Source: Zobellia nedashkovskayae
GTDB taxonomy: Bacteria; Bacteroidota; Bacteroidia; Flavobacteriales; Flavobacteriaceae
Direction of reading: 5' to 3'
Length of the DNA stretch: 64,000 bases
Assembly (NCBI RefSeq): GCF_015330125.1
Contig: NZ_JADDXR010000002.1
Location: 2,616,685 to 2,680,684 of the forward strand
Shown here piece by piece: positions 1 through 64,000 of this stretch. The position numbers and the translations under genes were made by a program. The notes under the pieces were generated by a model that saw only the letters and a list, made by a program, of their open reading frames with translations, was not told the origin of the DNA and made no database searches. Within the stretch, counting starts at the first letter, position 1. The number at the start of each line of letters is the position of its first letter.

Positions 1-50
1 TTGCAAAAATTGTTATAGATAAAAAAGAATATAGAATGCCAAAAGAGTAG
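1..50 (+). CDS. C-terminal end of an unidentified protein (partial)
   Basis: The frame starting at position 3 reads AKIVIDKKEYRMPKE and stops at 48-50, which looks like the end of a gene that begins before the window. It is too short to identify. A second frame (19-123, ending GIFKNK) is also open and contains plausible residues, so the choice of frame is uncertain. No terminator is visible between this end and the rpsU promoter. Confidence 0.3.
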   Translation, partial: AKIVIDKKEYRMPKE

Positions 51-145
51 TGGATATATAGACCGAGGAGTTGTTCATGTTTTTTTGGATACGCCGTTTT
101 CTGGTATATTTAAAAATAAGTAGTGCTCAATTGTAAATTAGTTTA

Positions 146-153
146 TATATTTG
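146..153 (+). promoter_or_regulatory. Candidate -7 element of the rpsU promoter
   Basis: TATATTTG matches the Bacteroidota -7 consensus TAnnTTTG exactly. A transcript starting a few bases downstream would have a leader of roughly 30 nt carrying the rpsU Shine-Dalgarno sequence. I see no well-spaced TTTG -33 element, so this rests on the -7 box and its position only. Confidence 0.45.
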
Positions 154-171
154 CCGCCTTAATCATAAAGA

Positions 172-179
172 AAGGAGGT
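172..179 (+). promoter_or_regulatory. Strong Shine-Dalgarno of rpsU
   Basis: AAGGAGGT lies 8 nt before the rpsU ATG and is complementary to the 16S anti-SD over its full length. The neighbouring genes (tuf, rplK, rplJ, rplL, rpoB, rpoC) have A-rich leaders with no such motif. In Flavobacterium johnsoniae the anti-SD is normally occluded by bS21, bS18 and bS6, and rpsU is one of the few genes with a real SD. That fits autoregulation by bS21 abundance (established work on F. johnsoniae; applying it here is inference). Confidence 0.8.
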
Positions 180-187
180 TGTAGCCA

Positions 188-382
188 ATGTTAATTATAC
201 CAATAAAAGAAGGAGAAAACATCGATCGCGCTTTGAAACGTTTCAAGCGTAAATTTGATAAAACGGGTACGATGCGCAGATTGCGTAAGCGTCAACAATT
301 CACAAAACCTTCAGTTCAGCGCAGAGCGCAGATACAGAAAGCAGAATACATTCAAGGTTTAAGAGATAAAGAAGAAATCTGA
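188..382 (+). CDS. rpsU: 30S ribosomal protein S21 (bS21)
   Basis: This is a 64-aa basic protein beginning MLIIPIKEGENIDRALKRFK, the typical bS21 N-terminus, with an Arg/Lys-rich centre (around residues 16-45) that binds 16S rRNA near the platform. Length is normal for Bacteroidota. In this phylum bS21 helps bury the 3' end of 16S rRNA, making initiation largely independent of Shine-Dalgarno pairing. The start is fixed by the strong SD 8 nt upstream. The gene is flanked by its own promoter-like element and an intrinsic terminator, so it is probably monocistronic. Under the autoregulation model, ribosomes lacking bS21 would preferentially translate this mRNA. Confidence 0.96.
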   Translation: MLIIPIKEGENIDRALKRFKRKFDKTGTMRRLRKRQQFTKPSVQRRAQIQKAEYIQGLRDKEEI

Positions 383-410
383 TAAATCTTGTGTAGTGTA
401 CAAATAGATA

Positions 411-438
411 AATCCCATCATATGATGGGATTTTTTTT
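411..438 (+). terminator. Intrinsic terminator of rpsU
   Basis: A perfect 22-nt palindrome at 411-432 (10-bp arms AATCCCATCA / TGATGGGATT) runs directly into a T-tract ending at 438. It lies 28 nt after the rpsU stop codon. Confidence 0.85.
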
Positions 439-532
439 GTTTAAAATATTTTTCTCCATGTAATTACAATGTCTATTTCCTCTTAGCGTTGTTAAATCTG
501 CCCTTTGTTGTCAACTTTACTAACTTCGTAGT

Positions 533-1423
533 ATGTCTTTGGAACCCTTTATATCATATCTAGCTTTAGAGAAGAACTATTCCGTTCATACGGTAACAGC
601 GTATAAAAGAGATTTGGAGGCTTTTGTTGATTTCTGTGACCATAATTACGATGATAAAAATATTGATGCTGTAGCGTATGGGATTGTAAGGAGTTGGATT
701 GTAAGTTTGGTGGATTCTGGCGTTTCTAATAGATCTGTAAACAGGAAGATGGCATCTCTAAAAGCGTACTATAAATTTCTTCAAAATATAGGAGCTATAG
801 AGGTAAATCCGTTAGCTAAGCATAAGGCTCTTAAAACCGCAAAGAAAATTGAAGTTCCTTTTTCGGAAATTGAAATGCAAAAGGTGCTTTCTCAAATTGA
901 GTTTGCAGAAGATTTTGAGGGAGTTAGGGATCGCCTCATTATTGAGTTGTTGTATACGACGGGCATGCGTAGGGCAGAGCTAATTAATTTGAAAATGATA
1001 GATATTGATGTTTCGCAACAACTTTTAAAGGTTTTGGGAAAAAGAAACAAAGAGCGTATTCTACCAGTGTTGCCTTCTGTCGTAATACTTTTAGAGGTGT
1101 ATTTGAAGGAAAGGAAAGCACTTGAAGAAATAACCGATGAAGCATTTGTTTTTTTGTTGAAGTCGGGTAATAAACTATATGAAAACCTTGTTTATCGATT
1201 AATAAATAAGTATTTTAGTAAGGTGTCGTCTAAGGTAAAGAAGAGTCCTCATATTCTTAGGCATACTTTTGCGACCCATCTGCTGAATAAAGGGGCGGAT
1301 ATGAATTCTGTAAAAGAGTTGTTGGGTCATGCAAGTTTAGCGTCTACACAGGTATATACTCACAATAGTATTGCCGAGCTAAAAAAGGTGCACGCCAAGG
1401 CTCACCCTAGGGGTAAGAAGTAA
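533..1423 (+). CDS. xerC: XerC/XerD-family tyrosine recombinase
   Basis: The protein has 296 aa, the usual length for XerC/XerD. The N-terminal SAM-like core-binding domain spans about residues 1-90 and the catalytic domain about 108-290. The full active-site set is visible: Arg146 (TTGMRRAEL), Lys170 (GKRNKER), His240 and Arg243 (HILRHTFATHLL), His266 (LLGHASLASTQ) and the nucleophile Tyr275 (VYTH). The likely role is resolution of chromosome dimers at dif, with catalysis at the cell division site. The position between rpsU and hpf, with no attachment repeats or phage genes nearby, argues for the housekeeping enzyme and not an element integrase. Whether it is the XerC-like or XerD-like partner cannot be decided from sequence alone. 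Confidence 0.88.
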   Translation: MSLEPFISYLALEKNYSVHTVTAYKRDLEAFVDFCDHNYDDKNIDAVAYGIVRSWIVSLVDSGVSNRSVNRKMASLKAYYKFLQNIGAIEVNPLAKHKALKTAKKIEVPFSEIEMQKVLSQIEFAEDFEGVRDRLIIELLYTTGMRRAELINLKMIDIDVSQQLLKVLGKRNKERILPVLPSVVILLEVYLKERKALEEITDEAFVFLLKSGNKLYENLVYRLINKYFSKVSSKVKKSPHILRHTFATHLLNKGADMNSVKELLGHASLASTQVYTHNSIAELKKVHAKAHPRGKK

Positions 1424-1463
1424 TTGGGTGATTTTACATTGTTTAACATAAAAACTATAACCT

Positions 1464-1766
1464 ATGAAAGTAAATGCGCAATCAGTTAATTTTAATGCGG
1501 ATCAAACGCTTATCGACTTTTTACAGACCAGACTTGATAAGCTTGAAACCTTCTACGATAAGGTAATTAGTGCAGATGTTTATATGAAGGTGGAGAACAC
1601 CAGTTCAAAGGAAAATAAGATAGTAGAAATTAAATTGAATATACCTGGCGATAAATTCATGATAAAAAAGCAATGTAAGAAATTTGAGGAGGCAGTGGAC
1701 TCTGCTTGTAACTCCTTGGAAAGGAAGCTAATAAAACATAAAGAAAAATCTCGTGTACAAGCTTGA
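1464..1766 (+). CDS. hpf: Ribosome hibernation-promoting factor, short HPF/YfiA family
   Basis: This 100-aa protein has the HPF/RaiA beta-alpha-beta-beta-beta-alpha pattern. It starts MKVNAQSVNFNADQTLIDFL and ends in a basic helix (CNSLERKLIKHKEKSR). It binds the 30S decoding region and inactivates or dimerises ribosomes in stationary phase. It lacks the extra C-terminal domain of long HPF, so it would belong to the short class. It follows the recombinase gene by 40 nt and probably shares its transcript. A hairpin with a T-tract about 50 nt downstream (1818-1844) can end that transcript. Confidence 0.9.
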   Translation: MKVNAQSVNFNADQTLIDFLQTRLDKLETFYDKVISADVYMKVENTSSKENKIVEIKLNIPGDKFMIKKQCKKFEEAVDSACNSLERKLIKHKEKSRVQA

Positions 1767-1787
1767 TAAATTTTTTTCATTTTTTGT

Positions 1788-1816
1788 TTTGAATAAACAA
1801 AAAAACGTATACATTT
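1788..1816 (+). promoter_or_regulatory. Promoter of the tRNA cluster
   Basis: TTTG at 1788-1791 is followed after 17 nt by TACATTTG (1809-1816), an exact match to TAnnTTTG. It lies 52 nt before tRNA-Thr(TGT), the first gene of a four-tRNA cluster leading into tuf. Confidence 0.65.
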
Positions 1817-1817
1817 G

Positions 1818-1844
1818 CAGTCCGTTAGAAATAGCGGACTTTTT
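1818..1844 (+). terminator. Hairpin with T-tract: hpf terminator or tRNA leader hairpin
   Basis: Nine-bp arms AGTCCGTTA / TAGCGGACT (one G-U pair) enclose a GAAA tetraloop and are followed by six Ts. The hairpin starts 2 nt after the -7 box at 1809-1816, so it falls at the very 5' end of any transcript from that promoter. It is well placed to terminate readthrough from hpf. Confidence 0.6.
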
Positions 1845-1867
1845 TATGCCGGAAACAGCGTAGAAAG

Positions 1868-1941
1868 GCCGATGTAGCTCAGCTGGCTAGAGCAGCTGAT
1901 TTGTAATCAGCAGGTCGTGGGTTCGAGTCCCTCCATCGGCT
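1868..1941 (+). tRNA. tRNA-Thr (anticodon TGT)
   Basis: This 74-nt cloverleaf has acceptor arms GCCGATG / CATCGGC, D-stem GCTC/GAGC, an anticodon loop TTTGTAA with TGT at the decoding position, and T-loop GTTCGAGTC. CCA is not encoded. It is the first gene of the cluster. Confidence 0.95.
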
Positions 1942-1968
1942 CTTAAGTTCTTTAAAAAAAATTGGTTT

Positions 1969-2050
<82 letters not shown>

Positions 2051-2106
2051 CTTTTTTTTAGCGGCCCAAATTTATTGGGTTTTGAAATATTGGATTATTA
2101 AAATTT

Positions 2107-2179
2107 GCGGGAGTAGCTCAGTTGGTAGAGCGTCAGCCTTCCAAGCTGAATGTCGCCGGTTCGAACCCGGTCTCCCGCT
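2107..2179 (+). tRNA. tRNA-Gly (anticodon TCC)
   Basis: This 73-nt cloverleaf has acceptor arms GCGGGAG / CTCCCGC, anticodon loop CTTCCAA (TCC) and T-arm GGTTCGAACCC. CCA is not encoded. Confidence 0.95.
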
Positions 2180-2248
2180 CTAATAAGCCAAGGTAATGTT
2201 TGTAGTCTTTAATCTACTGGCATTAGTCTTGAACCTTGAACCTAATAA

Positions 2249-2320
2249 GCCGACGTAGCTCAGGGGTAGAGCGTTTCCTTGGTAAGGAAGAGGTCACGGG
2301 TTCAATTCCCGTCGTTGGCT
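2249..2320 (+). tRNA. tRNA-Thr (anticodon GGT)
   Basis: This 72-nt cloverleaf has acceptor arms GCCGACG / CGTTGGC (one G-U pair) and anticodon loop TTGGTAA (GGT). It is the last tRNA before tuf, 55 nt upstream of the tuf ATG, so it is probably processed from the tuf transcript. Confidence 0.95.
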
Positions 2321-2375
2321 CAACAAAGGCATTATTTGTACACTAATATATAACTAAGATTAAAATTCATTAAAA

Positions 2376-3563
2376 ATGGCAAAGGAAACTTTTGATCGTT
2401 CCAAACCGCACTTAAATATAGGTACTATTGGACACGTGGATCACGGTAAAACTACATTAACTGCTGCTATTACTACGGTTTTGGCAAACGCAGGTCTTTC
2501 TGAATTGAGAAGTTTCGAGTCTATCGATAACGCTCCTGAAGAAAAAGAAAGAGGTATTACTATTAACACTTCACACGTAGAGTATTCTACAGCTAATCGT
2601 CATTACGCTCACGTTGACTGTCCTGGTCACGCGGATTACGTAAAGAACATGGTTACTGGTGCTGCTCAGATGGATGGTGCTATTTTAGTTGTTGCAGCTA
2701 CAGATGGTCCAATGCCACAAACTCGTGAGCACATCCTTTTAGGACGTCAGGTTGGTATTCCTAGAATTGTTGTATTCATGAACAAAGTGGATATGGTTGA
2801 TGATGAGGAATTAATCGAACTAGTTGAAATGGAAGTAAGAGAATTGCTTTCTTTCTACGAGTACGATGGTGATAATGGTCCTGTAATTGCTGGTTCTGCA
2901 TTAGGTGCATTGAACGGTGAGCAAAAATGGGTTGACACGGTAATGGAATTGATGGAGGCTGTTGATAACTGGATCGAACTTCCAAAGAGAGATGTTGAAA
3001 AAGATTTCTTGATGCCTGTTGAAGATGTATTTACAATTACTGGACGTGGTACTGTTGCAACTGGTCGTATTGAGACTGGTGTTGCTAATACAGGTGATCC
3101 TGTTGAGATTATCGGTATGGGAGCTGAGAAATTGACTTCTACTGTTACTGGTGTTGAGATGTTCCGTAAGATTTTGGATAGAGGTGAAGCTGGTGATAAC
3201 GTAGGTATCTTGTTAAGAGGTATTGAAAAAGCACAGATTAGTAGAGGTATGGTTATTTGTAAGCCAGGTTCTGTTAAGCCTCACGCTAAATTCGAAGCTG
3301 AAGTTTATGTTTTGAAAAAAGAAGAAGGTGGTCGTCACACGCCATTCCATAATAACTATCGTCCACAGTTTTATGTAAGAACTACGGATGTAACTGGTAA
3401 CATTGCACTTCCTGCAGGAGTTGAGATGGTAATGCCTGGTGATAACCTTACTATTACAGTTGAGTTGATTCAACCAATTGCTTTAAGTTTAGGTCTACGT
3501 TTCGCTATCCGTGAAGGTGGTAGAACAGTTGGTGCCGGTCAGGTTACTAAGATTATAGATTAA
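2376..3563 (+). CDS. tuf: Translation elongation factor Tu
   Basis: The protein has 395 aa, normal for EF-Tu. It delivers aminoacyl-tRNA to the ribosome as a GTP complex. The G motifs are intact: G1 GHVDHGKTT (residues 19-27), the GITI switch I motif, G3 DCPGHADY and G4 NKVD. Domains II and III follow ([11 protein letters not shown], and [11 protein letters not shown] at the end). It lies in the conserved tRNA-tuf-trnW-secE-nusG-rplKAJL-rpoBC order, here with only one tuf. The start is ATG with an A-rich leader and no SD. A hairpin without a T-tract follows at 3589-3618. Confidence 0.98.
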
Positions 3564-3588
3564 TTTATTATATAGGAATAATGTAATT

Positions 3589-3618
3589 AAGGGTGTTCTG
3601 CTTTTGTAGGACACCTTT
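3589..3618 (+). other. tuf-trnW intergenic hairpin
   Basis: Eleven-bp arms (AAGGGTGTTCT / AGGACACCTTT, two G-U pairs) enclose an 8-nt loop. Only three Ts and then AAATG follow, so it is at best a weak terminator. It may be a processing signal or 3'-end stabiliser between tuf and tRNA-Trp. Confidence 0.4.
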
Positions 3619-3632
3619 AAATGCAATTATAA

Positions 3633-3705
3633 ACGGGTGTAGCTCAGTTGGTAGAGCACTGGTCTCCAAAACCAGGTGTCGGGAGTTCGAGTCTCTCCTC
3701 CCGTG
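3633..3705 (+). tRNA. tRNA-Trp (anticodon CCA)
   Basis: This 73-nt cloverleaf has anticodon loop CTCCAAA (CCA), D-stem GCTC/GAGC, T-loop TTCGAGT and discriminator G as required for Trp. As drawn, the acceptor stem (ACGGGTG / CTCCCGT) has a T-T mismatch at pair 6-67. The position between tuf and secE is the classical bacterial one. Confidence 0.94.
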
Positions 3706-3726
3706 CGAATTTAAGTAAGAATCATT

Positions 3727-3915
3727 ATGTTAACGTATATAAAAGAATCTATAGAAGAGCTTCGTAACAATGTTACTTTGCCTCCAAGAGCCGAATCATC
3801 TAACCTTATGGTAGTGGTTGCGGTATTTTCTATTTTGTTCGCTTTGGCGACTTGGGGTGTGGATAGTACATTCAGCAAATTGGTTCGTTTGTATTTCGAT
3901 AACATCTTAAACTAG
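3727..3915 (+). CDS. secE: Preprotein translocase subunit SecE
   Basis: This 62-aa protein has the short single-span SecE form. An amphipathic N-terminal helix (YIKESIEELRNNVTLPPRAES) is followed by one transmembrane helix at about residues 29-50. It clamps SecY in the SecYEG channel of the inner membrane. It begins 21 nt after tRNA-Trp and ends 9 nt before nusG, the universal secE-nusG pairing. Confidence 0.95.
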   Translation: MLTYIKESIEELRNNVTLPPRAESSNLMVVVAVFSILFALATWGVDSTFSKLVRLYFDNILN

Positions 3916-3924
3916 TCGGTTGCT

Positions 3925-4476
3925 ATGTCAGAAGTATTGGAAAAGAAATGGTATGTAGTGAGAGCTGTCAGTGGCCAAGAGAATAAAATCAAAGGCTATA
4001 TTGAGAGTGAAGTAGAGCGCCATGGTTTTTCTGACTATTTGGAGGATATCCTTGTTCCTACTGAAAAGGTGATTCAGATTCGTAACGGAAAAAAGGTTAA
4101 TAAAGAAAGAGTTTATTTTCCTGGTTATATAATGATAAAAGCTAACCTTGGTGGTGAAATGATTCACATTGTACGTTCAATTACGAACGTAATCGGTTTC
4201 TTAGGGGAGACAAAAGGAGGTGATCCTGTTCCATTGAGAAAAGCCGAAGTGAACAGAATGCTAGGTAAGGTAGATGAATTGGCTGTTAATACGGATACGG
4301 TAGCTATACCTTTCACTCATGGTGAAACGGTTAAGGTTATTGATGGTCCGTTTAATGGATTTAATGGTACTGTTGAGAAAATCAACGAAGAGAAGCGTAA
4401 GCTAGAGGTTATGGTTAAGATTTTCGGAAGAAAAACACCATTGGAACTCAGTTATATGCAAGTAGAGAAAGTATAA
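3925..4476 (+). CDS. nusG: Transcription termination/antitermination factor NusG
   Basis: The protein has 183 aa. The NGN domain spans about residues 8-115 (KWYVVRAVSGQENKIKGYIE, then VYFPGYIMIKA), and the KOW domain is at about 130-183 (GETVKVIDGPFNGFNGTVE). It binds the RNA polymerase clamp, suppresses pausing, and links polymerase to Rho or the ribosome. Its place directly after secE and before the L11 operon is diagnostic. Confidence 0.97.
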   Translation: MSEVLEKKWYVVRAVSGQENKIKGYIESEVERHGFSDYLEDILVPTEKVIQIRNGKKVNKERVYFPGYIMIKANLGGEMIHIVRSITNVIGFLGETKGGDPVPLRKAEVNRMLGKVDELAVNTDTVAIPFTHGETVKVIDGPFNGFNGTVEKINEEKRKLEVMVKIFGRKTPLELSYMQVEKV

Positions 4477-4543
4477 GTTAAGTGTTACATATTTAAAGTT
4501 GTGTTGCTTCCAAAATAATACAGCTGAAATTTAATTTTAAACA

Positions 4544-4981
4544 ATGGCAAAAGAAATAGGTAAAGTAGTTAAACTACAAGTTAGGGGAGGTGCAGCGAAT
4601 CCGTCGCCACCGGTTGGACCCGCCTTAGGTGCTGCCGGTGTTAACATCATGGAGTTCTGTAAGCAGTTTAATGCTCGTACGCAGGACAAACAGGGTAAAG
4701 TATTACCTGTTGTTATCACCGTATATAAGGATAAGTCTTTTGACTTCCTTGTAAAAACACCACCGGCGGCAATTCAGCTATTGGAAGCGGCTAAGATTAA
4801 AAAAGGATCAGGCGAACCTAATCGTGTAAAATCTGGTAATGTTACTTGGGATCAAGTTAAAACAATTGCCGAGGACAAAATGGTAGACCTTAATGCGTTT
4901 ACGGTAGAATCTGCAATGAGCATGATAGCCGGTACAGCAAGGTCTATGGGTCTAAAAGTTGCAGGTAAGCGACCTTTCTAA
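4544..4981 (+). CDS. rplK: 50S ribosomal protein L11 (uL11)
   Basis: This 145-aa protein has the L11 signature: [21 protein letters not shown] near the start, the flexible NTD, and the rRNA-binding CTD ending [11 protein letters not shown]. It forms the GTPase-associated centre with 23S rRNA and L10/L12. It starts 67 nt after nusG and is followed by rplA after 20 nt. I could not identify a convincing L1-binding operator in the short leader. Confidence 0.98.
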
Positions 4982-5001
4982 AATCTTAAAAGCAATTTGA
5001 A

Positions 5002-5691
5002 ATGGCAAAATTAACTAAGAAACAAAAAGACGCCCACGCTAAGATAGATAAAGACAAACTTTATTCTGTAGCTGAAGGTGCTGCTTTGGTAAAAGAGATT
5101 ACCAATACAAAATTTGATGCATCTGTAGATTTGGCAGTGCGTTTGGGTGTAGATCCAAGAAAAGCAAACCAAATGATTCGTGGGGTGGTTACTCTTCCTC
5201 ATGGTACTGGTAAAGATGTTAAGGTTTTGGCCTTGGTAACACCAGACAAGGAAGCAGAGGCTACGGAAGCCGGTGCTGACTTTGTTGGGTTGGATGAGTA
5301 TTTGGAAAAAATAAAAGGCGGTTGGACAGATGTTGATGTAATCATCACTATGCCAAGCGTAATGGGTAAACTAGGTCCTTTAGGACGAGTTTTAGGACCA
5401 AGAGGTCTTATGCCTAATCCAAAGACAGGAACAGTTACTATGGATGTCGCTAAAGCGATATCAGAAGTAAAGGCTGGTAAAATCGACTTTAAGGTAGATA
5501 AAACAGGTATCGTTCATGCTGCTGTAGGGAAAGCTTCTTTCTCTGCTGATAAATTGGAAGAAAATGCTAGAGAGTTATTAGACACTTTAGTTAAGATGAA
5601 ACCTGCTGCTGCTAAGGGTGTTTATATGAAAAGTATTTTCATGTCAAGTACCATGAGCCCAAGTGTTCAGTTAGATCCAAAGACAGTTTAA
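5002..5691 (+). CDS. rplA: 50S ribosomal protein L1 (uL1)
   Basis: This 229-aa protein has the L1 motifs [20 protein letters not shown] in domain I and [18 protein letters not shown] at the hinge, with typical length. It builds the L1 stalk that handles E-site tRNA, and in many bacteria represses its own operon by binding the rplKA leader. It is co-transcribed with rplK and rplJ, with gaps of 20 and 28 nt. Confidence 0.98.
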
Positions 5692-5719
5692 TCGAACTGG
5701 GTAGTTCAAAATTTACAGT

Positions 5720-6235
5720 ATGACAAGAGAAGAAAAAGCAAACGTAATACAGGATTTGACTTCACAGTTAGGCGATAATGCAACTATTTATTTAGCTGAT
5801 ATATCGGGCTTGAATGCAACGCAGACCTCAGATTTGAGAAGAGCTTGTTTTAAAGCAGATGTTAAACTGGCAGTAGTCAAAAATACATTGCTTGCAAAAG
5901 CAATGGAAGCTTCCGAAAGAGAATTCGGTGAACTTCCCGGAGTGCTTAAGGGCAATACTTCGTTGATGTTCTCAGAAGTGGGTAACGTTCCAGCAAAAAT
6001 TATCAAAGCTTTTAGAAAAAAGTCTGATAAGCCTTTGTTGAAAGGAGCCTTCGTAGAAGAAGCGGTATATATTGGTGATGAGAATTTGGATGCACTTGTA
6101 AGCATTAAGTCTAAAGAAGAAATGATCGGTGAGGTTATAGGATTGTTACAATCTCCAGCCAAAAACGTTATTTCTGGACTTAAATCTGGTGGTGGTAAAC
6201 TAGCAGGTATCCTTAAGACATTATCAGAAAGATAA
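5720..6235 (+). CDS. rplJ: 50S ribosomal protein L10 (uL10)
   Basis: This 171-aa protein begins MTREEKANVIQDLTSQLGDN, the conserved L10 start. An rRNA-binding N-terminal domain is followed by a C-terminal helix (PAKNVISGLKSGGGKLAGILKTL) that carries L7/L12 dimers. It anchors the ribosomal stalk. rplL follows after 52 nt. In E. coli the L10-(L12) complex represses rplJL translation; no comparable long leader is visible here. Confidence 0.97.
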   Translation: MTREEKANVIQDLTSQLGDNATIYLADISGLNATQTSDLRRACFKADVKLAVVKNTLLAKAMEASEREFGELPGVLKGNTSLMFSEVGNVPAKIIKAFRKKSDKPLLKGAFVEEAVYIGDENLDALVSIKSKEEMIGEVIGLLQSPAKNVISGLKSGGGKLAGILKTLSER

Positions 6236-6287
6236 GAACGCACTAGTAAACTAAGTATATTTTAAAAATTTATTAAACGATAGTAAA

Positions 6288-6662
6288 ATGGCAGATTTGA
6301 AAGATTTCGCAGAACAATTGGTTAACTTAACCGTAAAAGAGGTAAATGAGTTAGCTAATATATTAAAAGATGAATATGGTATAGAGCCTGCAGCTGCTGC
6401 AGTTGCTGTTGCCGCTGGTGGCGGAGACGCTGCTGAAGCTGCTGATGAGCAAACAGAATTTGACGTAATCTTAAAAGCAGCAGGTAGTTCTAAACTGGCT
6501 GTAGTTAAATTGGTTAAAGAATTGACTGGTCTTGGATTGAAAGATGCTAAAGATATCGTTGATAGCGCACCTAAAGCTGTAAAAGAAGGTGTTACTAAAG
6601 ACGAAGCTGAAGGAATCAAAAAATCTTTGGAAGAAGCAGGAGCGGAAGTTGAGCTTAAATAG
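6288..6662 (+). CDS. rplL: 50S ribosomal protein L7/L12 (bL12)
   Basis: This 124-aa protein has a helical dimerisation domain (residues 1-35), an Ala/Gly-rich hinge ([18 protein letters not shown]) and the CTD motif [23 protein letters not shown] that contacts translation factors. It recruits IF2, EF-Tu, EF-G and RF3. A strong hairpin follows at 6684-6730, before rpoB. Confidence 0.98.
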
Positions 6663-6683
6663 TATCAGCAACCATAACAATTT

Positions 6684-6730
6684 GGTTTAGGTCTTTCCTC
6701 GCTCCGGCGGAGCTAGACCTAAGCCTTTTT
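6684..6730 (+). terminator. rplL-rpoB attenuator hairpin
   Basis: An 11-bp outer stem (GGTTTAGGTCT at 6684-6694 with AGACCTAAGCC at 6715-6725) encloses a 5-bp GC-rich inner stem (GCTCC / GGAGC at 6701-6713), followed by five Ts. It sits 22 nt after rplL and 76 nt before rpoB. That is where many bacteria carry a partial terminator that keeps RNA polymerase subunits below ribosomal protein levels. The partial readthrough is inference. Confidence 0.75.
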
Positions 6731-6805
6731 ATACAAGTAAGACCCACGTATATGATGAGATATACGACCCGAATTTAGTATTCACGTTCAAAATACTGTC
6801 CATAG

Positions 6806-9800
6806 ATGTTCACACAACAGACTGAGAGAATAAATTTTGCATCCGCTAAGAACACACCGGCTTATCCGGATTTCTTGGACATTCAGATAAAATCGTTTCA
6901 AGACTTTTTTCAGCTAGAAACGAAATCTGACGAAAGAGGCAATGAAGGCTTGTACAATACCTTCATGGAAAACTTCCCTATTACGGACACCAGAAACCAG
7001 TTCGTACTTGAATTTTTAGATTACTTCATAGATCCGCCAAGATATTCTATCCAAGAATGTATTGAGCGTGGTCTTACCTATAGTGTTCCGTTAAAAGCAC
7101 GATTAAAATTATACTGTACCGATCCTGAGCACGAAGATTTTGAAACTATCGTGCAAGATGTGTATTTGGGTACTATACCTTATATGACACCTAGTGGTAC
7201 ATTTGTTATCAACGGAGCGGAAAGGGTTGTAGTTTCTCAGTTGCACCGTTCACCAGGTGTTTTCTTCGGTCAGTCATTTCATGCGAACGGAACTAAATTA
7301 TATTCTGCCAGAGTAATACCTTTTAAAGGTTCTTGGATAGAATTCGCAACAGATATAAACGGTGTAATGTATGCGTACATTGATCGTAAAAAGAAGTTGC
7401 CTGTAACTACTCTTTTCAGAGCTATTGGTTTTGAAAGGGATAAGGATATTCTTGAAATTTTTGACCTTTCAGAAGAGGTTAAGGTTTCAAATGCAGGTCT
7501 TAAAAAAGTATTGGGACGTAAATTGGCAGCTAGGGTTTTGAACACTTGGCATGAAGATTTCGTTGATGAAGATACTGGCGAAGTTGTTTCTATTGAAAGA
7601 AACGAAATCGTTATAGATCGTGATACTGTTTTAGAAAAAGAACACATTGCCGAAATTATAGATGCTGATGTTAAAACCATCCTTCTTCATAAAGTTAGCA
7701 ATGCACAATCAGATTACTCTATAATTCACAATACATTACAGAAGGATCCAACAAACTCTGAAAAAGAAGCTGTTGAGCATATCTATCGTCAATTACGGAA
7801 CGCCGAGCCGCCAGATGAGGAGACTGCACGTGGGATTATTGATAAATTATTTTTCTCTGATCAACGTTACAACTTAGGTGAAGTTGGGCGTTACAGAATG
7901 AACAAGAAATTACAGTTGGATATCGGAATGGACAAGCAGGTCTTGACCAAAGAAGATATTATTACTATTATTAAATATTTAATTGAACTTATCAACTCTA
8001 AAGCAGAGATTGATGATATTGATCACCTTTCTAACCGTCGTGTTCGTACTGTTGGTGAGCAGTTGTCATCTCAGTTTGGTGTAGGTCTTGCCCGTATGGC
8101 AAGAACTATTCGTGAGCGTATGAATGTTCGAGATAACGAAGTGTTTACTCCAATTGATTTAATTAATGCGAAGACATTGTCTTCTGTGATTAATTCATTC
8201 TTTGGTACTAACCAGTTGTCTCAGTTTATGGATCAAACAAATCCATTAGCGGAGATTACGCACAAGCGTAGATTGTCTGCACTAGGGCCAGGTGGTCTTT
8301 CAAGAGAGCGTGCTGGTTTTGAGGTTCGTGATGTTCACTATACACACTACGGTAGACTTTGTCCTATTGAAACTCCTGAAGGTCCAAACATTGGTTTGAT
8401 ATCTTCGTTAGCGGTATTTTCTAAAGTAAACCCAATGGGCTTCTTGGAAACTCCATATCGCAAGGTGGATAATGCTAAGGTAAATACGAAAGAATTCGTT
8501 TACCTAAGTGCAGAGGAGGAAGAAGGAATGAAAATTGCCCAGGCTAACATTCCAATGAAAGAAGATGGTACTATTGATACGGATAAGGTTATTGCTCGTG
8601 AAGAAGGAGATTTCCCGGTAGTAGATCCGATTGAAATTAACTATACAGACGTTGCTCCTAACCAGATTGCATCTATATCTGCATCACTAATTCCTTTCTT
8701 GGAACATGATGATGCCAACCGTGCGTTGATGGGATCTAACATGATGCGCCAAGCGGTGCCATTGTTAAGACCACAAGCACCAATTGTTGGTACAGGTCTT
8801 GAGCGTCAGGTTGCTTCTGATTCTAGAGTATTGATAAATGCAGAAGGAGATGGAACTATAGAGTATGTAGATGCTAAGATGATTACGATTAAGTATGATC
8901 GTACTGATGCTGAGCGTTTGATTAGTTTTGAAGAAGATTCAAAATCATACAACTTGGTTAAGTTTAGAAAAACTAACCAGGGTACTAGTATTAACCTGAA
9001 GCCAATTGTAAGAAGAGGAGATAAGGTTAAAAAAGGTCAGGTTCTTTGTGAAGGATATGCAACTGAAAAAGGTGAATTAGCCCTAGGGCGTAACCTTACC
9101 GTGGCTTTTATGCCTTGGAAAGGATATAACTTTGAGGATGCAATCGTAATTTCGGAAAAAGTAGTTCGTGAAGATATCTTTACTTCTATTCACGTAGATG
9201 AGTATTCTTTAGAGGTTAGAGATACTAAATTAGGTGCTGAAGAATTAACTCACGATATTCCTAACGTTTCTGAGGAAGCTACTAAGGATTTGGATGAAAA
9301 CGGTATGATTCGTATCGGTGCCGAGGTTAAGCCTGGTGATATCTTAATTGGTAAGATTACTCCAAAAGGAGAGTCTGATCCAACTCCTGAAGAGAAATTA
9401 CTTAGAGCAATTTTTGGTGATAAAGCAGGTGATGTAAAAGATGCATCCTTAAAAGCATCTCCATCATTACATGGTGTTGTTATCGAGAAGAAATTGTTTT
9501 CTCGTTCGGTAAAAGATAAGCGTAAGCGTTCTGAAGATAAAGAAGAACTTAATAAGTTAGAGTTAGAGTACGAAGTGAAATTCCAAGAGTTGAAAGACGT
9601 CTTGATAGAGAAACTTTTTACTTTAATCAACGGTAAGACATCTCAAGGTGTATTAAACGATTTAGGTGAAGAAGTATTGCCAAAAGGCAAGAAATACACG
9701 CTTAAAATGTTAAACTCTGTAGATGACTTTGCTCACTTGGTAGGTGGTAGTTGGACAATGGATAAGGATACAAACATATCTGTTGCCGATTTGCTTCACA

Positions 9801-10615
9801 ACTATAAGATAAAACTGAACGATCTTCAAGGAAACTTGAGAAGAGACAAGTTTACAATTTCCGTTGGGGATGAATTACCAGCTGGAATTATGAAATTGGC
9901 CAAAGTTTATGTTGCCAAAAAGCGTAAGCTTAAAGTAGGTGATAAAATGGCGGGTCGTCACGGTAACAAAGGTATTGTATCTCGTATCGTTCGTCAAGAA
10001 GATATGCCTTTCTTGGCAGATGGAACTCCGGTAGATATCGTATTGAATCCATTGGGTGTACCTTCTCGTATGAATATTGGTCAGATCTATGAAACCGTAT
10101 TAGGTTGGGCAGGTTTGAAGCTAGGAAAGAAATTTGGTACTCCAATTTTTGATGGTGCCACTTTAGATCAAATAAATGAATATACAGATGAAGCTGGTAT
10201 TCCAAGATTTGGTCATACTTATCTTCATGATGGTGGAACAGGTAAGCGTTTTGATCAACCAGCAACAGTTGGTGTGATTTATATGCTAAAACTTGGTCAC
10301 ATGGTAGATGATAAAATGCACGCACGTTCTATAGGACCATACTCTTTAATTACACAACAACCATTAGGTGGTAAAGCACAATTTGGTGGTCAGCGTTTTG
10401 GAGAGATGGAAGTTTGGGCTCTTGAGGCATACGGTGCTTCGGCAACTTTACGTGAAATATTGACCGTTAAGTCGGATGATGTTATTGGTAGAGCTAAAAC
10501 CTATGAGTCAATAGTTAAGGGCGAAACCATGCCAGAACCCGGTTTACCGGAATCTTTCAATGTATTGATGCACGAACTTAAAGGTTTGGGCTTAGACATC
10601 CGTTTGGAAGAATAG
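6806..10615 (+). CDS. rpoB: DNA-directed RNA polymerase subunit beta
   Basis: The protein has 1269 aa, typical of Bacteroidota RpoB. It forms the catalytic cleft with beta'. The rifampicin region is intact and of susceptible type ([20 protein letters not shown] followed by SALGPGG). The downstream motif [14 protein letters not shown] and the C-terminal [24 protein letters not shown] are present. It starts after the rplL-rpoB hairpin and precedes rpoC by 54 nt, with no terminator between them. Confidence 0.99.
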
Positions 10616-10669
10616 AATCGATTGTAGCGATTGAAGAACACACATTTTAATTAGTATCACCATTAGATT

Positions 10670-13600
10670 ATGGCTAGAATAAAAGATAATAATCCAATAA
10701 AAAGGTTTGATAAGATTTCTATCGGATTGTCCTCACCAGAAGCAATTTTGGCGGAGTCAAGAGGAGAGGTTCTTAAGCCTGAAACTATCAACTACAGAAC
10801 GCACAAGCCGGAGCGAGACGGTCTTTTTTGCGAGCGTATTTTCGGTCCTGTAAAGGATTACGAATGTGCTTGTGGTAAATATAAGAGAATTCGTTACCGT
10901 GGTATTGTTTGTGACCGTTGTGGTGTTGAGGTTACGGAGAAGAAAGTACGTAGAGATAGAGTAGGGCACATCAACTTGGTGGTTCCTGTAGCTCATATCT
11001 GGTATTTCCGCTCGTTACCAAATAAAATAGGTTACCTTTTGGGACTACCTTCCAAGAAATTGGATATGATTATTTACTACGAACGTTATGTAGTAATTCA
11101 ACCAGGTATAGCTAAAGGCGCTGAAGGTGAAGAAATCAATAAAATGGATTTCTTAACCGAAGAGGAGTACTTGACTATTTTGGAGTCTATTCCTGTTGAA
11201 AATCAGTATTTAGATGACACGGACCCTAATAAGTTTATCGCTAAAATGGGTGCGGAATGTCTTATAGATCTTTTAGCTCGTATCGACTTAAAAGAACTAT
11301 CATACCAGTTACGTCACAAGGCAAATACAGAGACTTCCAAGCAAAGAAAAACTGAGGCTTTAAAAAGGCTTCAAGTTGTTGAAGCGCTTCGTGAGTCTCA
11401 AGAAAATAGAGACAACAGACCTGAGTGGATGATTATGAAGGTAATTCCGGTGATTCCGCCAGAATTACGTCCATTGGTGCCGCTAGATGGTGGTCGTTTC
11501 GCAACTTCGGATTTGAATGATCTTTACAGAAGAGTTATTATTCGTAACAACCGTTTAAAAAGGTTAGTTGAGATTAAAGCTCCTGAAGTAATTCTTAGAA
11601 ATGAGAAACGTATGCTTCAAGAAGCAGTAGATTCTCTTTTTGATAACACAAGAAAAGCTTCAGCTGTAAAAACCGAATCTAACAGACCGTTAAAGTCGCT
11701 TTCCGATTCATTAAAGGGTAAACAAGGACGTTTCCGTCAAAACCTATTGGGTAAACGTGTTGATTATTCTGCACGTTCGGTAATCGTTGTTGGACCTGAA
11801 ATGAGATTGTTTGAATGTGGTCTTCCTAAAGATATGGCTGCCGAGCTTTACAAGCCTTTTGTTATCAGAAAACTGATAGAAAGAGGTATCGTAAAAACAG
11901 TTAAATCTGCTAAGAAAATTATAGATAAAAAAGAACCCGTTGTTTGGGATATTCTTGAAAACGTATTGAAAGGACACCCTGTAATGTTGAACAGGGCCCC
12001 TACATTACACCGTTTAGGTATTCAAGCATTCCAACCAAAACTTATTGAAGGTAAGGCTATTCGTCTTCACCCATTGGTATGTACGGCATTTAACGCGGAT
12101 TTTGATGGTGACCAGATGGCGGTTCACCTTCCTTTAGGACCAGAAGCAATTCTAGAGTGTCAATTATTAATGTTGGCTTCTCATAATATTTTGAATCCTG
12201 CTAACGGTTCTCCTATTACTGTACCATCTCAGGATATGGTATTGGGTCTGTATTATATGACCAAAGAGAGAAAATCAACTCCAGAAGTGCCTATTGCTGG
12301 CGAAGGTTTAACTTTCTATTCTTACGAAGAGGTAGAGATTGCCTTTAATGAAGGAATGGTTAACTTAAATGCTGGGATAAAAGTAAGAGCAAAAGACTTC
12401 AATGAAGAAGGTGAGTTAGTAAATAAAATTATACCTACTACGGTTGGTAGAGTTTTGTTTAATATGGAAGTTCCAGAAGCTGCTGGATACATTAATGATG
12501 TATTAAATAAGAAATCTTTACGAGATATTATCGGGGGAATTTTAGCAGTTACTGATGTGCCTACTACAGCAGATTTCTTAGATAAGATTAAAACTATGGG
12601 ATATGATTTCGCCTTCAAAGGTGGTCTATCTTTTAGTTTAGGTGATATTATTATACCGCAGGAAAAGCATGAAATGATTTCTGAAGCTAACGTACAAGTT
12701 GATGGAATTAAGGCCAACTATAATATGGGTCTTATTACCAACAACGAGCGTTACAATCAGGTAATTGATGTTTGGACTTCCACAAATGCCCAATTGACCG
12801 AATTGGCAATGAAGCGTATTCGTGAAGATCAACAAGGTTTCAACTCTGTGTATATGATGCTTGATTCTGGTGCAAGGGGTTCCAAAGAACAAATTCGCCA
12901 GTTAACAGGTATGCGTGGTTTGATGGCTAAGCCTAAAAAATCTACTGCCGGTGGTGGTGAGATTATTGAAAACCCGATTTTATCTAACTTTAAAGAAGGT
13001 CTTTCAATTCTTGAATACTTTATTTCTACTCACGGTGCTCGTAAAGGTCTTGCTGATACTGCTCTTAAAACGGCAGATGCAGGTTACTTAACACGTCGTT
13101 TGGTAGATGTTTCACAAGATGTGATAGTTAATATTACAGATTGCGAAACTTTGAGAGGTGTTGAAGTTTCTGCCTTGAAAAAGAATGAAGAGGTTGTTGA
13201 GTCTCTTGGAGCACGTATATTAGGTAGAGTTTCTTTACATGATGTATATGATCCATTAACGCAAGAACAATTACTTTCTGCTGGTCAGGAGATAATGGAA
13301 ATTGACGCGAAGAGAATTGAAGAGTCTCCTGTTGAAAAAGTTGAAGTACGTTCAGCATTAACTTGTGAAGCTCCTAAAGGAATTTGTGCTCAGTGTTATG
13401 GTCGTAACCTTTCTACCAATAAAATGGTTCAAAGAGGTGAAGCTGTTGGTGTTGTAGCTGCTCAGTCAATTGGTGAGCCAGGAACACAGCTTACATTACG
13501 TACCTTCCACGTGGGTGGTATTGCGGGTAACATTTCTGAGGATAACAAGTTAATCGCTAAATTTGGTGGTGTAGCTGAAATAGAAGATTTAAGAACTGTT

Positions 13601-14968
13601 TTAGGAGAAGACAACGAAGGCAAACCAGCTGTAATTGTTATCTCTAGAACTTCGGAAATCAAGGTTGTAGATAAGAAAACTGGTATTACGTTAAGTACAA
13701 ATAACATACCTTATGGTTCGCAATTGTTTGTTGAAAACGGAGCAACAGTAGCTAAGGACGATGTTGTTTGTTCTTGGGATCCATATAACGGTGTAATTGT
13801 TTCTGAGTTTCCAGGTAAGATAGCTTACGAGAATATTGATCAGGGTGTTACTTATCAAGTTGAAATTGATGAACAAACTGGTTTCCAAGAAAAAGTTATC
13901 TCGGAATCTCGTAACAAGAAGTTGATACCAACTCTTTTGATTCAAGATAGTAAAGGAGAAACTTTACGTTCATATAACCTTCCTGTTGGATCACACATCA
14001 TGGTAGATGATGGTGATAAGATTAAAGAAGGTAAGATTCTTGTGAAAATACCTCGTAAATCTGCAAAAGCGGGTGATATTACGGGTGGTCTTCCAAGAGT
14101 AACTGAACTTTTTGAAGCACGAAATCCTTCTAACCCAGCCGTTGTGTCTGAGATAGATGGTGTTGTTTCTTTTGGGAAAATCAAGAGAGGTAACCGTGAA
14201 ATCATTATAGAATCTAAATTAGGTGAAGTCAAGAAATACTTGGTGAAGCTTTCTAATCAGATTTTGGTTCAAGAAAACGATTACGTTCGTGCAGGTATGC
14301 CATTATCAGATGGTTCTATTACTCCTGAGGATATTCTTAAGATTAAGGGCCCATCTGCTGTTCAGCAGTACTTGGTGAACGAAGTACAGGAAGTATATCG
14401 TTTACAGGGTGTAAAGATAAATGACAAGCATTTTGAGGTTGTTGTTAGACAGATGATGCGTAAAGTTCGTATTCAAGATCCAGGAAACACCATCTTTTTA
14501 GAGAATCAATTGATTCATAAAGATGATTTCATTAAAGAAAATGATGAAATCTTTGGAAAGAAAGTTGTTGTTGAAGCTGGTGATTCTGAAAACCTTAAAG
14601 CAGGTATGATTGTTACAGCTCGTGAATTAAGAGATGAAAATTCTGTTTTGAAACGAACCGATAAGAATCTAGTAACTGCAGAGGATGCAGTTGCAGCTAC
14701 TGCTACGCCTATATTGCAAGGTATAACACGTGCGTCTTTACAGACTAAATCGTTTATATCTGCAGCATCTTTCCAAGAAACGACTAAAGTATTGAATGAA
14801 GCTGCGGTAAGCGGTAAAATAGATACATTAGAAGGCCTGAAAGAGAATGTGATTGTTGGACATAAAATTCCAGCAGGTACGGGTATGCGGGACTATGAGA
14901 ACATCATTGTAGGCTCTAAAGAAGAGTATGATGAAATCATGGCACGCAAGGAAGCCTTGAAATTTTAA
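10670..14968 (+). CDS. rpoC: DNA-directed RNA polymerase subunit beta'
   Basis: The protein has 1432 aa. The zinc-ribbon cysteines near the N-terminus ([20 protein letters not shown]), the catalytic Mg-binding NADFDGDQM and the second zinc site ([13 protein letters not shown]) are all present, as is the trigger-loop region ([23 protein letters not shown]). It is co-transcribed with rpoB. A strong intrinsic terminator begins 14 nt after the stop codon. Confidence 0.99.
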
Positions 14969-14981
14969 ACTCAAATAATTC

Positions 14982-15018
14982 AAACCCTCAATAATTTCTA
15001 TTGAGGGTTTATTTTTTT
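14982..15018 (+). terminator. Intrinsic terminator of the rpoBC operon
   Basis: Twelve-bp perfect arms (AAACCCTCAATA / TATTGAGGGTTT) enclose a 5-nt loop and are followed by ATTTTTTT. Its T-tract ends only 5 nt before the next ATG. Confidence 0.9.
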
Positions 15019-15023
15019 AAAAT

Positions 15024-15335
15024 ATGAGCGAAAAAGAACAAAAGCAAAACCAGATTAATATTGAGCTTGATGAGAAAACGGCGGAAGGTATTTATTCTAA
15101 TTTGGCGATTATCAACCATTCTGTATCAGAATTTGTAGTCGATTTTATTAGTATGATGCCAGGTGCTCCAAAAGCTAAGGTGAAGAGTAGAATAGTTCTT
15201 ACACCACAACATGCCAAAAAGTTTTTAAAGGCTTTGAATGATAATGTAAAGCGTTTTGAGGCGGCACATGGTACTATTAAGGACTACGAGCAACCTCCTA
15301 TACCTATGAATTTTGGGCCTATTGGAGAGGCTTAA
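15024..15335 (+). CDS. DUF3467 family protein
   Basis: This 103-aa soluble protein has no signal peptide or membrane segment. The core (IELDEKTAEGIYSNLAIINHSVSEFVVDFISMMPG, then a KSRIVLTPQHAKKFLKAL helix) matches the DUF3467 family, whose function is unknown. Its location just after rpoC is, as far as I recall, common in Bacteroidota. It starts 5 nt after the T-tract of the rpoC terminator, so it either depends on readthrough or is expressed from a promoter inside the rpoC 3' end. A strong bidirectional terminator follows. Confidence 0.88.
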   Translation: MSEKEQKQNQINIELDEKTAEGIYSNLAIINHSVSEFVVDFISMMPGAPKAKVKSRIVLTPQHAKKFLKALNDNVKRFEAAHGTIKDYEQPPIPMNFGPIGEA

Positions 15336-15344
15336 GCTCCTGAT

Positions 15345-15383
15345 AAAAAAAATCCCCTTTGTAGAAACAAAGGGGATTTTTTT
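15345..15383. terminator. Bidirectional terminator between the DUF3467 gene and prfC
   Basis: Arms AATCCCCTTTGT / ACAAAGGGGATT enclose an AGAA loop. An A-tract (15345-15350) lies on one side and a T-tract (to 15383) on the other, so the structure works in both directions. It sits between the convergent 3' ends of the two genes (15335 and 15404). Confidence 0.88.
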
Positions 15384-15403
15384 ATTTTATATATATTCTG
15401 TTT

Positions 15404-16993
15404 TTAATCGAACTCAGAAACAAAATGTAGTTTTACGCTAGGGTATTTTTGTTGAGTCATCTGCAATGAGAATTGAGAATCTGCTAGAAAAACTAATTGG
15501 TTTCTCTTGTCTTTAGCTAAAAATTTCTGTTTCACTCTTTTGAATTCCTTGAACTCGTCATTTTTAGGGTCTGATGGTTCTACCCAACATGCTTTAAACA
15601 CGGGGAAGTTCTCATACGTACATTTGGCACCATATTCATGCTCAAGACGGTACTGAATAACCTCAAACTGGAGAGCTCCTACGGTACCTATTACTTTTCT
15701 TCCGTTTAATTCAAGAGTAAATAACTGTGCTACACCCTCATCCATCAGCTGGTCAATACCTTTGTAAAGTTGCTTAGATTTCATTGGATCGGCATTGTTA
15801 ATGTACCTAAAGTGCTCCGGAGAGAAACTAGGTATGCCTTTGTAATGGAGTTCTTCTCCTTCAGTAAGTGTGTCACCAATTTTAAAATTACCAGTATCAT
15901 GAAGCCCTACAATATCTCCAGGGTACGATATATCTACAATTTCTTTTTTCTCGGCAAAAAACGCGTTTGGACTCGAAAATTTCAGTTTTTTACCATTTCT
16001 AACATGTAGATATGGTTTGTTCCGTTCAAAAGTACCTGATACAATTTTTATAAAAGCTAGTCGGTCACGATGCTTCGGGTCCATATTCGCATGTATTTTG
16101 AATACAAAGCCGGACATTTCCTTTTCATTCGCATTAACTACCCTTTCCTCGGCCTTTTTAGGGCGTGGTGGAGGAGCAATTTCAATGAAGCAGTCCAATA
16201 GTTCTCGAACTCCAAAATTATTTAAAGCTGAACCAAAGAATACAGGCTGTTGTGTACCTTGTAAATATTTATCCTTGTCAAAGTCAGGATACACACCCTT
16301 TACTAATTCTATATTTTCACGTAGTTCTTCTGCAGCTTTGTTGCCAATAATTTTCTCAAGTTCTGGGCTCTCAATAGAATCAAAAGCAATGGTTTCTTCA
16401 ATATTTTTCTTGCTATCGCCGCTAAACAGATTGATGTTCTTTTCGTAAATATTATAGATTCCTTTAAAATCATATCCCATACCAATAGGGAAACTCAAAG
16501 GAGTGACTGATAGTCCAAGTTTTTGCTCCAAATCATCAAGAAGGTCAAAAGCGTCACGTCCTTCCCTATCTAATTTATTTATGAAAACAATGATGGGTAT
16601 GTTACGCATTCGGCACACTTGCACCAATTTTTCGGTTTGCTCTTCAACACCTTTAGCAACATCAACAACAACGATTACACTATCTACAGCGGTAAGTGTT
16701 CTAAATGTATCTTCGGCAAAATCTTTGTGCCCTGGCGTATCAAGAATATTTATTTTCTTATTCTTATATATAAAAGCAAGTACAGATGTAGCAACAGAAA
16801 TACCACGTTGGCGCTCTATTTCCATAAAGTCACTGGTAGCGGTTTTTTTTATTTTATTGTTTTTTACGGCACCTGCTTCCTGAATTGCCCCACCAAATAA
16901 CAGAAGTTTTTCTGTTAATGTGGTCTTACCTGCATCTGGGTGGGATATAATTCCGAAAGTTCTACGCCGTTGAATCTCATCTTTAAAACTCAT
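15404..16993 (-). CDS. prfC: Peptide chain release factor 3 (RF3)
   Basis: The protein has 529 aa, the usual RF3 length. It is a translational GTPase that removes RF1/RF2 after termination. G motifs are clear: G1 [14 protein letters not shown]2 region [10 protein letters not shown]3 DTPGHKDF, G4 NKLDRE. RF3-specific domains II and III follow, with [16 protein letters not shown] near the C-terminus. It is the only minus-strand gene in the window and converges on the DUF3467 gene. A TATTTTTG box lies just upstream on the minus strand. Confidence 0.97.
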
Positions 16994-17007
16994 GAAGAAA
17001 ATTTGTG

Positions 17008-17015
17008 CAAAAATA
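17008..17015 (-). promoter_or_regulatory. Candidate prfC -7 element
   Basis: On the minus strand TATTTTTG matches TAnnTTTG, ending 14 nt before the prfC ATG, so the leader would be very short. No -33 element at the expected distance was found. Confidence 0.35.
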
Positions 17016-17275
17016 CATTAAATTATAGTTTATTTAGAACAGAAGATAGGTTAATAACAAAGTACTAAAAGTGATAGAAGATTAACTTAATTTATGCTTT
17101 AGTGTCGGATTGCAGTATATCGATGAACTACCTGAAAATTCGATTTAGTGAGATAAGGGTATGGTTTTTTGTTGTTTTCGTCGATGTGGTTATTCGTTAA
17201 ACAGGTTTAATTTAAGTCCTTTACCGAATATTTAGGTTTTTAAAGGGTAAATCATAATTTCTAGAATCAAAAGAA

Positions 17276-17305
17276 TTTGGTTAACGAAATATTAAATATA
17301 TCTTG
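17276..17305 (+). promoter_or_regulatory. Candidate promoter of the first adhesin operon
   Basis: TTTG (17276-17279), 19 nt, then TATCTTG (17299-17305) approximates the Bacteroidota TTTG-N19-TAnnTTTG promoter. It lies 87 nt before the ATG at 17392. The rest of the 398-bp divergent gap with prfC (16994-17391) contains no convincing gene and does not carry the CACAACAA element seen upstream of the later giants. Confidence 0.45.
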
Positions 17306-17391
17306 CATCCAAATTGAAGCCCCCAACTTCTTACTTTATACGTATCAAACCTACAGGCCATGGTGATTAGTTTAATAAAAACTAAACATGT

Positions 17392-20300
17392 ATGGAAAAC
17401 TTTACTCTATTGAATTTTAAAAACGGTGCTTTTAAGACCGTTACGTATACCTTAGCTCTTGCCGTTTTTGGCCTGAGTTCTTCTTTCGTTACTATTGGCG
17501 ATGTTGAGAACTCTAATAGAAATGAGGCTCATAAAACTAACACTATACTTGTTGCAGATTCTGATACAGAAGGTTGCATGGAATTGGGAAAAAAAGAAAT
17601 CTCAGGGCGAGATTTTGGATTTGCTGATGGTGTTCAGGACGGTAGCTTATCTGCTGAAAATGTTGATTTAAGTTCAAAATGGGGCCTTCCTGTTGGTAGT
17701 GTTATAGTATCTGTTAATGGAGCAAATACTAAAAGTTCTGGAGGATCTTTTGAGGTAAATAACACTGTTCCGACTACTTTTTCTTTTTCAGGTACAGTTC
17801 CGGTTAGAATTCTTGCAGAACATTCTGTTAGAGTAGATGCCAATCATAGAGATGGTATTATCGCCCTTGATGATGTAACGTATATTCGACCAAATACTTT
17901 GCCTAATGGTGTTATTTCAGGTAATGATGGAAATGACTATTATGTTGAAAATACTACTGATAGCGATATAAATTCAGATAGTCGCTTTACTTGGGAGTCT
18001 CAAGATTTAGTTAATGAAGTTCAATTTTACACTACTTCTGATGCTGCAATTAACGGAATACATCTAAGCATTATTCCTATTCAATGTCCTGATAAGGATA
18101 CTGACGGAGACGGGGTGCCGGATACTACAGATTTAGATGATGATAACGATGGTATATTAGATGCTGTTGAAGATCCAAATACAGATGGTGATAATGACCC
18201 TATGACCAATCCTTTGGATACAGATGAGGATGGTATACCTAATCATTTAGATATTGATTCTGATGATGATGGTATTCCTGACAATGTTGAGGCTCAGACT
18301 ACTGATGGTTATATTGCTCCAAATGAAGACGATGAAGCTACAAGTATTGCTAATGATGGGTTAAATTCTGCATATCCTAATGGTTTAATACCAGTTGATA
18401 CAGATGAAGATGGTACACCAGATTACATAGATTTTGATAGTGATAATGATACAGTTCCTGATAATAATGAAGGCAATGATTTTAATTCTGACGGTAATCC
18501 TGATCAGACCTATACTGGTATAGATACTGATGGTGATGGACTGGATGATGGTTATGAGGGAAGTGATGTTAATGATGGTTTTGATGTAAACGATGAAATT
18601 GATGATCCGGCAAACGATTTACCGGATACAGATGGTACGGAAGACGTAAACTATCGTGATTTAGACGATGACGGTGATGGTATTGATACACCAAATGAAG
18701 ATGTAGATGAAAATGGTGACCCAACTAATGATGATACAGATGGAGATGGAACTCCAGACTACTTAGACCCAACCCTAGATGTTACACCAGATACAGATGG
18801 TGACGGCGTGCCAGATGCAACGGATTTAGATGATGATAACGATGGTATTTTAGATACAGTAGAAGACCCTAATATTGATGGAGATAACGATCCACTTACA
18901 GATCCTTACGATTTAGATGAAGATGGTGTTCCAAATCATTTAGATATTGATTCTGATGATGATGGTATTCCTGACAATGTAGAGGCTCAGACAACAGATG
19001 GTTATATTGCTCCAAATGATGACGATGAAGCAACTAGTATAGCTAATGACGGTTTAAACTCAGCTTATCCTAATGGATTAACACCTGTCAATACAGATGA
19101 TCGTGATGTAGAAGATTATTTGGATGCGGATAGTGATAATGATGATGTGCCTGATAATAATGAAGGTAACGATTTCAATTTTGACGGTTCTCCTGATCAG
19201 ACTTACTTAGGTACGGATGCCGATGGTGATGGTTTGGACGATGGTTATGAAGGAAGTGATATCAACGATGGTTATGATGTTAACGATGAAATAGACGACC
19301 CTGCAAATGATTTACCGGATACAGATGGTACAGAAGATGTGAACTATCGTGATTTGGATGATGACGGTGATGGTATTGATACGCCAAATGAAGATGTAGA
19401 TGAAGATGGTGACCCAACCAATGATGATACGGATGAAGATGGTACACCAGATTATCTTGATTTTGATGAAGACACTACAAAAGATACTGACGGAGACGGA
19501 GTACCTGATGTAACTGACTTAGATGATGATAACGATGGTATTTTAGATGCTGTAGAAGATCCTAATACGGATGGTGATGATAATCCTTTGACTAATCCTT
19601 TGGATACAGATGAGGATGGTATTCCTAATCACTTGGATATTGATTCTGATGATGACGGTATTCCAGATAACGTAGAGGCTCAGACTACAGATGGCTATAT
19701 AGCACCTAATCAAGATGATGAAGAAACAAGTATAGCTAATGACGGTTTGAATTCTGCATATCCTGATGGTTTAACCCCAGTTGATACAGATGAAGACGGT
19801 ACATCAGATTATATAGACCTAGATAGTGATAATGATACGGTGCCTGATAATAATGAAGGTAATGATTTTGACTTCGATGGTGCTCCTGACCAAACCTACA
19901 CTGGTGTAGATACAGATGGTGATGGATTGGACGATGGTTATGAAGGAAGCGATGTCAATGATGGTTTTGATGTAAACGATGAAATAGACGATCCTGCAAA
20001 CGATTTACCGGATACAGATGGTACAGAAGATGTAAACTATCGTGATTTGGATGATGACGGTGATGGAATTGATACTCCAGATGAAGATATAGATCAAGAT
20101 GGTGACCCTACCAATGACGATAGTAATGGAAATGGTATTCCTAACTATTTAGATCCTACGGATAACATTCCTACAACTGATACCGATGGTGACGGTGTAC
20201 CGGATATGGTAGATTTAGATGATGATAATGATGGTATATTGGATACGGTTGAAGATCCTAACACGGATGGAGATAATAACCCGTTAACAGACCCATTAGA

Positions 20301-21168
20301 TACAGATGGCGATGGTTTCCCTAATCATTTAGATATTGATGCGGATAACGATGGTATTCCAGATAATGTGGAAGCTCAAACGACTGATGGTTTTATTCTT
20401 CCAAATCAAGATGATGAAGCAACAACTATCGAAAATAATGGTGTTAACTCTGCTTATCCTGATGGTTTTACACCTGTAAATACAGATGGAACAGATGAGC
20501 CGGATTATTTGGATTCAGATAGTGATAATGACCTAGTACCTGATAATAATGAAGGAAATGACTTCAACTTTGATGGTGAGCCAGACCAGTTGCCTACGGT
20601 AGAAGATACTGATAATGACGGTCTTCTTGATGGGTATGAAGGTTCTAATGTAAGTGATGGTTTTAATGTTCATGATGAAATTAACGACCCTGCAACGGAT
20701 TTACCTGATACAGATGGTACGGAAGATGTTAACTATCGTGATATAGATGATGATGGCGATGGAATCGATACTATTGATGAAGATGGTAATGGTAACGGTG
20801 ATCCAACAGATGATGACCGTGATAATGACGGTATTCCTTCATACCTTGACCCTGAAGAGGAAACAGAGATTGTAGTAATGCAAATGGTGACACCTAATGG
20901 TGACGGGAAAAATGAATTCTTGTGGATTGAAAATGTAGACAAGGCATTGAACAATAAACTTCAGATATTCAACAGATGGGGTATAGCTGTGTATGACGGT
21001 GAAGATTATAATAATCAGAACAATGTTTTTGATGGTAGGTCAAAAGGAAGATCTACTATAGCTGGGCAAGACTATTTACCTGCCGGCGTGTATTATTATA
21101 TCTTTGAGTACACCACTGTAAACGACGAGAATATAACTGATAGTGGTTATATTTACATTAGCAAGTAA
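17392..21168 (+). CDS. TSP3-repeat acidic surface protein with T9SS type B sorting domain
   Basis: The protein has 1258 aa. It has a hydrophobic signal segment at about residues 17-35, then an unrecognised beta-rich domain (about 55-230). Four tandem modules of 231-232 aa follow (starting at residues 236, 467, 698 and 930), made of DxDxDG(V/I)PD calcium-binding loops of thrombospondin type 3 style. The last ~100 residues (from [14 protein letters not shown] through [11 protein letters not shown] to SGYIYISK) are the gliding-motility-associated type B C-terminal domain (TIGR04131 style). The protein should be secreted by T9SS and held on the outer surface, probably with calcium rigidifying the stalk. 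A PorP/SprF gene follows 14 nt later, as with SprB-SprF pairs, suggesting a dedicated exporter partner. The ligand or function is unknown. Confidence 0.85.
18097..20862 (+). repeat. Four tandem ~693-bp TSP3 modules
   Basis: Units begin at 18097, 18790, 19483 and 20179 (periods 693, 693 and 696 bp). Each encodes the same order of motifs: [76 protein letters not shown] and [14 protein letters not shown]. Unit 4 is the most diverged. Confidence 0.9.
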
Positions 21169-21182
21169 TCTATAAAGTAGGC

Positions 21183-22142
21183 ATGATTATAAAAAACAAA
21201 CTACTAGCGGCCCTGTTCTTGGTGTTGATCTATTGTCAAACGGCTTCGGCCCAGCAAGATGCTCAATACACTCAATATATGTTCAATACTATGAGCGTTA
21301 ATCCGGCATATGCGGGCTCTAGAGGGCAGCTTAGTATAGCAGGACTCTACAGGTCACAATGGGTAGGTTTAGACGGTTCACCGGAAACATTTACTTTAAA
21401 CCTACATTCTCCCATAAGAAATAGTAATGTGGGGTACGGATTGTCCATAGTTAATGATAAGATAGGGGAGGGTACGGTTCAAGAGACTTATATTGATGGG
21501 TTAATTTCATATTCAATAGACGTTTCTCTCAAAGCTAAACTATCTTTTGGATTGAAATTGGGAGGTAATATCCTTAATTTGGATTTTGACCAATTAAGAC
21601 AAAGGCCCGGATTTGAGGAGGCTGTAGGAACGGATAATATTGAAAATAGATTCTCACCAAACGTAGGTTTGGGTATGTACTATCATACAGATAAGTTCTA
21701 TGCAGGTCTTTCTGCACCTAATTTATTGGAGATAGAACATTTTGATACCTCTAACTCCGACGCGAATGATATTGATTTTTTGGCTAAAGACCGTGTTAAC
21801 TTCTATTTAATTACGGGTTACGTATTTGATTTGAATGATAATTTTAAGTTCAAACCAGCGCTTTTAACAAAAGTTGTTGGTGGCGCGCCACTTCAGGTAG
21901 ATGTATCTGCTAACTTTCTTTTTGCAGACAAGTTTTCTTTTGGTGCGGCTTACAGATGGGATGCTGCCGTAAGTGCATTAGCTGGTTTTCAAGTGTCTGA
22001 TCAAATTATGTTAGGATTGGCTTATGATAAAGAAACAACCGATTTTGGTAGTACTCAGTTCAATAGCGGATCTTTTGAAATTTTTCTAAGATGGGAACTG
22101 GTAAAATCATTTGAAAAACTGGTTTCTCCTCGTTTCTTCTAA
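21183..22142 (+). CDS. PorP/SprF family type IX secretion membrane protein
   Basis: The protein has 319 aa. The signal peptide ends at about residue 23 (TASA-QQDAQYTQYMFNT). The family hallmark YTQYMFNTMSVNPAYAGSRG is followed by SQWVGLDGSPETF, then a predicted outer-membrane beta-barrel ending in Phe (VSPRFF). SprF is needed for SprB secretion in F. johnsoniae, and PorP/SprF paralogues commonly pair with type B substrates. By position this one probably serves the 1258-aa protein 14 nt upstream. It is clearly paralogous to the protein at 51607-52557, sharing long stretches such as VNPAYAGSRG and SIVNDKIG. Confidence 0.93.
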   Translation: MIIKNKLLAALFLVLIYCQTASAQQDAQYTQYMFNTMSVNPAYAGSRGQLSIAGLYRSQWVGLDGSPETFTLNLHSPIRNSNVGYGLSIVNDKIGEGTVQETYIDGLISYSIDVSLKAKLSFGLKLGGNILNLDFDQLRQRPGFEEAVGTDNIENRFSPNVGLGMYYHTDKFYAGLSAPNLLEIEHFDTSNSDANDIDFLAKDRVNFYLITGYVFDLNDNFKFKPALLTKVVGGAPLQVDVSANFLFADKFSFGAAYRWDAAVSALAGFQVSDQIMLGLAYDKETTDFGSTQFNSGSFEIFLRWELVKSFEKLVSPRFF

Positions 22143-22152
22143 ACCTTGCCTT

Positions 22153-24090
22153 ATGATAAAAAAAATACACATTCTATTTGTTTTGGTCTTTTTGATGGGC
22201 GTAAGTGTTTTTGCCCAAGAAAAGTTAATCACCAAGGCCAATGAAAAATATGACGAATATTCTTTCAGCCCTGCTATCGACATTTATAAAAAGGTGTTGG
22301 ATCGCGGGTATGCTTCTGCAGACTTACTCAAGAAATTAGGCAACTCTTATTATTATAATGCAGATTATGAAGATGCATCCAATACGTATAAAAGATTAGT
22401 AGATGAGTATCCGGATGAAATTGGTCCAGAGTATTATTTTAGATACGCACAAACCTTAAAAACCTTAGAAGATTACGAGGGTTCCAAAGCTGTTATGGCC
22501 AAATTCTTGGAGGCTACTTCTGATGATGCTAGAGCAACTGCTTATAAAGATGAGGAAGACTATTTAAATGATATCAAAAGAAATTCAGGAAGATACAATG
22601 TATCACCTTTTCAGTACAACTCTCCATATTCAGAGTTTGCACCTTCTTTTTATAAAGAAGGCCTTATTTTTTCTTCGGATAGGGATACCGGAAATTTTGC
22701 GCGCTACCGTCACACATGGAATTCTAAAGATTTTCTAGACTTATATAAGGTAAATGCAGATAGTGTTTCACAAGGGACAGTTATTAAATTCGGTGATCAC
22801 GTTAATACAAGATTACATGAATCAACTTCTACAGTAAGTAAAGATGGCAGCATACTATATTTTACTCGAAATAACTTTAAGGAAGGTAAGTATGTAAAAG
22901 ACGAAACGGGAGTAATACGTCTTAAGATATTCAAGGCTAAAATGGTGGAAGGCGTATGGTCTGAGATTGAAGAGCTACCTTTTAATAGTAATGATTACTC
23001 AGTAGCACATCCAACATTAAGTTCAGACGGAAAGGCATTGTACTTTGCTTCAGATATGCCAGGCACTTTAGGTGAATCTGATATTTTTAAAGTGACCATA
23101 AATGAAGACGGAACTTATGGAACACCTGAAAATCTAGGTCCAGTGATTAATACGGAGGCTAGAGAAACCTTTCCTTTTGTAACTAGTGAAGATGTTTTAT
23201 ATTTTTCTTCTGATGGACACCCGGGGCTTGGGGGCTTAGATATTTTTGCCTCTAAAATAGCCAATGATAGATTGGACGGGAATGTAATGAACGTTGGAGA
23301 ACCGGTAAACGGACGAATGGATGATTTTACATTCATTTTTAATGAAGACACAAGAAAAGGATATTTTGCCTCTAACCGAGCAGAAGGACGAGGCGCTGAT
23401 GATATTTACGCTGTTTTAGAAACGAAGCCTTTGCTTATTGATTGTGAGCAAGCTATTTCTGGTGTGGTAAGAGACAAGATTTCTAACGAACCACTTATTG
23501 GTGCATCCGTTAAAGTTATAGACGAGAATAATGAGGAAATCATGTCTGCTATTACTGATGCTGAAGGTAAATATGATTTATTAATAGATTGTACACAAGG
23601 CAACTTCGTAAGAGCTATGACAGAGGGTTATGTGCCTTCTGAAGAATACTTAGGGAAATCTGATGGAGAACCTAAAGAAATAGATTTTTATTTAGAGAGA
23701 AGCTCTATAACAGCTGGGTTTGGAGATGATTTAGCCAAATTATTACAGTTAAGTACTATCTACTTCAACTTTAATAAATATGACATTCGTAAAGATTCTG
23801 AAATAGAGGTTGAGAAAGTAATCGCAGCCATGGAAAAATATCCAAGTTTAAGAATCAAGGTAAATTCACATACGGATAGTAGAGGTAAGGATTCCTATAA
23901 CCTTTGGCTTTCACAAAAAAGAGCTGAATCTACTGTAAATTATATGGTGAAAAAGGGAATAGCTAAAGAACGTTTGGATGGAGAAGGTTTTGGAGAGACA
24001 AAACTAATTAACAAATGTTCCAATGGCGTAAAATGTTCTGATAAAGACCATGAGTTGAACAGACGATCAGAATTCATTATTTTAGAATAA
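22153..24090 (+). CDS. PorE-like OmpA-family protein (TPR, beta-propeller, CRD, OmpA)
   Basis: The start at 22153 gives a clean signal peptide (MIKKIHILFVLVFLMGVSVFAQ) and 645 aa; an in-frame ATG at 22111 would add 14 residues overlapping the previous gene. Domains: TPR-like helices (about 25-110), a PD40/WD40-like propeller (about 155-410, with repeats such as FAPSFYKEGLIFSSDRD and HPTLSSDGKALYFASD), a carboxypeptidase-regulatory-like fold (about 432-515, ISGVVRDKISNEPLIGASV) and an OmpA C-terminal peptidoglycan-binding domain (about 535-645, including NSHTDSRGKDSYN). This is the architecture of P. gingivalis PorE, which tethers the T9SS to peptidoglycan. It closes the operon with PorP/SprF and is followed by a terminator. 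Confidence 0.88.
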   Translation: MIKKIHILFVLVFLMGVSVFAQEKLITKANEKYDEYSFSPAIDIYKKVLDRGYASADLLKKLGNSYYYNADYEDASNTYKRLVDEYPDEIGPEYYFRYAQTLKTLEDYEGSKAVMAKFLEATSDDARATAYKDEEDYLNDIKRNSGRYNVSPFQYNSPYSEFAPSFYKEGLIFSSDRDTGNFARYRHTWNSKDFLDLYKVNADSVSQGTVIKFGDHVNTRLHESTSTVSKDGSILYFTRNNFKEGKYVKDETGVIRLKIFKAKMVEGVWSEIEELPFNSNDYSVAHPTLSSDGKALYFASDMPGTLGESDIFKVTINEDGTYGTPENLGPVINTEARETFPFVTSEDVLYFSSDGHPGLGGLDIFASKIANDRLDGNVMNVGEPVNGRMDDFTFIFNEDTRKGYFASNRAEGRGADDIYAVLETKPLLIDCEQAISGVVRDKISNEPLIGASVKVIDENNEEIMSAITDAEGKYDLLIDCTQGNFVRAMTEGYVPSEEYLGKSDGEPKEIDFYLERSSITAGFGDDLAKLLQLSTIYFNFNKYDIRKDSEIEVEKVIAAMEKYPSLRIKVNSHTDSRGKDSYNLWLSQKRAESTVNYMVKKGIAKERLDGEGFGETKLINKCSNGVKCSDKDHELNRRSEFIILE

Positions 24091-24112
24091 AGTTTATTTT
24101 ACATAAATTAGG

Positions 24113-24144
24113 AAAGGCAGCTATTTTAATAGCTGCCTTTTTTT
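24113..24144 (+). terminator. Terminator of the first adhesin/PorP/PorE operon
   Basis: Perfect 12-bp arms (AAAGGCAGCTAT / ATAGCTGCCTTT), a TTTA loop and a continuous T-run, starting 22 nt after the stop codon at 24090. Confidence 0.9.
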
Positions 24145-24169
24145 GTTAAAACATCATTGTGTAGATTGG

Positions 24170-24373
24170 TATTTAATCGATAGGGTGTAATGTTTTCAGG
24201 TGTTTAGGCGTTTTTGTAAATCTGCTTACATTGGATAAAACGCCAGTTACACCTACATTTTAGGTCTACACAACAATTTTTCTCATAGCAAATTAAGTAC
24301 AGATATATTTACCTAATAACTGTGTCAATCAATTCTGTTGACTAATATGATGAGTTATTTGTAGGTACATAGG
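24170..24373 (+). promoter_or_regulatory. Shared upstream module of the 1855-aa surface protein gene
   Basis: Three landmarks recur upstream of the gene at 34865. The first is an upstream box at 24170-24196, with core ATCGATAGGGTGTAATGTTT. The second is a TTG-N20-TACATTTT promoter-like pair (TTG 24231-24233, TACATTTT 24254-24261). The third is CACAACAATTTTTC starting at 24269, where the transcript probably begins. The box-to-CACAACAA distance is 99 bp and CACAACAA to ATG is 105 bp; the 34865 gene has 99 and 104. An inverted repeat GGCGTTTT / AAAACGCC lies between the box and the promoter. The CACAACAA leader would be about 105 nt. Confidence 0.6.
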
Positions 24374-27300
24374 ATGTTGTATAGCCCGATAAAATTCTTT
24401 TACATTTTAGTAGCAATGCTTCTTTTGAGCACAGCAGGTCTAAAAGCGCAAAATATTGTGGTTAACCCGTCAACTGATCTTCCAACTGAGGTCATTGCGT
24501 GTGGTGATTCGTCTACATTTCAATTTAGGCTCTATGGTACCACTGGATCGGATGAACAAGTAAGTGTTCAATTGCCTGCCCAATCAGAGTTTGTGGCGTT
24601 GGTATCTCCTGTTGCAGGGGTGTCAGTAGACGCCACTAATCCTAAAAACCCAATATTTACTATTGCTGCGCCTCTTATCGGAACGATAAGTTTTATAGAT
24701 ATATCCTATACGGTTCAAACAGGTTGCTCAACAATGGTAGACCCTGAAATTGAACACACGCTCATTAGTAATCCTTCTATTTCTACAACGGTTGATTATC
24801 CATCAGTTTTGTATTCTTCTTTGGAAGTAGATAATGCTATTATACCCTTGTCCGCATCTTTACGTGTAAAAGAAACTCAAGATTTTACATTTACAATTGG
24901 TAATGATCCAGTAAATAATAATGCCTACAGTAATAATGTGGTAGCTTATATTCAACATTCTGATAATATTTCTCTAACTTATAATGGTACAGGAATTTTT
25001 TCTTTAGGTGCTGTAGTTGGTGGTATTGTTACAGATACACTTGAATTAAGTGCTGTTGAAATTTCTACAATTGGTGATAACGATTCGCGCTTCGAACAAA
25101 GTGAAAATATTTCAGTGACTGTAACCGCTGAACTTCTCAATTGCCCATCTGGAGCGGGAGAAACCATTACTTATCAAGCAGCTTATGGTGGTTGTATTAC
25201 AGGTGCCAACGCATGTGAATCCGGTAATACTTCTACGTCCGGTATTGCTTTAGCTTCAGGAGCACCTGATTTGTATACTAGAGTCGTTAAAAGAGCTTGG
25301 CCAGGACTAACTACTACCGATACCGCTGAATTCTTATTACGAAATGATGGCACAGGTGCTGGAGACATTTATAATCTTACGCTTGATTTAGGTTTTAGTA
25401 ATGGAGGTGCGACCTATATTCCCGTTGATTATAACATTTATACTTGGTCAAATTTTAATGTAGATGGGACATCTTTTGCCAACCAAGGAACAGAAGGAAG
25501 TTTTGCCGATTTTCAATTGACAACAGATCCTGATGGGGCTGGAGTAGGTTTGGAAGATTTAGATGGAGATGGCTTTTTTGATGATTTACCAGTCGGAAAC
25601 TCATTGGTCTTAGAAGCAGAACTAGCATATAACTATCTATTAGATTCCAATAATGATACAGCTTGTGATCGCATGAATGCAGGTTATTCAATGGTACGTT
25701 GGGCCTACGAATATAAAGATCAATGTGGTAATTCAACAAGCTTGAATGTGCCTAATAATGGATTGAATACGTGGCGTCCTTGGAGTTTTTACAACACGCA
25801 GTCAATTGCAACAAATATAAATTCATCTAGTGGAAGTGCTAATTTTGGTCCAGGAGATACTTTCGATTTTTTTATAAGTACTTCAAGTAGCCAAACGCCA
25901 ACAACTACAAGTATTCCGGGAATGCACTGGGAAGTACACTATACTTTACCTCCAGGTATCATACCCAATGGGAACGGATTATGGGAATCGGAACCTTTTG
26001 ATTTAATTAGTTTTAATTCAGGAACAGGAGTTGCAATATACTCTTCTATTTCTGCACCTACGTATGGATATTTAATTAGTAGAAATCCAAAAATTCCATT
26101 AATGGTCGATCCAGCTTGTTCAGGTAGTTTTGCTGGAGGTATATCTTACGAATATCATTTAAAAGGTGATTCCACATATGAACCTGTTCACATTTGTGAA
26201 GATGGTCCTACCTTTACAGTCACCTGTCCAAGTAGTGGACCAGCGGTTTGTGTTTCTAATTTTTCTCTAGATCGTACTACTTTAGGGTATACTGATATGA
26301 CTGAAACTACGCCAATTCCGGCAAATACATCAGGTCTTCGCTTAGATCATGTACTTGAGGGTGATATGGTTAGATGGCATGTTGAGATTGATGTAAATGA
26401 AACAAACCTTTCTTCTGCTAAAGCACTGCTGGAATATGATACGAATAACTGGTTTGGTACACAATCGGATGGTGGTATAAAGACAATACAAATTGAATAC
26501 CTTCCTAGTGGTGGAGGCACATCAACAATATCAAATAATCTAGATCAGTATTCTTATGTTCAGAATAATGCAGGAAAAAGCAATCATTCGGTAGATATAT
26601 TGGGTGGAGATTTTTCTACAATAACACCGGGACTTGGTGATAGATATATTATAGATGTAGATTTAAAAGTTTCTGAAAATAGTTCTATCTCCTATACTAG
26701 GTATATGCCTATGACGGGAATTTTGGCTTCTTCTCCTGTAACTTCTGCTGCTAATCCGACTGAACATACTTGTAATTTTCTTACCGAAGAGTTTGGGGTC
26801 TTAGCTTATAAAGATGTACCAACTACACAAGTAGTACAACAAAGTTTAACCATTGACGGTTGTAATGAGTTTGGAATGGGAATACGGTTTCATCATGCAA
26901 CCTATTCTGTATTAGGTGACCTTTTCCCTAATGAATTTCGAAATTTTGCCATACCTAAAGTAGTAGATATTCTAGTTCCAGTTGGAGTTGATTATGTATC
27001 TGGAACCTCCAGTTATAGAGGTTATGGAGAGTTTCTACATGATATAGCAGATCCTGTTATTACCTATAATGCAGAGCCAGGCTTTCATAGGTACAGCTGG
27101 ACGAATGACGGCTCTTGGTCAAAAGAAAAAGCTTCCGTTAGCTACGCAATTAAAGACGTTAATTTTAATGTTGTTGCAAATTGCACTATTGAAGATTGGT
27201 CTTTTTCCGATGAAAGATTGGGTATTATTGTTTTACCAAGTACCGAGTTTGAAATTTTCAGAAATGTAAGTTTACCGGGAAGGTCTATCAATATGGGAAG

Positions 27301-29941
27301 ATCAACCAACGTAAGAAATACACAATATTTACCTCTAAGTTATACGGTTAGTTCACCTACACCTACAATTTCTACAAACACGCAGAACGCAGAATGGGTG
27401 GTTGATATAAATAATACAACCTCCGGTGGGGCTTTTTTGCAGAATACGTGGATTGCTATAGAAATTACAAATAACAATATTGTTCCAACACTTTGGGATA
27501 GCACAACAGAAATACCCCTTATTGGATATGGTACTGGAAAATATTGGGCACAAGTTGGAGACATATCTAGCTCAGGTAAACAATTAGAAATTAGATCTAA
27601 CGATTTTACCGTTTGTGGTACGGATAGTTTTGATATCCGGGTTGGACAAAATTGTAGTCAGTACCCTACCGATCCTGATACGGGTTATCCTTTAGGCAAT
27701 TCTGGTAGTAATTACAATTGTAGCGAGGAAGTGATTCAACTTTCATTAAGTACCCAAGACCCCTCTATTAATGTAACTACAGCTCTTGGTGTACCTCCAG
27801 CTACTTATGATTTCTGCGATGTTGTACCGTATTCAATAGACGTGAACAATGCCGCCAATGGCTTTGCTTACGCCTTGGCTGCAGATATTAAATTGCCTGT
27901 TGGTATGGTACTCGATAATACTTCAGGGGTTTTGACTTATGATGCAGTAGATTATGCAATAGGTTCAGGTCTGATTCTTTTTAATGCGGGTACAAATACA
28001 TATTCAATAGATATTTCTGCAATTGTTGGAAGCCCAATAAGTGGTGCCAACGGATTACCAGGTGTATCTGTTCCGGAGCCTAATGAATTTAAGGTGAATT
28101 TTGAATTGTCATTTACCTGCGATTATGTATCCGGTAGTAAGATAATTACGCAAATAAATGCGGAGTCTGGTTGTCAACAAGCCATTGACCCTAATGATGG
28201 TCAGAGTGAAATTAAAACCAATCCTGTAAATGTTACACAAGTACCTTCTAATATTGATTACGATATTTCGGTCACTTCTGATGATAATGCTATTCAAGCA
28301 TGTAATGAAACTGAAGGTATTTCGGTAGAAATTACCAACCAGGGTATTGAAAGTGATGGCGATATTGAATTTGTTGTGGCTACAATTGACGATGCATTTA
28401 ATTATGTAGCAGGTTCGTATGTAGCAGGTACGAATGGTCCTTCTGCAGGACCAACAGTATCAACCGATCCAGTAGCGGGCACCCGCATATTAAAATGGCA
28501 AATTCCCGATGGAGTAGGGGTCACTTCTCTTATTGCCTTCGATTTTGAAATTGAAGTTGTTTCACCTGAAGATGTGAGTTGTCAAAATTATGATTTAAAC
28601 GTAGCTACTAGAATAGAACAAAGTATTGACTGTTCAGGATCAGGTGGACCAAGTTGTCCGGTAGTTCAAAGTGTTACGGCGCAGACTGATGAAACAATTT
28701 CTGTCGAAAAATCTACCTTACTAATAAGTTCTACGTCTACAGCCGCAATGGTAAGTGGTAATGATCAGAATGTTAGTGCCAATTTTTCAATTGAAAACAC
28801 ATCTAGTACTGTTATGCCAACTGGTACTATTGTTTCAGCGTATTATGATGCGGATACTAATGGGGCCTTCTCTGCTGGAGATATTTTAATAGGCACTAAA
28901 ACGATGACAGTTCAGATTCCAGCAACAAGTTCGGTTAATGGGACTATTGACTTTATTACATCCCCAGACAGGGTTTGTAATATATTGCTTGTAATTGAAT
29001 CATCAAATAACTCATGTGCTTGTGTAACTTCAGAAACAGAAATGATTTCGCCTTCAAGCCTTTCTGGCTTAGCTGGATCTGATGTAACGGTTTGCGAAGT
29101 GTCTGATTCTATTCAAATAGGTCAAACCTCAAATCCTAATTATAGTTATTCGTGGGCAGGTGCAACAGCCGCTGAAACTGCCTTTTTAGACAATATAGGA
29201 GCTGCACAGCCTACTTTTACATATTCGGGGGCTGATATTACAATTATAACCAATTTAATATATACGGTTACCGTAACACTTCCTAATGGTTGTATCATGT
29301 CTGATGACGTTCAGGTAAAAGTCTACCCATCACCAAATCCTACCGTTAACCTTACATCATCCACTTGTAATTTAGATAATGGAGAGATTAACTTTACGTT
29401 TCCTGATAATTTAAATAGATCATCTATTGAGTTTAGTTTGGATAATCAAGCTTCTTATCAATCCTCAGTACCGGATAATAGCGGATCTGTTACGTATTCA
29501 AATTTAGCCTCTGGTTCGTATCGTTTATGGGCGCGATGGGGCAATAACCAATGTCCCATAGATTTAGGGGAACATGTCATTTCTGAAATTCCTGAATCTA
29601 CGATAGACACGCAGCCTATATATCAATCTGTATTTGTTAATGACAACGCCATTTTTACGGTGAATTCGACTAATGCAGATATGTTTCAATGGCAAGAAAG
29701 TACAGATGGTGGAGTTACTTTTAATAATATCTCTAATGGACCTGATTATTCAGGTGCTCAAACGGCTACCTTAAATGTTATTGCAGTAGACTTAACTCAA
29801 AATAATTTTCAATATAGAGTTTTAGTTTCGAGTAAGTTGACTACTTGTGCTGCCCAAAATTCAAATGCAGCTTTGCTTACAATTAAAGTTAAATCTGTGA
29901 TTACCAATAGACGAATTACGGTTAGGGTCAAGAAAAATTAA
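24374..29941 (+). CDS. Giant secreted beta-rich protein with VITNRR C-terminal tail
   Basis: The protein has 1855 aa. The signal peptide ends at about residue 25 (GLKAQ-NIVVNPST). The body is a long series of beta-sandwich-like segments rich in Ser, Thr, Gly and Asn with scattered cysteines, and there is a single TSP3-like loop (DLDGDGFFDDLP). Near the C-terminus are a PKD/SprB-like segment (VCEVSDSIQIGQTSNPNYSYSWAG region) and an Ig-like domain (about 1745-1838, FQWQESTDGG). The last 15 residues are SVITNRRITVRVKKN, shared with the next two genes. No type A or type B T9SS domain is recognisable, and no PorP/SprF gene follows. It is probably exported and surface-exposed; its function is unknown. 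There is a single, probably separate, transcription unit with its own long leader. Confidence 0.75.
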   Translation: MLYSPIKFFYILVAMLLLSTAGLKAQNIVVNPSTDLPTEVIACGDSSTFQFRLYGTTGSDEQVSVQLPAQSEFVALVSPVAGVSVDATNPKNPIFTIAAPLIGTISFIDISYTVQTGCSTMVDPEIEHTLISNPSISTTVDYPSVLYSSLEVDNAIIPLSASLRVKETQDFTFTIGNDPVNNNAYSNNVVAYIQHSDNISLTYNGTGIFSLGAVVGGIVTDTLELSAVEISTIGDNDSRFEQSENISVTVTAELLNCPSGAGETITYQAAYGGCITGANACESGNTSTSGIALASGAPDLYTRVVKRAWPGLTTTDTAEFLLRNDGTGAGDIYNLTLDLGFSNGGATYIPVDYNIYTWSNFNVDGTSFANQGTEGSFADFQLTTDPDGAGVGLEDLDGDGFFDDLPVGNSLVLEAELAYNYLLDSNNDTACDRMNAGYSMVRWAYEYKDQCGNSTSLNVPNNGLNTWRPWSFYNTQSIATNINSSSGSANFGPGDTFDFFISTSSSQTPTTTSIPGMHWEVHYTLPPGIIPNGNGLWESEPFDLISFNSGTGVAIYSSISAPTYGYLISRNPKIPLMVDPACSGSFAGGISYEYHLKGDSTYEPVHICEDGPTFTVTCPSSGPAVCVSNFSLDRTTLGYTDMTETTPIPANTSGLRLDHVLEGDMVRWHVEIDVNETNLSSAKALLEYDTNNWFGTQSDGGIKTIQIEYLPSGGGTSTISNNLDQYSYVQNNAGKSNHSVDILGGDFSTITPGLGDRYIIDVDLKVSENSSISYTRYMPMTGILASSPVTSAANPTEHTCNFLTEEFGVLAYKDVPTTQVVQQSLTIDGCNEFGMGIRFHHATYSVLGDLFPNEFRNFAIPKVVDILVPVGVDYVSGTSSYRGYGEFLHDIADPVITYNAEPGFHRYSWTNDGSWSKEKASVSYAIKDVNFNVVANCTIEDWSFSDERLGIIVLPSTEFEIFRNVSLPGRSINMGRSTNVRNTQYLPLSYTVSSPTPTISTNTQNAEWVVDINNTTSGGAFLQNTWIAIEITNNNIVPTLWDSTTEIPLIGYGTGKYWAQVGDISSSGKQLEIRSNDFTVCGTDSFDIRVGQNCSQYPTDPDTGYPLGNSGSNYNCSEEVIQLSLSTQDPSINVTTALGVPPATYDFCDVVPYSIDVNNAANGFAYALAADIKLPVGMVLDNTSGVLTYDAVDYAIGSGLILFNAGTNTYSIDISAIVGSPISGANGLPGVSVPEPNEFKVNFELSFTCDYVSGSKIITQINAESGCQQAIDPNDGQSEIKTNPVNVTQVPSNIDYDISVTSDDNAIQACNETEGISVEITNQGIESDGDIEFVVATIDDAFNYVAGSYVAGTNGPSAGPTVSTDPVAGTRILKWQIPDGVGVTSLIAFDFEIEVVSPEDVSCQNYDLNVATRIEQSIDCSGSGGPSCPVVQSVTAQTDETISVEKSTLLISSTSTAAMVSGNDQNVSANFSIENTSSTVMPTGTIVSAYYDADTNGAFSAGDILIGTKTMTVQIPATSSVNGTIDFITSPDRVCNILLVIESSNNSCACVTSETEMISPSSLSGLAGSDVTVCEVSDSIQIGQTSNPNYSYSWAGATAAETAFLDNIGAAQPTFTYSGADITIITNLIYTVTVTLPNGCIMSDDVQVKVYPSPNPTVNLTSSTCNLDNGEINFTFPDNLNRSSIEFSLDNQASYQSSVPDNSGSVTYSNLASGSYRLWARWGNNQCPIDLGEHVISEIPESTIDTQPIYQSVFVNDNAIFTVNSTNADMFQWQESTDGGVTFNNISNGPDYSGAQTATLNVIAVDLTQNNFQYRVLVSSKLTTCAAQNSNAALLTIKVKSVITNRRITVRVKKN

Positions 29942-30149
29942 TTTTTTAAAAGTAGGTAGAATCTTATAAAATTCACTACTTATGTAAATTATTGGTAACT
30001 AAGTAGTTGAGTTTGTTTTTTATTCAGACATCACTATTAGTGCTCTTCACAACAATATGTTTCAACTGGTAGATGTATAGCGTAATATTGTAACTGGGGA
30101 AAAGTGTTTTTAAACAAAAAGCACCTCCTATTATAATATAATCATTTAC
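29942..30149 (+). promoter_or_regulatory. Intergenic promoter region with CACAACAAT element
   Basis: TTTG at 30012-30015 is followed after 19 nt by TATTAG (30035-30040), and CACAACAAT lies at 30048-30056, 102 nt before the ATG. This nearly matches the spacing in the two sister genes. The upstream ATCGAT box is not recognisable here. Just after the previous stop, AAGTAG (29950) can pair with CTACTT (29976), but no T-tract follows, so I do not call a terminator. Confidence 0.5.
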
Positions 30150-33100
30150 ATGATTAGATTTTTACTAAAAACTAGCTTCGCTTTTAAAGTTATTTTATCA
30201 ACTGTGATTATATTTTTAATGACAGTGGAATGCTTTGCCCAACCCTCTAATGATGATTATGCAAACGCAATAAATGTATCGTCCCTAATAAATACTTGTT
30301 CTGCTGATGCAGCTTACACTACAGTAGGTGCTACACCTGATTTAAATGCTGGAAGCAATTGGAACAATGGCGGTCCGCTACATAATGTATGGTTTAGTTT
30401 TGTTGCTACTACAAATCAGATAAATATTACTGTTGATATTGGTGGGACTAAAGGAAGCCAGGCTCGTACTCAGTTAGCGCTATGGGAAGCTGATGGTATT
30501 ACTGAACTTACTAGTGATAATTACTACCCCGTTTTTACTGACGTTGACGTTGATGTGGACTATATAGGTTTAACCGTAGGAAATACCTATTATATCTCTG
30601 TAGATGGTTTTAATAATTCTTCTCCAGGTACATTTACGCTTTGTTTAAATGATGCAGTAAATTATGACTTTTACGAAGGGGCAATTGATGTAGATTATCT
30701 AATTAATAACTGTTCAAACGATGCTGAGTTTTCTACTGATGGAGCAACACCAGATAGAAATGCTGGCCTATATTGGGATAATAGTGGCCCAGTACAAAAC
30801 CGCTGGTTTAAGTTTACGGCACCAAATACTGATCAGTTTAATGTAACTGTAGATATTGGTGATGTGGCAAACGGACCAAAAGGAAACCAGTATAGAACAC
30901 AAATCGCCATTTGGGAAGCAGATGGTACTACCGAGGTGAGTAGTACAAGGTATTCAAGTCAATATGCAAATGTTACGCTTGGGGTTCCAGGATTAACTGC
31001 TGGAGATACGTATTATATTTCTATAGATGTTACCAGTGAATTTTCGGCAGGTACTTTTACCTTATGTCTAGATGCAAATGATAAGCAAGGCAATATTGTA
31101 ATTAACGAAGTACTTTTTGACGAAACAAGTTCTGGAGCAGAAGGAAACGATGAATTTATAGAACTTTATAATGCAGGAATTACAGCTGTTGATTTAGCAG
31201 GGTGGAAATTGATGGATGGTAATTTATTTGTAGTTGATGAAATTGATTTTTCTGGGAGTATTACAGGTAATTCAGATCCATTTTTATTTAGTTGCAGTGG
31301 TTCGCAAATATGCTCAGGGTCTACCATATTACAACCGGGTGACTACGCGGTTATATGGGTTGGTTCTCAAAGTACATCAAAAAATGCACCCAATGCAACA
31401 TTTCAGGCTTGGTTAGACAAAACATCAAAGCTGAACAATACTGGTGATGACATATGGTTGTATGATTCTAATACAACCTTGGTTGATTATATAGCTTATG
31501 GAACAAATAGTGGAATAAACCAACCACCACTTCCTGTTATCTGGAATACTAGTGTTCAAGCAACATTAGATAACGCAGGAGATGGACAATCCATAAGTTT
31601 AAGTCCAAACGGAGTTGATGGTGATAGTTCTGATTGCTGGGAGCCTACAACAAGTGCTCAAGCATCGGGTAGGTGTAGTGGTTATTTACCAACATATGAT
31701 ACCGATACCTCAGCAAGAATAGCAAGCCCTGGTGGAGATAATAATGATCCAGATACAGATAAAGATGGTATTTCAGATTCGGTAGATTTGGATGATGATA
31801 ATGATGGTATTTTAGATGAAGACGAGTGTTTACGTACGTCAAATTTAGTCGGCAACGGAGATTTTTCAAATTGGATTTTCTATTCAGATGCTAATAACCC
31901 TGGTTGGACGGGTAGTGGAAACCAATGGAATTTAGACGCAAATAGAGCTTGGTTTCCTCAATGGAACGGAACCGGTACAGCATCATTCTACCAAACAATT
32001 AATGTATCTGCAGGCAGTGAAAATAGTATAACTTTTAATGTAGGTGCGAATACTAGTTACAATAACGAAGTTGCCTTAAATGTTTTAGTTGATGGCGCCA
32101 CAATGTTCTCAGAAACATCAAACCAAATAGTAGCAACTAATGGGGGGCAATCTCAAAATGGGAACGCTACTTCAAATATGGTCTCAAGAACTTTTGTTTT
32201 TACTCCAGTATCAAATACAATTACATTAAGGTTTGATGGTATTTCTACATCAGGAAATCATGATATGATGTATGTTGATAATGTAATTTTAACTACGGGC
32301 TGTTCTGATTCAGATGGAGATGGTATTCTTAATGTTTTCGATTTAGATAGTGATAATGATGGCATTTACGATGTAGTAGAAGCCGGTCATGATGAAGGAA
32401 CACATACCGATGGTAGATTAACAGAAGTTGTTGGCTCAGATGGTGTGCCTGATTCCGTTCAAGATGTAGGACAAGAGGATAGTGGTGTGGTGAATTATAC
32501 AATAAGCGATTCAGATTCCGATAGTATGCCGGATTTTATTGAATTAGATAGTGATGGAGATGGTTGTAATGATGTAATAGAGGCTGGTTATAGCGAGAGT
32601 AGTACAATTTCAGGGGAATTGTCAGGAACGGGATATGACACAGTTACGGGAGTAGTTGTAGATAATTCAGACGGCTATACTACACCTTTGGATGAAAATG
32701 GTAATTCCGTTTATGATTATAGAGAATCTGGAGTTGCCCCAGCCATAACAAATCAGCCGGAAGATGTATATGTAGTACAAGGTGCCGATGCCACTTTCTT
32801 GGTAGAAGCTACTGGTGGCAATCTTAGGTATCAATGGCAACTTAGTATTGATAATGGACTCAGCTATACTGATATTTCAGGTGCAAACAATAGCAGTTAT
32901 ACTATAACCAATGTCCCTGGCTCGTTAGATGGCAATTACTATAGAGTGGTGGTTTCCGATTTGTCTTTTAGCTGTATTTCAAGAACCTCGGAAAGTGCTA
33001 TTCTAATTATTTTACTCGATAATGATAATGATGGTATTGCCAATGCTAATGACTTAGATGATGATAATGATGGTATTCCAGATGAAGATGAATTAAGTTC

Positions 33101-34523
33101 GGCTGCTAATAATTCACAGAGTGATTGTACAGGAGAAACCTTATTAGATTTCAGTGCAACAGCAAGCTTAGTTTCTGGTACTGCACTGCAACAAGGTGCA
33201 GTATATAGAATACCAAACATTACTACAGGCATTGATGCTTTGGTAACCATAGCTCAAACGAACAATGCAACGGTTGCTGCTTTAGATAATAATGACTCAG
33301 AAGCAAATGCATTTAGACCTCAGACTTCTTTCAATCTGGCCAACGTGGGAGATGTTGGTTATATTGAATATACTATCCGTTTTGTAAATAGTGGAGGTAC
33401 TACACCGGCAGTGGTTGAAAAGTTCTTCATGAATTTTAATGATATTGATGGAAACAGTAATTATGCAGAGCAATCGTGGAGCGATAATCCAACGAACTAT
33501 ATTGTTTCCGATCCAACAGAACTCACCATGACCATAGATAACTCTTGGACGGTAGGTACGTCTGGAACAAATGAGTATGATGGTGCTGGCAATAGTAATC
33601 CAGAAGTGAATTTTGGTGTAAGTTATAACTCCAAATCAGAAGTTTCAATTCGTGTTGGTGTTGTCGCTAGATCGGCAGGAGCATCTGCTGGAGGTAGGCA
33701 ACATAATATCGAATTTAGTTGTTTGACTAATTATGAAAACCCTACAGTGTACGGTGTTGACTCAGATTCTGACGGCATTCCTGATTATCTTGATTTAGAT
33801 AGTGATAATGACGGTATTTATGATGCGGTAGAAGCGGGTCACAATAGTCCACATGTTAATGGTGTTGTGAGCGGAAATTATGGTGACAATGGTCTTGCTG
33901 ATGTAGTTGAAACTTCCGCTGAAAGCGGAACTTTGAATTATAGTATAACTAATACTGATAGTGCTGAAAACCCAGATTTTTTAGATACGGATAGCGATAA
34001 TGATGGGTGTAGTGATGCTAACGAAGCCTACGCAGATGCGAATGCGGATGGGGGAGATAATGAGTATTATGATATTGGATCGCCTCCAAGTATAGATGCA
34101 AATGGTCTCGTAACTGCAGCTTCCTATTCGGTTCCACAAGATATTGACGGTAATAGTAGCTATGATTATCAAGAAGCAGGTGCACCTACAATAACAGAAC
34201 AACCTGCAGATATTTCTATATGCCCCGGATGTACTGGTAGTTTCACTATAGTTACAACAAATACGGATACATTTCAATGGCAGTTTTATAATGGCAGTAG
34301 TTGGGTAGATTTGACAGATACGGGTATTCATTCAGGCACAAATACAACTACTTTAACGATTACTAATGTTACTCCTTCCGATAATGGAAACCAGTATAGG
34401 GTTGTTATTTCAAGTTCAACTTTTATATGTGCGAGCGAGACATCCAATACCGCTATTTTAACAGTTGCCGCCACTTCAGTAATTACCAATAGAAGAATAA
34501 CCTATCGAGTAAAAAAGAATTGA
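30150..34523 (+). CDS. Giant secreted multidomain protein (PPC-like, lamin-tail, TSP3, Ig-like) with VITNRR tail
   Basis: The protein has 1457 aa. The signal peptide ends at about residue 29 (ECFAQ-PSNDD). Visible domains in order: two pre-peptidase-C-like beta domains (about 31-170 and 170-310, each starting with a CS(A/N)DA block and YYIS(V/I)D), a lamin-tail domain (about 311-510, INEVLFDETSSGAEGNDEFIELYN), TSP3 loops, a carbohydrate-binding-like sandwich (about 563-717), more TSP3 loops of the DAVEAGH type, an Ig-like domain (about 863-952), another sandwich, TSP3, and a final Ig-like domain (about 1345-1440). It ends SVITNRRITYRVKKN. The PPC-like repeats are closely related to those in the 3379-aa protein at 52875. 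A surface adhesin is likely; the ligand is unknown. No type A/B sorting domain is seen. Confidence 0.75.
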   Translation: MIRFLLKTSFAFKVILSTVIIFLMTVECFAQPSNDDYANAINVSSLINTCSADAAYTTVGATPDLNAGSNWNNGGPLHNVWFSFVATTNQINITVDIGGTKGSQARTQLALWEADGITELTSDNYYPVFTDVDVDVDYIGLTVGNTYYISVDGFNNSSPGTFTLCLNDAVNYDFYEGAIDVDYLINNCSNDAEFSTDGATPDRNAGLYWDNSGPVQNRWFKFTAPNTDQFNVTVDIGDVANGPKGNQYRTQIAIWEADGTTEVSSTRYSSQYANVTLGVPGLTAGDTYYISIDVTSEFSAGTFTLCLDANDKQGNIVINEVLFDETSSGAEGNDEFIELYNAGITAVDLAGWKLMDGNLFVVDEIDFSGSITGNSDPFLFSCSGSQICSGSTILQPGDYAVIWVGSQSTSKNAPNATFQAWLDKTSKLNNTGDDIWLYDSNTTLVDYIAYGTNSGINQPPLPVIWNTSVQATLDNAGDGQSISLSPNGVDGDSSDCWEPTTSAQASGRCSGYLPTYDTDTSARIASPGGDNNDPDTDKDGISDSVDLDDDNDGILDEDECLRTSNLVGNGDFSNWIFYSDANNPGWTGSGNQWNLDANRAWFPQWNGTGTASFYQTINVSAGSENSITFNVGANTSYNNEVALNVLVDGATMFSETSNQIVATNGGQSQNGNATSNMVSRTFVFTPVSNTITLRFDGISTSGNHDMMYVDNVILTTGCSDSDGDGILNVFDLDSDNDGIYDVVEAGHDEGTHTDGRLTEVVGSDGVPDSVQDVGQEDSGVVNYTISDSDSDSMPDFIELDSDGDGCNDVIEAGYSESSTISGELSGTGYDTVTGVVVDNSDGYTTPLDENGNSVYDYRESGVAPAITNQPEDVYVVQGADATFLVEATGGNLRYQWQLSIDNGLSYTDISGANNSSYTITNVPGSLDGNYYRVVVSDLSFSCISRTSESAILIILLDNDNDGIANANDLDDDNDGIPDEDELSSAANNSQSDCTGETLLDFSATASLVSGTALQQGAVYRIPNITTGIDALVTIAQTNNATVAALDNNDSEANAFRPQTSFNLANVGDVGYIEYTIRFVNSGGTTPAVVEKFFMNFNDIDGNSNYAEQSWSDNPTNYIVSDPTELTMTIDNSWTVGTSGTNEYDGAGNSNPEVNFGVSYNSKSEVSIRVGVVARSAGASAGGRQHNIEFSCLTNYENPTVYGVDSDSDGIPDYLDLDSDNDGIYDAVEAGHNSPHVNGVVSGNYGDNGLADVVETSAESGTLNYSITNTDSAENPDFLDTDSDNDGCSDANEAYADANADGGDNEYYDIGSPPSIDANGLVTAASYSVPQDIDGNSSYDYQEAGAPTITEQPADISICPGCTGSFTIVTTNTDTFQWQFYNGSSWVDLTDTGIHSGTNTTTLTITNVTPSDNGNQYRVVISSSTFICASETSNTAILTVAATSVITNRRITYRVKKN

Positions 34524-34864
34524 TTTTTTTAGATAGAAACCTTCTTCAGTTTTTGATACTATTTCCGAGTGTAATACAATCGTTTTAGATTGGCCAAAAC
34601 AATTTAAATTCTAAATAATAGCAGATGTTTTTTGGCTTTGCTGACTACAAATAGAGAGTTGTATTTTATCGATTAGGTGTGTGTTTTAGTAGTAATTCGG
34701 TTTTGTTTTATAAACAGTGACACTGCAAAACATACCAGTGGTACATACATTTTGCATTTACACAACAATTTTTTCAGTAGCCAGCTTGCTGCCAATACAT
34801 TTGTGTGTTATTAAGTCTGTTCATGTAATACTCAGATTTTTAAAGTCATACATAGGAATTATAA
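34524..34864 (+). promoter_or_regulatory. Shared upstream module of the 1486-aa surface protein gene
   Basis: This 341-bp gap has no gene. The upstream box at 34662-34687 (core ATCGATTAGGTGTGTGTTTT) corresponds to that at 24170. TACATTTTG at 34746-34754 corresponds to the -7 position, and CACAACAATTTTTTC starts at 34761, 104 nt before the ATG. The spacings match the 24374 gene (99 bp from box to CACAACAA; 15 bp from TA of the -7 box to CACAACAA). GTTTTG (34700) and CAAAAC (34726) form an inverted repeat where the sister region has GGCGTTTT/AAAACGCC. Confidence 0.6.
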
Positions 34865-37800
34865 ATGCTCTTAAACCCTACTAAGTTTCTTTTTGTATTA
34901 ATTGCGCTGCTGTTCTCATTTCAGCTGGTTGCACAGGAAACCTATTTGGATACTTTTACAAGCACTTTTTACGGAAGTAATGAAGGAACTCAAAATTTTA
35001 GTTCTGATTGGATAGAGCAAAATGATGACGGTAATGCCTGGGGTGGTCGTATACAAATTACTGGTGGTCAGTTACGTTTTAGAAATATGGATAGTAGTTA
35101 TATCTATAGGTTTGTGCCTTTAGCAGGGGCTTCATCCGCTACCTTAACTTTAGATTATGATGCCAATTCTGCAGGAGGTGAGGCAATAGACGTGTATATA
35201 TATAATGCAGATACTAATCAATGGGGTTTTGTTCAAAGAATTAATGGTGGAACAGGTTCGTTAACCTATAATTTAACGGCTGCCGAAATCGCTTCTAATC
35301 CTGCTATCATATTCTATCGTGGTGATACAAATTGGCAAAACAATGATACCATATTTATTGATAATGTTCAATTTTCTGCAACATTTGGTTCAGAAGTACT
35401 TGTTGATGACGTTACTGTAAATGAAAATGCTGGTACTGCAACCTTCACCGTAAGACATGGTGGTAGTGCTGCTAGCGGACCTTACAGTGTTAATTATACA
35501 ACAACTAATATATCTGCAACCGCCGGTCAAGATTATACGGCATCAAGCGGCACCTTAAATTTTGATGGAACCATTTGGGATACGGAAACTATAACTATTT
35601 TTATAACCGATGACACCATATTTGAAGGCGATGAAACCTTTAGTTTTTCTTTCACTTCAACCTCAGATCCCAATGTAGATATTACAGATACGGCCATTGG
35701 TACAATTTTAGCTAATGATGCCTTAATTATTAACGATGGGGGCTCTGCAACTACTTGTGATGACATATTTTTAGATTCTGGTGGTATAAGTAATTATTCC
35801 GATAATGAAGATTTGGTGTATACCATCTGTCCTGATACTGCGGACAATTATACCCAGGTAAATTTTGACCAGTTTGATGTTATATCAGGTGATATTCTTT
35901 ATGTGTATGATGGTAATAATACCGGAGCCACTTTAATAGGGCAATATGATAATGATAATGTACCAACACAAATTTTTGCAACCAATGCTAATGGATGTTT
36001 AACATTTAGGTTTACGTCTAACAACAACACTACTGGTAACGGTTGGCAAGCAACTGTTAGTTGTTCTCCTCCAGGACCAAAGATTGTGGTAGAAGATGTA
36101 TACGTAGATGAAGACTCTGGTAGTGCTATTTTTACCGTGACCCATGTGCGTGACCGTCATGGCTATAGTTGGTTTTTTGGCTTTGTTGAAACTCCGTTTA
36201 CCGTAGAGTATATGGTAAGTGATGGTACTGCAAATAATGGTAGTGATTATATTTCCGTAAACGGTACACTTACATTTACAGGAGAAGTGGGTAATGTTCA
36301 AACCTTTTCAGTACCTATCGTAGATGATGGAGTACCAGAGTTAGTAGAATTTTTTACTGTTGGATTTTCTGATGCAACAGCCCAATACGCCACTGTAGAT
36401 TATAGTGACACTGCCAATGGTTATATAAATTCTCAAATTTTAGCCAATGATCCATTAACACTATTTCAAGAGTTTGATGGGTATTATGATTATTCTACAA
36501 CAGGAGGTTCATTAAGAACAAATGATAACAATACGGATGCTTGTTCTATAACAACATCATCATCAAATACATTGATTGCGCCTATACCAAACACAGGTAC
36601 TATTAAAAAGGCATATTTGTATTGGGCTCATTCAAGTACAGTAGTTGATGGTAGTGTAACTTTTGAAGGACAAACTGTTAATGCAAATTTTCAGTATCAA
36701 ACAACACTTACCAATAGAAATTTTTATGGCTATGTTAGTGATGTCACAGATATTGTAGCGGGTGTAGCAGATCCGTCTACAAATGTTTTTGATTTTTCAG
36801 GTTTATCCGTAGATAACTCAAATACCTATTGTTCATCGGCAACTGTATTAGGAGGTTGGACACTATTTGTTTTTTATGAAGATCCTAATCTTCCTGCGGT
36901 AAACATTAACCTATATCAAGGTTTTGATGGTTTAAGCAATGATGGTAATTCATTTACACTGGATAGTTTTTATGCAATTGCCGGTGCAGGAGCAAAAGCT
37001 TCATTTTTATCATGGGAAGGAGATTCAACTTTAGATGGTAATAGCTCTGGTACTACTAATCCTAACGGGGAACGATTATCGATAACGAATCAGGCAAATC
37101 AAGATTTTACTTTATCCGGAGATGGTGGTCAAACAGGGAATAATGCATACAATTCTACCATGTATGATAATACTACAACACCAGATTATAATGTAAATAC
37201 AACATATGGCGTTGATTTAGATACGTATGATATTTCTACTTATATCTCTCCTGGAGATTCTCAGGTAACTGCAAATGTAGATGTTGGTCAAGATTTCCTG
37301 ATATCTGCGGCAGTGGTATTGAAGGTACCTTCTAATCTTATTGCGGGTACCGTTTTTGAAGATGTTAATTATGGTGGTGGTCAAGGTAGAAATATGACCG
37401 ATGCCAATGGTGTGGGTATATCTAGCGCTATTGTAGAATTATACGAAAGCGATGGGACTTTTGTACGAAGAACAACTTCAAAAGTTAGTGGAGATTACAG
37501 TTTTGGAGGTATGGCAGATGGAGATTACTATGTAAAATTGGTAAACTCTACAGTAAGATCAAATAGGGATAGTGGTATTAACTGCACAACCTGTGTTCCT
37601 GTACAGACTTTTAGAACGTATGGCGAAGTTTCAAATATTATAGAGGTTTTAAATGAAATAGGTGGTGCAGACCCCACGGCTTTTAGTGATTCGGCATTAG
37701 GCGTATTTGATGATTCCCAAAGTTTATCTTTAGTTAGTATAGCCAGTAGTGGTGTTGCAAATATTGATTTTGGATATAATTTTAATACAATCGTAAACAC

Positions 37801-39325
37801 GAATGTATTTGGTCAAGGTTCATTAGAACAATTTATTTTAAATAGTAATACATTAGGAGAAGCAGGTCTGGATATAGAATCTAATTCAATCTTTGACCCG
37901 GCCGCAGGAGAAGATGTCTCAATTTTCATGATACCACCCACAGGTGATTCTTTTGGCAGAACCGCAGATGTTAATTTCACAAATGGTTACTTTGATATTG
38001 AAATTTCTAAAAATGATCCTCTATCGGTAATAACAGGTAGTACTACCATTATAGATGGTAGAACGCAAACAGCATATTCTGGTGATACAAATACAGGTGT
38101 AGTGGGTTCAGGTGGTGATACGGTAGGTATTTCCAATGCTATATTACCAACATATGAAAGACCGGAAATTCAAGTTCATCGAGAAGATGGCGACGTTTTC
38201 ATTAATGAGGGTGATAATGTGATCATAAGAAATTTAGCGATTTTTTCAGATAAGTCTTCAGCCATAGTTGTAGAAGATGGTTCAATAGAAATTACCCAGA
38301 ATTTAATTGGCGTGAATGCATTAGGTAATAATTCGGGAGATATAGATGTTGGTGTAGAAAATAAAGATGGGCAAATTAATGTAAATGGAAATTATCTTGC
38401 AACAATTTTAGAATCAGCAGTATTAATAGATGGTGGTAGTTCAAGTTTAATTCAAAATAACCATTTTGAAAATAATGGTAGTTCACCATGTGATGACGCT
38501 ATTTTACTGGAAGATGGTTCAGGTGTAGTTATTCAACAAAATCTAATAGAAGCATCAGCTTCCACTGCAATTGATGTAGAAGATAAAGTAACCGGTGTTG
38601 TAATAACAGAAAATTCCTTAACAACTTCAGGGCAAGATGGAGGTGATTGTCAAGGAAATCCACAACAAATGGCAATTAAGATAGAAAGTGATGATTCATC
38701 TATTTCTAATAATATTATTTATCAAAATGGTGGCGCAGGTATTGCAATTGTTGACGGTACATCAAATTTAATAAGTCAAAACTCCATTTACGCAAATGGT
38801 ACGGCTGTTGATGCTTTGGGTATTGATTTAAATGATGATGGTGTAACAATCAATGATTCAGGAGATAGTGACAATGGTCCAAATGGCTTGTTGAACTTCC
38901 CCATAATTACTGGGGCGTATGTTTCAGGAACAAACTTGATAGTAGAAGGATGGTCAAGACCAGGAGCAACTATAGAGCTGTTTGCTACAGATATTAATGA
39001 AGGTACGGCAACTATTGGAGATAATACACTAGGATTGACATATGACTACGGAGAGGGGCAACGCTACCTTAATACTATGGTAGAAGGCTCTGCTTCAGAT
39101 TTGGAATCAAACAGTACTACCTATACGGACGAAGACAATAACACAGACAATACTAATAAGTTTAAATTTAGTATTCCATTGCCTTCCGGTATATCGTTAG
39201 GAAAAACGATAACTACAACGGCAACTTTAGCCAACTCAACATCTGAATTTTCCCCATTAAGTACGGTCAAAGGCTATACCGTAATTACTAATAGAAGAAT
39301 TACATATAGAGTAAAACCTAACTAG
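34865..39325 (+). CDS. Giant secreted Calx-beta/CUB-like/beta-helix protein with VITNRR tail
   Basis: The protein has 1486 aa. The signal peptide ends at about residue 22 (QLVAQ-ETYLD). An N-terminal beta sandwich is followed by Calx-beta (about 175-285, VNENAGTATFTV), a CUB-like domain (about 286-400, DILYVYDGNNTGATLIGQY), a second Calx-beta (about 404-530), an unidentified ~290-aa region, and an SdrD B-like/CNA-B-like domain (about 823-905, GTVFEDVNYGG). A right-handed parallel beta-helix spans about 1095-1325, with repeated NxI/ISxNxI rungs and the trailing NDSGDSDNGPNGLLNFP signature. It ends TVITNRRITYRVKPN. It is probably T9SS- or otherwise surface-exported. The beta-helix suggests polysaccharide binding or processing, but I see no catalytic set that I can defend. 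Confidence 0.75.
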   Translation: MLLNPTKFLFVLIALLFSFQLVAQETYLDTFTSTFYGSNEGTQNFSSDWIEQNDDGNAWGGRIQITGGQLRFRNMDSSYIYRFVPLAGASSATLTLDYDANSAGGEAIDVYIYNADTNQWGFVQRINGGTGSLTYNLTAAEIASNPAIIFYRGDTNWQNNDTIFIDNVQFSATFGSEVLVDDVTVNENAGTATFTVRHGGSAASGPYSVNYTTTNISATAGQDYTASSGTLNFDGTIWDTETITIFITDDTIFEGDETFSFSFTSTSDPNVDITDTAIGTILANDALIINDGGSATTCDDIFLDSGGISNYSDNEDLVYTICPDTADNYTQVNFDQFDVISGDILYVYDGNNTGATLIGQYDNDNVPTQIFATNANGCLTFRFTSNNNTTGNGWQATVSCSPPGPKIVVEDVYVDEDSGSAIFTVTHVRDRHGYSWFFGFVETPFTVEYMVSDGTANNGSDYISVNGTLTFTGEVGNVQTFSVPIVDDGVPELVEFFTVGFSDATAQYATVDYSDTANGYINSQILANDPLTLFQEFDGYYDYSTTGGSLRTNDNNTDACSITTSSSNTLIAPIPNTGTIKKAYLYWAHSSTVVDGSVTFEGQTVNANFQYQTTLTNRNFYGYVSDVTDIVAGVADPSTNVFDFSGLSVDNSNTYCSSATVLGGWTLFVFYEDPNLPAVNINLYQGFDGLSNDGNSFTLDSFYAIAGAGAKASFLSWEGDSTLDGNSSGTTNPNGERLSITNQANQDFTLSGDGGQTGNNAYNSTMYDNTTTPDYNVNTTYGVDLDTYDISTYISPGDSQVTANVDVGQDFLISAAVVLKVPSNLIAGTVFEDVNYGGGQGRNMTDANGVGISSAIVELYESDGTFVRRTTSKVSGDYSFGGMADGDYYVKLVNSTVRSNRDSGINCTTCVPVQTFRTYGEVSNIIEVLNEIGGADPTAFSDSALGVFDDSQSLSLVSIASSGVANIDFGYNFNTIVNTNVFGQGSLEQFILNSNTLGEAGLDIESNSIFDPAAGEDVSIFMIPPTGDSFGRTADVNFTNGYFDIEISKNDPLSVITGSTTIIDGRTQTAYSGDTNTGVVGSGGDTVGISNAILPTYERPEIQVHREDGDVFINEGDNVIIRNLAIFSDKSSAIVVEDGSIEITQNLIGVNALGNNSGDIDVGVENKDGQINVNGNYLATILESAVLIDGGSSSLIQNNHFENNGSSPCDDAILLEDGSGVVIQQNLIEASASTAIDVEDKVTGVVITENSLTTSGQDGGDCQGNPQQMAIKIESDDSSISNNIIYQNGGAGIAIVDGTSNLISQNSIYANGTAVDALGIDLNDDGVTINDSGDSDNGPNGLLNFPIITGAYVSGTNLIVEGWSRPGATIELFATDINEGTATIGDNTLGLTYDYGEGQRYLNTMVEGSASDLESNSTTYTDEDNNTDNTNKFKFSIPLPSGISLGKTITTTATLANSTSEFSPLSTVKGYTVITNRRITYRVKPN

Positions 39326-39835
39326 TATTTTCTTTTTGCTTGAGCTCGATTAAAGAGCTGAAATTATCTTCTAGGTCAATAAAAATTAATGTTACACTTA
39401 GTGTCAAAAAGGACGCATTTCAACGATTTTATTTTGAGGTGTATAGTTCGTAAGTCAGTTCTGTTATTGAACTTATCGACGAGCGACACAAGAAAAAAAA
39501 ACACCAAGACCTCAGCTTTCTCTACCTATACAATAGGAATTAACACTTATACAACAATTATTTTCTGTTGCTAACTCTAAGGTTAATTTTGTAAAGTGTA
39601 ATTGGATCATATTCAATCGAATTGATTCTACACAACCCAAAAACTGAATAACTTAACCAAATTTTGACATAGGTTTTTTTTAAAACCAAATGGCATTTAG
39701 GAAGTACCAACCTCCTCTTCACCATACCAAGAATGTACTCAAAAAGTACAATGTCCCGGGTAAGATTTCAGCTTTAATTTTAGTTTAAAATAGTTCGCTA
39801 CTTGTAACGATTGTTCAAGTAGCTATGAAGAAATT
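39326..39835 (+). promoter_or_regulatory. 510-bp leader of the collagen-like gene with TACAACAATT element
   Basis: No convincing gene lies here; a 61-codon open frame at 39389-39574 overlaps the regulatory motifs and is not protein-like. TACAACAATTATTTTC at 39550-39565 is followed by GTTGCTAACTC, matching the start of the leaders at 24269 (ATAGCAAATTA) and 34761 (GTAGCCAGCTT). AGGTGTATAGTTCG at 39437 resembles the upstream boxes. The distance from the element to the gene start is 286-319 nt, far longer than the ~104 nt of the sister genes. A second ACACAAC occurs near 39630. Confidence 0.4.
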
Positions 39836-42800
39836 TTGAACAATATGATTTTAAGTAAAGTAATGGTCATGAAAAGAATAATTACACTCTTAGTTTTCCT
39901 AATCTCCGGATTAACATTTGCACAGACTACGGTCAGTTTAGAAGACCAATGTAATTGCGAGGTGTTAAGCGGAACAGATGTTACCGCTCCAGGGTTACCT
40001 ACTCCTGCAGGAGCGGATATTGGCGATATTTATGTCAATACCGATACTGGAACGATTTATTTCTGGGATGGCGATTCTTGGGAGTTGACCTCTTCCGATG
40101 ACCAACAACTTCAAAATTTCACTTTTGATAATGTAAGTGGAGAACTTTCTCTTACACTCGAAAATGGAGGTACAGCAACAGTTACCCTTCCGGTAGAGAC
40201 CATAACTACCTTAACGGGAACGGCTGCATTAGGAAATGCTATTGGTGTTTATGAAAATGAAAACGGTGATTTAGTTACGATCAATGAAACAATTACTACT
40301 ATCAGTGATGCTGGTGATGGTAACATTACGCTAACCAATGAATCAGGAGCAACAGTAACCGTAGCCAAATCAGATATCACGGATTTAGGGGGCGGTGTAT
40401 ACCAGTTTACAAACGGTGATGGTACGGATGTGACAATAGATACCAATGGCATGTCAATAGACAATGTCATATTAGGTAATCGTATTGCAACGGTTAATGA
40501 GGCAGATGGTTCAACAACCGATATCAATGAAACAATTACGAATATTACCGGTACTTCAACTAGTGGAAATGAAATAGGTCTTTATGAAAAAGAAGACGGA
40601 ACAACGGTTTCCATTCAAGAGAGCATCGTACGAATAGAGGAAAATAATGATGGTAACATCACTTTAGTAAATGAAGCCGGAAACAGTGTAACCGTAGCTA
40701 AATCAGATATCACGGATTTAGGTGGCGGTGTATACCAGTTTACAAACGGTGATGGTACGGATGTGACAATAGATACCAATGGCATGTCAATAGATAATGT
40801 CATATTAGGTAATCGTATTGCCACGGTTAATGAGGCAGATGGTTCAACCACGGATATCAATGAAACCATAACAAGTATTACCGGTACTTCAACTAGTGGA
40901 AATGAAATAGGTCTTTATGAAAAAGAAGACGGAACAACGGTTTCCATTCAAGAGAGCATCGTACGAATAGAGGATAATAATGACGGTAACATCACTTTAG
41001 TAAATGAGGCCGGAAACAGTGTAACCGTAGCCAAATCAGATATCACGGATTTAGGTGGCGGTATATACCAGTTTACAAACGGTGATGGTACAGATGTGAC
41101 AATAGATACCAATGGCATGTCAATAGATAATGTCATATTAGGTAATCGTATTGCAACGGTTAATGAGGCAGATGGTTCTACCACGGATATCAATGAAACA
41201 ATTACGAATATCACCGGTACTTCAACTAGTGGAAATGAAATAGGTCTTTATGAAAAAGAAGACGGTACAACGGTTTCTATCCAAGAGAGCATCGTACGAA
41301 TAGAAGATAATAATGATGGTAACATCACTTTAGTAAATGAAGCCGGAAACAGTGTAACCGTAGCTAAATCAGATATCACGGATTTAGGTGGCGGTCTTTA
41401 CCGATTCACCAATGGAGATGGAACCGATGTAGATATCAACACGAACGGCATTGCTATTACGGATGTTGTTGCCGGTAATTTAATTGCTACGGTAACACAA
41501 GCCGATGGAACGTTTACGGAAATAGACGAAACCATAACAAATATTACCGGTACTTCAACTAGTGGAAATGAAATAGGTCTTTATGAAAAGGAAGATGGAA
41601 CAACGGTTTCCATTCAAGAGAGTATCGTACGAATAGAGGAAAATAATGATGGTAACATCACTTTAGTAAATGAAGCCGGAAACAGTGTAACCGTAGCCAA
41701 ATCAGATATCACGGATTTAGGTGGAGGTGTATACCAGTTTACAAACGGTGATGGTACGGATGTTACCATTGACACCAATGGTATGTCAATAGATAATGTC
41801 ATATTAGGTAATCGTATTGCAACGGTTAATGAGGCAGATGGTTCTACCACGGATATCAATGAAACCATAACAAATATTACCGGTACTTCAACTAGTGGAA
41901 ATGAAATAGGTCTTTATGAAAAAGAAGACGGAACAACGGTTTCCATTCAAGAGAGCATCGTACGAATAGAGGATAATAATGACGGTAACATCACTTTAGT
42001 AAATGAGGCCGGAAACAGTGTAACCGTAGCCAAATCAGATATCACGGATTTAGGTGGCGGTCTTTACCGATTCACCAATGGAGATGGAACGGATGTTGAC
42101 ATTAACACGAACGGCATTGCTATTACGGATGTTGTTGCCGGTAATCTAATTGCCACGGTAACACAAGCCGATGGAACGTTTACAGAAATAGATGAAACGA
42201 TTACAACATTGTCCACAGCTGATAGTGTAAACTATACCTATACATCAGAGAATGGAACGCCAACGAGTTTTGATGGTACTGATGACCAAGAAGCAACGGA
42301 AGTCAACTTGACGACTCCCTTAGATGTGGATGGTGATAGTGTAGATGAAATAACAGTGGAAGAAGCTATTATTGATTTGGCAGCCAACGCCAGCGATAAT
42401 CAGAATTTAACCGGTGCAACTTTAAGTGAAACAAATCAACTTCAAATAGATATAGAAAGAGGCACCTCCACAAGTGTTGACTTATCATCACTTGTAGAAA
42501 CAGTTATTGCTGGAACAGGTGCTATTTCAGTAGCTGATGACGGAAATGGAAACTATACGGTTACTTCTACCGATCCTGATGAAGATGAAACGAACGAACT
42601 TACTTTAATTGATAGTGGCGCACCAGTAGTAACACCATCAAATGCAGGGGTAACTTATGTTGATGATGTTGCGGGACAATTATATGTTTTTGACGGAACA
42701 ACTTGGCAGCAAGTCGGAGGTAGTGCAGCACCAGATGCTGATCCAGACCCAAATAATGAATTACAGACACTTACTTCTACAGATGGATCGGTAACGCTAA

Positions 42801-45226
42801 CACCTTCAGGTAATGATTATGATCTTTCTGTGGCTGTTGTAGATGGTACGGAAACAAAAGTTGAATCAGGTAATGCTAATGTTACGGTAAGTGGAGATGG
42901 TTCTACGGCCAGTCCATATCAAATCAGTAGTGTTGATTTAGATGAGCAAAATGCTACCGAAGTTCTTTTAGATGCGCCTTTTGATGTTGACGGAGATACG
43001 GTAAACGAAACTACAGTTCAAGAAGCATTAGAAGATTTAGCTACCAATGCTAGTGATAACCAACAGGTAAGTAGTGCAGTTGGAACACCAAACGAAACAG
43101 TAGATATCGATTTAGAACGAGGTGGTTCTACTACTATAAATATCCAGGATGCGGATTCAGATGCCACAAATGAGATTCAAGATGCCACGGAAGTAGCTTT
43201 GAATACTCCTTTTGATGTAGATGGAGATACAGTAAATGAAACTACAGTACAGGAAGCATTAGAAGATTTAGCTGCGAACGCAAGTGATAACCAACAAGTA
43301 AGTAGTGCAGTTGGGACACCAAACGAAACAGTGGATATCGATTTAGAAAGAGGTGGTTCTACTACTATAAATATTCAAGATGCCGATGCCGATGCCACAA
43401 ATGAGATTCAAGATGCCACGGAAGTGCTTTTGAATACTCCTTTTGATGTTGACGGAGATACGGTAAACGAAACTACGGTACAAGAAGCGTTGGAAGATAT
43501 AGCTGCCAATGCCAGTGATGATCAAACGTTAAGTACGGATGGTAATCCAGGAAATGTTAGTATATCAGAAGGAAATGCAATTAATTTAAATGTAGATGAT
43601 GCCGATGCAAACGCATCAAACGAAATACAGACATTAACATCAACCGATGGTTCGGTAACATTAACACCTTCAGGTAATGATTATGACCTTTCTGTAGCTG
43701 TTGTAGACGGTACGGAAACAAAAGTTGAATCAGGAAATGCTAATGTTACGGTAAGTGGAGATGGTTCTACCGCCAGTCCTTATCAAATCAGTAGTGTTGA
43801 TTTAGATGAGCAAAATGCTACCGAAGTTCTTTTAGATGCTCCTTTTGATGTTGACGGAGATACGGTAAACGAAACTACGGTACAGGAAGCTTTGGAAGAT
43901 TTAGCTGCCAATGCTAGTGATAACCAACAGGTAAGTAGTGCCGTAGGAACACCAAACGAAACGGTAGATATCGATTTAGAACGAGGTGGTTCTACTACAA
44001 TAAATATCCAAGATGCCGATGCGGACGTAACTAACGAACTTACTTTATTGGGTAATGGTTCTCCAACAGTTACACCAAGTAACAGTGGGGTTACTTATGT
44101 AGATGAGGTTGCGGGACAATTATATGTCTACGATGGTACTACATGGAATGCAGTAGGTGGTAATGCATCACCAGATTTAGATGGTGATCCAAATAATGAA
44201 ATACAGATAATTACTTCTACGGATGGTTCTATTACAGTTTCTCCTTCTGGTAATGACTATAACCTTTCAGTTGCTGCAGCCGATGGTTCTGAAACTATTG
44301 TAAACGGAGCAGGCATCAACGTAGTATCTGGCTCTGGTACATCTACTGACCCATATTTGGTTACAGGTACTGAAGTTGATGGAGACATTACGAATGAAAT
44401 ACAGACATTAACATCAACAGATGGTTCGGTAACATTAACACCTTCAGGTAATGATTATGACCTTTCTGTAGCTGTTGTAGATGGTACGGAAACAAAAGTT
44501 GAATCAGGTAATGCTAATGTTACGGTAAGTGGAGATGGTTCTACGGCCAGTCCATATCAAATCAGTAGTATTGATTTAGATGAGCAAAATGCTACCGAAG
44601 TTCTTTTAGATGCGCCTTTTGATGTTGACGGAGATACGGTAAACGAAACTACAGTTCAAGAAGCATTAGAAGATTTAGCTACCAATGCTAGTGATAACCA
44701 ACAGGTAAGTAGTGCAGTTGGAACACCAAACGAAACAGTAGATATCGATTTAGAACGAGGTGGTTCTACTACTATAAATATCCAGGATGCGGATTCAGAT
44801 GCCACAAATGAGATTCAAGATGCCACGGAAGTAGCTTTGAATACTCCTTTTGATGTAGATGGAGATACAGTAAATGAAACTACAGTACAGGAAGCATTAG
44901 AAGATTTAGCTGCGAACGCAAGTGATAACCAACAAGTAAGTAGTGCAGTTGGAACGCCAAACGAAACCGTAGATATCGATTTAGAACGAGGTGGTTCTAC
45001 TACAATAAATATCCAGGATGCCGATGCCGATGCTACAAACGAAATACAGGCATTAACATCAACCGATGGTTCGGTAACATTAACACCGTCAGGAGATGAT
45101 TATGACTTATCTGTCGCTGCTGCCGATGGTTCCGAAACAGAAGTAACCGGAGCGGGAATCAATACAGTAAGCGGAGACATTAACATCAACCGATGGTTCG
45201 GTAACATTAACACCGTCAGGAGATGA
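39836..45226 (+). CDS. Repeat-rich fibre protein, N-terminal part of a frame-disrupted gene
   Basis: The frame has 1796 codons. The likely true start is the Met at 39869, which gives MKRIITLLVFLISGLTFAQ as a clean signal peptide; the ATG at 39836 adds 11 residues. After an N-terminal block (GDIYVNTDTGTIYFWDGDSWE) come six 111-aa modules (VTVAKSDITDLGGGVYQFTNGDGTDV...), then mixed DGDTVNETTVQEALEDL and SADGSV/TSTDGSVTLTPSGNDYDLSV modules. The body is extremely Asp/Thr/Asn/Val-rich and cysteine-poor, resembling elongated trimeric fibre shafts. The last 16 codons (after VSGD, INRWFGNINTVRR region) are the same repeat read in another frame, so the stop at 45226 is a frameshift artefact of a 71-bp loss at about 45177. 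It belongs with the reading frame at 45327-49550; joined, they would give about 3261 aa. Confidence 0.8.
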   Translation: MNNMILSKVMVMKRIITLLVFLISGLTFAQTTVSLEDQCNCEVLSGTDVTAPGLPTPAGADIGDIYVNTDTGTIYFWDGDSWELTSSDDQQLQNFTFDNVSGELSLTLENGGTATVTLPVETITTLTGTAALGNAIGVYENENGDLVTINETITTISDAGDGNITLTNESGATVTVAKSDITDLGGGVYQFTNGDGTDVTIDTNGMSIDNVILGNRIATVNEADGSTTDINETITNITGTSTSGNEIGLYEKEDGTTVSIQESIVRIEENNDGNITLVNEAGNSVTVAKSDITDLGGGVYQFTNGDGTDVTIDTNGMSIDNVILGNRIATVNEADGSTTDINETITSITGTSTSGNEIGLYEKEDGTTVSIQESIVRIEDNNDGNITLVNEAGNSVTVAKSDITDLGGGIYQFTNGDGTDVTIDTNGMSIDNVILGNRIATVNEADGSTTDINETITNITGTSTSGNEIGLYEKEDGTTVSIQESIVRIEDNNDGNITLVNEAGNSVTVAKSDITDLGGGLYRFTNGDGTDVDINTNGIAITDVVAGNLIATVTQADGTFTEIDETITNITGTSTSGNEIGLYEKEDGTTVSIQESIVRIEENNDGNITLVNEAGNSVTVAKSDITDLGGGVYQFTNGDGTDVTIDTNGMSIDNVILGNRIATVNEADGSTTDINETITNITGTSTSGNEIGLYEKEDGTTVSIQESIVRIEDNNDGNITLVNEAGNSVTVAKSDITDLGGGLYRFTNGDGTDVDINTNGIAITDVVAGNLIATVTQADGTFTEIDETITTLSTADSVNYTYTSENGTPTSFDGTDDQEATEVNLTTPLDVDGDSVDEITVEEAIIDLAANASDNQNLTGATLSETNQLQIDIERGTSTSVDLSSLVETVIAGTGAISVADDGNGNYTVTSTDPDEDETNELTLIDSGAPVVTPSNAGVTYVDDVAGQLYVFDGTTWQQVGGSAAPDADPDPNNELQTLTSTDGSVTLTPSGNDYDLSVAVVDGTETKVESGNANVTVSGDGSTASPYQISSVDLDEQNATEVLLDAPFDVDGDTVNETTVQEALEDLATNASDNQQVSSAVGTPNETVDIDLERGGSTTINIQDADSDATNEIQDATEVALNTPFDVDGDTVNETTVQEALEDLAANASDNQQVSSAVGTPNETVDIDLERGGSTTINIQDADADATNEIQDATEVLLNTPFDVDGDTVNETTVQEALEDIAANASDDQTLSTDGNPGNVSISEGNAINLNVDDADANASNEIQTLTSTDGSVTLTPSGNDYDLSVAVVDGTETKVESGNANVTVSGDGSTASPYQISSVDLDEQNATEVLLDAPFDVDGDTVNETTVQEALEDLAANASDNQQVSSAVGTPNETVDIDLERGGSTTINIQDADADVTNELTLLGNGSPTVTPSNSGVTYVDEVAGQLYVYDGTTWNAVGGNASPDLDGDPNNEIQIITSTDGSITVSPSGNDYNLSVAAADGSETIVNGAGINVVSGSGTSTDPYLVTGTEVDGDITNEIQTLTSTDGSVTLTPSGNDYDLSVAVVDGTETKVESGNANVTVSGDGSTASPYQISSIDLDEQNATEVLLDAPFDVDGDTVNETTVQEALEDLATNASDNQQVSSAVGTPNETVDIDLERGGSTTINIQDADSDATNEIQDATEVALNTPFDVDGDTVNETTVQEALEDLAANASDNQQVSSAVGTPNETVDIDLERGGSTTINIQDADADATNEIQALTSTDGSVTLTPSGDDYDLSVAAADGSETEVTGAGINTVSGDININRWFGNINTVRR
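40319..42210 (+). repeat. Six 333-bp direct repeats (111-aa modules)
   Basis: The string GGTAACAT recurs at 40319, 40652, 40985, 41318, 41651 and 41984, exactly 333 bp apart. Modules 2, 3 and 5 are nearly identical at the nucleotide level. Modules 4 and 6 share an alternative second half (GGGLYRFTNGDGTDVDINTNG followed by VTQADGTFTEIDETIT). Confidence 0.92.
42933..43314 (+). repeat. 382-bp direct repeat, copy 1
   Basis: By eye this is identical to 44571-44952 (offset 1638 bp, or 546 codons). Including the ~95 bp upstream with one mismatch at 42932, the near-exact match is about 480 bp. Recombination between the copies would remove 546 codons in frame. Confidence 0.85.
44571..44952 (+). repeat. 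382-bp direct repeat, copy 2
   Basis: Second copy of the repeat at 42933-43314. Both encode VNETTVQEALEDLATNASDN-type modules. Confidence 0.85.
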
Positions 45227-45376
45227 TTATGACTTATCTGTCGCTGCTGCCGATGGTTCCGAAACAGAAGTAACCGGAGCGGGAATCAATACAGTAAGCG
45301 GAGATGGAACTTCAGCCAGTCCTTATGTGGTTACCGGAACGGAAGTAGATGGAGATATTACGAATGAAATACAGAC
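45051..45376 (+). other. Frameshift site: 71-bp loss within a 198-bp repeat array
   Basis: Sequence from 45051 recurs at 45178 (127 bp later) and again at 45376 (198 bp later). 198 bp (66 codons) is the normal module length, so the first unit is 71 bp short. The junction at 45175-45177 is an AGA shared by GCGGAGATGGAAC (normal continuation, see 45299) and ATACAGACATTAAC (entry to the next unit, see 45371), a 3-bp microhomology. 71 is not a multiple of three, and adding it back makes 39836-49550 one open frame of 3262 codons including the stop. Confidence 0.88.
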
Positions 45377-45748
45377 ATTAACATCAACCGATGGTTCGGT
45401 AACATTAACACCGTCAGGCGATGATTATGATTTATCTGTCGCTGCTGCCGATGGTTCCGAAACAGAAGTAACCGGAGCAGGAATCAATACAGTAAGCGGA
45501 GATGGAACTTCGGCCAGTCCTTATGTAGTTACCGGAACTGAAGTAGATGGAGATATTACGAATGAAATACAAACAGTAGCATCAGCGGACGGTTCTGTGG
45601 ATGTTGTGAGAACGGGAGACGATTTTGACTTGTCAATAACGATTCCTGCGAACAACGATAACGATGCAACGAATGAATTTCAGGATTTGAGCTTAACAGG
45701 TGACAACCTTACTTTAAGCGATGATCCTACCGCTACGGCGATTGATTT
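45247..45748 (+). repeat. 502-bp exact direct repeat, copy 1
   Basis: Checked line by line against 46225-46726, I found no mismatch over 502 bp. The offset is 978 bp (326 codons), so deletion by recombination would keep the frame. Confidence 0.88.
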
Positions 45749-48700
45749 GAGTCCTTATGCGAATAATGATACGAATGAAATCCAGACAGTGGCATCAGCG
45801 GATGGTTCTGTAGATGTAGTGAGAACTGGAGACGATTTTGACTTATCCGTAGCTGCTGCGGATGGTTCCGAAACAGAAGTAACCGGAGCAGGAATCAATA
45901 CGGTAAGCGGAGATGGAACCTCGGCCAGTCCTTATGTAGTTACCGGTACGGAAGTGGATGGAGATATTACGAATGAACTTACTTTTGTTGATGCAGGTAC
46001 ACCAGCAGCGACAGGAACTACAGGAACAAACACTGGAGAAACATATGTAGATACTTTAACAGGACAATTATATGTTTACGACGGTACAACTTGGCAACAA
46101 GTAGGAGGAAATGCGAGTCCAGATGCGGATCCAGATCCAAACAATGAAATTCAAACAATTACTTCAACCGATGGTTCGGTAACGTTAGGTCAGACAGGCG
46201 ATGATTATGACTTATCTGTCGCTACTGCCGATGGTTCCGAAACAGAAGTAACCGGAGCGGGAATCAATACAGTAAGCGGAGATGGAACTTCAGCCAGTCC
46301 TTATGTGGTTACCGGAACGGAAGTAGATGGAGATATTACGAATGAAATACAGACATTAACATCAACCGATGGTTCGGTAACATTAACACCGTCAGGCGAT
46401 GATTATGATTTATCTGTCGCTGCTGCCGATGGTTCCGAAACAGAAGTAACCGGAGCAGGAATCAATACAGTAAGCGGAGATGGAACTTCGGCCAGTCCTT
46501 ATGTAGTTACCGGAACTGAAGTAGATGGAGATATTACGAATGAAATACAAACAGTAGCATCAGCGGACGGTTCTGTGGATGTTGTGAGAACGGGAGACGA
46601 TTTTGACTTGTCAATAACGATTCCTGCGAACAACGATAACGATGCAACGAATGAATTTCAGGATTTGAGCTTAACAGGTGACAACCTTACTTTAAGCGAT
46701 GATCCTACCGCTACGGCGATTGATTTATCCGATTATAGAGAAACAGTAGTTGGTACAAACGATATCACAGTAACGGATAATGGATTAGGAAACTTTACGG
46801 TTGATTATGTAGATGGGGATAAGGATGATCAAAACGAAATAGAATTACCAACAGGTGGAAATAACGGACAAGTACTTTCAACTGATGGTACGGGCACTTA
46901 TAATTGGATTGACCCCGACTCTGGCCCACAAGGTATTCAAGGAGAAAAGGGTGACCAAGGAGATCAGGGCATCCAAGGTATCCAAGGAGAAAAGGGTGAC
47001 CAAGGAGATCAGGGAATCCAAGGAATTCAAGGAGAAAAGGGTGACCAAGGAGATCAGGGCATCCAAGGTATTCAAGGAGAAAAAGGTGACCAAGGAGAAC
47101 AGGGCATCCAAGGTATCCAAGGAGAAAAGGGTGACCAAGGAGATCAGGGCATCCAAGGTATCCAAGGAGATCAGGGCATCCAAGGTGTCCAAGGAGAAAA
47201 GGGTGACCAAGGAGATCAGGGCATCCAAGGAATTCAAGGAGAAAAGGGTGACCAAGGAATTCAAGGAATTCAAGGAGAAAAGGGTGACCAAGGAGATCAA
47301 GGCATTCAAGGTATTCAAGGAGAAAAAGGTGACCAAGGAGATCAGGGCATCCAAGGTATCCAAGGAGATCAGGGCATCCAAGGTGTCCAAGGAGAAAAGG
47401 GTGACCAAGGAGATCAGGGCATCCAAGGTATTCAAGGAGAAAAGGGTGACCAAGGAGATCAGGGCATCCAAGGTATTCAAGGAGAAAAGGGTGACCAAGG
47501 AGATCAAGGCATCCAAGGAATTCAAGGAATTCAAGGAGAAAAGGGTGACCAAGGAGATCAAGGCATCCAAGGAATTGAAGGAGAAAAAGGTGACCAAGGA
47601 GATCAGGGCATCCAAGGTATTCAAGGAGAAAAAGGTGACCAAGGAGATCAGGGCATCCAAGGAATTCAAGGAGAAAAGGGTGACCAAGGAAATCAGGGCA
47701 TCCAGGGAATCCAAGGAGAAAAGGGTGACCAAGGTGATCAGGGCATCCAAGGTATCCAAGGAATTGAAGGAGAAAAAGGTGACCAAGGAGATCAGGGCAT
47801 CCAAGGTATCCAAGGAGAAAAGGGTGACCAAGGAGATCAGGGCATCCAAGGAATTCAAGGAGAAAAGGGTGACCAAGGAGATCAGGGCATCCAGGGTATC
47901 CAAGGAGAAAAGGGTGACCAAGGAGATCAAGGCATTCAAGGTATTCAAGGAGAAAAAGGTGACCAAGGAGATCAGGGCATCCAAGGTATCCAAGGAGAAA
48001 AGGGTGACCAAGGAGATCAGGGCATCCAAGGTATTCAAGGAGAAAAGGGTGACCAAGGAGATCAAGGCATTCAAGGTATTCAAGGAGAAAAAGGTGACCA
48101 AGGAGATCAGGGCATCCAAGGTATCCAAGGAGAAAAGGGTGACCAAGGAGATCAGGGCATCCAAGGTATTCAAGGAGAAAAGGGTGACCAAGGAGATCAA
48201 GGCATTCAAGGTATTCAAGGAGAAAAAGGTGACCAAGGAGATCAGGGCATCCAAGGTATCCAAGGAGAAAAGGGTGACCAAGGAGATCAGGGCATCCAGG
48301 GTATTCAAGGAGAAAAGGGAGACCAAGGAGATCAAGGAATCCAAGGTATCCAAGGAGAAAAGGGTGACCAAGGAGATCAGGGCATCCAAGGAATTCAAGG
48401 AGAAAAGGGTGACCAAGGAGATCAAGGTATTCAAGGTATCCAGGGGATTCAAGGAGAAAAAGGAGACCAGGGTGACCAAGGAATTCCAGGAGCAACAGGC
48501 CCAGCAGGTGATCCAGCAACAGATGATCAAAATCTTACTAGCGCTGTTGTTGTACCTAATCAATCGGTTGAAGTACAAATTAATAATGGTACAAATACAA
48601 CAATAGATATTAGGGATGCTGATTCTGATGCAACGAACGAATTACAGGATTTAGAATTAACCGGCTCAACTCTTACATTAACTAATCCTGCAACTTCAGG

Positions 48701-49550
48701 AAATAGTGTTGATTTAAGTGGATTAGCTGATCATGACTGGTATGAAGTAGGTGGTACATCTGCTCCAGACGCCATAACCGACAATATCTTTACGGAAGGA
48801 AATGTGGGTATTGGTACAACTACTATAACAAATAATAGAGCTTTAGATGTAGAGGGTAATGTTGAAATAAATGATTACCTATACATGAACGGTAAGAATA
48901 CTTTGAGGGCAACTGACGATAATTATTTGCGTATTAATTGGAGTAACGACTATGTCTTAGGAACATTTTTTAATGGAAATGTAAGAATGTATGATGGTTT
49001 GGTTGTAAATGAAAGGGGAGCAAATAGTGATATGAGAGTTGAAGGAGACACTGAAACATTTTTATTATTTACAGATGCTTCTTCCGATGAAGTAGGTATT
49101 GGTACCAGTTCACCAGATGCCAGATTAGATGTAGAAGGTGGTACAGTACGTTTTTCTGATTACGGATCAAATGCTATAACGGGTACAGCAACTTCACTAC
49201 TTGGAGTTGAGGCTGATGGTGACCTTGTTGAAGTGAATTCATTAAAAGCTTCTAAGATTTTCTATCCACCTTCTATAGAAGTAGATGCTTCTACAAATGG
49301 TACGGGAAGAACTATAGACTTACACGCTCAATATGTTGCTCAATATGGTTCGCCTATGGTAGCTAGTGTTTCTGCACCAGCAGCTATTCCAACATACACT
49401 AATACAGAGTTGTATTACTACGTAACGTTTTATGATACAGCTGTGTTTGCTAATGTAAATGTAAACGCTGCTGGTGTTATGACGTATGATGTTATTGGTC
49501 AGCCAGCTAGTTACAACTCACTAATCAATGTAGTTTTTGTAGTAAAATAA
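45327..49550 (+). CDS. Collagen-like fibre protein, C-terminal part of a frame-disrupted gene
   Basis: The listed frame has 1407 codons from the first ATG, but that ATG lies inside a repeat (MVTGTEVDGDITNEIQ), there is no signal peptide, and the open frame extends back to 45171. It is therefore the downstream part of the gene starting at 39836. It contains DGSVTLTPSGDDYDLSV modules, then a Gly-X-Y collagen-like array (46923-48515; about 35 units of GIQGIQGEKGDQGDQ), then a phage-tail-fibre-like head (VGIGTTTITNNRALDVEGNVEINDY, GIGTSSPDARLDVEGG) and a terminal ~100-aa beta domain ending VFVVK. As it stands it would need internal initiation and could not be exported. Joined with the upstream part it would be a long trimeric-fibre-like surface protein. 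The next gene starts 20 nt downstream. Confidence 0.75.
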   Translation: MVTGTEVDGDITNEIQTLTSTDGSVTLTPSGDDYDLSVAAADGSETEVTGAGINTVSGDGTSASPYVVTGTEVDGDITNEIQTVASADGSVDVVRTGDDFDLSITIPANNDNDATNEFQDLSLTGDNLTLSDDPTATAIDLSPYANNDTNEIQTVASADGSVDVVRTGDDFDLSVAAADGSETEVTGAGINTVSGDGTSASPYVVTGTEVDGDITNELTFVDAGTPAATGTTGTNTGETYVDTLTGQLYVYDGTTWQQVGGNASPDADPDPNNEIQTITSTDGSVTLGQTGDDYDLSVATADGSETEVTGAGINTVSGDGTSASPYVVTGTEVDGDITNEIQTLTSTDGSVTLTPSGDDYDLSVAAADGSETEVTGAGINTVSGDGTSASPYVVTGTEVDGDITNEIQTVASADGSVDVVRTGDDFDLSITIPANNDNDATNEFQDLSLTGDNLTLSDDPTATAIDLSDYRETVVGTNDITVTDNGLGNFTVDYVDGDKDDQNEIELPTGGNNGQVLSTDGTGTYNWIDPDSGPQGIQGEKGDQGDQGIQGIQGEKGDQGDQGIQGIQGEKGDQGDQGIQGIQGEKGDQGEQGIQGIQGEKGDQGDQGIQGIQGDQGIQGVQGEKGDQGDQGIQGIQGEKGDQGIQGIQGEKGDQGDQGIQGIQGEKGDQGDQGIQGIQGDQGIQGVQGEKGDQGDQGIQGIQGEKGDQGDQGIQGIQGEKGDQGDQGIQGIQGIQGEKGDQGDQGIQGIEGEKGDQGDQGIQGIQGEKGDQGDQGIQGIQGEKGDQGNQGIQGIQGEKGDQGDQGIQGIQGIEGEKGDQGDQGIQGIQGEKGDQGDQGIQGIQGEKGDQGDQGIQGIQGEKGDQGDQGIQGIQGEKGDQGDQGIQGIQGEKGDQGDQGIQGIQGEKGDQGDQGIQGIQGEKGDQGDQGIQGIQGEKGDQGDQGIQGIQGEKGDQGDQGIQGIQGEKGDQGDQGIQGIQGEKGDQGDQGIQGIQGEKGDQGDQGIQGIQGEKGDQGDQGIQGIQGEKGDQGDQGIQGIQGIQGEKGDQGDQGIPGATGPAGDPATDDQNLTSAVVVPNQSVEVQINNGTNTTIDIRDADSDATNELQDLELTGSTLTLTNPATSGNSVDLSGLADHDWYEVGGTSAPDAITDNIFTEGNVGIGTTTITNNRALDVEGNVEINDYLYMNGKNTLRATDDNYLRINWSNDYVLGTFFNGNVRMYDGLVVNERGANSDMRVEGDTETFLLFTDASSDEVGIGTSSPDARLDVEGGTVRFSDYGSNAITGTATSLLGVEADGDLVEVNSLKASKIFYPPSIEVDASTNGTGRTIDLHAQYVAQYGSPMVASVSAPAAIPTYTNTELYYYVTFYDTAVFANVNVNAAGVMTYDVIGQPASYNSLINVVFVVK
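46225..46726 (+). repeat. 502-bp exact direct repeat, copy 2
   Basis: Second copy of 45247-45748. The copies diverge immediately after GATTGATTT, where copy 2 continues into the segment before the collagen array. Confidence 0.88.
46923..48515 (+). repeat. 45-bp collagen-like (Gly-X-Y) tandem array
   Basis: There are about 35 units encoding GIQGIQGEKGDQGDQ (five Gly-X-Y triplets, 45 bp), with in-frame variants: two longer units containing GDQGIQGVQ, three with an extra triplet, and single changes GEQ, GNQ and IEG. It ends in GIPGATGPAGDP. A 135-bp higher-order unit (three 45-bp units) recurs exactly in phase at 47926, 48061 and 48196. Confidence 0.95.
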
Positions 49551-49570
49551 TCTAACGATAACCGATCGAT

Positions 49571-51598
49571 TTGAAAGCAAAGTCTACATATAAAAAGCTT
49601 GTCCTCAGTATAGTATTTACTATACTGGGACTTGCAGTATCTAACGCTCAGTATTTATTAAGGGCTCCGGATGATACAGCAGAAGAGACCAGAACCAATT
49701 TTCGTTGGTATGAGGCACAGGATACAAGTACGATTTTAAGTACGGACCCCTTCTTAGAGGTGAATGATCAAGGAATTTATTTTGCAACCTATGATGGTAC
49801 TTTATGTGGTAAGAATGCAACCAGCTATTTTATAGTTACCAATTGTAATTCGCCATATAATGAGGTTACTTTAGATATTAGCGATAATACAGATAACCTT
49901 TCTGCGGGAGCGACCGTTAGTTGGAATCCTCCTTTGCCAGGTGATCAAAGTGCACCAATGGTAATTGCAACACAAGATGTGGAGCGCTATATAGCGACTA
50001 TTACCAAAGCAGGAAATAATAAAAATTTACCCAGTTTTACCGTGGTCTGTATTGATGAGTCTGCTATTCTTGTTGATGATTTTGTTACAGTTGATGAAGA
50101 CGATTCCGTTGTGGTCGATATTTTTAATAATGATAGTGAACTGCCTACCGAGGGTAATCTTACGACTACCGATCCGGCCAATGGTTCGGTAAATATTGAT
50201 AATAACGGAACACCTAACGACCCTACCGACGATATTGTAACCTATATTCCTGACCCAGATTATAACGGTCCGGATACGTTCAATTATACCATCTGTAATG
50301 TTTTTGGAGATTGTAGTACGGCTACCGTTACAGTAGATGTGCTTCCTATCTTGGATACTATAGATGATAGCGTTGCAACTGCAGAAGACACGCCAATTGT
50401 ATTGGATATTCTTGCAAATGATAATGATATTCCATCTGTAGGAACCTTAACAACAACTGACCCATCTAATGGAACATTGGCATTAGATGATGGAGGAACA
50501 CCTAATGACCCGTCTGATGATTTGGTAACCTATACACCTAACGAAAATTTTGATGGTACGGATTCATTCACCTATACCGTTTGTGATACCGCAGGTAATT
50601 GTGATACCGCTACAGTTACTATTTTGGTGACTGATGAGGTTGATCTTGATATGGATGATGATGGAATCTTAGATAGTTTTGAGGACTTGAATTTAGATGC
50701 CGATAACGACCCAGCAACCAATCCTACGGATACAGATAATGATGGTGTGCCAGATTACCTAGATATAGATAGTGATGATGATGGTATTCCTGATAACGTA
50801 GAAGCCCAGACAACTATTGATTATGTAGCTCCGAGCGGTGTAGATTTAAATGGTAATGGTGTAGATGATGCGTATGAAAATAATGGATTATTGGGCATTA
50901 TTCCAGAAGACACAGATGGCGATGATTTACCGGATTATGTAGATGAGGATAGTGACAATGATAACATTCCAGATAGAATAGAAGCACATGATCACAACAG
51001 AGATGGTATTCCTGACGTTGTATTAATTGGTTCTGATAAAGATCGTGATGGTCTTGATGATGGCTATGAAGGAGAAACTACGATTGATCTTGATGTCAAC
51101 GATGAAATAAATGACCCTTATAATGATTTACCGAACACAGATGGTGACGGAGAATCTGATTATAGAGATACAGATGATGATGATGACGGCATCCAGAGTA
51201 AGGATGAGGATATAAATATTGATGGTAATTACGCCAATGATGATTCAGATGGTAACGGAATACCTGAATATCTAGAGCCAAATGCAGAAGAAGATCCTAT
51301 TGAAGTATTTAACGTGGTTACGCCTAATAATGATGGAGCGCATGATGTGCTTACGATTAAAGGCTTAGAGAAATACCCAGATAATTCAATTAAGATCTAT
51401 AATAGATGGGGTGTTTTGGTCTACACTACACAGGCCTATAATACCGAAGGAAATGTATTTGACGGAACCTCTCAAGGAAGAGTAACCGTTGATGCAGATA
51501 GAAAACTACCGGTAGGTACGTACTTCTATATTTTAGATTACAAAGATGCTAAGGGTGAACAACAATCACTTTCAGGATACATATATATTAACAGATAG
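49571..51598 (+). CDS. Cadherin-like/TSP3 surface protein with T9SS type B sorting domain
   Basis: The protein has 675 aa with a TTG start (49571) followed by a signal peptide ending near residue 27 (VSNAQ-YLLRAPDD). Two tandem Ig/cadherin-like domains (about 167-256 and 266-356) share VDIFNNDSELP / LDILANDNDIP and the DGTDSFTYTVCDTAGNCDTA pattern. TSP3 loops of the NVEAQTT type occupy about 358-575. The C-terminal type B domain (about 578-675) runs from NVVTPNNDGAHDV through YNRWGVLVY to SGYIYINR. It lies 20 nt after the collagen-like gene and 8 nt before a PorP/SprF gene, so the three form one operon. It could anchor or cap the collagen-like fibre; that is inference. Confidence 0.87.
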   Translation: MKAKSTYKKLVLSIVFTILGLAVSNAQYLLRAPDDTAEETRTNFRWYEAQDTSTILSTDPFLEVNDQGIYFATYDGTLCGKNATSYFIVTNCNSPYNEVTLDISDNTDNLSAGATVSWNPPLPGDQSAPMVIATQDVERYIATITKAGNNKNLPSFTVVCIDESAILVDDFVTVDEDDSVVVDIFNNDSELPTEGNLTTTDPANGSVNIDNNGTPNDPTDDIVTYIPDPDYNGPDTFNYTICNVFGDCSTATVTVDVLPILDTIDDSVATAEDTPIVLDILANDNDIPSVGTLTTTDPSNGTLALDDGGTPNDPSDDLVTYTPNENFDGTDSFTYTVCDTAGNCDTATVTILVTDEVDLDMDDDGILDSFEDLNLDADNDPATNPTDTDNDGVPDYLDIDSDDDGIPDNVEAQTTIDYVAPSGVDLNGNGVDDAYENNGLLGIIPEDTDGDDLPDYVDEDSDNDNIPDRIEAHDHNRDGIPDVVLIGSDKDRDGLDDGYEGETTIDLDVNDEINDPYNDLPNTDGDGESDYRDTDDDDDGIQSKDEDINIDGNYANDDSDGNGIPEYLEPNAEEDPIEVFNVVTPNNDGAHDVLTIKGLEKYPDNSIKIYNRWGVLVYTTQAYNTEGNVFDGTSQGRVTVDADRKLPVGTYFYILDYKDAKGEQQSLSGYIYINR

Positions 51599-51606
51599 CA
51601 GTAACG

Positions 51607-52557
51607 ATGATCCCAAATCTCAGAAAAACCGCTCGTAAACTTGGTGTAATGCTTGCCCTATTATTTATGGCAACAACTCAAAACGCCATAGCTCAACAAG
51701 ATTCCCAGTATACGCAGTATATGTACAATACTGTAAGTGTAAATCCCGCTTACGCAGGTTCAAGAGGACATATAAGTACGGCCCTTTTGCACCGTTCGCA
51801 ATGGGTAGGTCTTGATGGAGCACCTACAACGCAGACGTTTAATATACATTCGCCTATAGGATATAGAGGTGTAGGTTTGGGTGCATCTATTGTAAATGAT
51901 AAAATTGGACCTACTTCTGAAACCTACATAGATATAGATTTCTCCTATACCGTTTATACTTCTTCTGAAGGTAGACTAAGCTTTGGATTAAAGGGTAGTG
52001 CGCATTTACTAGATGTTCGTTTTTCAGAACTGAATCAATTTACTACGGATAACAGCTTACAGAATGATATAGAAAATAAGTTTTCACCCAATTTTGGTGC
52101 AGGGGTCTATTATCATACTAAAAAGTTTTACGCAGGTCTTTCTGTACCTCGAATTTTACAGACCCTTCATTTTCAAGAAGGCTCTGACCCAACTACTGCA
52201 CAAGAACAAATGAATTTTTACCTTATTACAGGATATGTTTGGGATTTGAATGATAACACAAAATTTAAACCCACCTTGTTGACCAAATTGGTTACAGGTG
52301 CACCCTTGCAAGTAGACATTTCTGCTAACTTTATGTTCAGTGAAAAATTTATTCTTGGGGCAGCTTACCGTTGGGATGCGGCAGTCAGCGGCATGGTAGG
52401 TTTCAATATTTCTAACAAATTCTTAATTGGTCTTGCTTACGATCGTGAAGTTACCGAACTGGGTAAAGCGGTCTTTAATTCAGGTTCTTTTGAGGCTATT
52501 TTACGATATGATTTCATCAGCACAAAAGGTAACTTAAAATCACCTCGTTTCTTTTAA
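51607..52557 (+). CDS. PorP/SprF family type IX secretion membrane protein
   Basis: The protein has 316 aa. The signal peptide ends at about residue 29 (NAIAQ-QDSQYTQYMYNT). It has the PorP/SprF signature VNPAYAGSRGHISTALLHRSQWVGLDG and a predicted outer-membrane barrel ending in SPRFF. It is paralogous to the gene at 21183, and sits directly after a type B substrate in the same way. It likely helps export the 675-aa protein, and perhaps the 3379-aa type B protein that follows, which has no PorP/SprF of its own within the window. Confidence 0.93.
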   Translation: MIPNLRKTARKLGVMLALLFMATTQNAIAQQDSQYTQYMYNTVSVNPAYAGSRGHISTALLHRSQWVGLDGAPTTQTFNIHSPIGYRGVGLGASIVNDKIGPTSETYIDIDFSYTVYTSSEGRLSFGLKGSAHLLDVRFSELNQFTTDNSLQNDIENKFSPNFGAGVYYHTKKFYAGLSVPRILQTLHFQEGSDPTTAQEQMNFYLITGYVWDLNDNTKFKPTLLTKLVTGAPLQVDISANFMFSEKFILGAAYRWDAAVSGMVGFNISNKFLIGLAYDREVTELGKAVFNSGSFEAILRYDFISTKGNLKSPRFF

Positions 52558-52874
52558 AATATTTCTTCACTAAGAATAAATTTTAAAATTCTGCAATCTT
52601 TTTTCAATTGCAATAACTGGCTTTTCTGCATATTTTGACGATTGTAATTAGTTTTCGTATACCCTATAAATAAAGGCTTCCATAGGATATTACCTCTTTC
52701 ACACCTTATTTAGACCGTTTCACAACAAAAGTTGAAATCTAGGAGCTGCTTGCTCTTAATTTTATAAGTTCTTAGTCTGTGATTAAGTGGTTTGTATAGA
52801 TATGTTCAAAGGCTAATTTTAACAATATTAACAAGAGATTTTCGTTAAAATAGTCCAACCAAGCAGCTTAGTAT
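52558..52874 (+). promoter_or_regulatory. 317-bp leader of the 3379-aa gene with CACAACAAA element
   Basis: No gene is seen. TATTTTGACGATTGTAATTA at 52631, followed by GTTTTCGTA, resembles the upstream box at 34662. TTATTTAG at 52706-52713 is promoter-like, and CACAACAAA lies at 52721-52729, 154 nt before the ATG. The box-to-element spacing is 90 bp, against 99 in the two best matching regions, so the relation is weaker. Confidence 0.4.
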
Positions 52875-55800
52875 ATGCACGTCAAACGAAAAAGAAATTT
52901 TACGTTTTTTGGAGAATACCCTAGATATTTCGGTTTTCTGCTATTATTCGTTTTATTTATGGGGCAGTCTTTATGGGCACAACCTGCAAACGATGCTATA
53001 GCGAATGCTACCCCTCTTTCAATTAATGGCTGTTCTGCAGATGCGGCTTACAATACTTTAGATGCTACCCCAGACGGGGTTGCGGGCTCATGTTGGCCTG
53101 CAGGTCCCAACGCCAATGTGTGGTTCAGCTTTGTAGCAAGTGCTACTGGAACGGTACAGATAAATTTAGATCGTGGAACTATAATAGGGGACATGACCGG
53201 CGATATGCGGTATGCGATGATGGCATTATGGGATGCCACGGGTACTACGGAAATTGCATGTAGTTCTTTTACGACCGTTAGCGATGATATTTCAATATTA
53301 CAAAGTGGATTGACCCCGGGAGATACCTATCTTTTTTCCGTTGATCGTCGTTATCCGACTTCGGGAGGAGCGGAGACTTTTAAACTTTGCCTTAGCGATA
53401 CACCAACTTATGATTATTTAGAAGGAGCATTAAACATAGATTCGTTTATGAACGGTTGTTCTGCCGATGCTATTTTCTCTACGTTGGGAGCATCCGCAGA
53501 TAGGAATGCCGCTTCCTGTTGGGGTACAGGTCCAAATAGAAACGTTTGGTTTGAAGTTACAGCTCCAGTTACAGGAAATATAGAAGTAAAACTAAATACA
53601 GGCGATGAAAAAGGAACCTTGCAGACTGCTTATTTAGCTTTGTGGGATAGTACGGGCTCCATTGAATTGGGATGTAATAGTTACAGAACAGGGCGCGATT
53701 ATGATGATATTTCCCTTTTAGCAACGGGTTTAACTCCTGGTACTTCTTACTATGTTTCGGTAGATAATAGATACATACATGCCTTAGATACTTTTTCATT
53801 ATGCTTGAGCGATCAAGCTACCGATGATTATTATCAAGGAGCAACAGATGTAACTGGTTTTATTGGAGGATGTTCTCCGGATGCGGCCTATACAACACTA
53901 GGTGCTACTTTTGATAAAGGCACAGGTTCTTGCTGGTTAGATTTAGTAAACCACAATAAATGGTTCAGTTTTGTGGCGCCTCCATCAGGTAGAATAGAAG
54001 TAAACCTTGATAGGGGAGGTAGCAAAGGAACCTTGCGCCATGCTTATATGGCTCTTTGGGAAGCTGATGGCGATACGGAATTAGCGTGTACTACCTACTC
54101 GGACCCAGAAGATGATTTAAGACTTAGACACTGGAGTTTAACGCCGGGAGCAACATATTATATTACTGTAGATAACAGATATATTACTACTACGGATACA
54201 TTTACCCTTTGTTTAGATGACATGAGTGGTCCGGATACTGACGGGGACGGTGTAGAAGACGGTGTAGATCTTGATGATGATAACGATGGTATTTTAGATA
54301 CGGTTGAAGGTTGTGAGAATACTGATATTTCAGGAACAGTTGGTATTGGTAATGCTATTACCGATACAACATATCCACTCGTGGGAACAGATATTATGTA
54401 TACTGTTAGCAAAGCGGCAAGTACAAATATCTACGCCTATGATGCTGGCGCAAACGGGCATGGTATTCGCATAGAAGGCCAAGCAGGTGATACGGGAAGT
54501 TTAACTTCAACCTATAGTACGCCTATTGAAAACGTCTTTTTTAAGATGACCGATTTTGATAACAATACTCAATATACAATTGAAATTTATGATGATAGTA
54601 ATGTACTTTACGATTTAGATTCGGAAGGTATTATTTTAGTAGGTTCTGGAATTACTCAAACAGGGAATGACTTTGAGGCCGGTTCTGTAAACTCAGACGG
54701 AGATGACCCTGCGGATGATGTTAATGGAGCCATCTATTTTTATTTTGAAAGACCTGTTAGTCGCATTGTGCTAATCTTTAATCACCCATCAACTTCAACC
54801 ACACGATTTATTCAACCTACTTTTTGTCTAGCGGATTTTGATAATGACGGTATAACCGATCATAAAGATTTAGATAGTGATGGCGATGGTATTCCGGATA
54901 ATGTAGAAGGGCAGACTACATTGGGTTATATTGCTCCAAATACAGATAGTGCAGCTACATTTCGCAGTAACGATGGAGTTAACTCTGCATATTTAGGCGG
55001 AATCACTCCTGAAAATACAGATGCTACGGATAATCCGGATTATTTAGATCTTGATTCTGATAATGAAGGTGGAAATGATATTGCGGAAGCAGAATTAACA
55101 CTTTCAGGAAACGATATAGATAATGATGGCCTTGATGATAATATGGATGCATATACTTCAGGTTACGATGATCCGGCTGGTACGATTGATAATCCTTTGA
55201 GCAACCCTATTGCCTTACCGGATACTGATGGGGATGCAAATACTGGTGGGGATGTAGATTTTAGAGATGCTACTGATGATCGTCTAGATTCCGATAATGA
55301 TGGGGTAGTAGATGTTGTTGATTTAGATGATGATAATGATGGTATTCCAGATATTCATGAACAAGGTAGTATGTTTGAGTGTACGGAAACCTTTTTGGTA
55401 GACGGTGCACACACAGTTAACACGCATACCACAACTCAAATAAATACAACTTCTTCTGGCATTACGTGGGATTTGCAGACATTGAACGGTATCACATTAG
55501 ATACCTCCGTTAGTCCAGATTTTAATAATACGGTGGCATACCCCGTAAGTGCAGAATTTCAAGGTGCTCAAACGCATATGATGATGGTCATGAATACGGA
55601 TCGTAATGTGGGTCAGCATGCTACTTTGACCATTACATTTCCTAATCCAGTTAAAAATCCTACCATTTATTTTGGGAATCTTAAGTCATCGCCTGGTATT
55701 GGTAGACGTAGTGTCTATTATGAGCTGACAAATGTGGGGGTTGATATGGATGTGGTATACACAGATGGAGATTTTTACGTAGCTGATAGCAGAATAGGAA

Positions 55801-58800
55801 CCTCATTCAATAATACAAGTACCCGAGGAACGGGATTGGTTCGTTTTAATGGGGTATTCAATGCATTGACTTTTACCTTAGGTCACTTTTCTAATGTTAA
55901 TGAAGATGGGGAAATCAGGACCAATCTGAATTTAGGGTATTATGATTGTGTTGATACGGGCTTTTCTTCAAACGCAGATGCTGATAATGACGGTATAGTT
56001 AACTCATTAGATTTAGATAGTGATAACGATGGTGTTTACGATGCTGTAGAAGCTGGGCACAATCAACCGCACACAGCAGGTCGTTTAGACGGGACAATTG
56101 GTGCAGATGGTATTCCAGATGTGGTTAGACTTACACCGGATTATTCATCAATTAATTATGATATAGCTGAAAGCGCCGATGATTCAGATCTTAATCCTAA
56201 TTTCTTGGATTTGGATAGTGATGGAGACGGTATTCCAGATAATGTGGAAGCTCATACCACTTTAGGATATACGGCACCTAATGCAGATGATGCAGCTACA
56301 TACCTTACCAACAATGGTGTAAACTCTGCTTATTTAGGGGGTGTTACCCCTACCAATACAGATGCAATAGACAACCCTGATTATCTAGATTTAGATTCTG
56401 ATAATGAAGGTGGAAATGATATTGCAGAGGGGGGAATAACGCTTTCCGGAAACGATATAGATAATGATGGCCTTGATGATGCTACGGATGCGAATACTAC
56501 CAGTTATGCAGATCCAGGAGGTACAATAGACAATCCTATAACAGCTCCGGTACAGCTTCCAGATGAAGATCAGGATGTAAATACAGGGGGTGATGTAGAT
56601 TTTAGAGATGCTACGGATGAAAGACCTGATAATGATACGGACGGTGTTCCGGATGAAGTAGACCTTGATGATGATAACGATGGTATCTTAGATACAGACG
56701 AAAATATTTGCGGGAATATTATAACGGGCCAAAATATAAGTTCCAATCTGAGTACTTTACAAAATGCTAATACCACCCTACAAGCTGGTATTAAATATAT
56801 ATTGGATATTGAAAACGTATCAACTGGCGGTATTCTTACTGGAGTAGCTGTTGATGGTCCTTTCATTGGACAAACGATTAATATTTATTTAACGAACACA
56901 ACTAGTGGAGGGGCAACTCTTAATGGTGCAACGGCTGTTTATAATTCTGACTTCACTTATAATGCCGGTGATTCTGCGGTAACAGGTGGTTTGGTAAATA
57001 GAGGCTTTTATGTTTTTTACGGTATTATTGATGCTAATGCAAACGGCACTTATGAAGATGGTGTAGATGAGTTATTAGGTCCTGTGGATCCTTTAGTGGC
57101 CAACAGTATTCCTGTATCAACTACCACCGGACCTTTATATTTCTATTATAATGATGGAATTTATGGAGATAATTTAGCGAGTGTAGACTATGGTATAAAA
57201 GTAGAAAATTGCGATACAGATGGAGATGGTGTACCTAATACATTAGATTTAGATTCGGATAATGACGGAATTTTTGATGTAATCGAAGCAGGTCATTCAC
57301 AACTAGATACTGATAATGACGGCCTAATAGATGGTTTACCAGCAGATTTTGGTGCTAACGGTTTGTTTAGCGGAGTGGAGTCTGATGATAGTCAGGCGGC
57401 TACAGTTACCTATACCATTACCGAAAGCGCAGATGATACAGATACTATTCTAGACTTTTTAGATTTAGATAGTGATGGAGATGGCTTGCCAGATAATGTA
57501 GAAGCGCAGACAACTACAGGTTTTATTCTTCCAAACGGAACTGTAGATGTTAATGGCGTTGATACAGCATATCCTTCAGGCATAGTCCCAACTAACACAG
57601 ACGGTACGGATAATCCAGATTATTTAGATACGGATTCTGATAACGAAGGAGCAAATGATACTACAGAGGCCAACATAACCTTAACAGGAAATGATACTGA
57701 TAATGACGGATTAGATGATGTAACGGATGCCACTGCAGATTATACAGATACTAGTGGAACAATTGACAATCCACTAAACTTCCCGGTTGTTTTGCCGGAT
57801 GTAGATTTAGATGCAAATTCTGGTGGCGATGTAGATTTTAGAGATACTACAGACGATAGAACAGATACCGATAATGACGGTGTTCCCGATGCCGTAGATA
57901 TAGATGATGATAATGATGGTATTTTAGACATAACCGAATGTGGTTTAATTGTAGGTGAAGTTTTAACAGGTAATTATTCAAATTCTGTTACGGGTAGGTT
58001 CACCAGTATAAATTCATTTGTCTCAGACTTTACGGTATCTACAACACCTTGGCCAGTCAATCAAAATAATACTAATATTACAGAAGGGCTTCAGTTGGTG
58101 TTTAATCAAAATCCAGATACTCCTGGAATTGGGGATCATACCATTCAAAATATAACCTATGAAATTCAGTCACCAGTAAATGGTGTTATGAAGAGTATAA
58201 AAATAGGAAGTGCAGCCCCAGGTTCTGTTTATCCAGCAAACAATGCTCCAAAGGACATGACTATATCCTGGTCTTCAGGTGCGGGTTCGGCAATTTTGTA
58301 TGATCCTTTAAATGAAATAACTAACTTCTCGGATGGTCAATTGGTACCAAACAATAGTACATTACATTTAGATATGACTCATCTACCGCAAGATGATGTT
58401 GAAAGTTCTCGATGGAATTTAACTATAGATTTAGCTACAGCCACTTTTCCATTAACGCTAATTTATGATGTTACAAACGGAGAAGGATCTGTTCGTTACG
58501 AAGGAATGGGGGTTTGGCCTCAAATAGATTGCGATTTTGATGTAGACTCTTTACCAAGTGCTTATGATTTAGATGCCGACAATGACGGTATTCCAGATAA
58601 TGTAGAGGCACAAACAACAATCGGTTATATAGCTCCAAGTGGAGTGGATTCAGACGGGAACGGTTTGGATGATGCTTATGAAATTTCTCCAGGTTCAGGA
58701 GAAGGAATAACGCCAACAAATACAGATGGCGCAGACAATCCAGATTATTTAGATTTAGATTCTGATAATGATAACGTCAGTGATACAACAGAGGCACGCC

Positions 58801-61800
58801 TTAGACCAAGTGGTGTAGATAGTGATAATGATGGTTTAGATGATGCAACAGATGCCACTTCCGACTATACAGATGTTGGTGGAATTATCGATAATCCATT
58901 AGTAGCACCTGAAATATTACCTGATGTTGATATGGATGCGACTACAGGTGGTGATGTAGATTTTAGGGATCTTACAGATGACAGACCCGATAATGATAAT
59001 GACGGTATAGTAGATGATGCAGATTTAGATGATGATAATGATGGTATTCTTGATACAGACGAAGGTTGTGGTAATTTCATTATAAACGGCTCTTTTGAAC
59101 AAGATGATTTTAGAGATCCTGTTACTTTTCCTGACGGATTTACTGGTTCAAACGGAACTTTTATCGGTACAACCTATAATACGAATACCTTGTCTGCTTG
59201 GAACTATACGCAAAACTTAGATGGTTGGGTTAATAGCGGTTCGTTCGGGACAGCTACTTTTGCTCCTGCCATTAATGGTTCTCAATACATAGATATTGTG
59301 GGGAATAATAACGTTACCGGTGGCGTATCTAATGAATTGACGCAAACAGTAGATTTAATAATTGGTGAAAGTTATACTTTCTCATTTTACTGGGGAGAAG
59401 ATATAGGACATCTAAGTGGACAGACCGTAACTTTAGATTTTGATGTTATAGACTCTAATAGTATTGCTATTCTAGATGAAACTTTAACAACCATAGCTAC
59501 TGGTGAAGTAGGGGGCTATTCAGGTCCAAAAAACTGGTTTTATGAGGAACGTACTTTTATAGCAACTACAACACAGATTACGGTGCGGTTTTCGGCTCAA
59601 CCTTTTGGAGCTAATACTGGGTCTGGGGCAGCTTTGGATTTAGTTAGCCTTAAATATAGTTCGCCCGGAGCATGTAGGGATACAGACAATGATGGTGTAG
59701 TAGATGCATTTGATTTGGATAGTGATAATGATGGAATCTATGATGCGGTTGAAGCAGGTCATGGACAAGCACATACAAATGGTGTTCTAAACGGTGTTTC
59801 TGGTACAGACGGTATTCCAGATAGTGTTCAGTCTGTTGTAGATAACAGAGCTGTAAACTATACTTTGTCAGAAAGTGCCGATGATACGGATACTATATTT
59901 GATTTCATAGATTTAGATAGTGATGGAGATGGTATTCCTGATAATGTGGAAGCACAAACTACTATAGGTTACATTCTTCCAGATGCAACTGTAGATGCCA
60001 ATGGTGTTGATACAGCCTACACTTCAGGTCTTGTTCCAACAAATACAGATGGCGCAGACAATCCAGATTATTTAGATACGGATTCTGATAATGAAGGAGC
60101 AAATGATACTGTAGAAGCCAACATTATTTTAACAGGTAATGATTCTGATACCGATGGTTTAGATGATGCTACGGATGCTACAATAGATTATTCTGATGTT
60201 AGTGGAACAATAGATAATCCGTTAACGGGGCCGGTAATTTTACCGGATAACGATTCTGATGCAACTACTGGTGGCGATGTAGATTTTAGAGATGATAATA
60301 CCATATTATTGCCTTTCTCATGCGATGAAAGCTTGTATCTAAGTCAACATGAAACAGCTACGGCAACTACATTTTATGATATAGAATCGTCAACAAATCC
60401 TTTCACGATTTCTCCAGTAGGAGATAACTCGCACGGTATTCAATACAATGCCATGGGGTACAATCCAATAGATGATTTTATTTATGGGATAGAAGAAAAC
60501 AGTAATACGCTAATTAAGATAGCCGCAGATGGAGTAACTATTAGATTGGGAGCTATTACAGGATTACCAAGCGGTTTATACTCTTCAGGAGAAATAGATG
60601 ACAACGGTAATTATTATGTACAATTAGATGGTCCTTCGTCAATTGTTTATCAGATTGATATACTTACGCAAACTGCAACGGCAATAAACTTAGACCAGAC
60701 CATTGTAGCAAATGATTTTGCATACAGTATTACAGATAATCTAATTTACTCCGTACAGCAAACAGGAGCAAATGCTGGAGCACTGATTACCTTAGATGTG
60801 GCAACGGGATCGGTAAGAACAATAGGAAGTACCAATAGCTTAACTTTATTTGGAGCTATGTACGCTAGTAGTACAGGAGAAATATATGGTAATTTAAATA
60901 CGGGAGGATTCTATCAGTTTGATGTCCTAACGGGAGAACGTACACTAATTTCATCATCAAGTGCGGCAACACACAATGATGGAGCGCATTGTGTTACGGC
61001 AGCTATTATTTTTGAAGCCAATTTGTCGGTCACAAAAACAAATGGAACCACAACTTATGTCCCAGGAACGGATACCACATATACAATTGTGGCGAGTAAT
61101 AATGGTCCGTTTGGTGTAATCGGAGCTTCGGTAACGGATACGCCAACAGGCATTCCAGCTGCAAACGTTTCCTATTCAGCTGTAGCTTCTTCAGGAAGTA
61201 CTACTACAGTTTCTGGAACTCAATCCGGTGTAATTAATGATATAGTTAGTTTACCGGTTGGAGGTACAGTTACGTATACTGTAACGGTTAGTATTCCTAC
61301 AACTTTTACGGGAGATTTAACCAATACTGTTAGTATACAAAATCCTGTAAATTCAACTGACCCAGATACAACAGATAATTCTGCTACGGATATTGACACA
61401 CTAAATAATCCAGATGTAACTATTGATGATGCAAGTGCTATAGAGGGTGATAATGTTTCCTTTCCGGTAACTTTAAGTAATGCTAGTGCAACAGATATTA
61501 CGTTAACGTTGACATTAACTAATGGTACGGCAGATGATGCAGATTACACCACTACTGATATTCAAGTGACAATACCAGCAGGAACCACGACTATTAATGT
61601 AGATGTACCAACTACGGATGATACTATTGACGAATCTGATGAAGACTTTACAATAGCAATTGCTAGTGTAGATGCAGGTACAGTAGGCGATACATCGGAT
61701 ACCGCTACAGGTACGATTATAGATAACGATGGTTCACCAACAATAATCATAGACGAAGCTAGTGCTATAGAAGGTAACAACGTTTCCTTTCCGGTAACTT

Positions 61801-63014
61801 TAAGTAATGCCAGCACAACAGATATCACCCTAACATTCATTTTTACCAATGGTAGGGCAGATGATGATGATTATACAACTAGCAATATTCAAGCAACTAT
61901 TCCGGCAGGTACAACTACAATTAATATAGATGTACCAACTACGGATGATACTTTTGATGAATTAGATGAAGATTTTACAATATCAATCTTAAGTGTAGAT
62001 GCAGGTACAGTAGGTGATACATCCGATACCGCAATAGGAACTATTATTGATGATGATGACAGCCTAGATATAGATAGTGATAATGATGGTATTATTGATA
62101 ATGTTGAGGATTTAAATGCAGATGGAGATAACGACCCAGCTACTAACCCTACAGACTCAGACGGTGACGCATATCCAGATTATTTAGATATTGATAGTGA
62201 CAATGACGGTATACCGGATAATGTGGAAGCACAGACTACAGCTGGTTATATTGAGCCAAATCTTGTAGATGCTAATAATAATGGATTGGATGACGCCTAT
62301 GAGAGCGGGACGGACTTAGGTTTGGTTCCTGTAAATACAGATGGCGAAGATCAACCAGATTATTTAGATTTAGATAGTGATAATGATAATGTTCCAGATG
62401 CAATAGAGGCTCACGATCAAAACCAAGATGGTTTAGCAGATGAGACGTTCATAGGTTCGGATAAAGATAACGATGGACTTGATGATGGTTATGAAGGTCT
62501 ACAGGCTATAGATGAGGATGTAAATGATGAAATAGATAATCCGTTTGCCATGCTTCCAAATACGGATGGTGACGATGAGTCGGACTATCGTGATACAGAT
62601 GATGATAATGACGGTATCCCAACGCTTGAAGAAGATACCAATTCAGATGGTAACTACGCGAACGATGATGAAAACAACAACGGTATCCCTAACTATTTAG
62701 AAGACCCTTACATAGAGGTTGAGGTATTTAATGTAGTAACTCCAAACGGAGATGGAGCACATGATACATTGATTATTACTGGTCTTGACGTGAGGCCTAA
62801 TAACAATATTCAGATTTATAATAGATGGGGAATATTGATTTTCAGCACAGAATCGTATGACTCGTTAACCAACTATTTTAATGGATATTCATCAGCGAGA
62901 CTTACAGCAGGGAAAAACGAAAGACTACCTAGCGGAACCTATTTTTATATTTTGAATTATGAAGATACAACGGGAGATAACAAGACACTTTCGGGGTATA
63001 TCTATCTTAACTAA
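52875..63014 (+). CDS. 3379-aa cassette-built adhesin with T9SS type B sorting domain
   Basis: The N-terminal hydrophobic segment ends at about residue 36 (SLWAQ-PANDA). Three pre-peptidase-C-like domains follow (about 36-170, 175-310 and 315-450; CSADAAYNTL, YYVSVDNRY). Repeated cassettes then run from about 54229 to 60300: a TSP3 block ending [11 protein letters not shown], a variable beta domain, then a TSP3 block of NVEAQTT or DAVEAGH type. After these come a beta-propeller-like segment (about 60300-61010), a DUF11-like domain (about 61018-61390, ANLSVTKTNGTTTYVPG), two near-identical Calx-beta domains (about 61420-62055) and final TSP3 loops. The type B C-terminal domain spans about 3282-3379 (NVVTPNGDGAHDTLII, YNRWGILIFS, SGYIYLN). 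It is probably a very long calcium-stabilised surface filament moved or displayed by the gliding/T9SS apparatus. A terminator follows. Confidence 0.85.
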   Translation: MHVKRKRNFTFFGEYPRYFGFLLLFVLFMGQSLWAQPANDAIANATPLSINGCSADAAYNTLDATPDGVAGSCWPAGPNANVWFSFVASATGTVQINLDRGTIIGDMTGDMRYAMMALWDATGTTEIACSSFTTVSDDISILQSGLTPGDTYLFSVDRRYPTSGGAETFKLCLSDTPTYDYLEGALNIDSFMNGCSADAIFSTLGASADRNAASCWGTGPNRNVWFEVTAPVTGNIEVKLNTGDEKGTLQTAYLALWDSTGSIELGCNSYRTGRDYDDISLLATGLTPGTSYYVSVDNRYIHALDTFSLCLSDQATDDYYQGATDVTGFIGGCSPDAAYTTLGATFDKGTGSCWLDLVNHNKWFSFVAPPSGRIEVNLDRGGSKGTLRHAYMALWEADGDTELACTTYSDPEDDLRLRHWSLTPGATYYITVDNRYITTTDTFTLCLDDMSGPDTDGDGVEDGVDLDDDNDGILDTVEGCENTDISGTVGIGNAITDTTYPLVGTDIMYTVSKAASTNIYAYDAGANGHGIRIEGQAGDTGSLTSTYSTPIENVFFKMTDFDNNTQYTIEIYDDSNVLYDLDSEGIILVGSGITQTGNDFEAGSVNSDGDDPADDVNGAIYFYFERPVSRIVLIFNHPSTSTTRFIQPTFCLADFDNDGITDHKDLDSDGDGIPDNVEGQTTLGYIAPNTDSAATFRSNDGVNSAYLGGITPENTDATDNPDYLDLDSDNEGGNDIAEAELTLSGNDIDNDGLDDNMDAYTSGYDDPAGTIDNPLSNPIALPDTDGDANTGGDVDFRDATDDRLDSDNDGVVDVVDLDDDNDGIPDIHEQGSMFECTETFLVDGAHTVNTHTTTQINTTSSGITWDLQTLNGITLDTSVSPDFNNTVAYPVSAEFQGAQTHMMMVMNTDRNVGQHATLTITFPNPVKNPTIYFGNLKSSPGIGRRSVYYELTNVGVDMDVVYTDGDFYVADSRIGTSFNNTSTRGTGLVRFNGVFNALTFTLGHFSNVNEDGEIRTNLNLGYYDCVDTGFSSNADADNDGIVNSLDLDSDNDGVYDAVEAGHNQPHTAGRLDGTIGADGIPDVVRLTPDYSSINYDIAESADDSDLNPNFLDLDSDGDGIPDNVEAHTTLGYTAPNADDAATYLTNNGVNSAYLGGVTPTNTDAIDNPDYLDLDSDNEGGNDIAEGGITLSGNDIDNDGLDDATDANTTSYADPGGTIDNPITAPVQLPDEDQDVNTGGDVDFRDATDERPDNDTDGVPDEVDLDDDNDGILDTDENICGNIITGQNISSNLSTLQNANTTLQAGIKYILDIENVSTGGILTGVAVDGPFIGQTINIYLTNTTSGGATLNGATAVYNSDFTYNAGDSAVTGGLVNRGFYVFYGIIDANANGTYEDGVDELLGPVDPLVANSIPVSTTTGPLYFYYNDGIYGDNLASVDYGIKVENCDTDGDGVPNTLDLDSDNDGIFDVIEAGHSQLDTDNDGLIDGLPADFGANGLFSGVESDDSQAATVTYTITESADDTDTILDFLDLDSDGDGLPDNVEAQTTTGFILPNGTVDVNGVDTAYPSGIVPTNTDGTDNPDYLDTDSDNEGANDTTEANITLTGNDTDNDGLDDVTDATADYTDTSGTIDNPLNFPVVLPDVDLDANSGGDVDFRDTTDDRTDTDNDGVPDAVDIDDDNDGILDITECGLIVGEVLTGNYSNSVTGRFTSINSFVSDFTVSTTPWPVNQNNTNITEGLQLVFNQNPDTPGIGDHTIQNITYEIQSPVNGVMKSIKIGSAAPGSVYPANNAPKDMTISWSSGAGSAILYDPLNEITNFSDGQLVPNNSTLHLDMTHLPQDDVESSRWNLTIDLATATFPLTLIYDVTNGEGSVRYEGMGVWPQIDCDFDVDSLPSAYDLDADNDGIPDNVEAQTTIGYIAPSGVDSDGNGLDDAYEISPGSGEGITPTNTDGADNPDYLDLDSDNDNVSDTTEARLRPSGVDSDNDGLDDATDATSDYTDVGGIIDNPLVAPEILPDVDMDATTGGDVDFRDLTDDRPDNDNDGIVDDADLDDDNDGILDTDEGCGNFIINGSFEQDDFRDPVTFPDGFTGSNGTFIGTTYNTNTLSAWNYTQNLDGWVNSGSFGTATFAPAINGSQYIDIVGNNNVTGGVSNELTQTVDLIIGESYTFSFYWGEDIGHLSGQTVTLDFDVIDSNSIAILDETLTTIATGEVGGYSGPKNWFYEERTFIATTTQITVRFSAQPFGANTGSGAALDLVSLKYSSPGACRDTDNDGVVDAFDLDSDNDGIYDAVEAGHGQAHTNGVLNGVSGTDGIPDSVQSVVDNRAVNYTLSESADDTDTIFDFIDLDSDGDGIPDNVEAQTTIGYILPDATVDANGVDTAYTSGLVPTNTDGADNPDYLDTDSDNEGANDTVEANIILTGNDSDTDGLDDATDATIDYSDVSGTIDNPLTGPVILPDNDSDATTGGDVDFRDDNTILLPFSCDESLYLSQHETATATTFYDIESSTNPFTISPVGDNSHGIQYNAMGYNPIDDFIYGIEENSNTLIKIAADGVTIRLGAITGLPSGLYSSGEIDDNGNYYVQLDGPSSIVYQIDILTQTATAINLDQTIVANDFAYSITDNLIYSVQQTGANAGALITLDVATGSVRTIGSTNSLTLFGAMYASSTGEIYGNLNTGGFYQFDVLTGERTLISSSSAATHNDGAHCVTAAIIFEANLSVTKTNGTTTYVPGTDTTYTIVASNNGPFGVIGASVTDTPTGIPAANVSYSAVASSGSTTTVSGTQSGVINDIVSLPVGGTVTYTVTVSIPTTFTGDLTNTVSIQNPVNSTDPDTTDNSATDIDTLNNPDVTIDDASAIEGDNVSFPVTLSNASATDITLTLTLTNGTADDADYTTTDIQVTIPAGTTTINVDVPTTDDTIDESDEDFTIAIASVDAGTVGDTSDTATGTIIDNDGSPTIIIDEASAIEGNNVSFPVTLSNASTTDITLTFIFTNGRADDDDYTTSNIQATIPAGTTTINIDVPTTDDTFDELDEDFTISILSVDAGTVGDTSDTAIGTIIDDDDSLDIDSDNDGIIDNVEDLNADGDNDPATNPTDSDGDAYPDYLDIDSDNDGIPDNVEAQTTAGYIEPNLVDANNNGLDDAYESGTDLGLVPVNTDGEDQPDYLDLDSDNDNVPDAIEAHDQNQDGLADETFIGSDKDNDGLDDGYEGLQAIDEDVNDEIDNPFAMLPNTDGDDESDYRDTDDDNDGIPTLEEDTNSDGNYANDDENNNGIPNYLEDPYIEVEVFNVVTPNGDGAHDTLIITGLDVRPNNNIQIYNRWGILIFSTESYDSLTNYFNGYSSARLTAGKNERLPSGTYFYILNYEDTTGDNKTLSGYIYLN

Positions 63015-63041
63015 TGTCCGTTTTTAAATAATACCAAAACA

Positions 63042-63078
63042 AAAACCCTTGAATTCAAATTCAGGGGTTTTCTTTTTT
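63042..63078 (+). terminator. Terminator after the 3379-aa gene
   Basis: Fourteen-bp arms (AAAACCCTTGAATT / AATTCAGGGGTTTT, one G-U pair) with a 2-nt separation at the loop centre are followed by CTTTTTT. It starts 28 nt after the stop codon. Confidence 0.88.
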
Positions 63079-63123
63079 AAAAGGCAGGTATTAATAGTTC
63101 TATAACTATATTTTATTAAGCTG

Positions 63124-63157
63124 TTGGCACGATACTAATGTAAAGGTGCTATTTTTG
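63124..63157 (+). promoter_or_regulatory. Promoter of idi
   Basis: TTG at 63124-63126, 23 nt, then TATTTTTG (63150-63157), an exact TAnnTTTG. The box ends 44 nt before the idi start codon. Confidence 0.5.
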
Positions 63158-63201
63158 TAATTGAAGAACGTCTTTATTCCCTCTAAAGAAAAATAGTAGT
63201 A

Positions 63202-63747
63202 TTGAAAGAAGAAGAAGTAATCTTGGTAGACCAAGACAATAATCAAATAGGTACGATGCCTAAAATGGAAGCTCACGAGAAAGCTGTGCTCCATCGTGCA
63301 TTTTCTGTTTTTGTAATGAACGACAAGGGTGAAACCATGTTGCAGCAAAGAGCATCGCACAAATACCATTCTCCTCAACTTTGGACCAATACCTGTTGCA
63401 GTCACCAACGTGTTGGTGAAAGTAATATACAAGCGGGAAAAAGAAGGCTACAAGAAGAGATGGGCTTTGTAACGGAACTCAAAGAATTGTTTTCTTTTAT
63501 TTATAAAGCACCTTTTGACAATGGTCTTACGGAACATGAGCTAGACCATGTAATGATGGGTAACTATACAGGCAATCCGCAAATTAATCCTGACGAGGTA
63601 GCGGATTGGAAATGGATGAAGCCCGAGGATGTCAAAAAAGATATTACCAATAACCCTGATACGTATACCGCTTGGTTCAAAATTATTTTCGAAAAATTTT
63701 ATGATCACATAGGCCAAAACGCAACTGAAGATGAAAGTAAAGGTTAG
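63202..63747 (+). CDS. idi: Isopentenyl-diphosphate delta-isomerase, type 1
   Basis: The protein has 181 aa with a TTG start. It converts isopentenyl to dimethylallyl diphosphate in isoprenoid synthesis (quinones, carotenoids). The Nudix-fold enzyme's active-site cysteine is in NTCCSHQR, the Nudix-like box is GKRRLQEEMGF, and the second catalytic region is EHELDHVMMG. Length and motifs match E. coli Idi. It has its own promoter after the adhesin island and overlaps the next gene by 17 nt, suggesting translational coupling. Confidence 0.95.
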   Translation: MKEEEVILVDQDNNQIGTMPKMEAHEKAVLHRAFSVFVMNDKGETMLQQRASHKYHSPQLWTNTCCSHQRVGESNIQAGKRRLQEEMGFVTELKELFSFIYKAPFDNGLTEHELDHVMMGNYTGNPQINPDEVADWKWMKPEDVKKDITNNPDTYTAWFKIIFEKFYDHIGQNATEDESKG

Positions 63748-64000
63748 TAGAAAGGCTCATTTTAATGCCGCTCACCGTTTGTATCACAAAGATTGGAACG
63801 ATGATAAAAATACCAAGGTCTTCGGAAAGTGTAATAACCCCAATTACCATGGTCATAACTATGAGTTGATTGTGAGTGTTACCGGTGAAATTGACTCGGA
63901 AACTGGTTTTGTGATGGATATGAAAGTATTAAAAGATTTGATAGAGGAAAAAGTAGAAGATGCTTTGGATCATAAAAATCTAAATGTTGAGGTTCCTGAA
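63731..64000 (+). CDS. queD: 6-pyruvoyl tetrahydropterin synthase / QueD family (partial)
   Basis: The first 90 codons are present; the gene continues past the window. It starts MKVKVSRKAHFNAAHRLYHK, with the zinc-binding His of FNAAHR, and continues with the GKCNNPNYHGHNYEL motif carrying the catalytic Cys and two more zinc His residues, then GFVMDMKVLKDLIEE and LDHKNLN. The family converts 7,8-dihydroneopterin triphosphate to 6-carboxytetrahydropterin (queuosine pathway) or to 6-pyruvoyl-tetrahydropterin. The presence of CNNPNYHGHNY is compatible with either; the choice of queD is provisional. The start lies inside idi in another frame. Confidence 0.88.
   Translation, partial: MKVKVSRKAHFNAAHRLYHKDWNDDKNTKVFGKCNNPNYHGHNYELIVSVTGEIDSETGFVMDMKVLKDLIEEKVEDALDHKNLNVEVPE

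Follow-up and report, generated by a model that had tools for sequence, protein, structure and literature searches.

A short basic C-terminal tail on giant proteins of Zobellia nedashkovskayae and other Flavobacteriaceae accompanies a neighbouring VFVVK-domain fibre protein

Three adjacent giant proteins encoded in the window, i.e. the whole 64-kb stretch of Z. nedashkovskayae DNA that was analysed, have VITNRRITxRVKxN as their common ending, which raises the question of what so short an element does and what its partner could be. The three open reading frames (ORFs) are in frame and end in the tail exactly where an earlier note made from the sequence had placed it. The features are as follows.

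24374–29941, + strand: tail protein 1, 1855 aa, with a hydrophobic, signal-peptide-like N-terminus (judged by eye) and a terminal part that shares homology with the Ig-like end of protein 2
29894–29941, + strand: tail 1, SVITNRRITVRVKKN plus stop, the in-frame end of ORF 24374–29941
30150–34523, + strand: tail protein 2, 1457 aa, with a lamin-tail domain and Ig-like domains
34476–34523, + strand: tail 2, SVITNRRITYRVKKN plus stop, the in-frame end of ORF 30150–34523
34865–39325, + strand: tail protein 3, 1486 aa, with Calx-beta, CUB and SdrD_B domains and a right-handed beta-helix
39278–39325, + strand: tail 3, TVITNRRITYRVKPN plus stop, the in-frame end of ORF 34865–39325

The peptide form of the tail is TVITNRRITYRVKKN, and its consensus, short and basic, can be written roughly as [VIL]-I-T-N-[R/P]-x-[I/L]-x-x-[R/K]-x-[K/N]. 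Pairwise comparison of the three window tails gives 9:1, 8:3 and 5:2 synonymous to non-synonymous codon changes, so the changes are mostly synonymous. In the AlphaFold2 model tail 2 follows the last Ig-like domain and has no secondary structure (pLDDT about 70), the preceding Ig domain being modelled at a pLDDT of about 96. The stretch ITNRRITYRVK resembles, by eye, the last strand of type B sorting domains. The bodies of the three proteins had been described as unrelated, which holds for the end of protein 3, since the 120 residues before its tail score only 26 and 40 against those of the other two, within the range of shuffled sequences, but not for proteins 1 and 2, the corresponding residues of which are homologous (local score of 152 compared to 54 for the best of 200 shuffles). 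The bodies are thus not wholly unrelated.

No Pfam or NCBIfam model was placed on the tails of the three window proteins. The type B sorting models of the type IX secretion system (T9SS), TIGR04131 and PF13585, had no match in these proteins at E ≤ 1 in NCBIfam and E ≤ 0.1 in Pfam, nor did the type B model match any of 39 C-terminal pieces consisting of an Ig-like domain plus tail (NCBIfam, E ≤ 0.1). The type A model, TIGR04183, matched neither the three proteins nor the 39 pieces, and its 24 matches in the strain's own genome are all situated at places other than the four clear tails. The type C signal, the accession of which we take to be NF033708, was not among the NCBIfam matches of the tail or VFVVK proteins, a search in which the HMMER filters may lose a very short match. 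In the libraries searched, then, no existing sorting model covers the tail, and its earlier description as a distinct short basic C-terminal element that lies outside types A and B is supported.

A back-translated VITNRRIT pattern was found at four sites in the whole genome of the strain, the three in the window and one more (reversed control, 0), while it matched in 22 of 199 genomes of the same family (control, 0) and in six genomes of a 394-genome sample of the phylum, five within the family and one outside it in G376, with the reversed control matching in one genome of that sample, G531. The matches in G119, present in both the family and the phylum scans, and in G376 encode VITNSSIT by means of AGY serine codons and were rejected as chance, as was the match at locus L094. 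The fourth site of the strain's own genome is a clear tail at the end of an IgGFc-binding/DUF11 protein far from the window, at a distance of about 2.47 Mb (e.g. the distant tail G000:C2:180634). A profile of the tail has matches in 31 of the 199 family genomes at E ≤ 0.01, hence the tail is not confined to the three loci of the window.

The pattern scan of named genomes returned at least 115 stretches, and the 80 titles listed belong to what we take to be Flavobacteriaceae, including Maribacter, Aquimarina, Zobellia, Arenibacter, Cellulophaga, Robiginitalea and Tenacibaculum, a few of them carrying just the designation "Cytophaga sp." or uncultured. Among the matches listed, a stop codon comes 12 to 15 residues after the start of the motif in 119 of 126; six continue for about 117 further residues and one is a chance match. 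Four of the six extended matches are from Aquimarina, among the titles listed, and the others are at L143 and L164; the additional domain had no Pfam or NCBIfam match in the one example scanned. The sequences preceding the 118 C-terminal tails among the matches listed, sorted with simple regular expressions, are Ig-like in 52 cases, a beta-helix end (TSEFS) in 33, DUF11-like in 13, of the GDPxLNI type in four and of other kinds in 16. The tail is therefore modular, one tag that stands behind different domains in many carrier proteins.

The next gene after tail protein 3 (39845–49550) encodes a giant repeat protein in two frames, the N-terminal of which closes inside a perfect 127-bp tandem duplication at 45051–45304.

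39845–45226, + strand: fibre protein, N-terminal part (containing ..FAQTTVSLEDQCNCEVL.. and long repeats)
45327–49550, + strand: fibre protein, C-terminal part, with 177 Gly-X-Y triplets at 46923–48515
49245–49547, + strand: VFVVK domain, the last 101 aa of the fibre, the presence of which tracks the tail

The VFVVK domain is conserved and ends in INVVFVVK. The earlier note drew no connection between the tail and this gene. When the C-terminal 221-residue piece of the fibre, containing the domain, was used as the query, it was found in 34 of the 199 family genomes (E < 1e-25), and all 31 tail genomes (E ≤ 0.01) are among those 34 (Fisher p = 3e-33, kinship ignored, with both cut-offs chosen after the tables had been seen). 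Counting every reported match instead, there are 34 genomes with the tail and 39 with VFVVK, with an overlap of 31 (p = 2e-25, kinship again ignored). Outside the strict counts are weak VFVVK matches in G013, G014, G030, G053 and G117 (E from 1e-10 to 1e-18); in G014, G030 and G053 the adjoining genes are tail-like, but of the non-NRR kind. Tail matches in G111, G147 and G183 (E of 0.03–0.06, no VFVVK) are in frames of 9–49 aa and were judged spurious.

The two genes are also close to each other. In loci retrieved on account of the VFVVK domain, 37 of 44 VFVVK ORFs have a tail-like neighbour within three genes, a count using a loose tail expression written after the loci had been seen and omitting L060–L174, which were fetched for tails, so that the VFVVK genes there are biased towards having one. 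For all distinct VFVVK ORFs the figure is 45 of 59. Six of the remaining 14 are cut off by the end of a contig or locus (L226, L233, L238, L239, L243, L298), L103 and L232 carry an extension after the tail, and L227 and L229 have a degenerate form. In L258 a tail-like motif begins some 25–30 residues before the end, in L256 the tail profile matches about 2.6 kb away in another frame, and L236 and L231 have no adjacent tail.

Genes related to T9SS lie on both sides of the tail and fibre genes in the window.

17392–21168, + strand: protein with a type B C-terminal domain, upstream in the cluster (PF13585; TIGR04131 at 32.9 bits, just under the cut-off of 35)
21183–22142, + strand: PorP/SprF family membrane protein
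22153–24090, + strand: OmpA/PD40/TPR protein (CHU_0125 OmpA and PorE score best in NCBIfam, neither reaching its cut-off)
49571–51598, + strand: protein with a type B C-terminal domain beside the fibre (TIGR04131 at 48.4 bits, PF13585)
51607–52557, + strand: PorP/SprF family membrane protein (PF11751, TIGR03519)

Type B, PorP/SprF and OmpA genes adjoin the tail and VFVVK genes in many of the fetched loci as well. At L206, L208, L220 and L221 the PorP/SprF–OmpA pair occurs with neither tail nor fibre, and the gene directly after OmpA there is presumably an isopentenyl-isomerase-like (Nudix) one. In G050 and G150 the fibre directly follows the OmpA gene with no tail gene between them, the tails being elsewhere in the genome. 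The OmpA paralogues of genus g127 in L212–L215 led to no tail loci.

The pairing of tail and fibre persists in diverged form. Elsewhere, most genes that adjoin a VFVVK gene finish with a diverged form of the tail (LITNPMIYQKVK, VISNPMLPANAQ); in genus g127 the VFVVK domain is present in 13 of 81 genomes with the adjoining genes ending in LITNPMIYQKVK and its variants, a class that some further genera of the family share (L225, L228, L230, L300). Profile A5, representing the diverged class, has matches at E ≤ 0.01 in 10 of the 81 g127 genomes, all among the 13 with VFVVK, and none at that threshold in the 68 without it, four of which (G623, G633, G643, G653) have weak matches with E of 0.02–0.09. 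As A5 was built from VFVVK neighbours, the informative results are just G610, G635 and the absence elsewhere. Less circular is a weight matrix made from NRR tails alone, since its training tails were not chosen by adjacency to the fibre: applied to 34 diverged loci, it placed 18 of its top 20 ORFs (from a ranking of more than 317) within two genes of a VFVVK gene, the other two being one tail three genes away and one chance match, while five column-permuted matrices gave 3 to 12.

With regard to the domain, tails having R after the asparagine occur with the YPPS type of VFVVK domain in 10 cases, with the YMPS type in three and with an unclassified one in one; those having P occur with the YMPS type in 17, unclassified in nine and the YPPS type in none; and those having another residue occur with the YMPS type in five, all of these counts being confounded by taxonomy. 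The 394-genome sample of the phylum contains the VFVVK domain in 14 genomes, four of which belong to a second family within the order. There, VFVVK is a small protein of about 190–200 residues beside one tail-like protein (L292–L296); in L296 a single tail protein of 4233 residues has three small VFVVK proteins about it. In these four genomes the stretch read contained nothing recognised as a type B, PorP or OmpA gene, the labels coming from phmmer with the window proteins, by which distant homologues can be missed. As the pair stands there with none of those genes recognised, the likeliest direct partner of the tail is the VFVVK protein rather than PorP or OmpA.

Tail and fibre might also have been inherited together by kinship alone in a part of the family without any functional link, and the comparison, limited to relatives and made with no tree-based correction, is compatible with that. 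We consider it improbable, however, because the tail and VFVVK genes are adjacent, because diverged tail classes stand beside diverged VFVVK domains in another genus and in another family, and because both are missing from loci which retain PorP and OmpA.

The next explanation to be weighed is that the tail is a minimal C-terminal export signal, read by T9SS or by the PorP/SprF and OmpA proteins of the cassette, and that the VFVVK protein is exported along the same line as another substrate or serves there as a helper. It agrees with the signal-peptide-like N-termini seen by eye on all three window tail proteins, with the lack of type A and type B matches in the ends examined (the three proteins and the 39 pieces), with the adjoining type B, PorP/SprF and OmpA genes in the window and many fetched loci, and with the presence of SprA, a core T9SS protein, in all 31 tail genomes. 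Among known systems, the tail has a likeness to the type B C-terminal domain and its PorP/SprF partner (TIGR04131, PF13585, PF11751) in that both are C-terminal addresses on large secreted Bacteroidota proteins with the partner adjacent, here even in the same cluster; a type B domain, however, takes about 85 positions, whereas the tail has about 14 residues, is modelled as unstructured, is unmatched by the model and tracks the fibre. Type A (TIGR04183) is likewise a C-terminal element with a basic end on secreted multidomain proteins, but its model has 72 positions and does not match the tail.

SprA, however, is found in 195 of the 199 family genomes as compared to 31 with the tail, so the association is not simply with T9SS, which weighs against a general T9SS signal. 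The PorP–OmpA loci devoid of tails, the pairs of L292–L296 with no PorP or OmpA gene recognised near them, and the further residues (about 117) after the motif in six of the 126 matches listed also speak against it, and we regard an export signal of this kind as rather unlikely. The separate general export route proposed in the earlier note is not upheld as it was formulated, since what the tail accompanies is the fibre protein with the VFVVK domain (31 of 31 confident tail genomes) and not T9SS as such.

A processing or covalent attachment signal, cut or joined at the NRR or NPM core in a sortase- or transpeptidase-like manner with the VFVVK protein as acceptor or enzyme partner, would account for the C-terminal position, the coupling to VFVVK, and the invariant asparagine and short basic core common to both tail classes (NRR and NPM). 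PEP-CTERM, GlyGly-CTERM and LPXTG signals, though, are made up of a signature motif, a transmembrane segment and a basic end, and in the window proteins no hydrophobic segment can be seen by eye, either after the motif or elsewhere in the final 40 residues. Moreover, the four VFVVK proteins scanned, the window fibre among them, match no enzyme family, and the neighbourhoods viewed, which were annotated unsystematically, showed no obvious enzyme gene in common, a weak point. Such a signal seems very doubtful.

The explanation that fits the tail best is that of an address directed at the VFVVK protein, with use in docking preferred over use in export. Starting from the computed motif, its modularity, its co-occurrence with and adjacency to VFVVK, and its persistence in diverged form, we infer that it may be a modular docking tag by which different surface proteins are attached to the VFVVK fibre, a reading to which we assign a probability of roughly one half. 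Large secreted adhesin-like proteins would expose the short basic peptide at their C-terminus, and the receptor would be the VFVVK domain at the C-terminus of a fibre-like protein on the surface, usually encoded beside the tail gene, so that various tail proteins, some encoded far away, could be displayed on one fibre. Where a type B protein and its PorP/SprF and OmpA partners are encoded next to the fibre, as in many genomes, they would hold the assembly at the outer membrane and connect it with T9SS; anchoring by this machinery is suggested by the occurrence of these genes beside the pair in many loci, and export would take place together with T9SS substrates. As six of the 126 motifs, among the matches listed, precede a further domain, docking fits better than a signal that requires a free C-terminus.

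In functional terms docking would be analogous to the dockerin–cohesin system, in which various cargoes are brought to a single scaffold by a modular tag; a dockerin is a folded domain that binds calcium while the tail is a short peptide, and the two are likened by function, not by sequence.

The window fibre may be a trimer, since it is giant and has a collagen-like Gly-X-Y stretch, and the VFVVK domain as its knob is a reasoned guess. The fibre is above the cut-offs of the collagen-like adhesin models NF046116 (Lcl) and NF038329 (SclB), which it matches through the long Gly-X-Y repeat and to which it adds the C-terminal VFVVK domain, but six or more such triplets are present in only four of the 59 VFVVK ORFs, many of which are fragments. 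The structure model of the VFVVK domain is of moderate quality with weak matches to phage tail proteins and discoidin, and the PHROG matches of VFVVK proteins are weak and of unknown function. Searching the PDB by sequence yielded one match at chance level for the VFVVK profile and none for the tail profile, and three small VFVVK proteins had no family match above the cut-off in Pfam or NCBIfam.

A wider scheme, more tentative than docking itself, can be drawn from the sequence comparisons, namely that Flavobacteriales might possess a two-part display in which classes of 12–14-residue C-terminal tags clip unrelated large adhesins, some of them encoded at distant sites, onto the C-terminal knob of a dedicated trimeric fibre, tag and knob co-diverging so that lineages carry matched pairs (NRR with YPPS, NPM with YMPS).

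A class of giant surface proteins in a common bacterial family is thus recognisable by a short tag modelled in neither Pfam nor NCBIfam, and the likely partner of this tag emerges from comparing genomes. If docking is correct, annotators would have a pair of motif and domain to work with, and a way would be suggested in which adhesins that lack a known sorting domain get to the surface or are kept there, with a possible bearing on gliding adhesins. The layout of the window is similar to that of their operon in F. johnsoniae, the sprB operon, which we take to be ordered remF-remG-fjoh_0982-sprC-sprD-sprB-sprF; the two are likened by gene order, in which PorP-like, OmpA-like and large proteins are followed by a type B protein and PorP/SprF.

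The fibre gene, which is partly collagen-like, is read in two frames, the first of which starts at 39845 and stops at 45226, inside a perfect 127-bp tandem duplication (45051-45304) whose unit is not a multiple of three. This duplication could stem from misassembly or from a mutation that arose recently, or it could act as a phase switch. The second frame and two repeat arrays of the gene are located as follows.

Features of the fibre gene (window coordinates)
40355-42101, 333-bp repeats, 5.2 copies
45327-49550, second fibre frame
46929-48439, 45-bp Gly-X-Y repeat, 33 copies

Two long antisense ORFs (46795-48519 and 46878-48578) overlap the 45-bp repeat and are probably its shadows.

The last 101 aa of the fibre gene product form the VFVVK domain. 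Among the loci fetched from other genomes, L265, L271, L273 and L296 possess one or two tail-like proteins clustered with two to three VFVVK-domain genes, which suggests local duplication of the pair. At L255, L261, L267, L268, L274 and L300, which represent one lineage, one or two further proteins are encoded upstream of the VFVVK gene, with endings resembling QGWIVKSNG..W..VGRN and SGWDFVSDG..W.IVNKF, and they are possibly additional fibre parts.

In L062, L072, L086, L103, L143 and L164, a domain of about 117 residues lies C-terminal to the tail motif and, in the terminal sequences listed, finishes with (C)GC(V/I)(T/S)F(Y/F)K(L/I); the one example scanned had no match in Pfam or NCBIfam. 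A protein with a similar ending adjoins the VFVVK gene at L232.

The Z. nedashkovskayae genome itself contains a fifth, weak match to the tail profile (G000:C2:3882280-3882321, 22.9 bits), located in an 82-residue frame.
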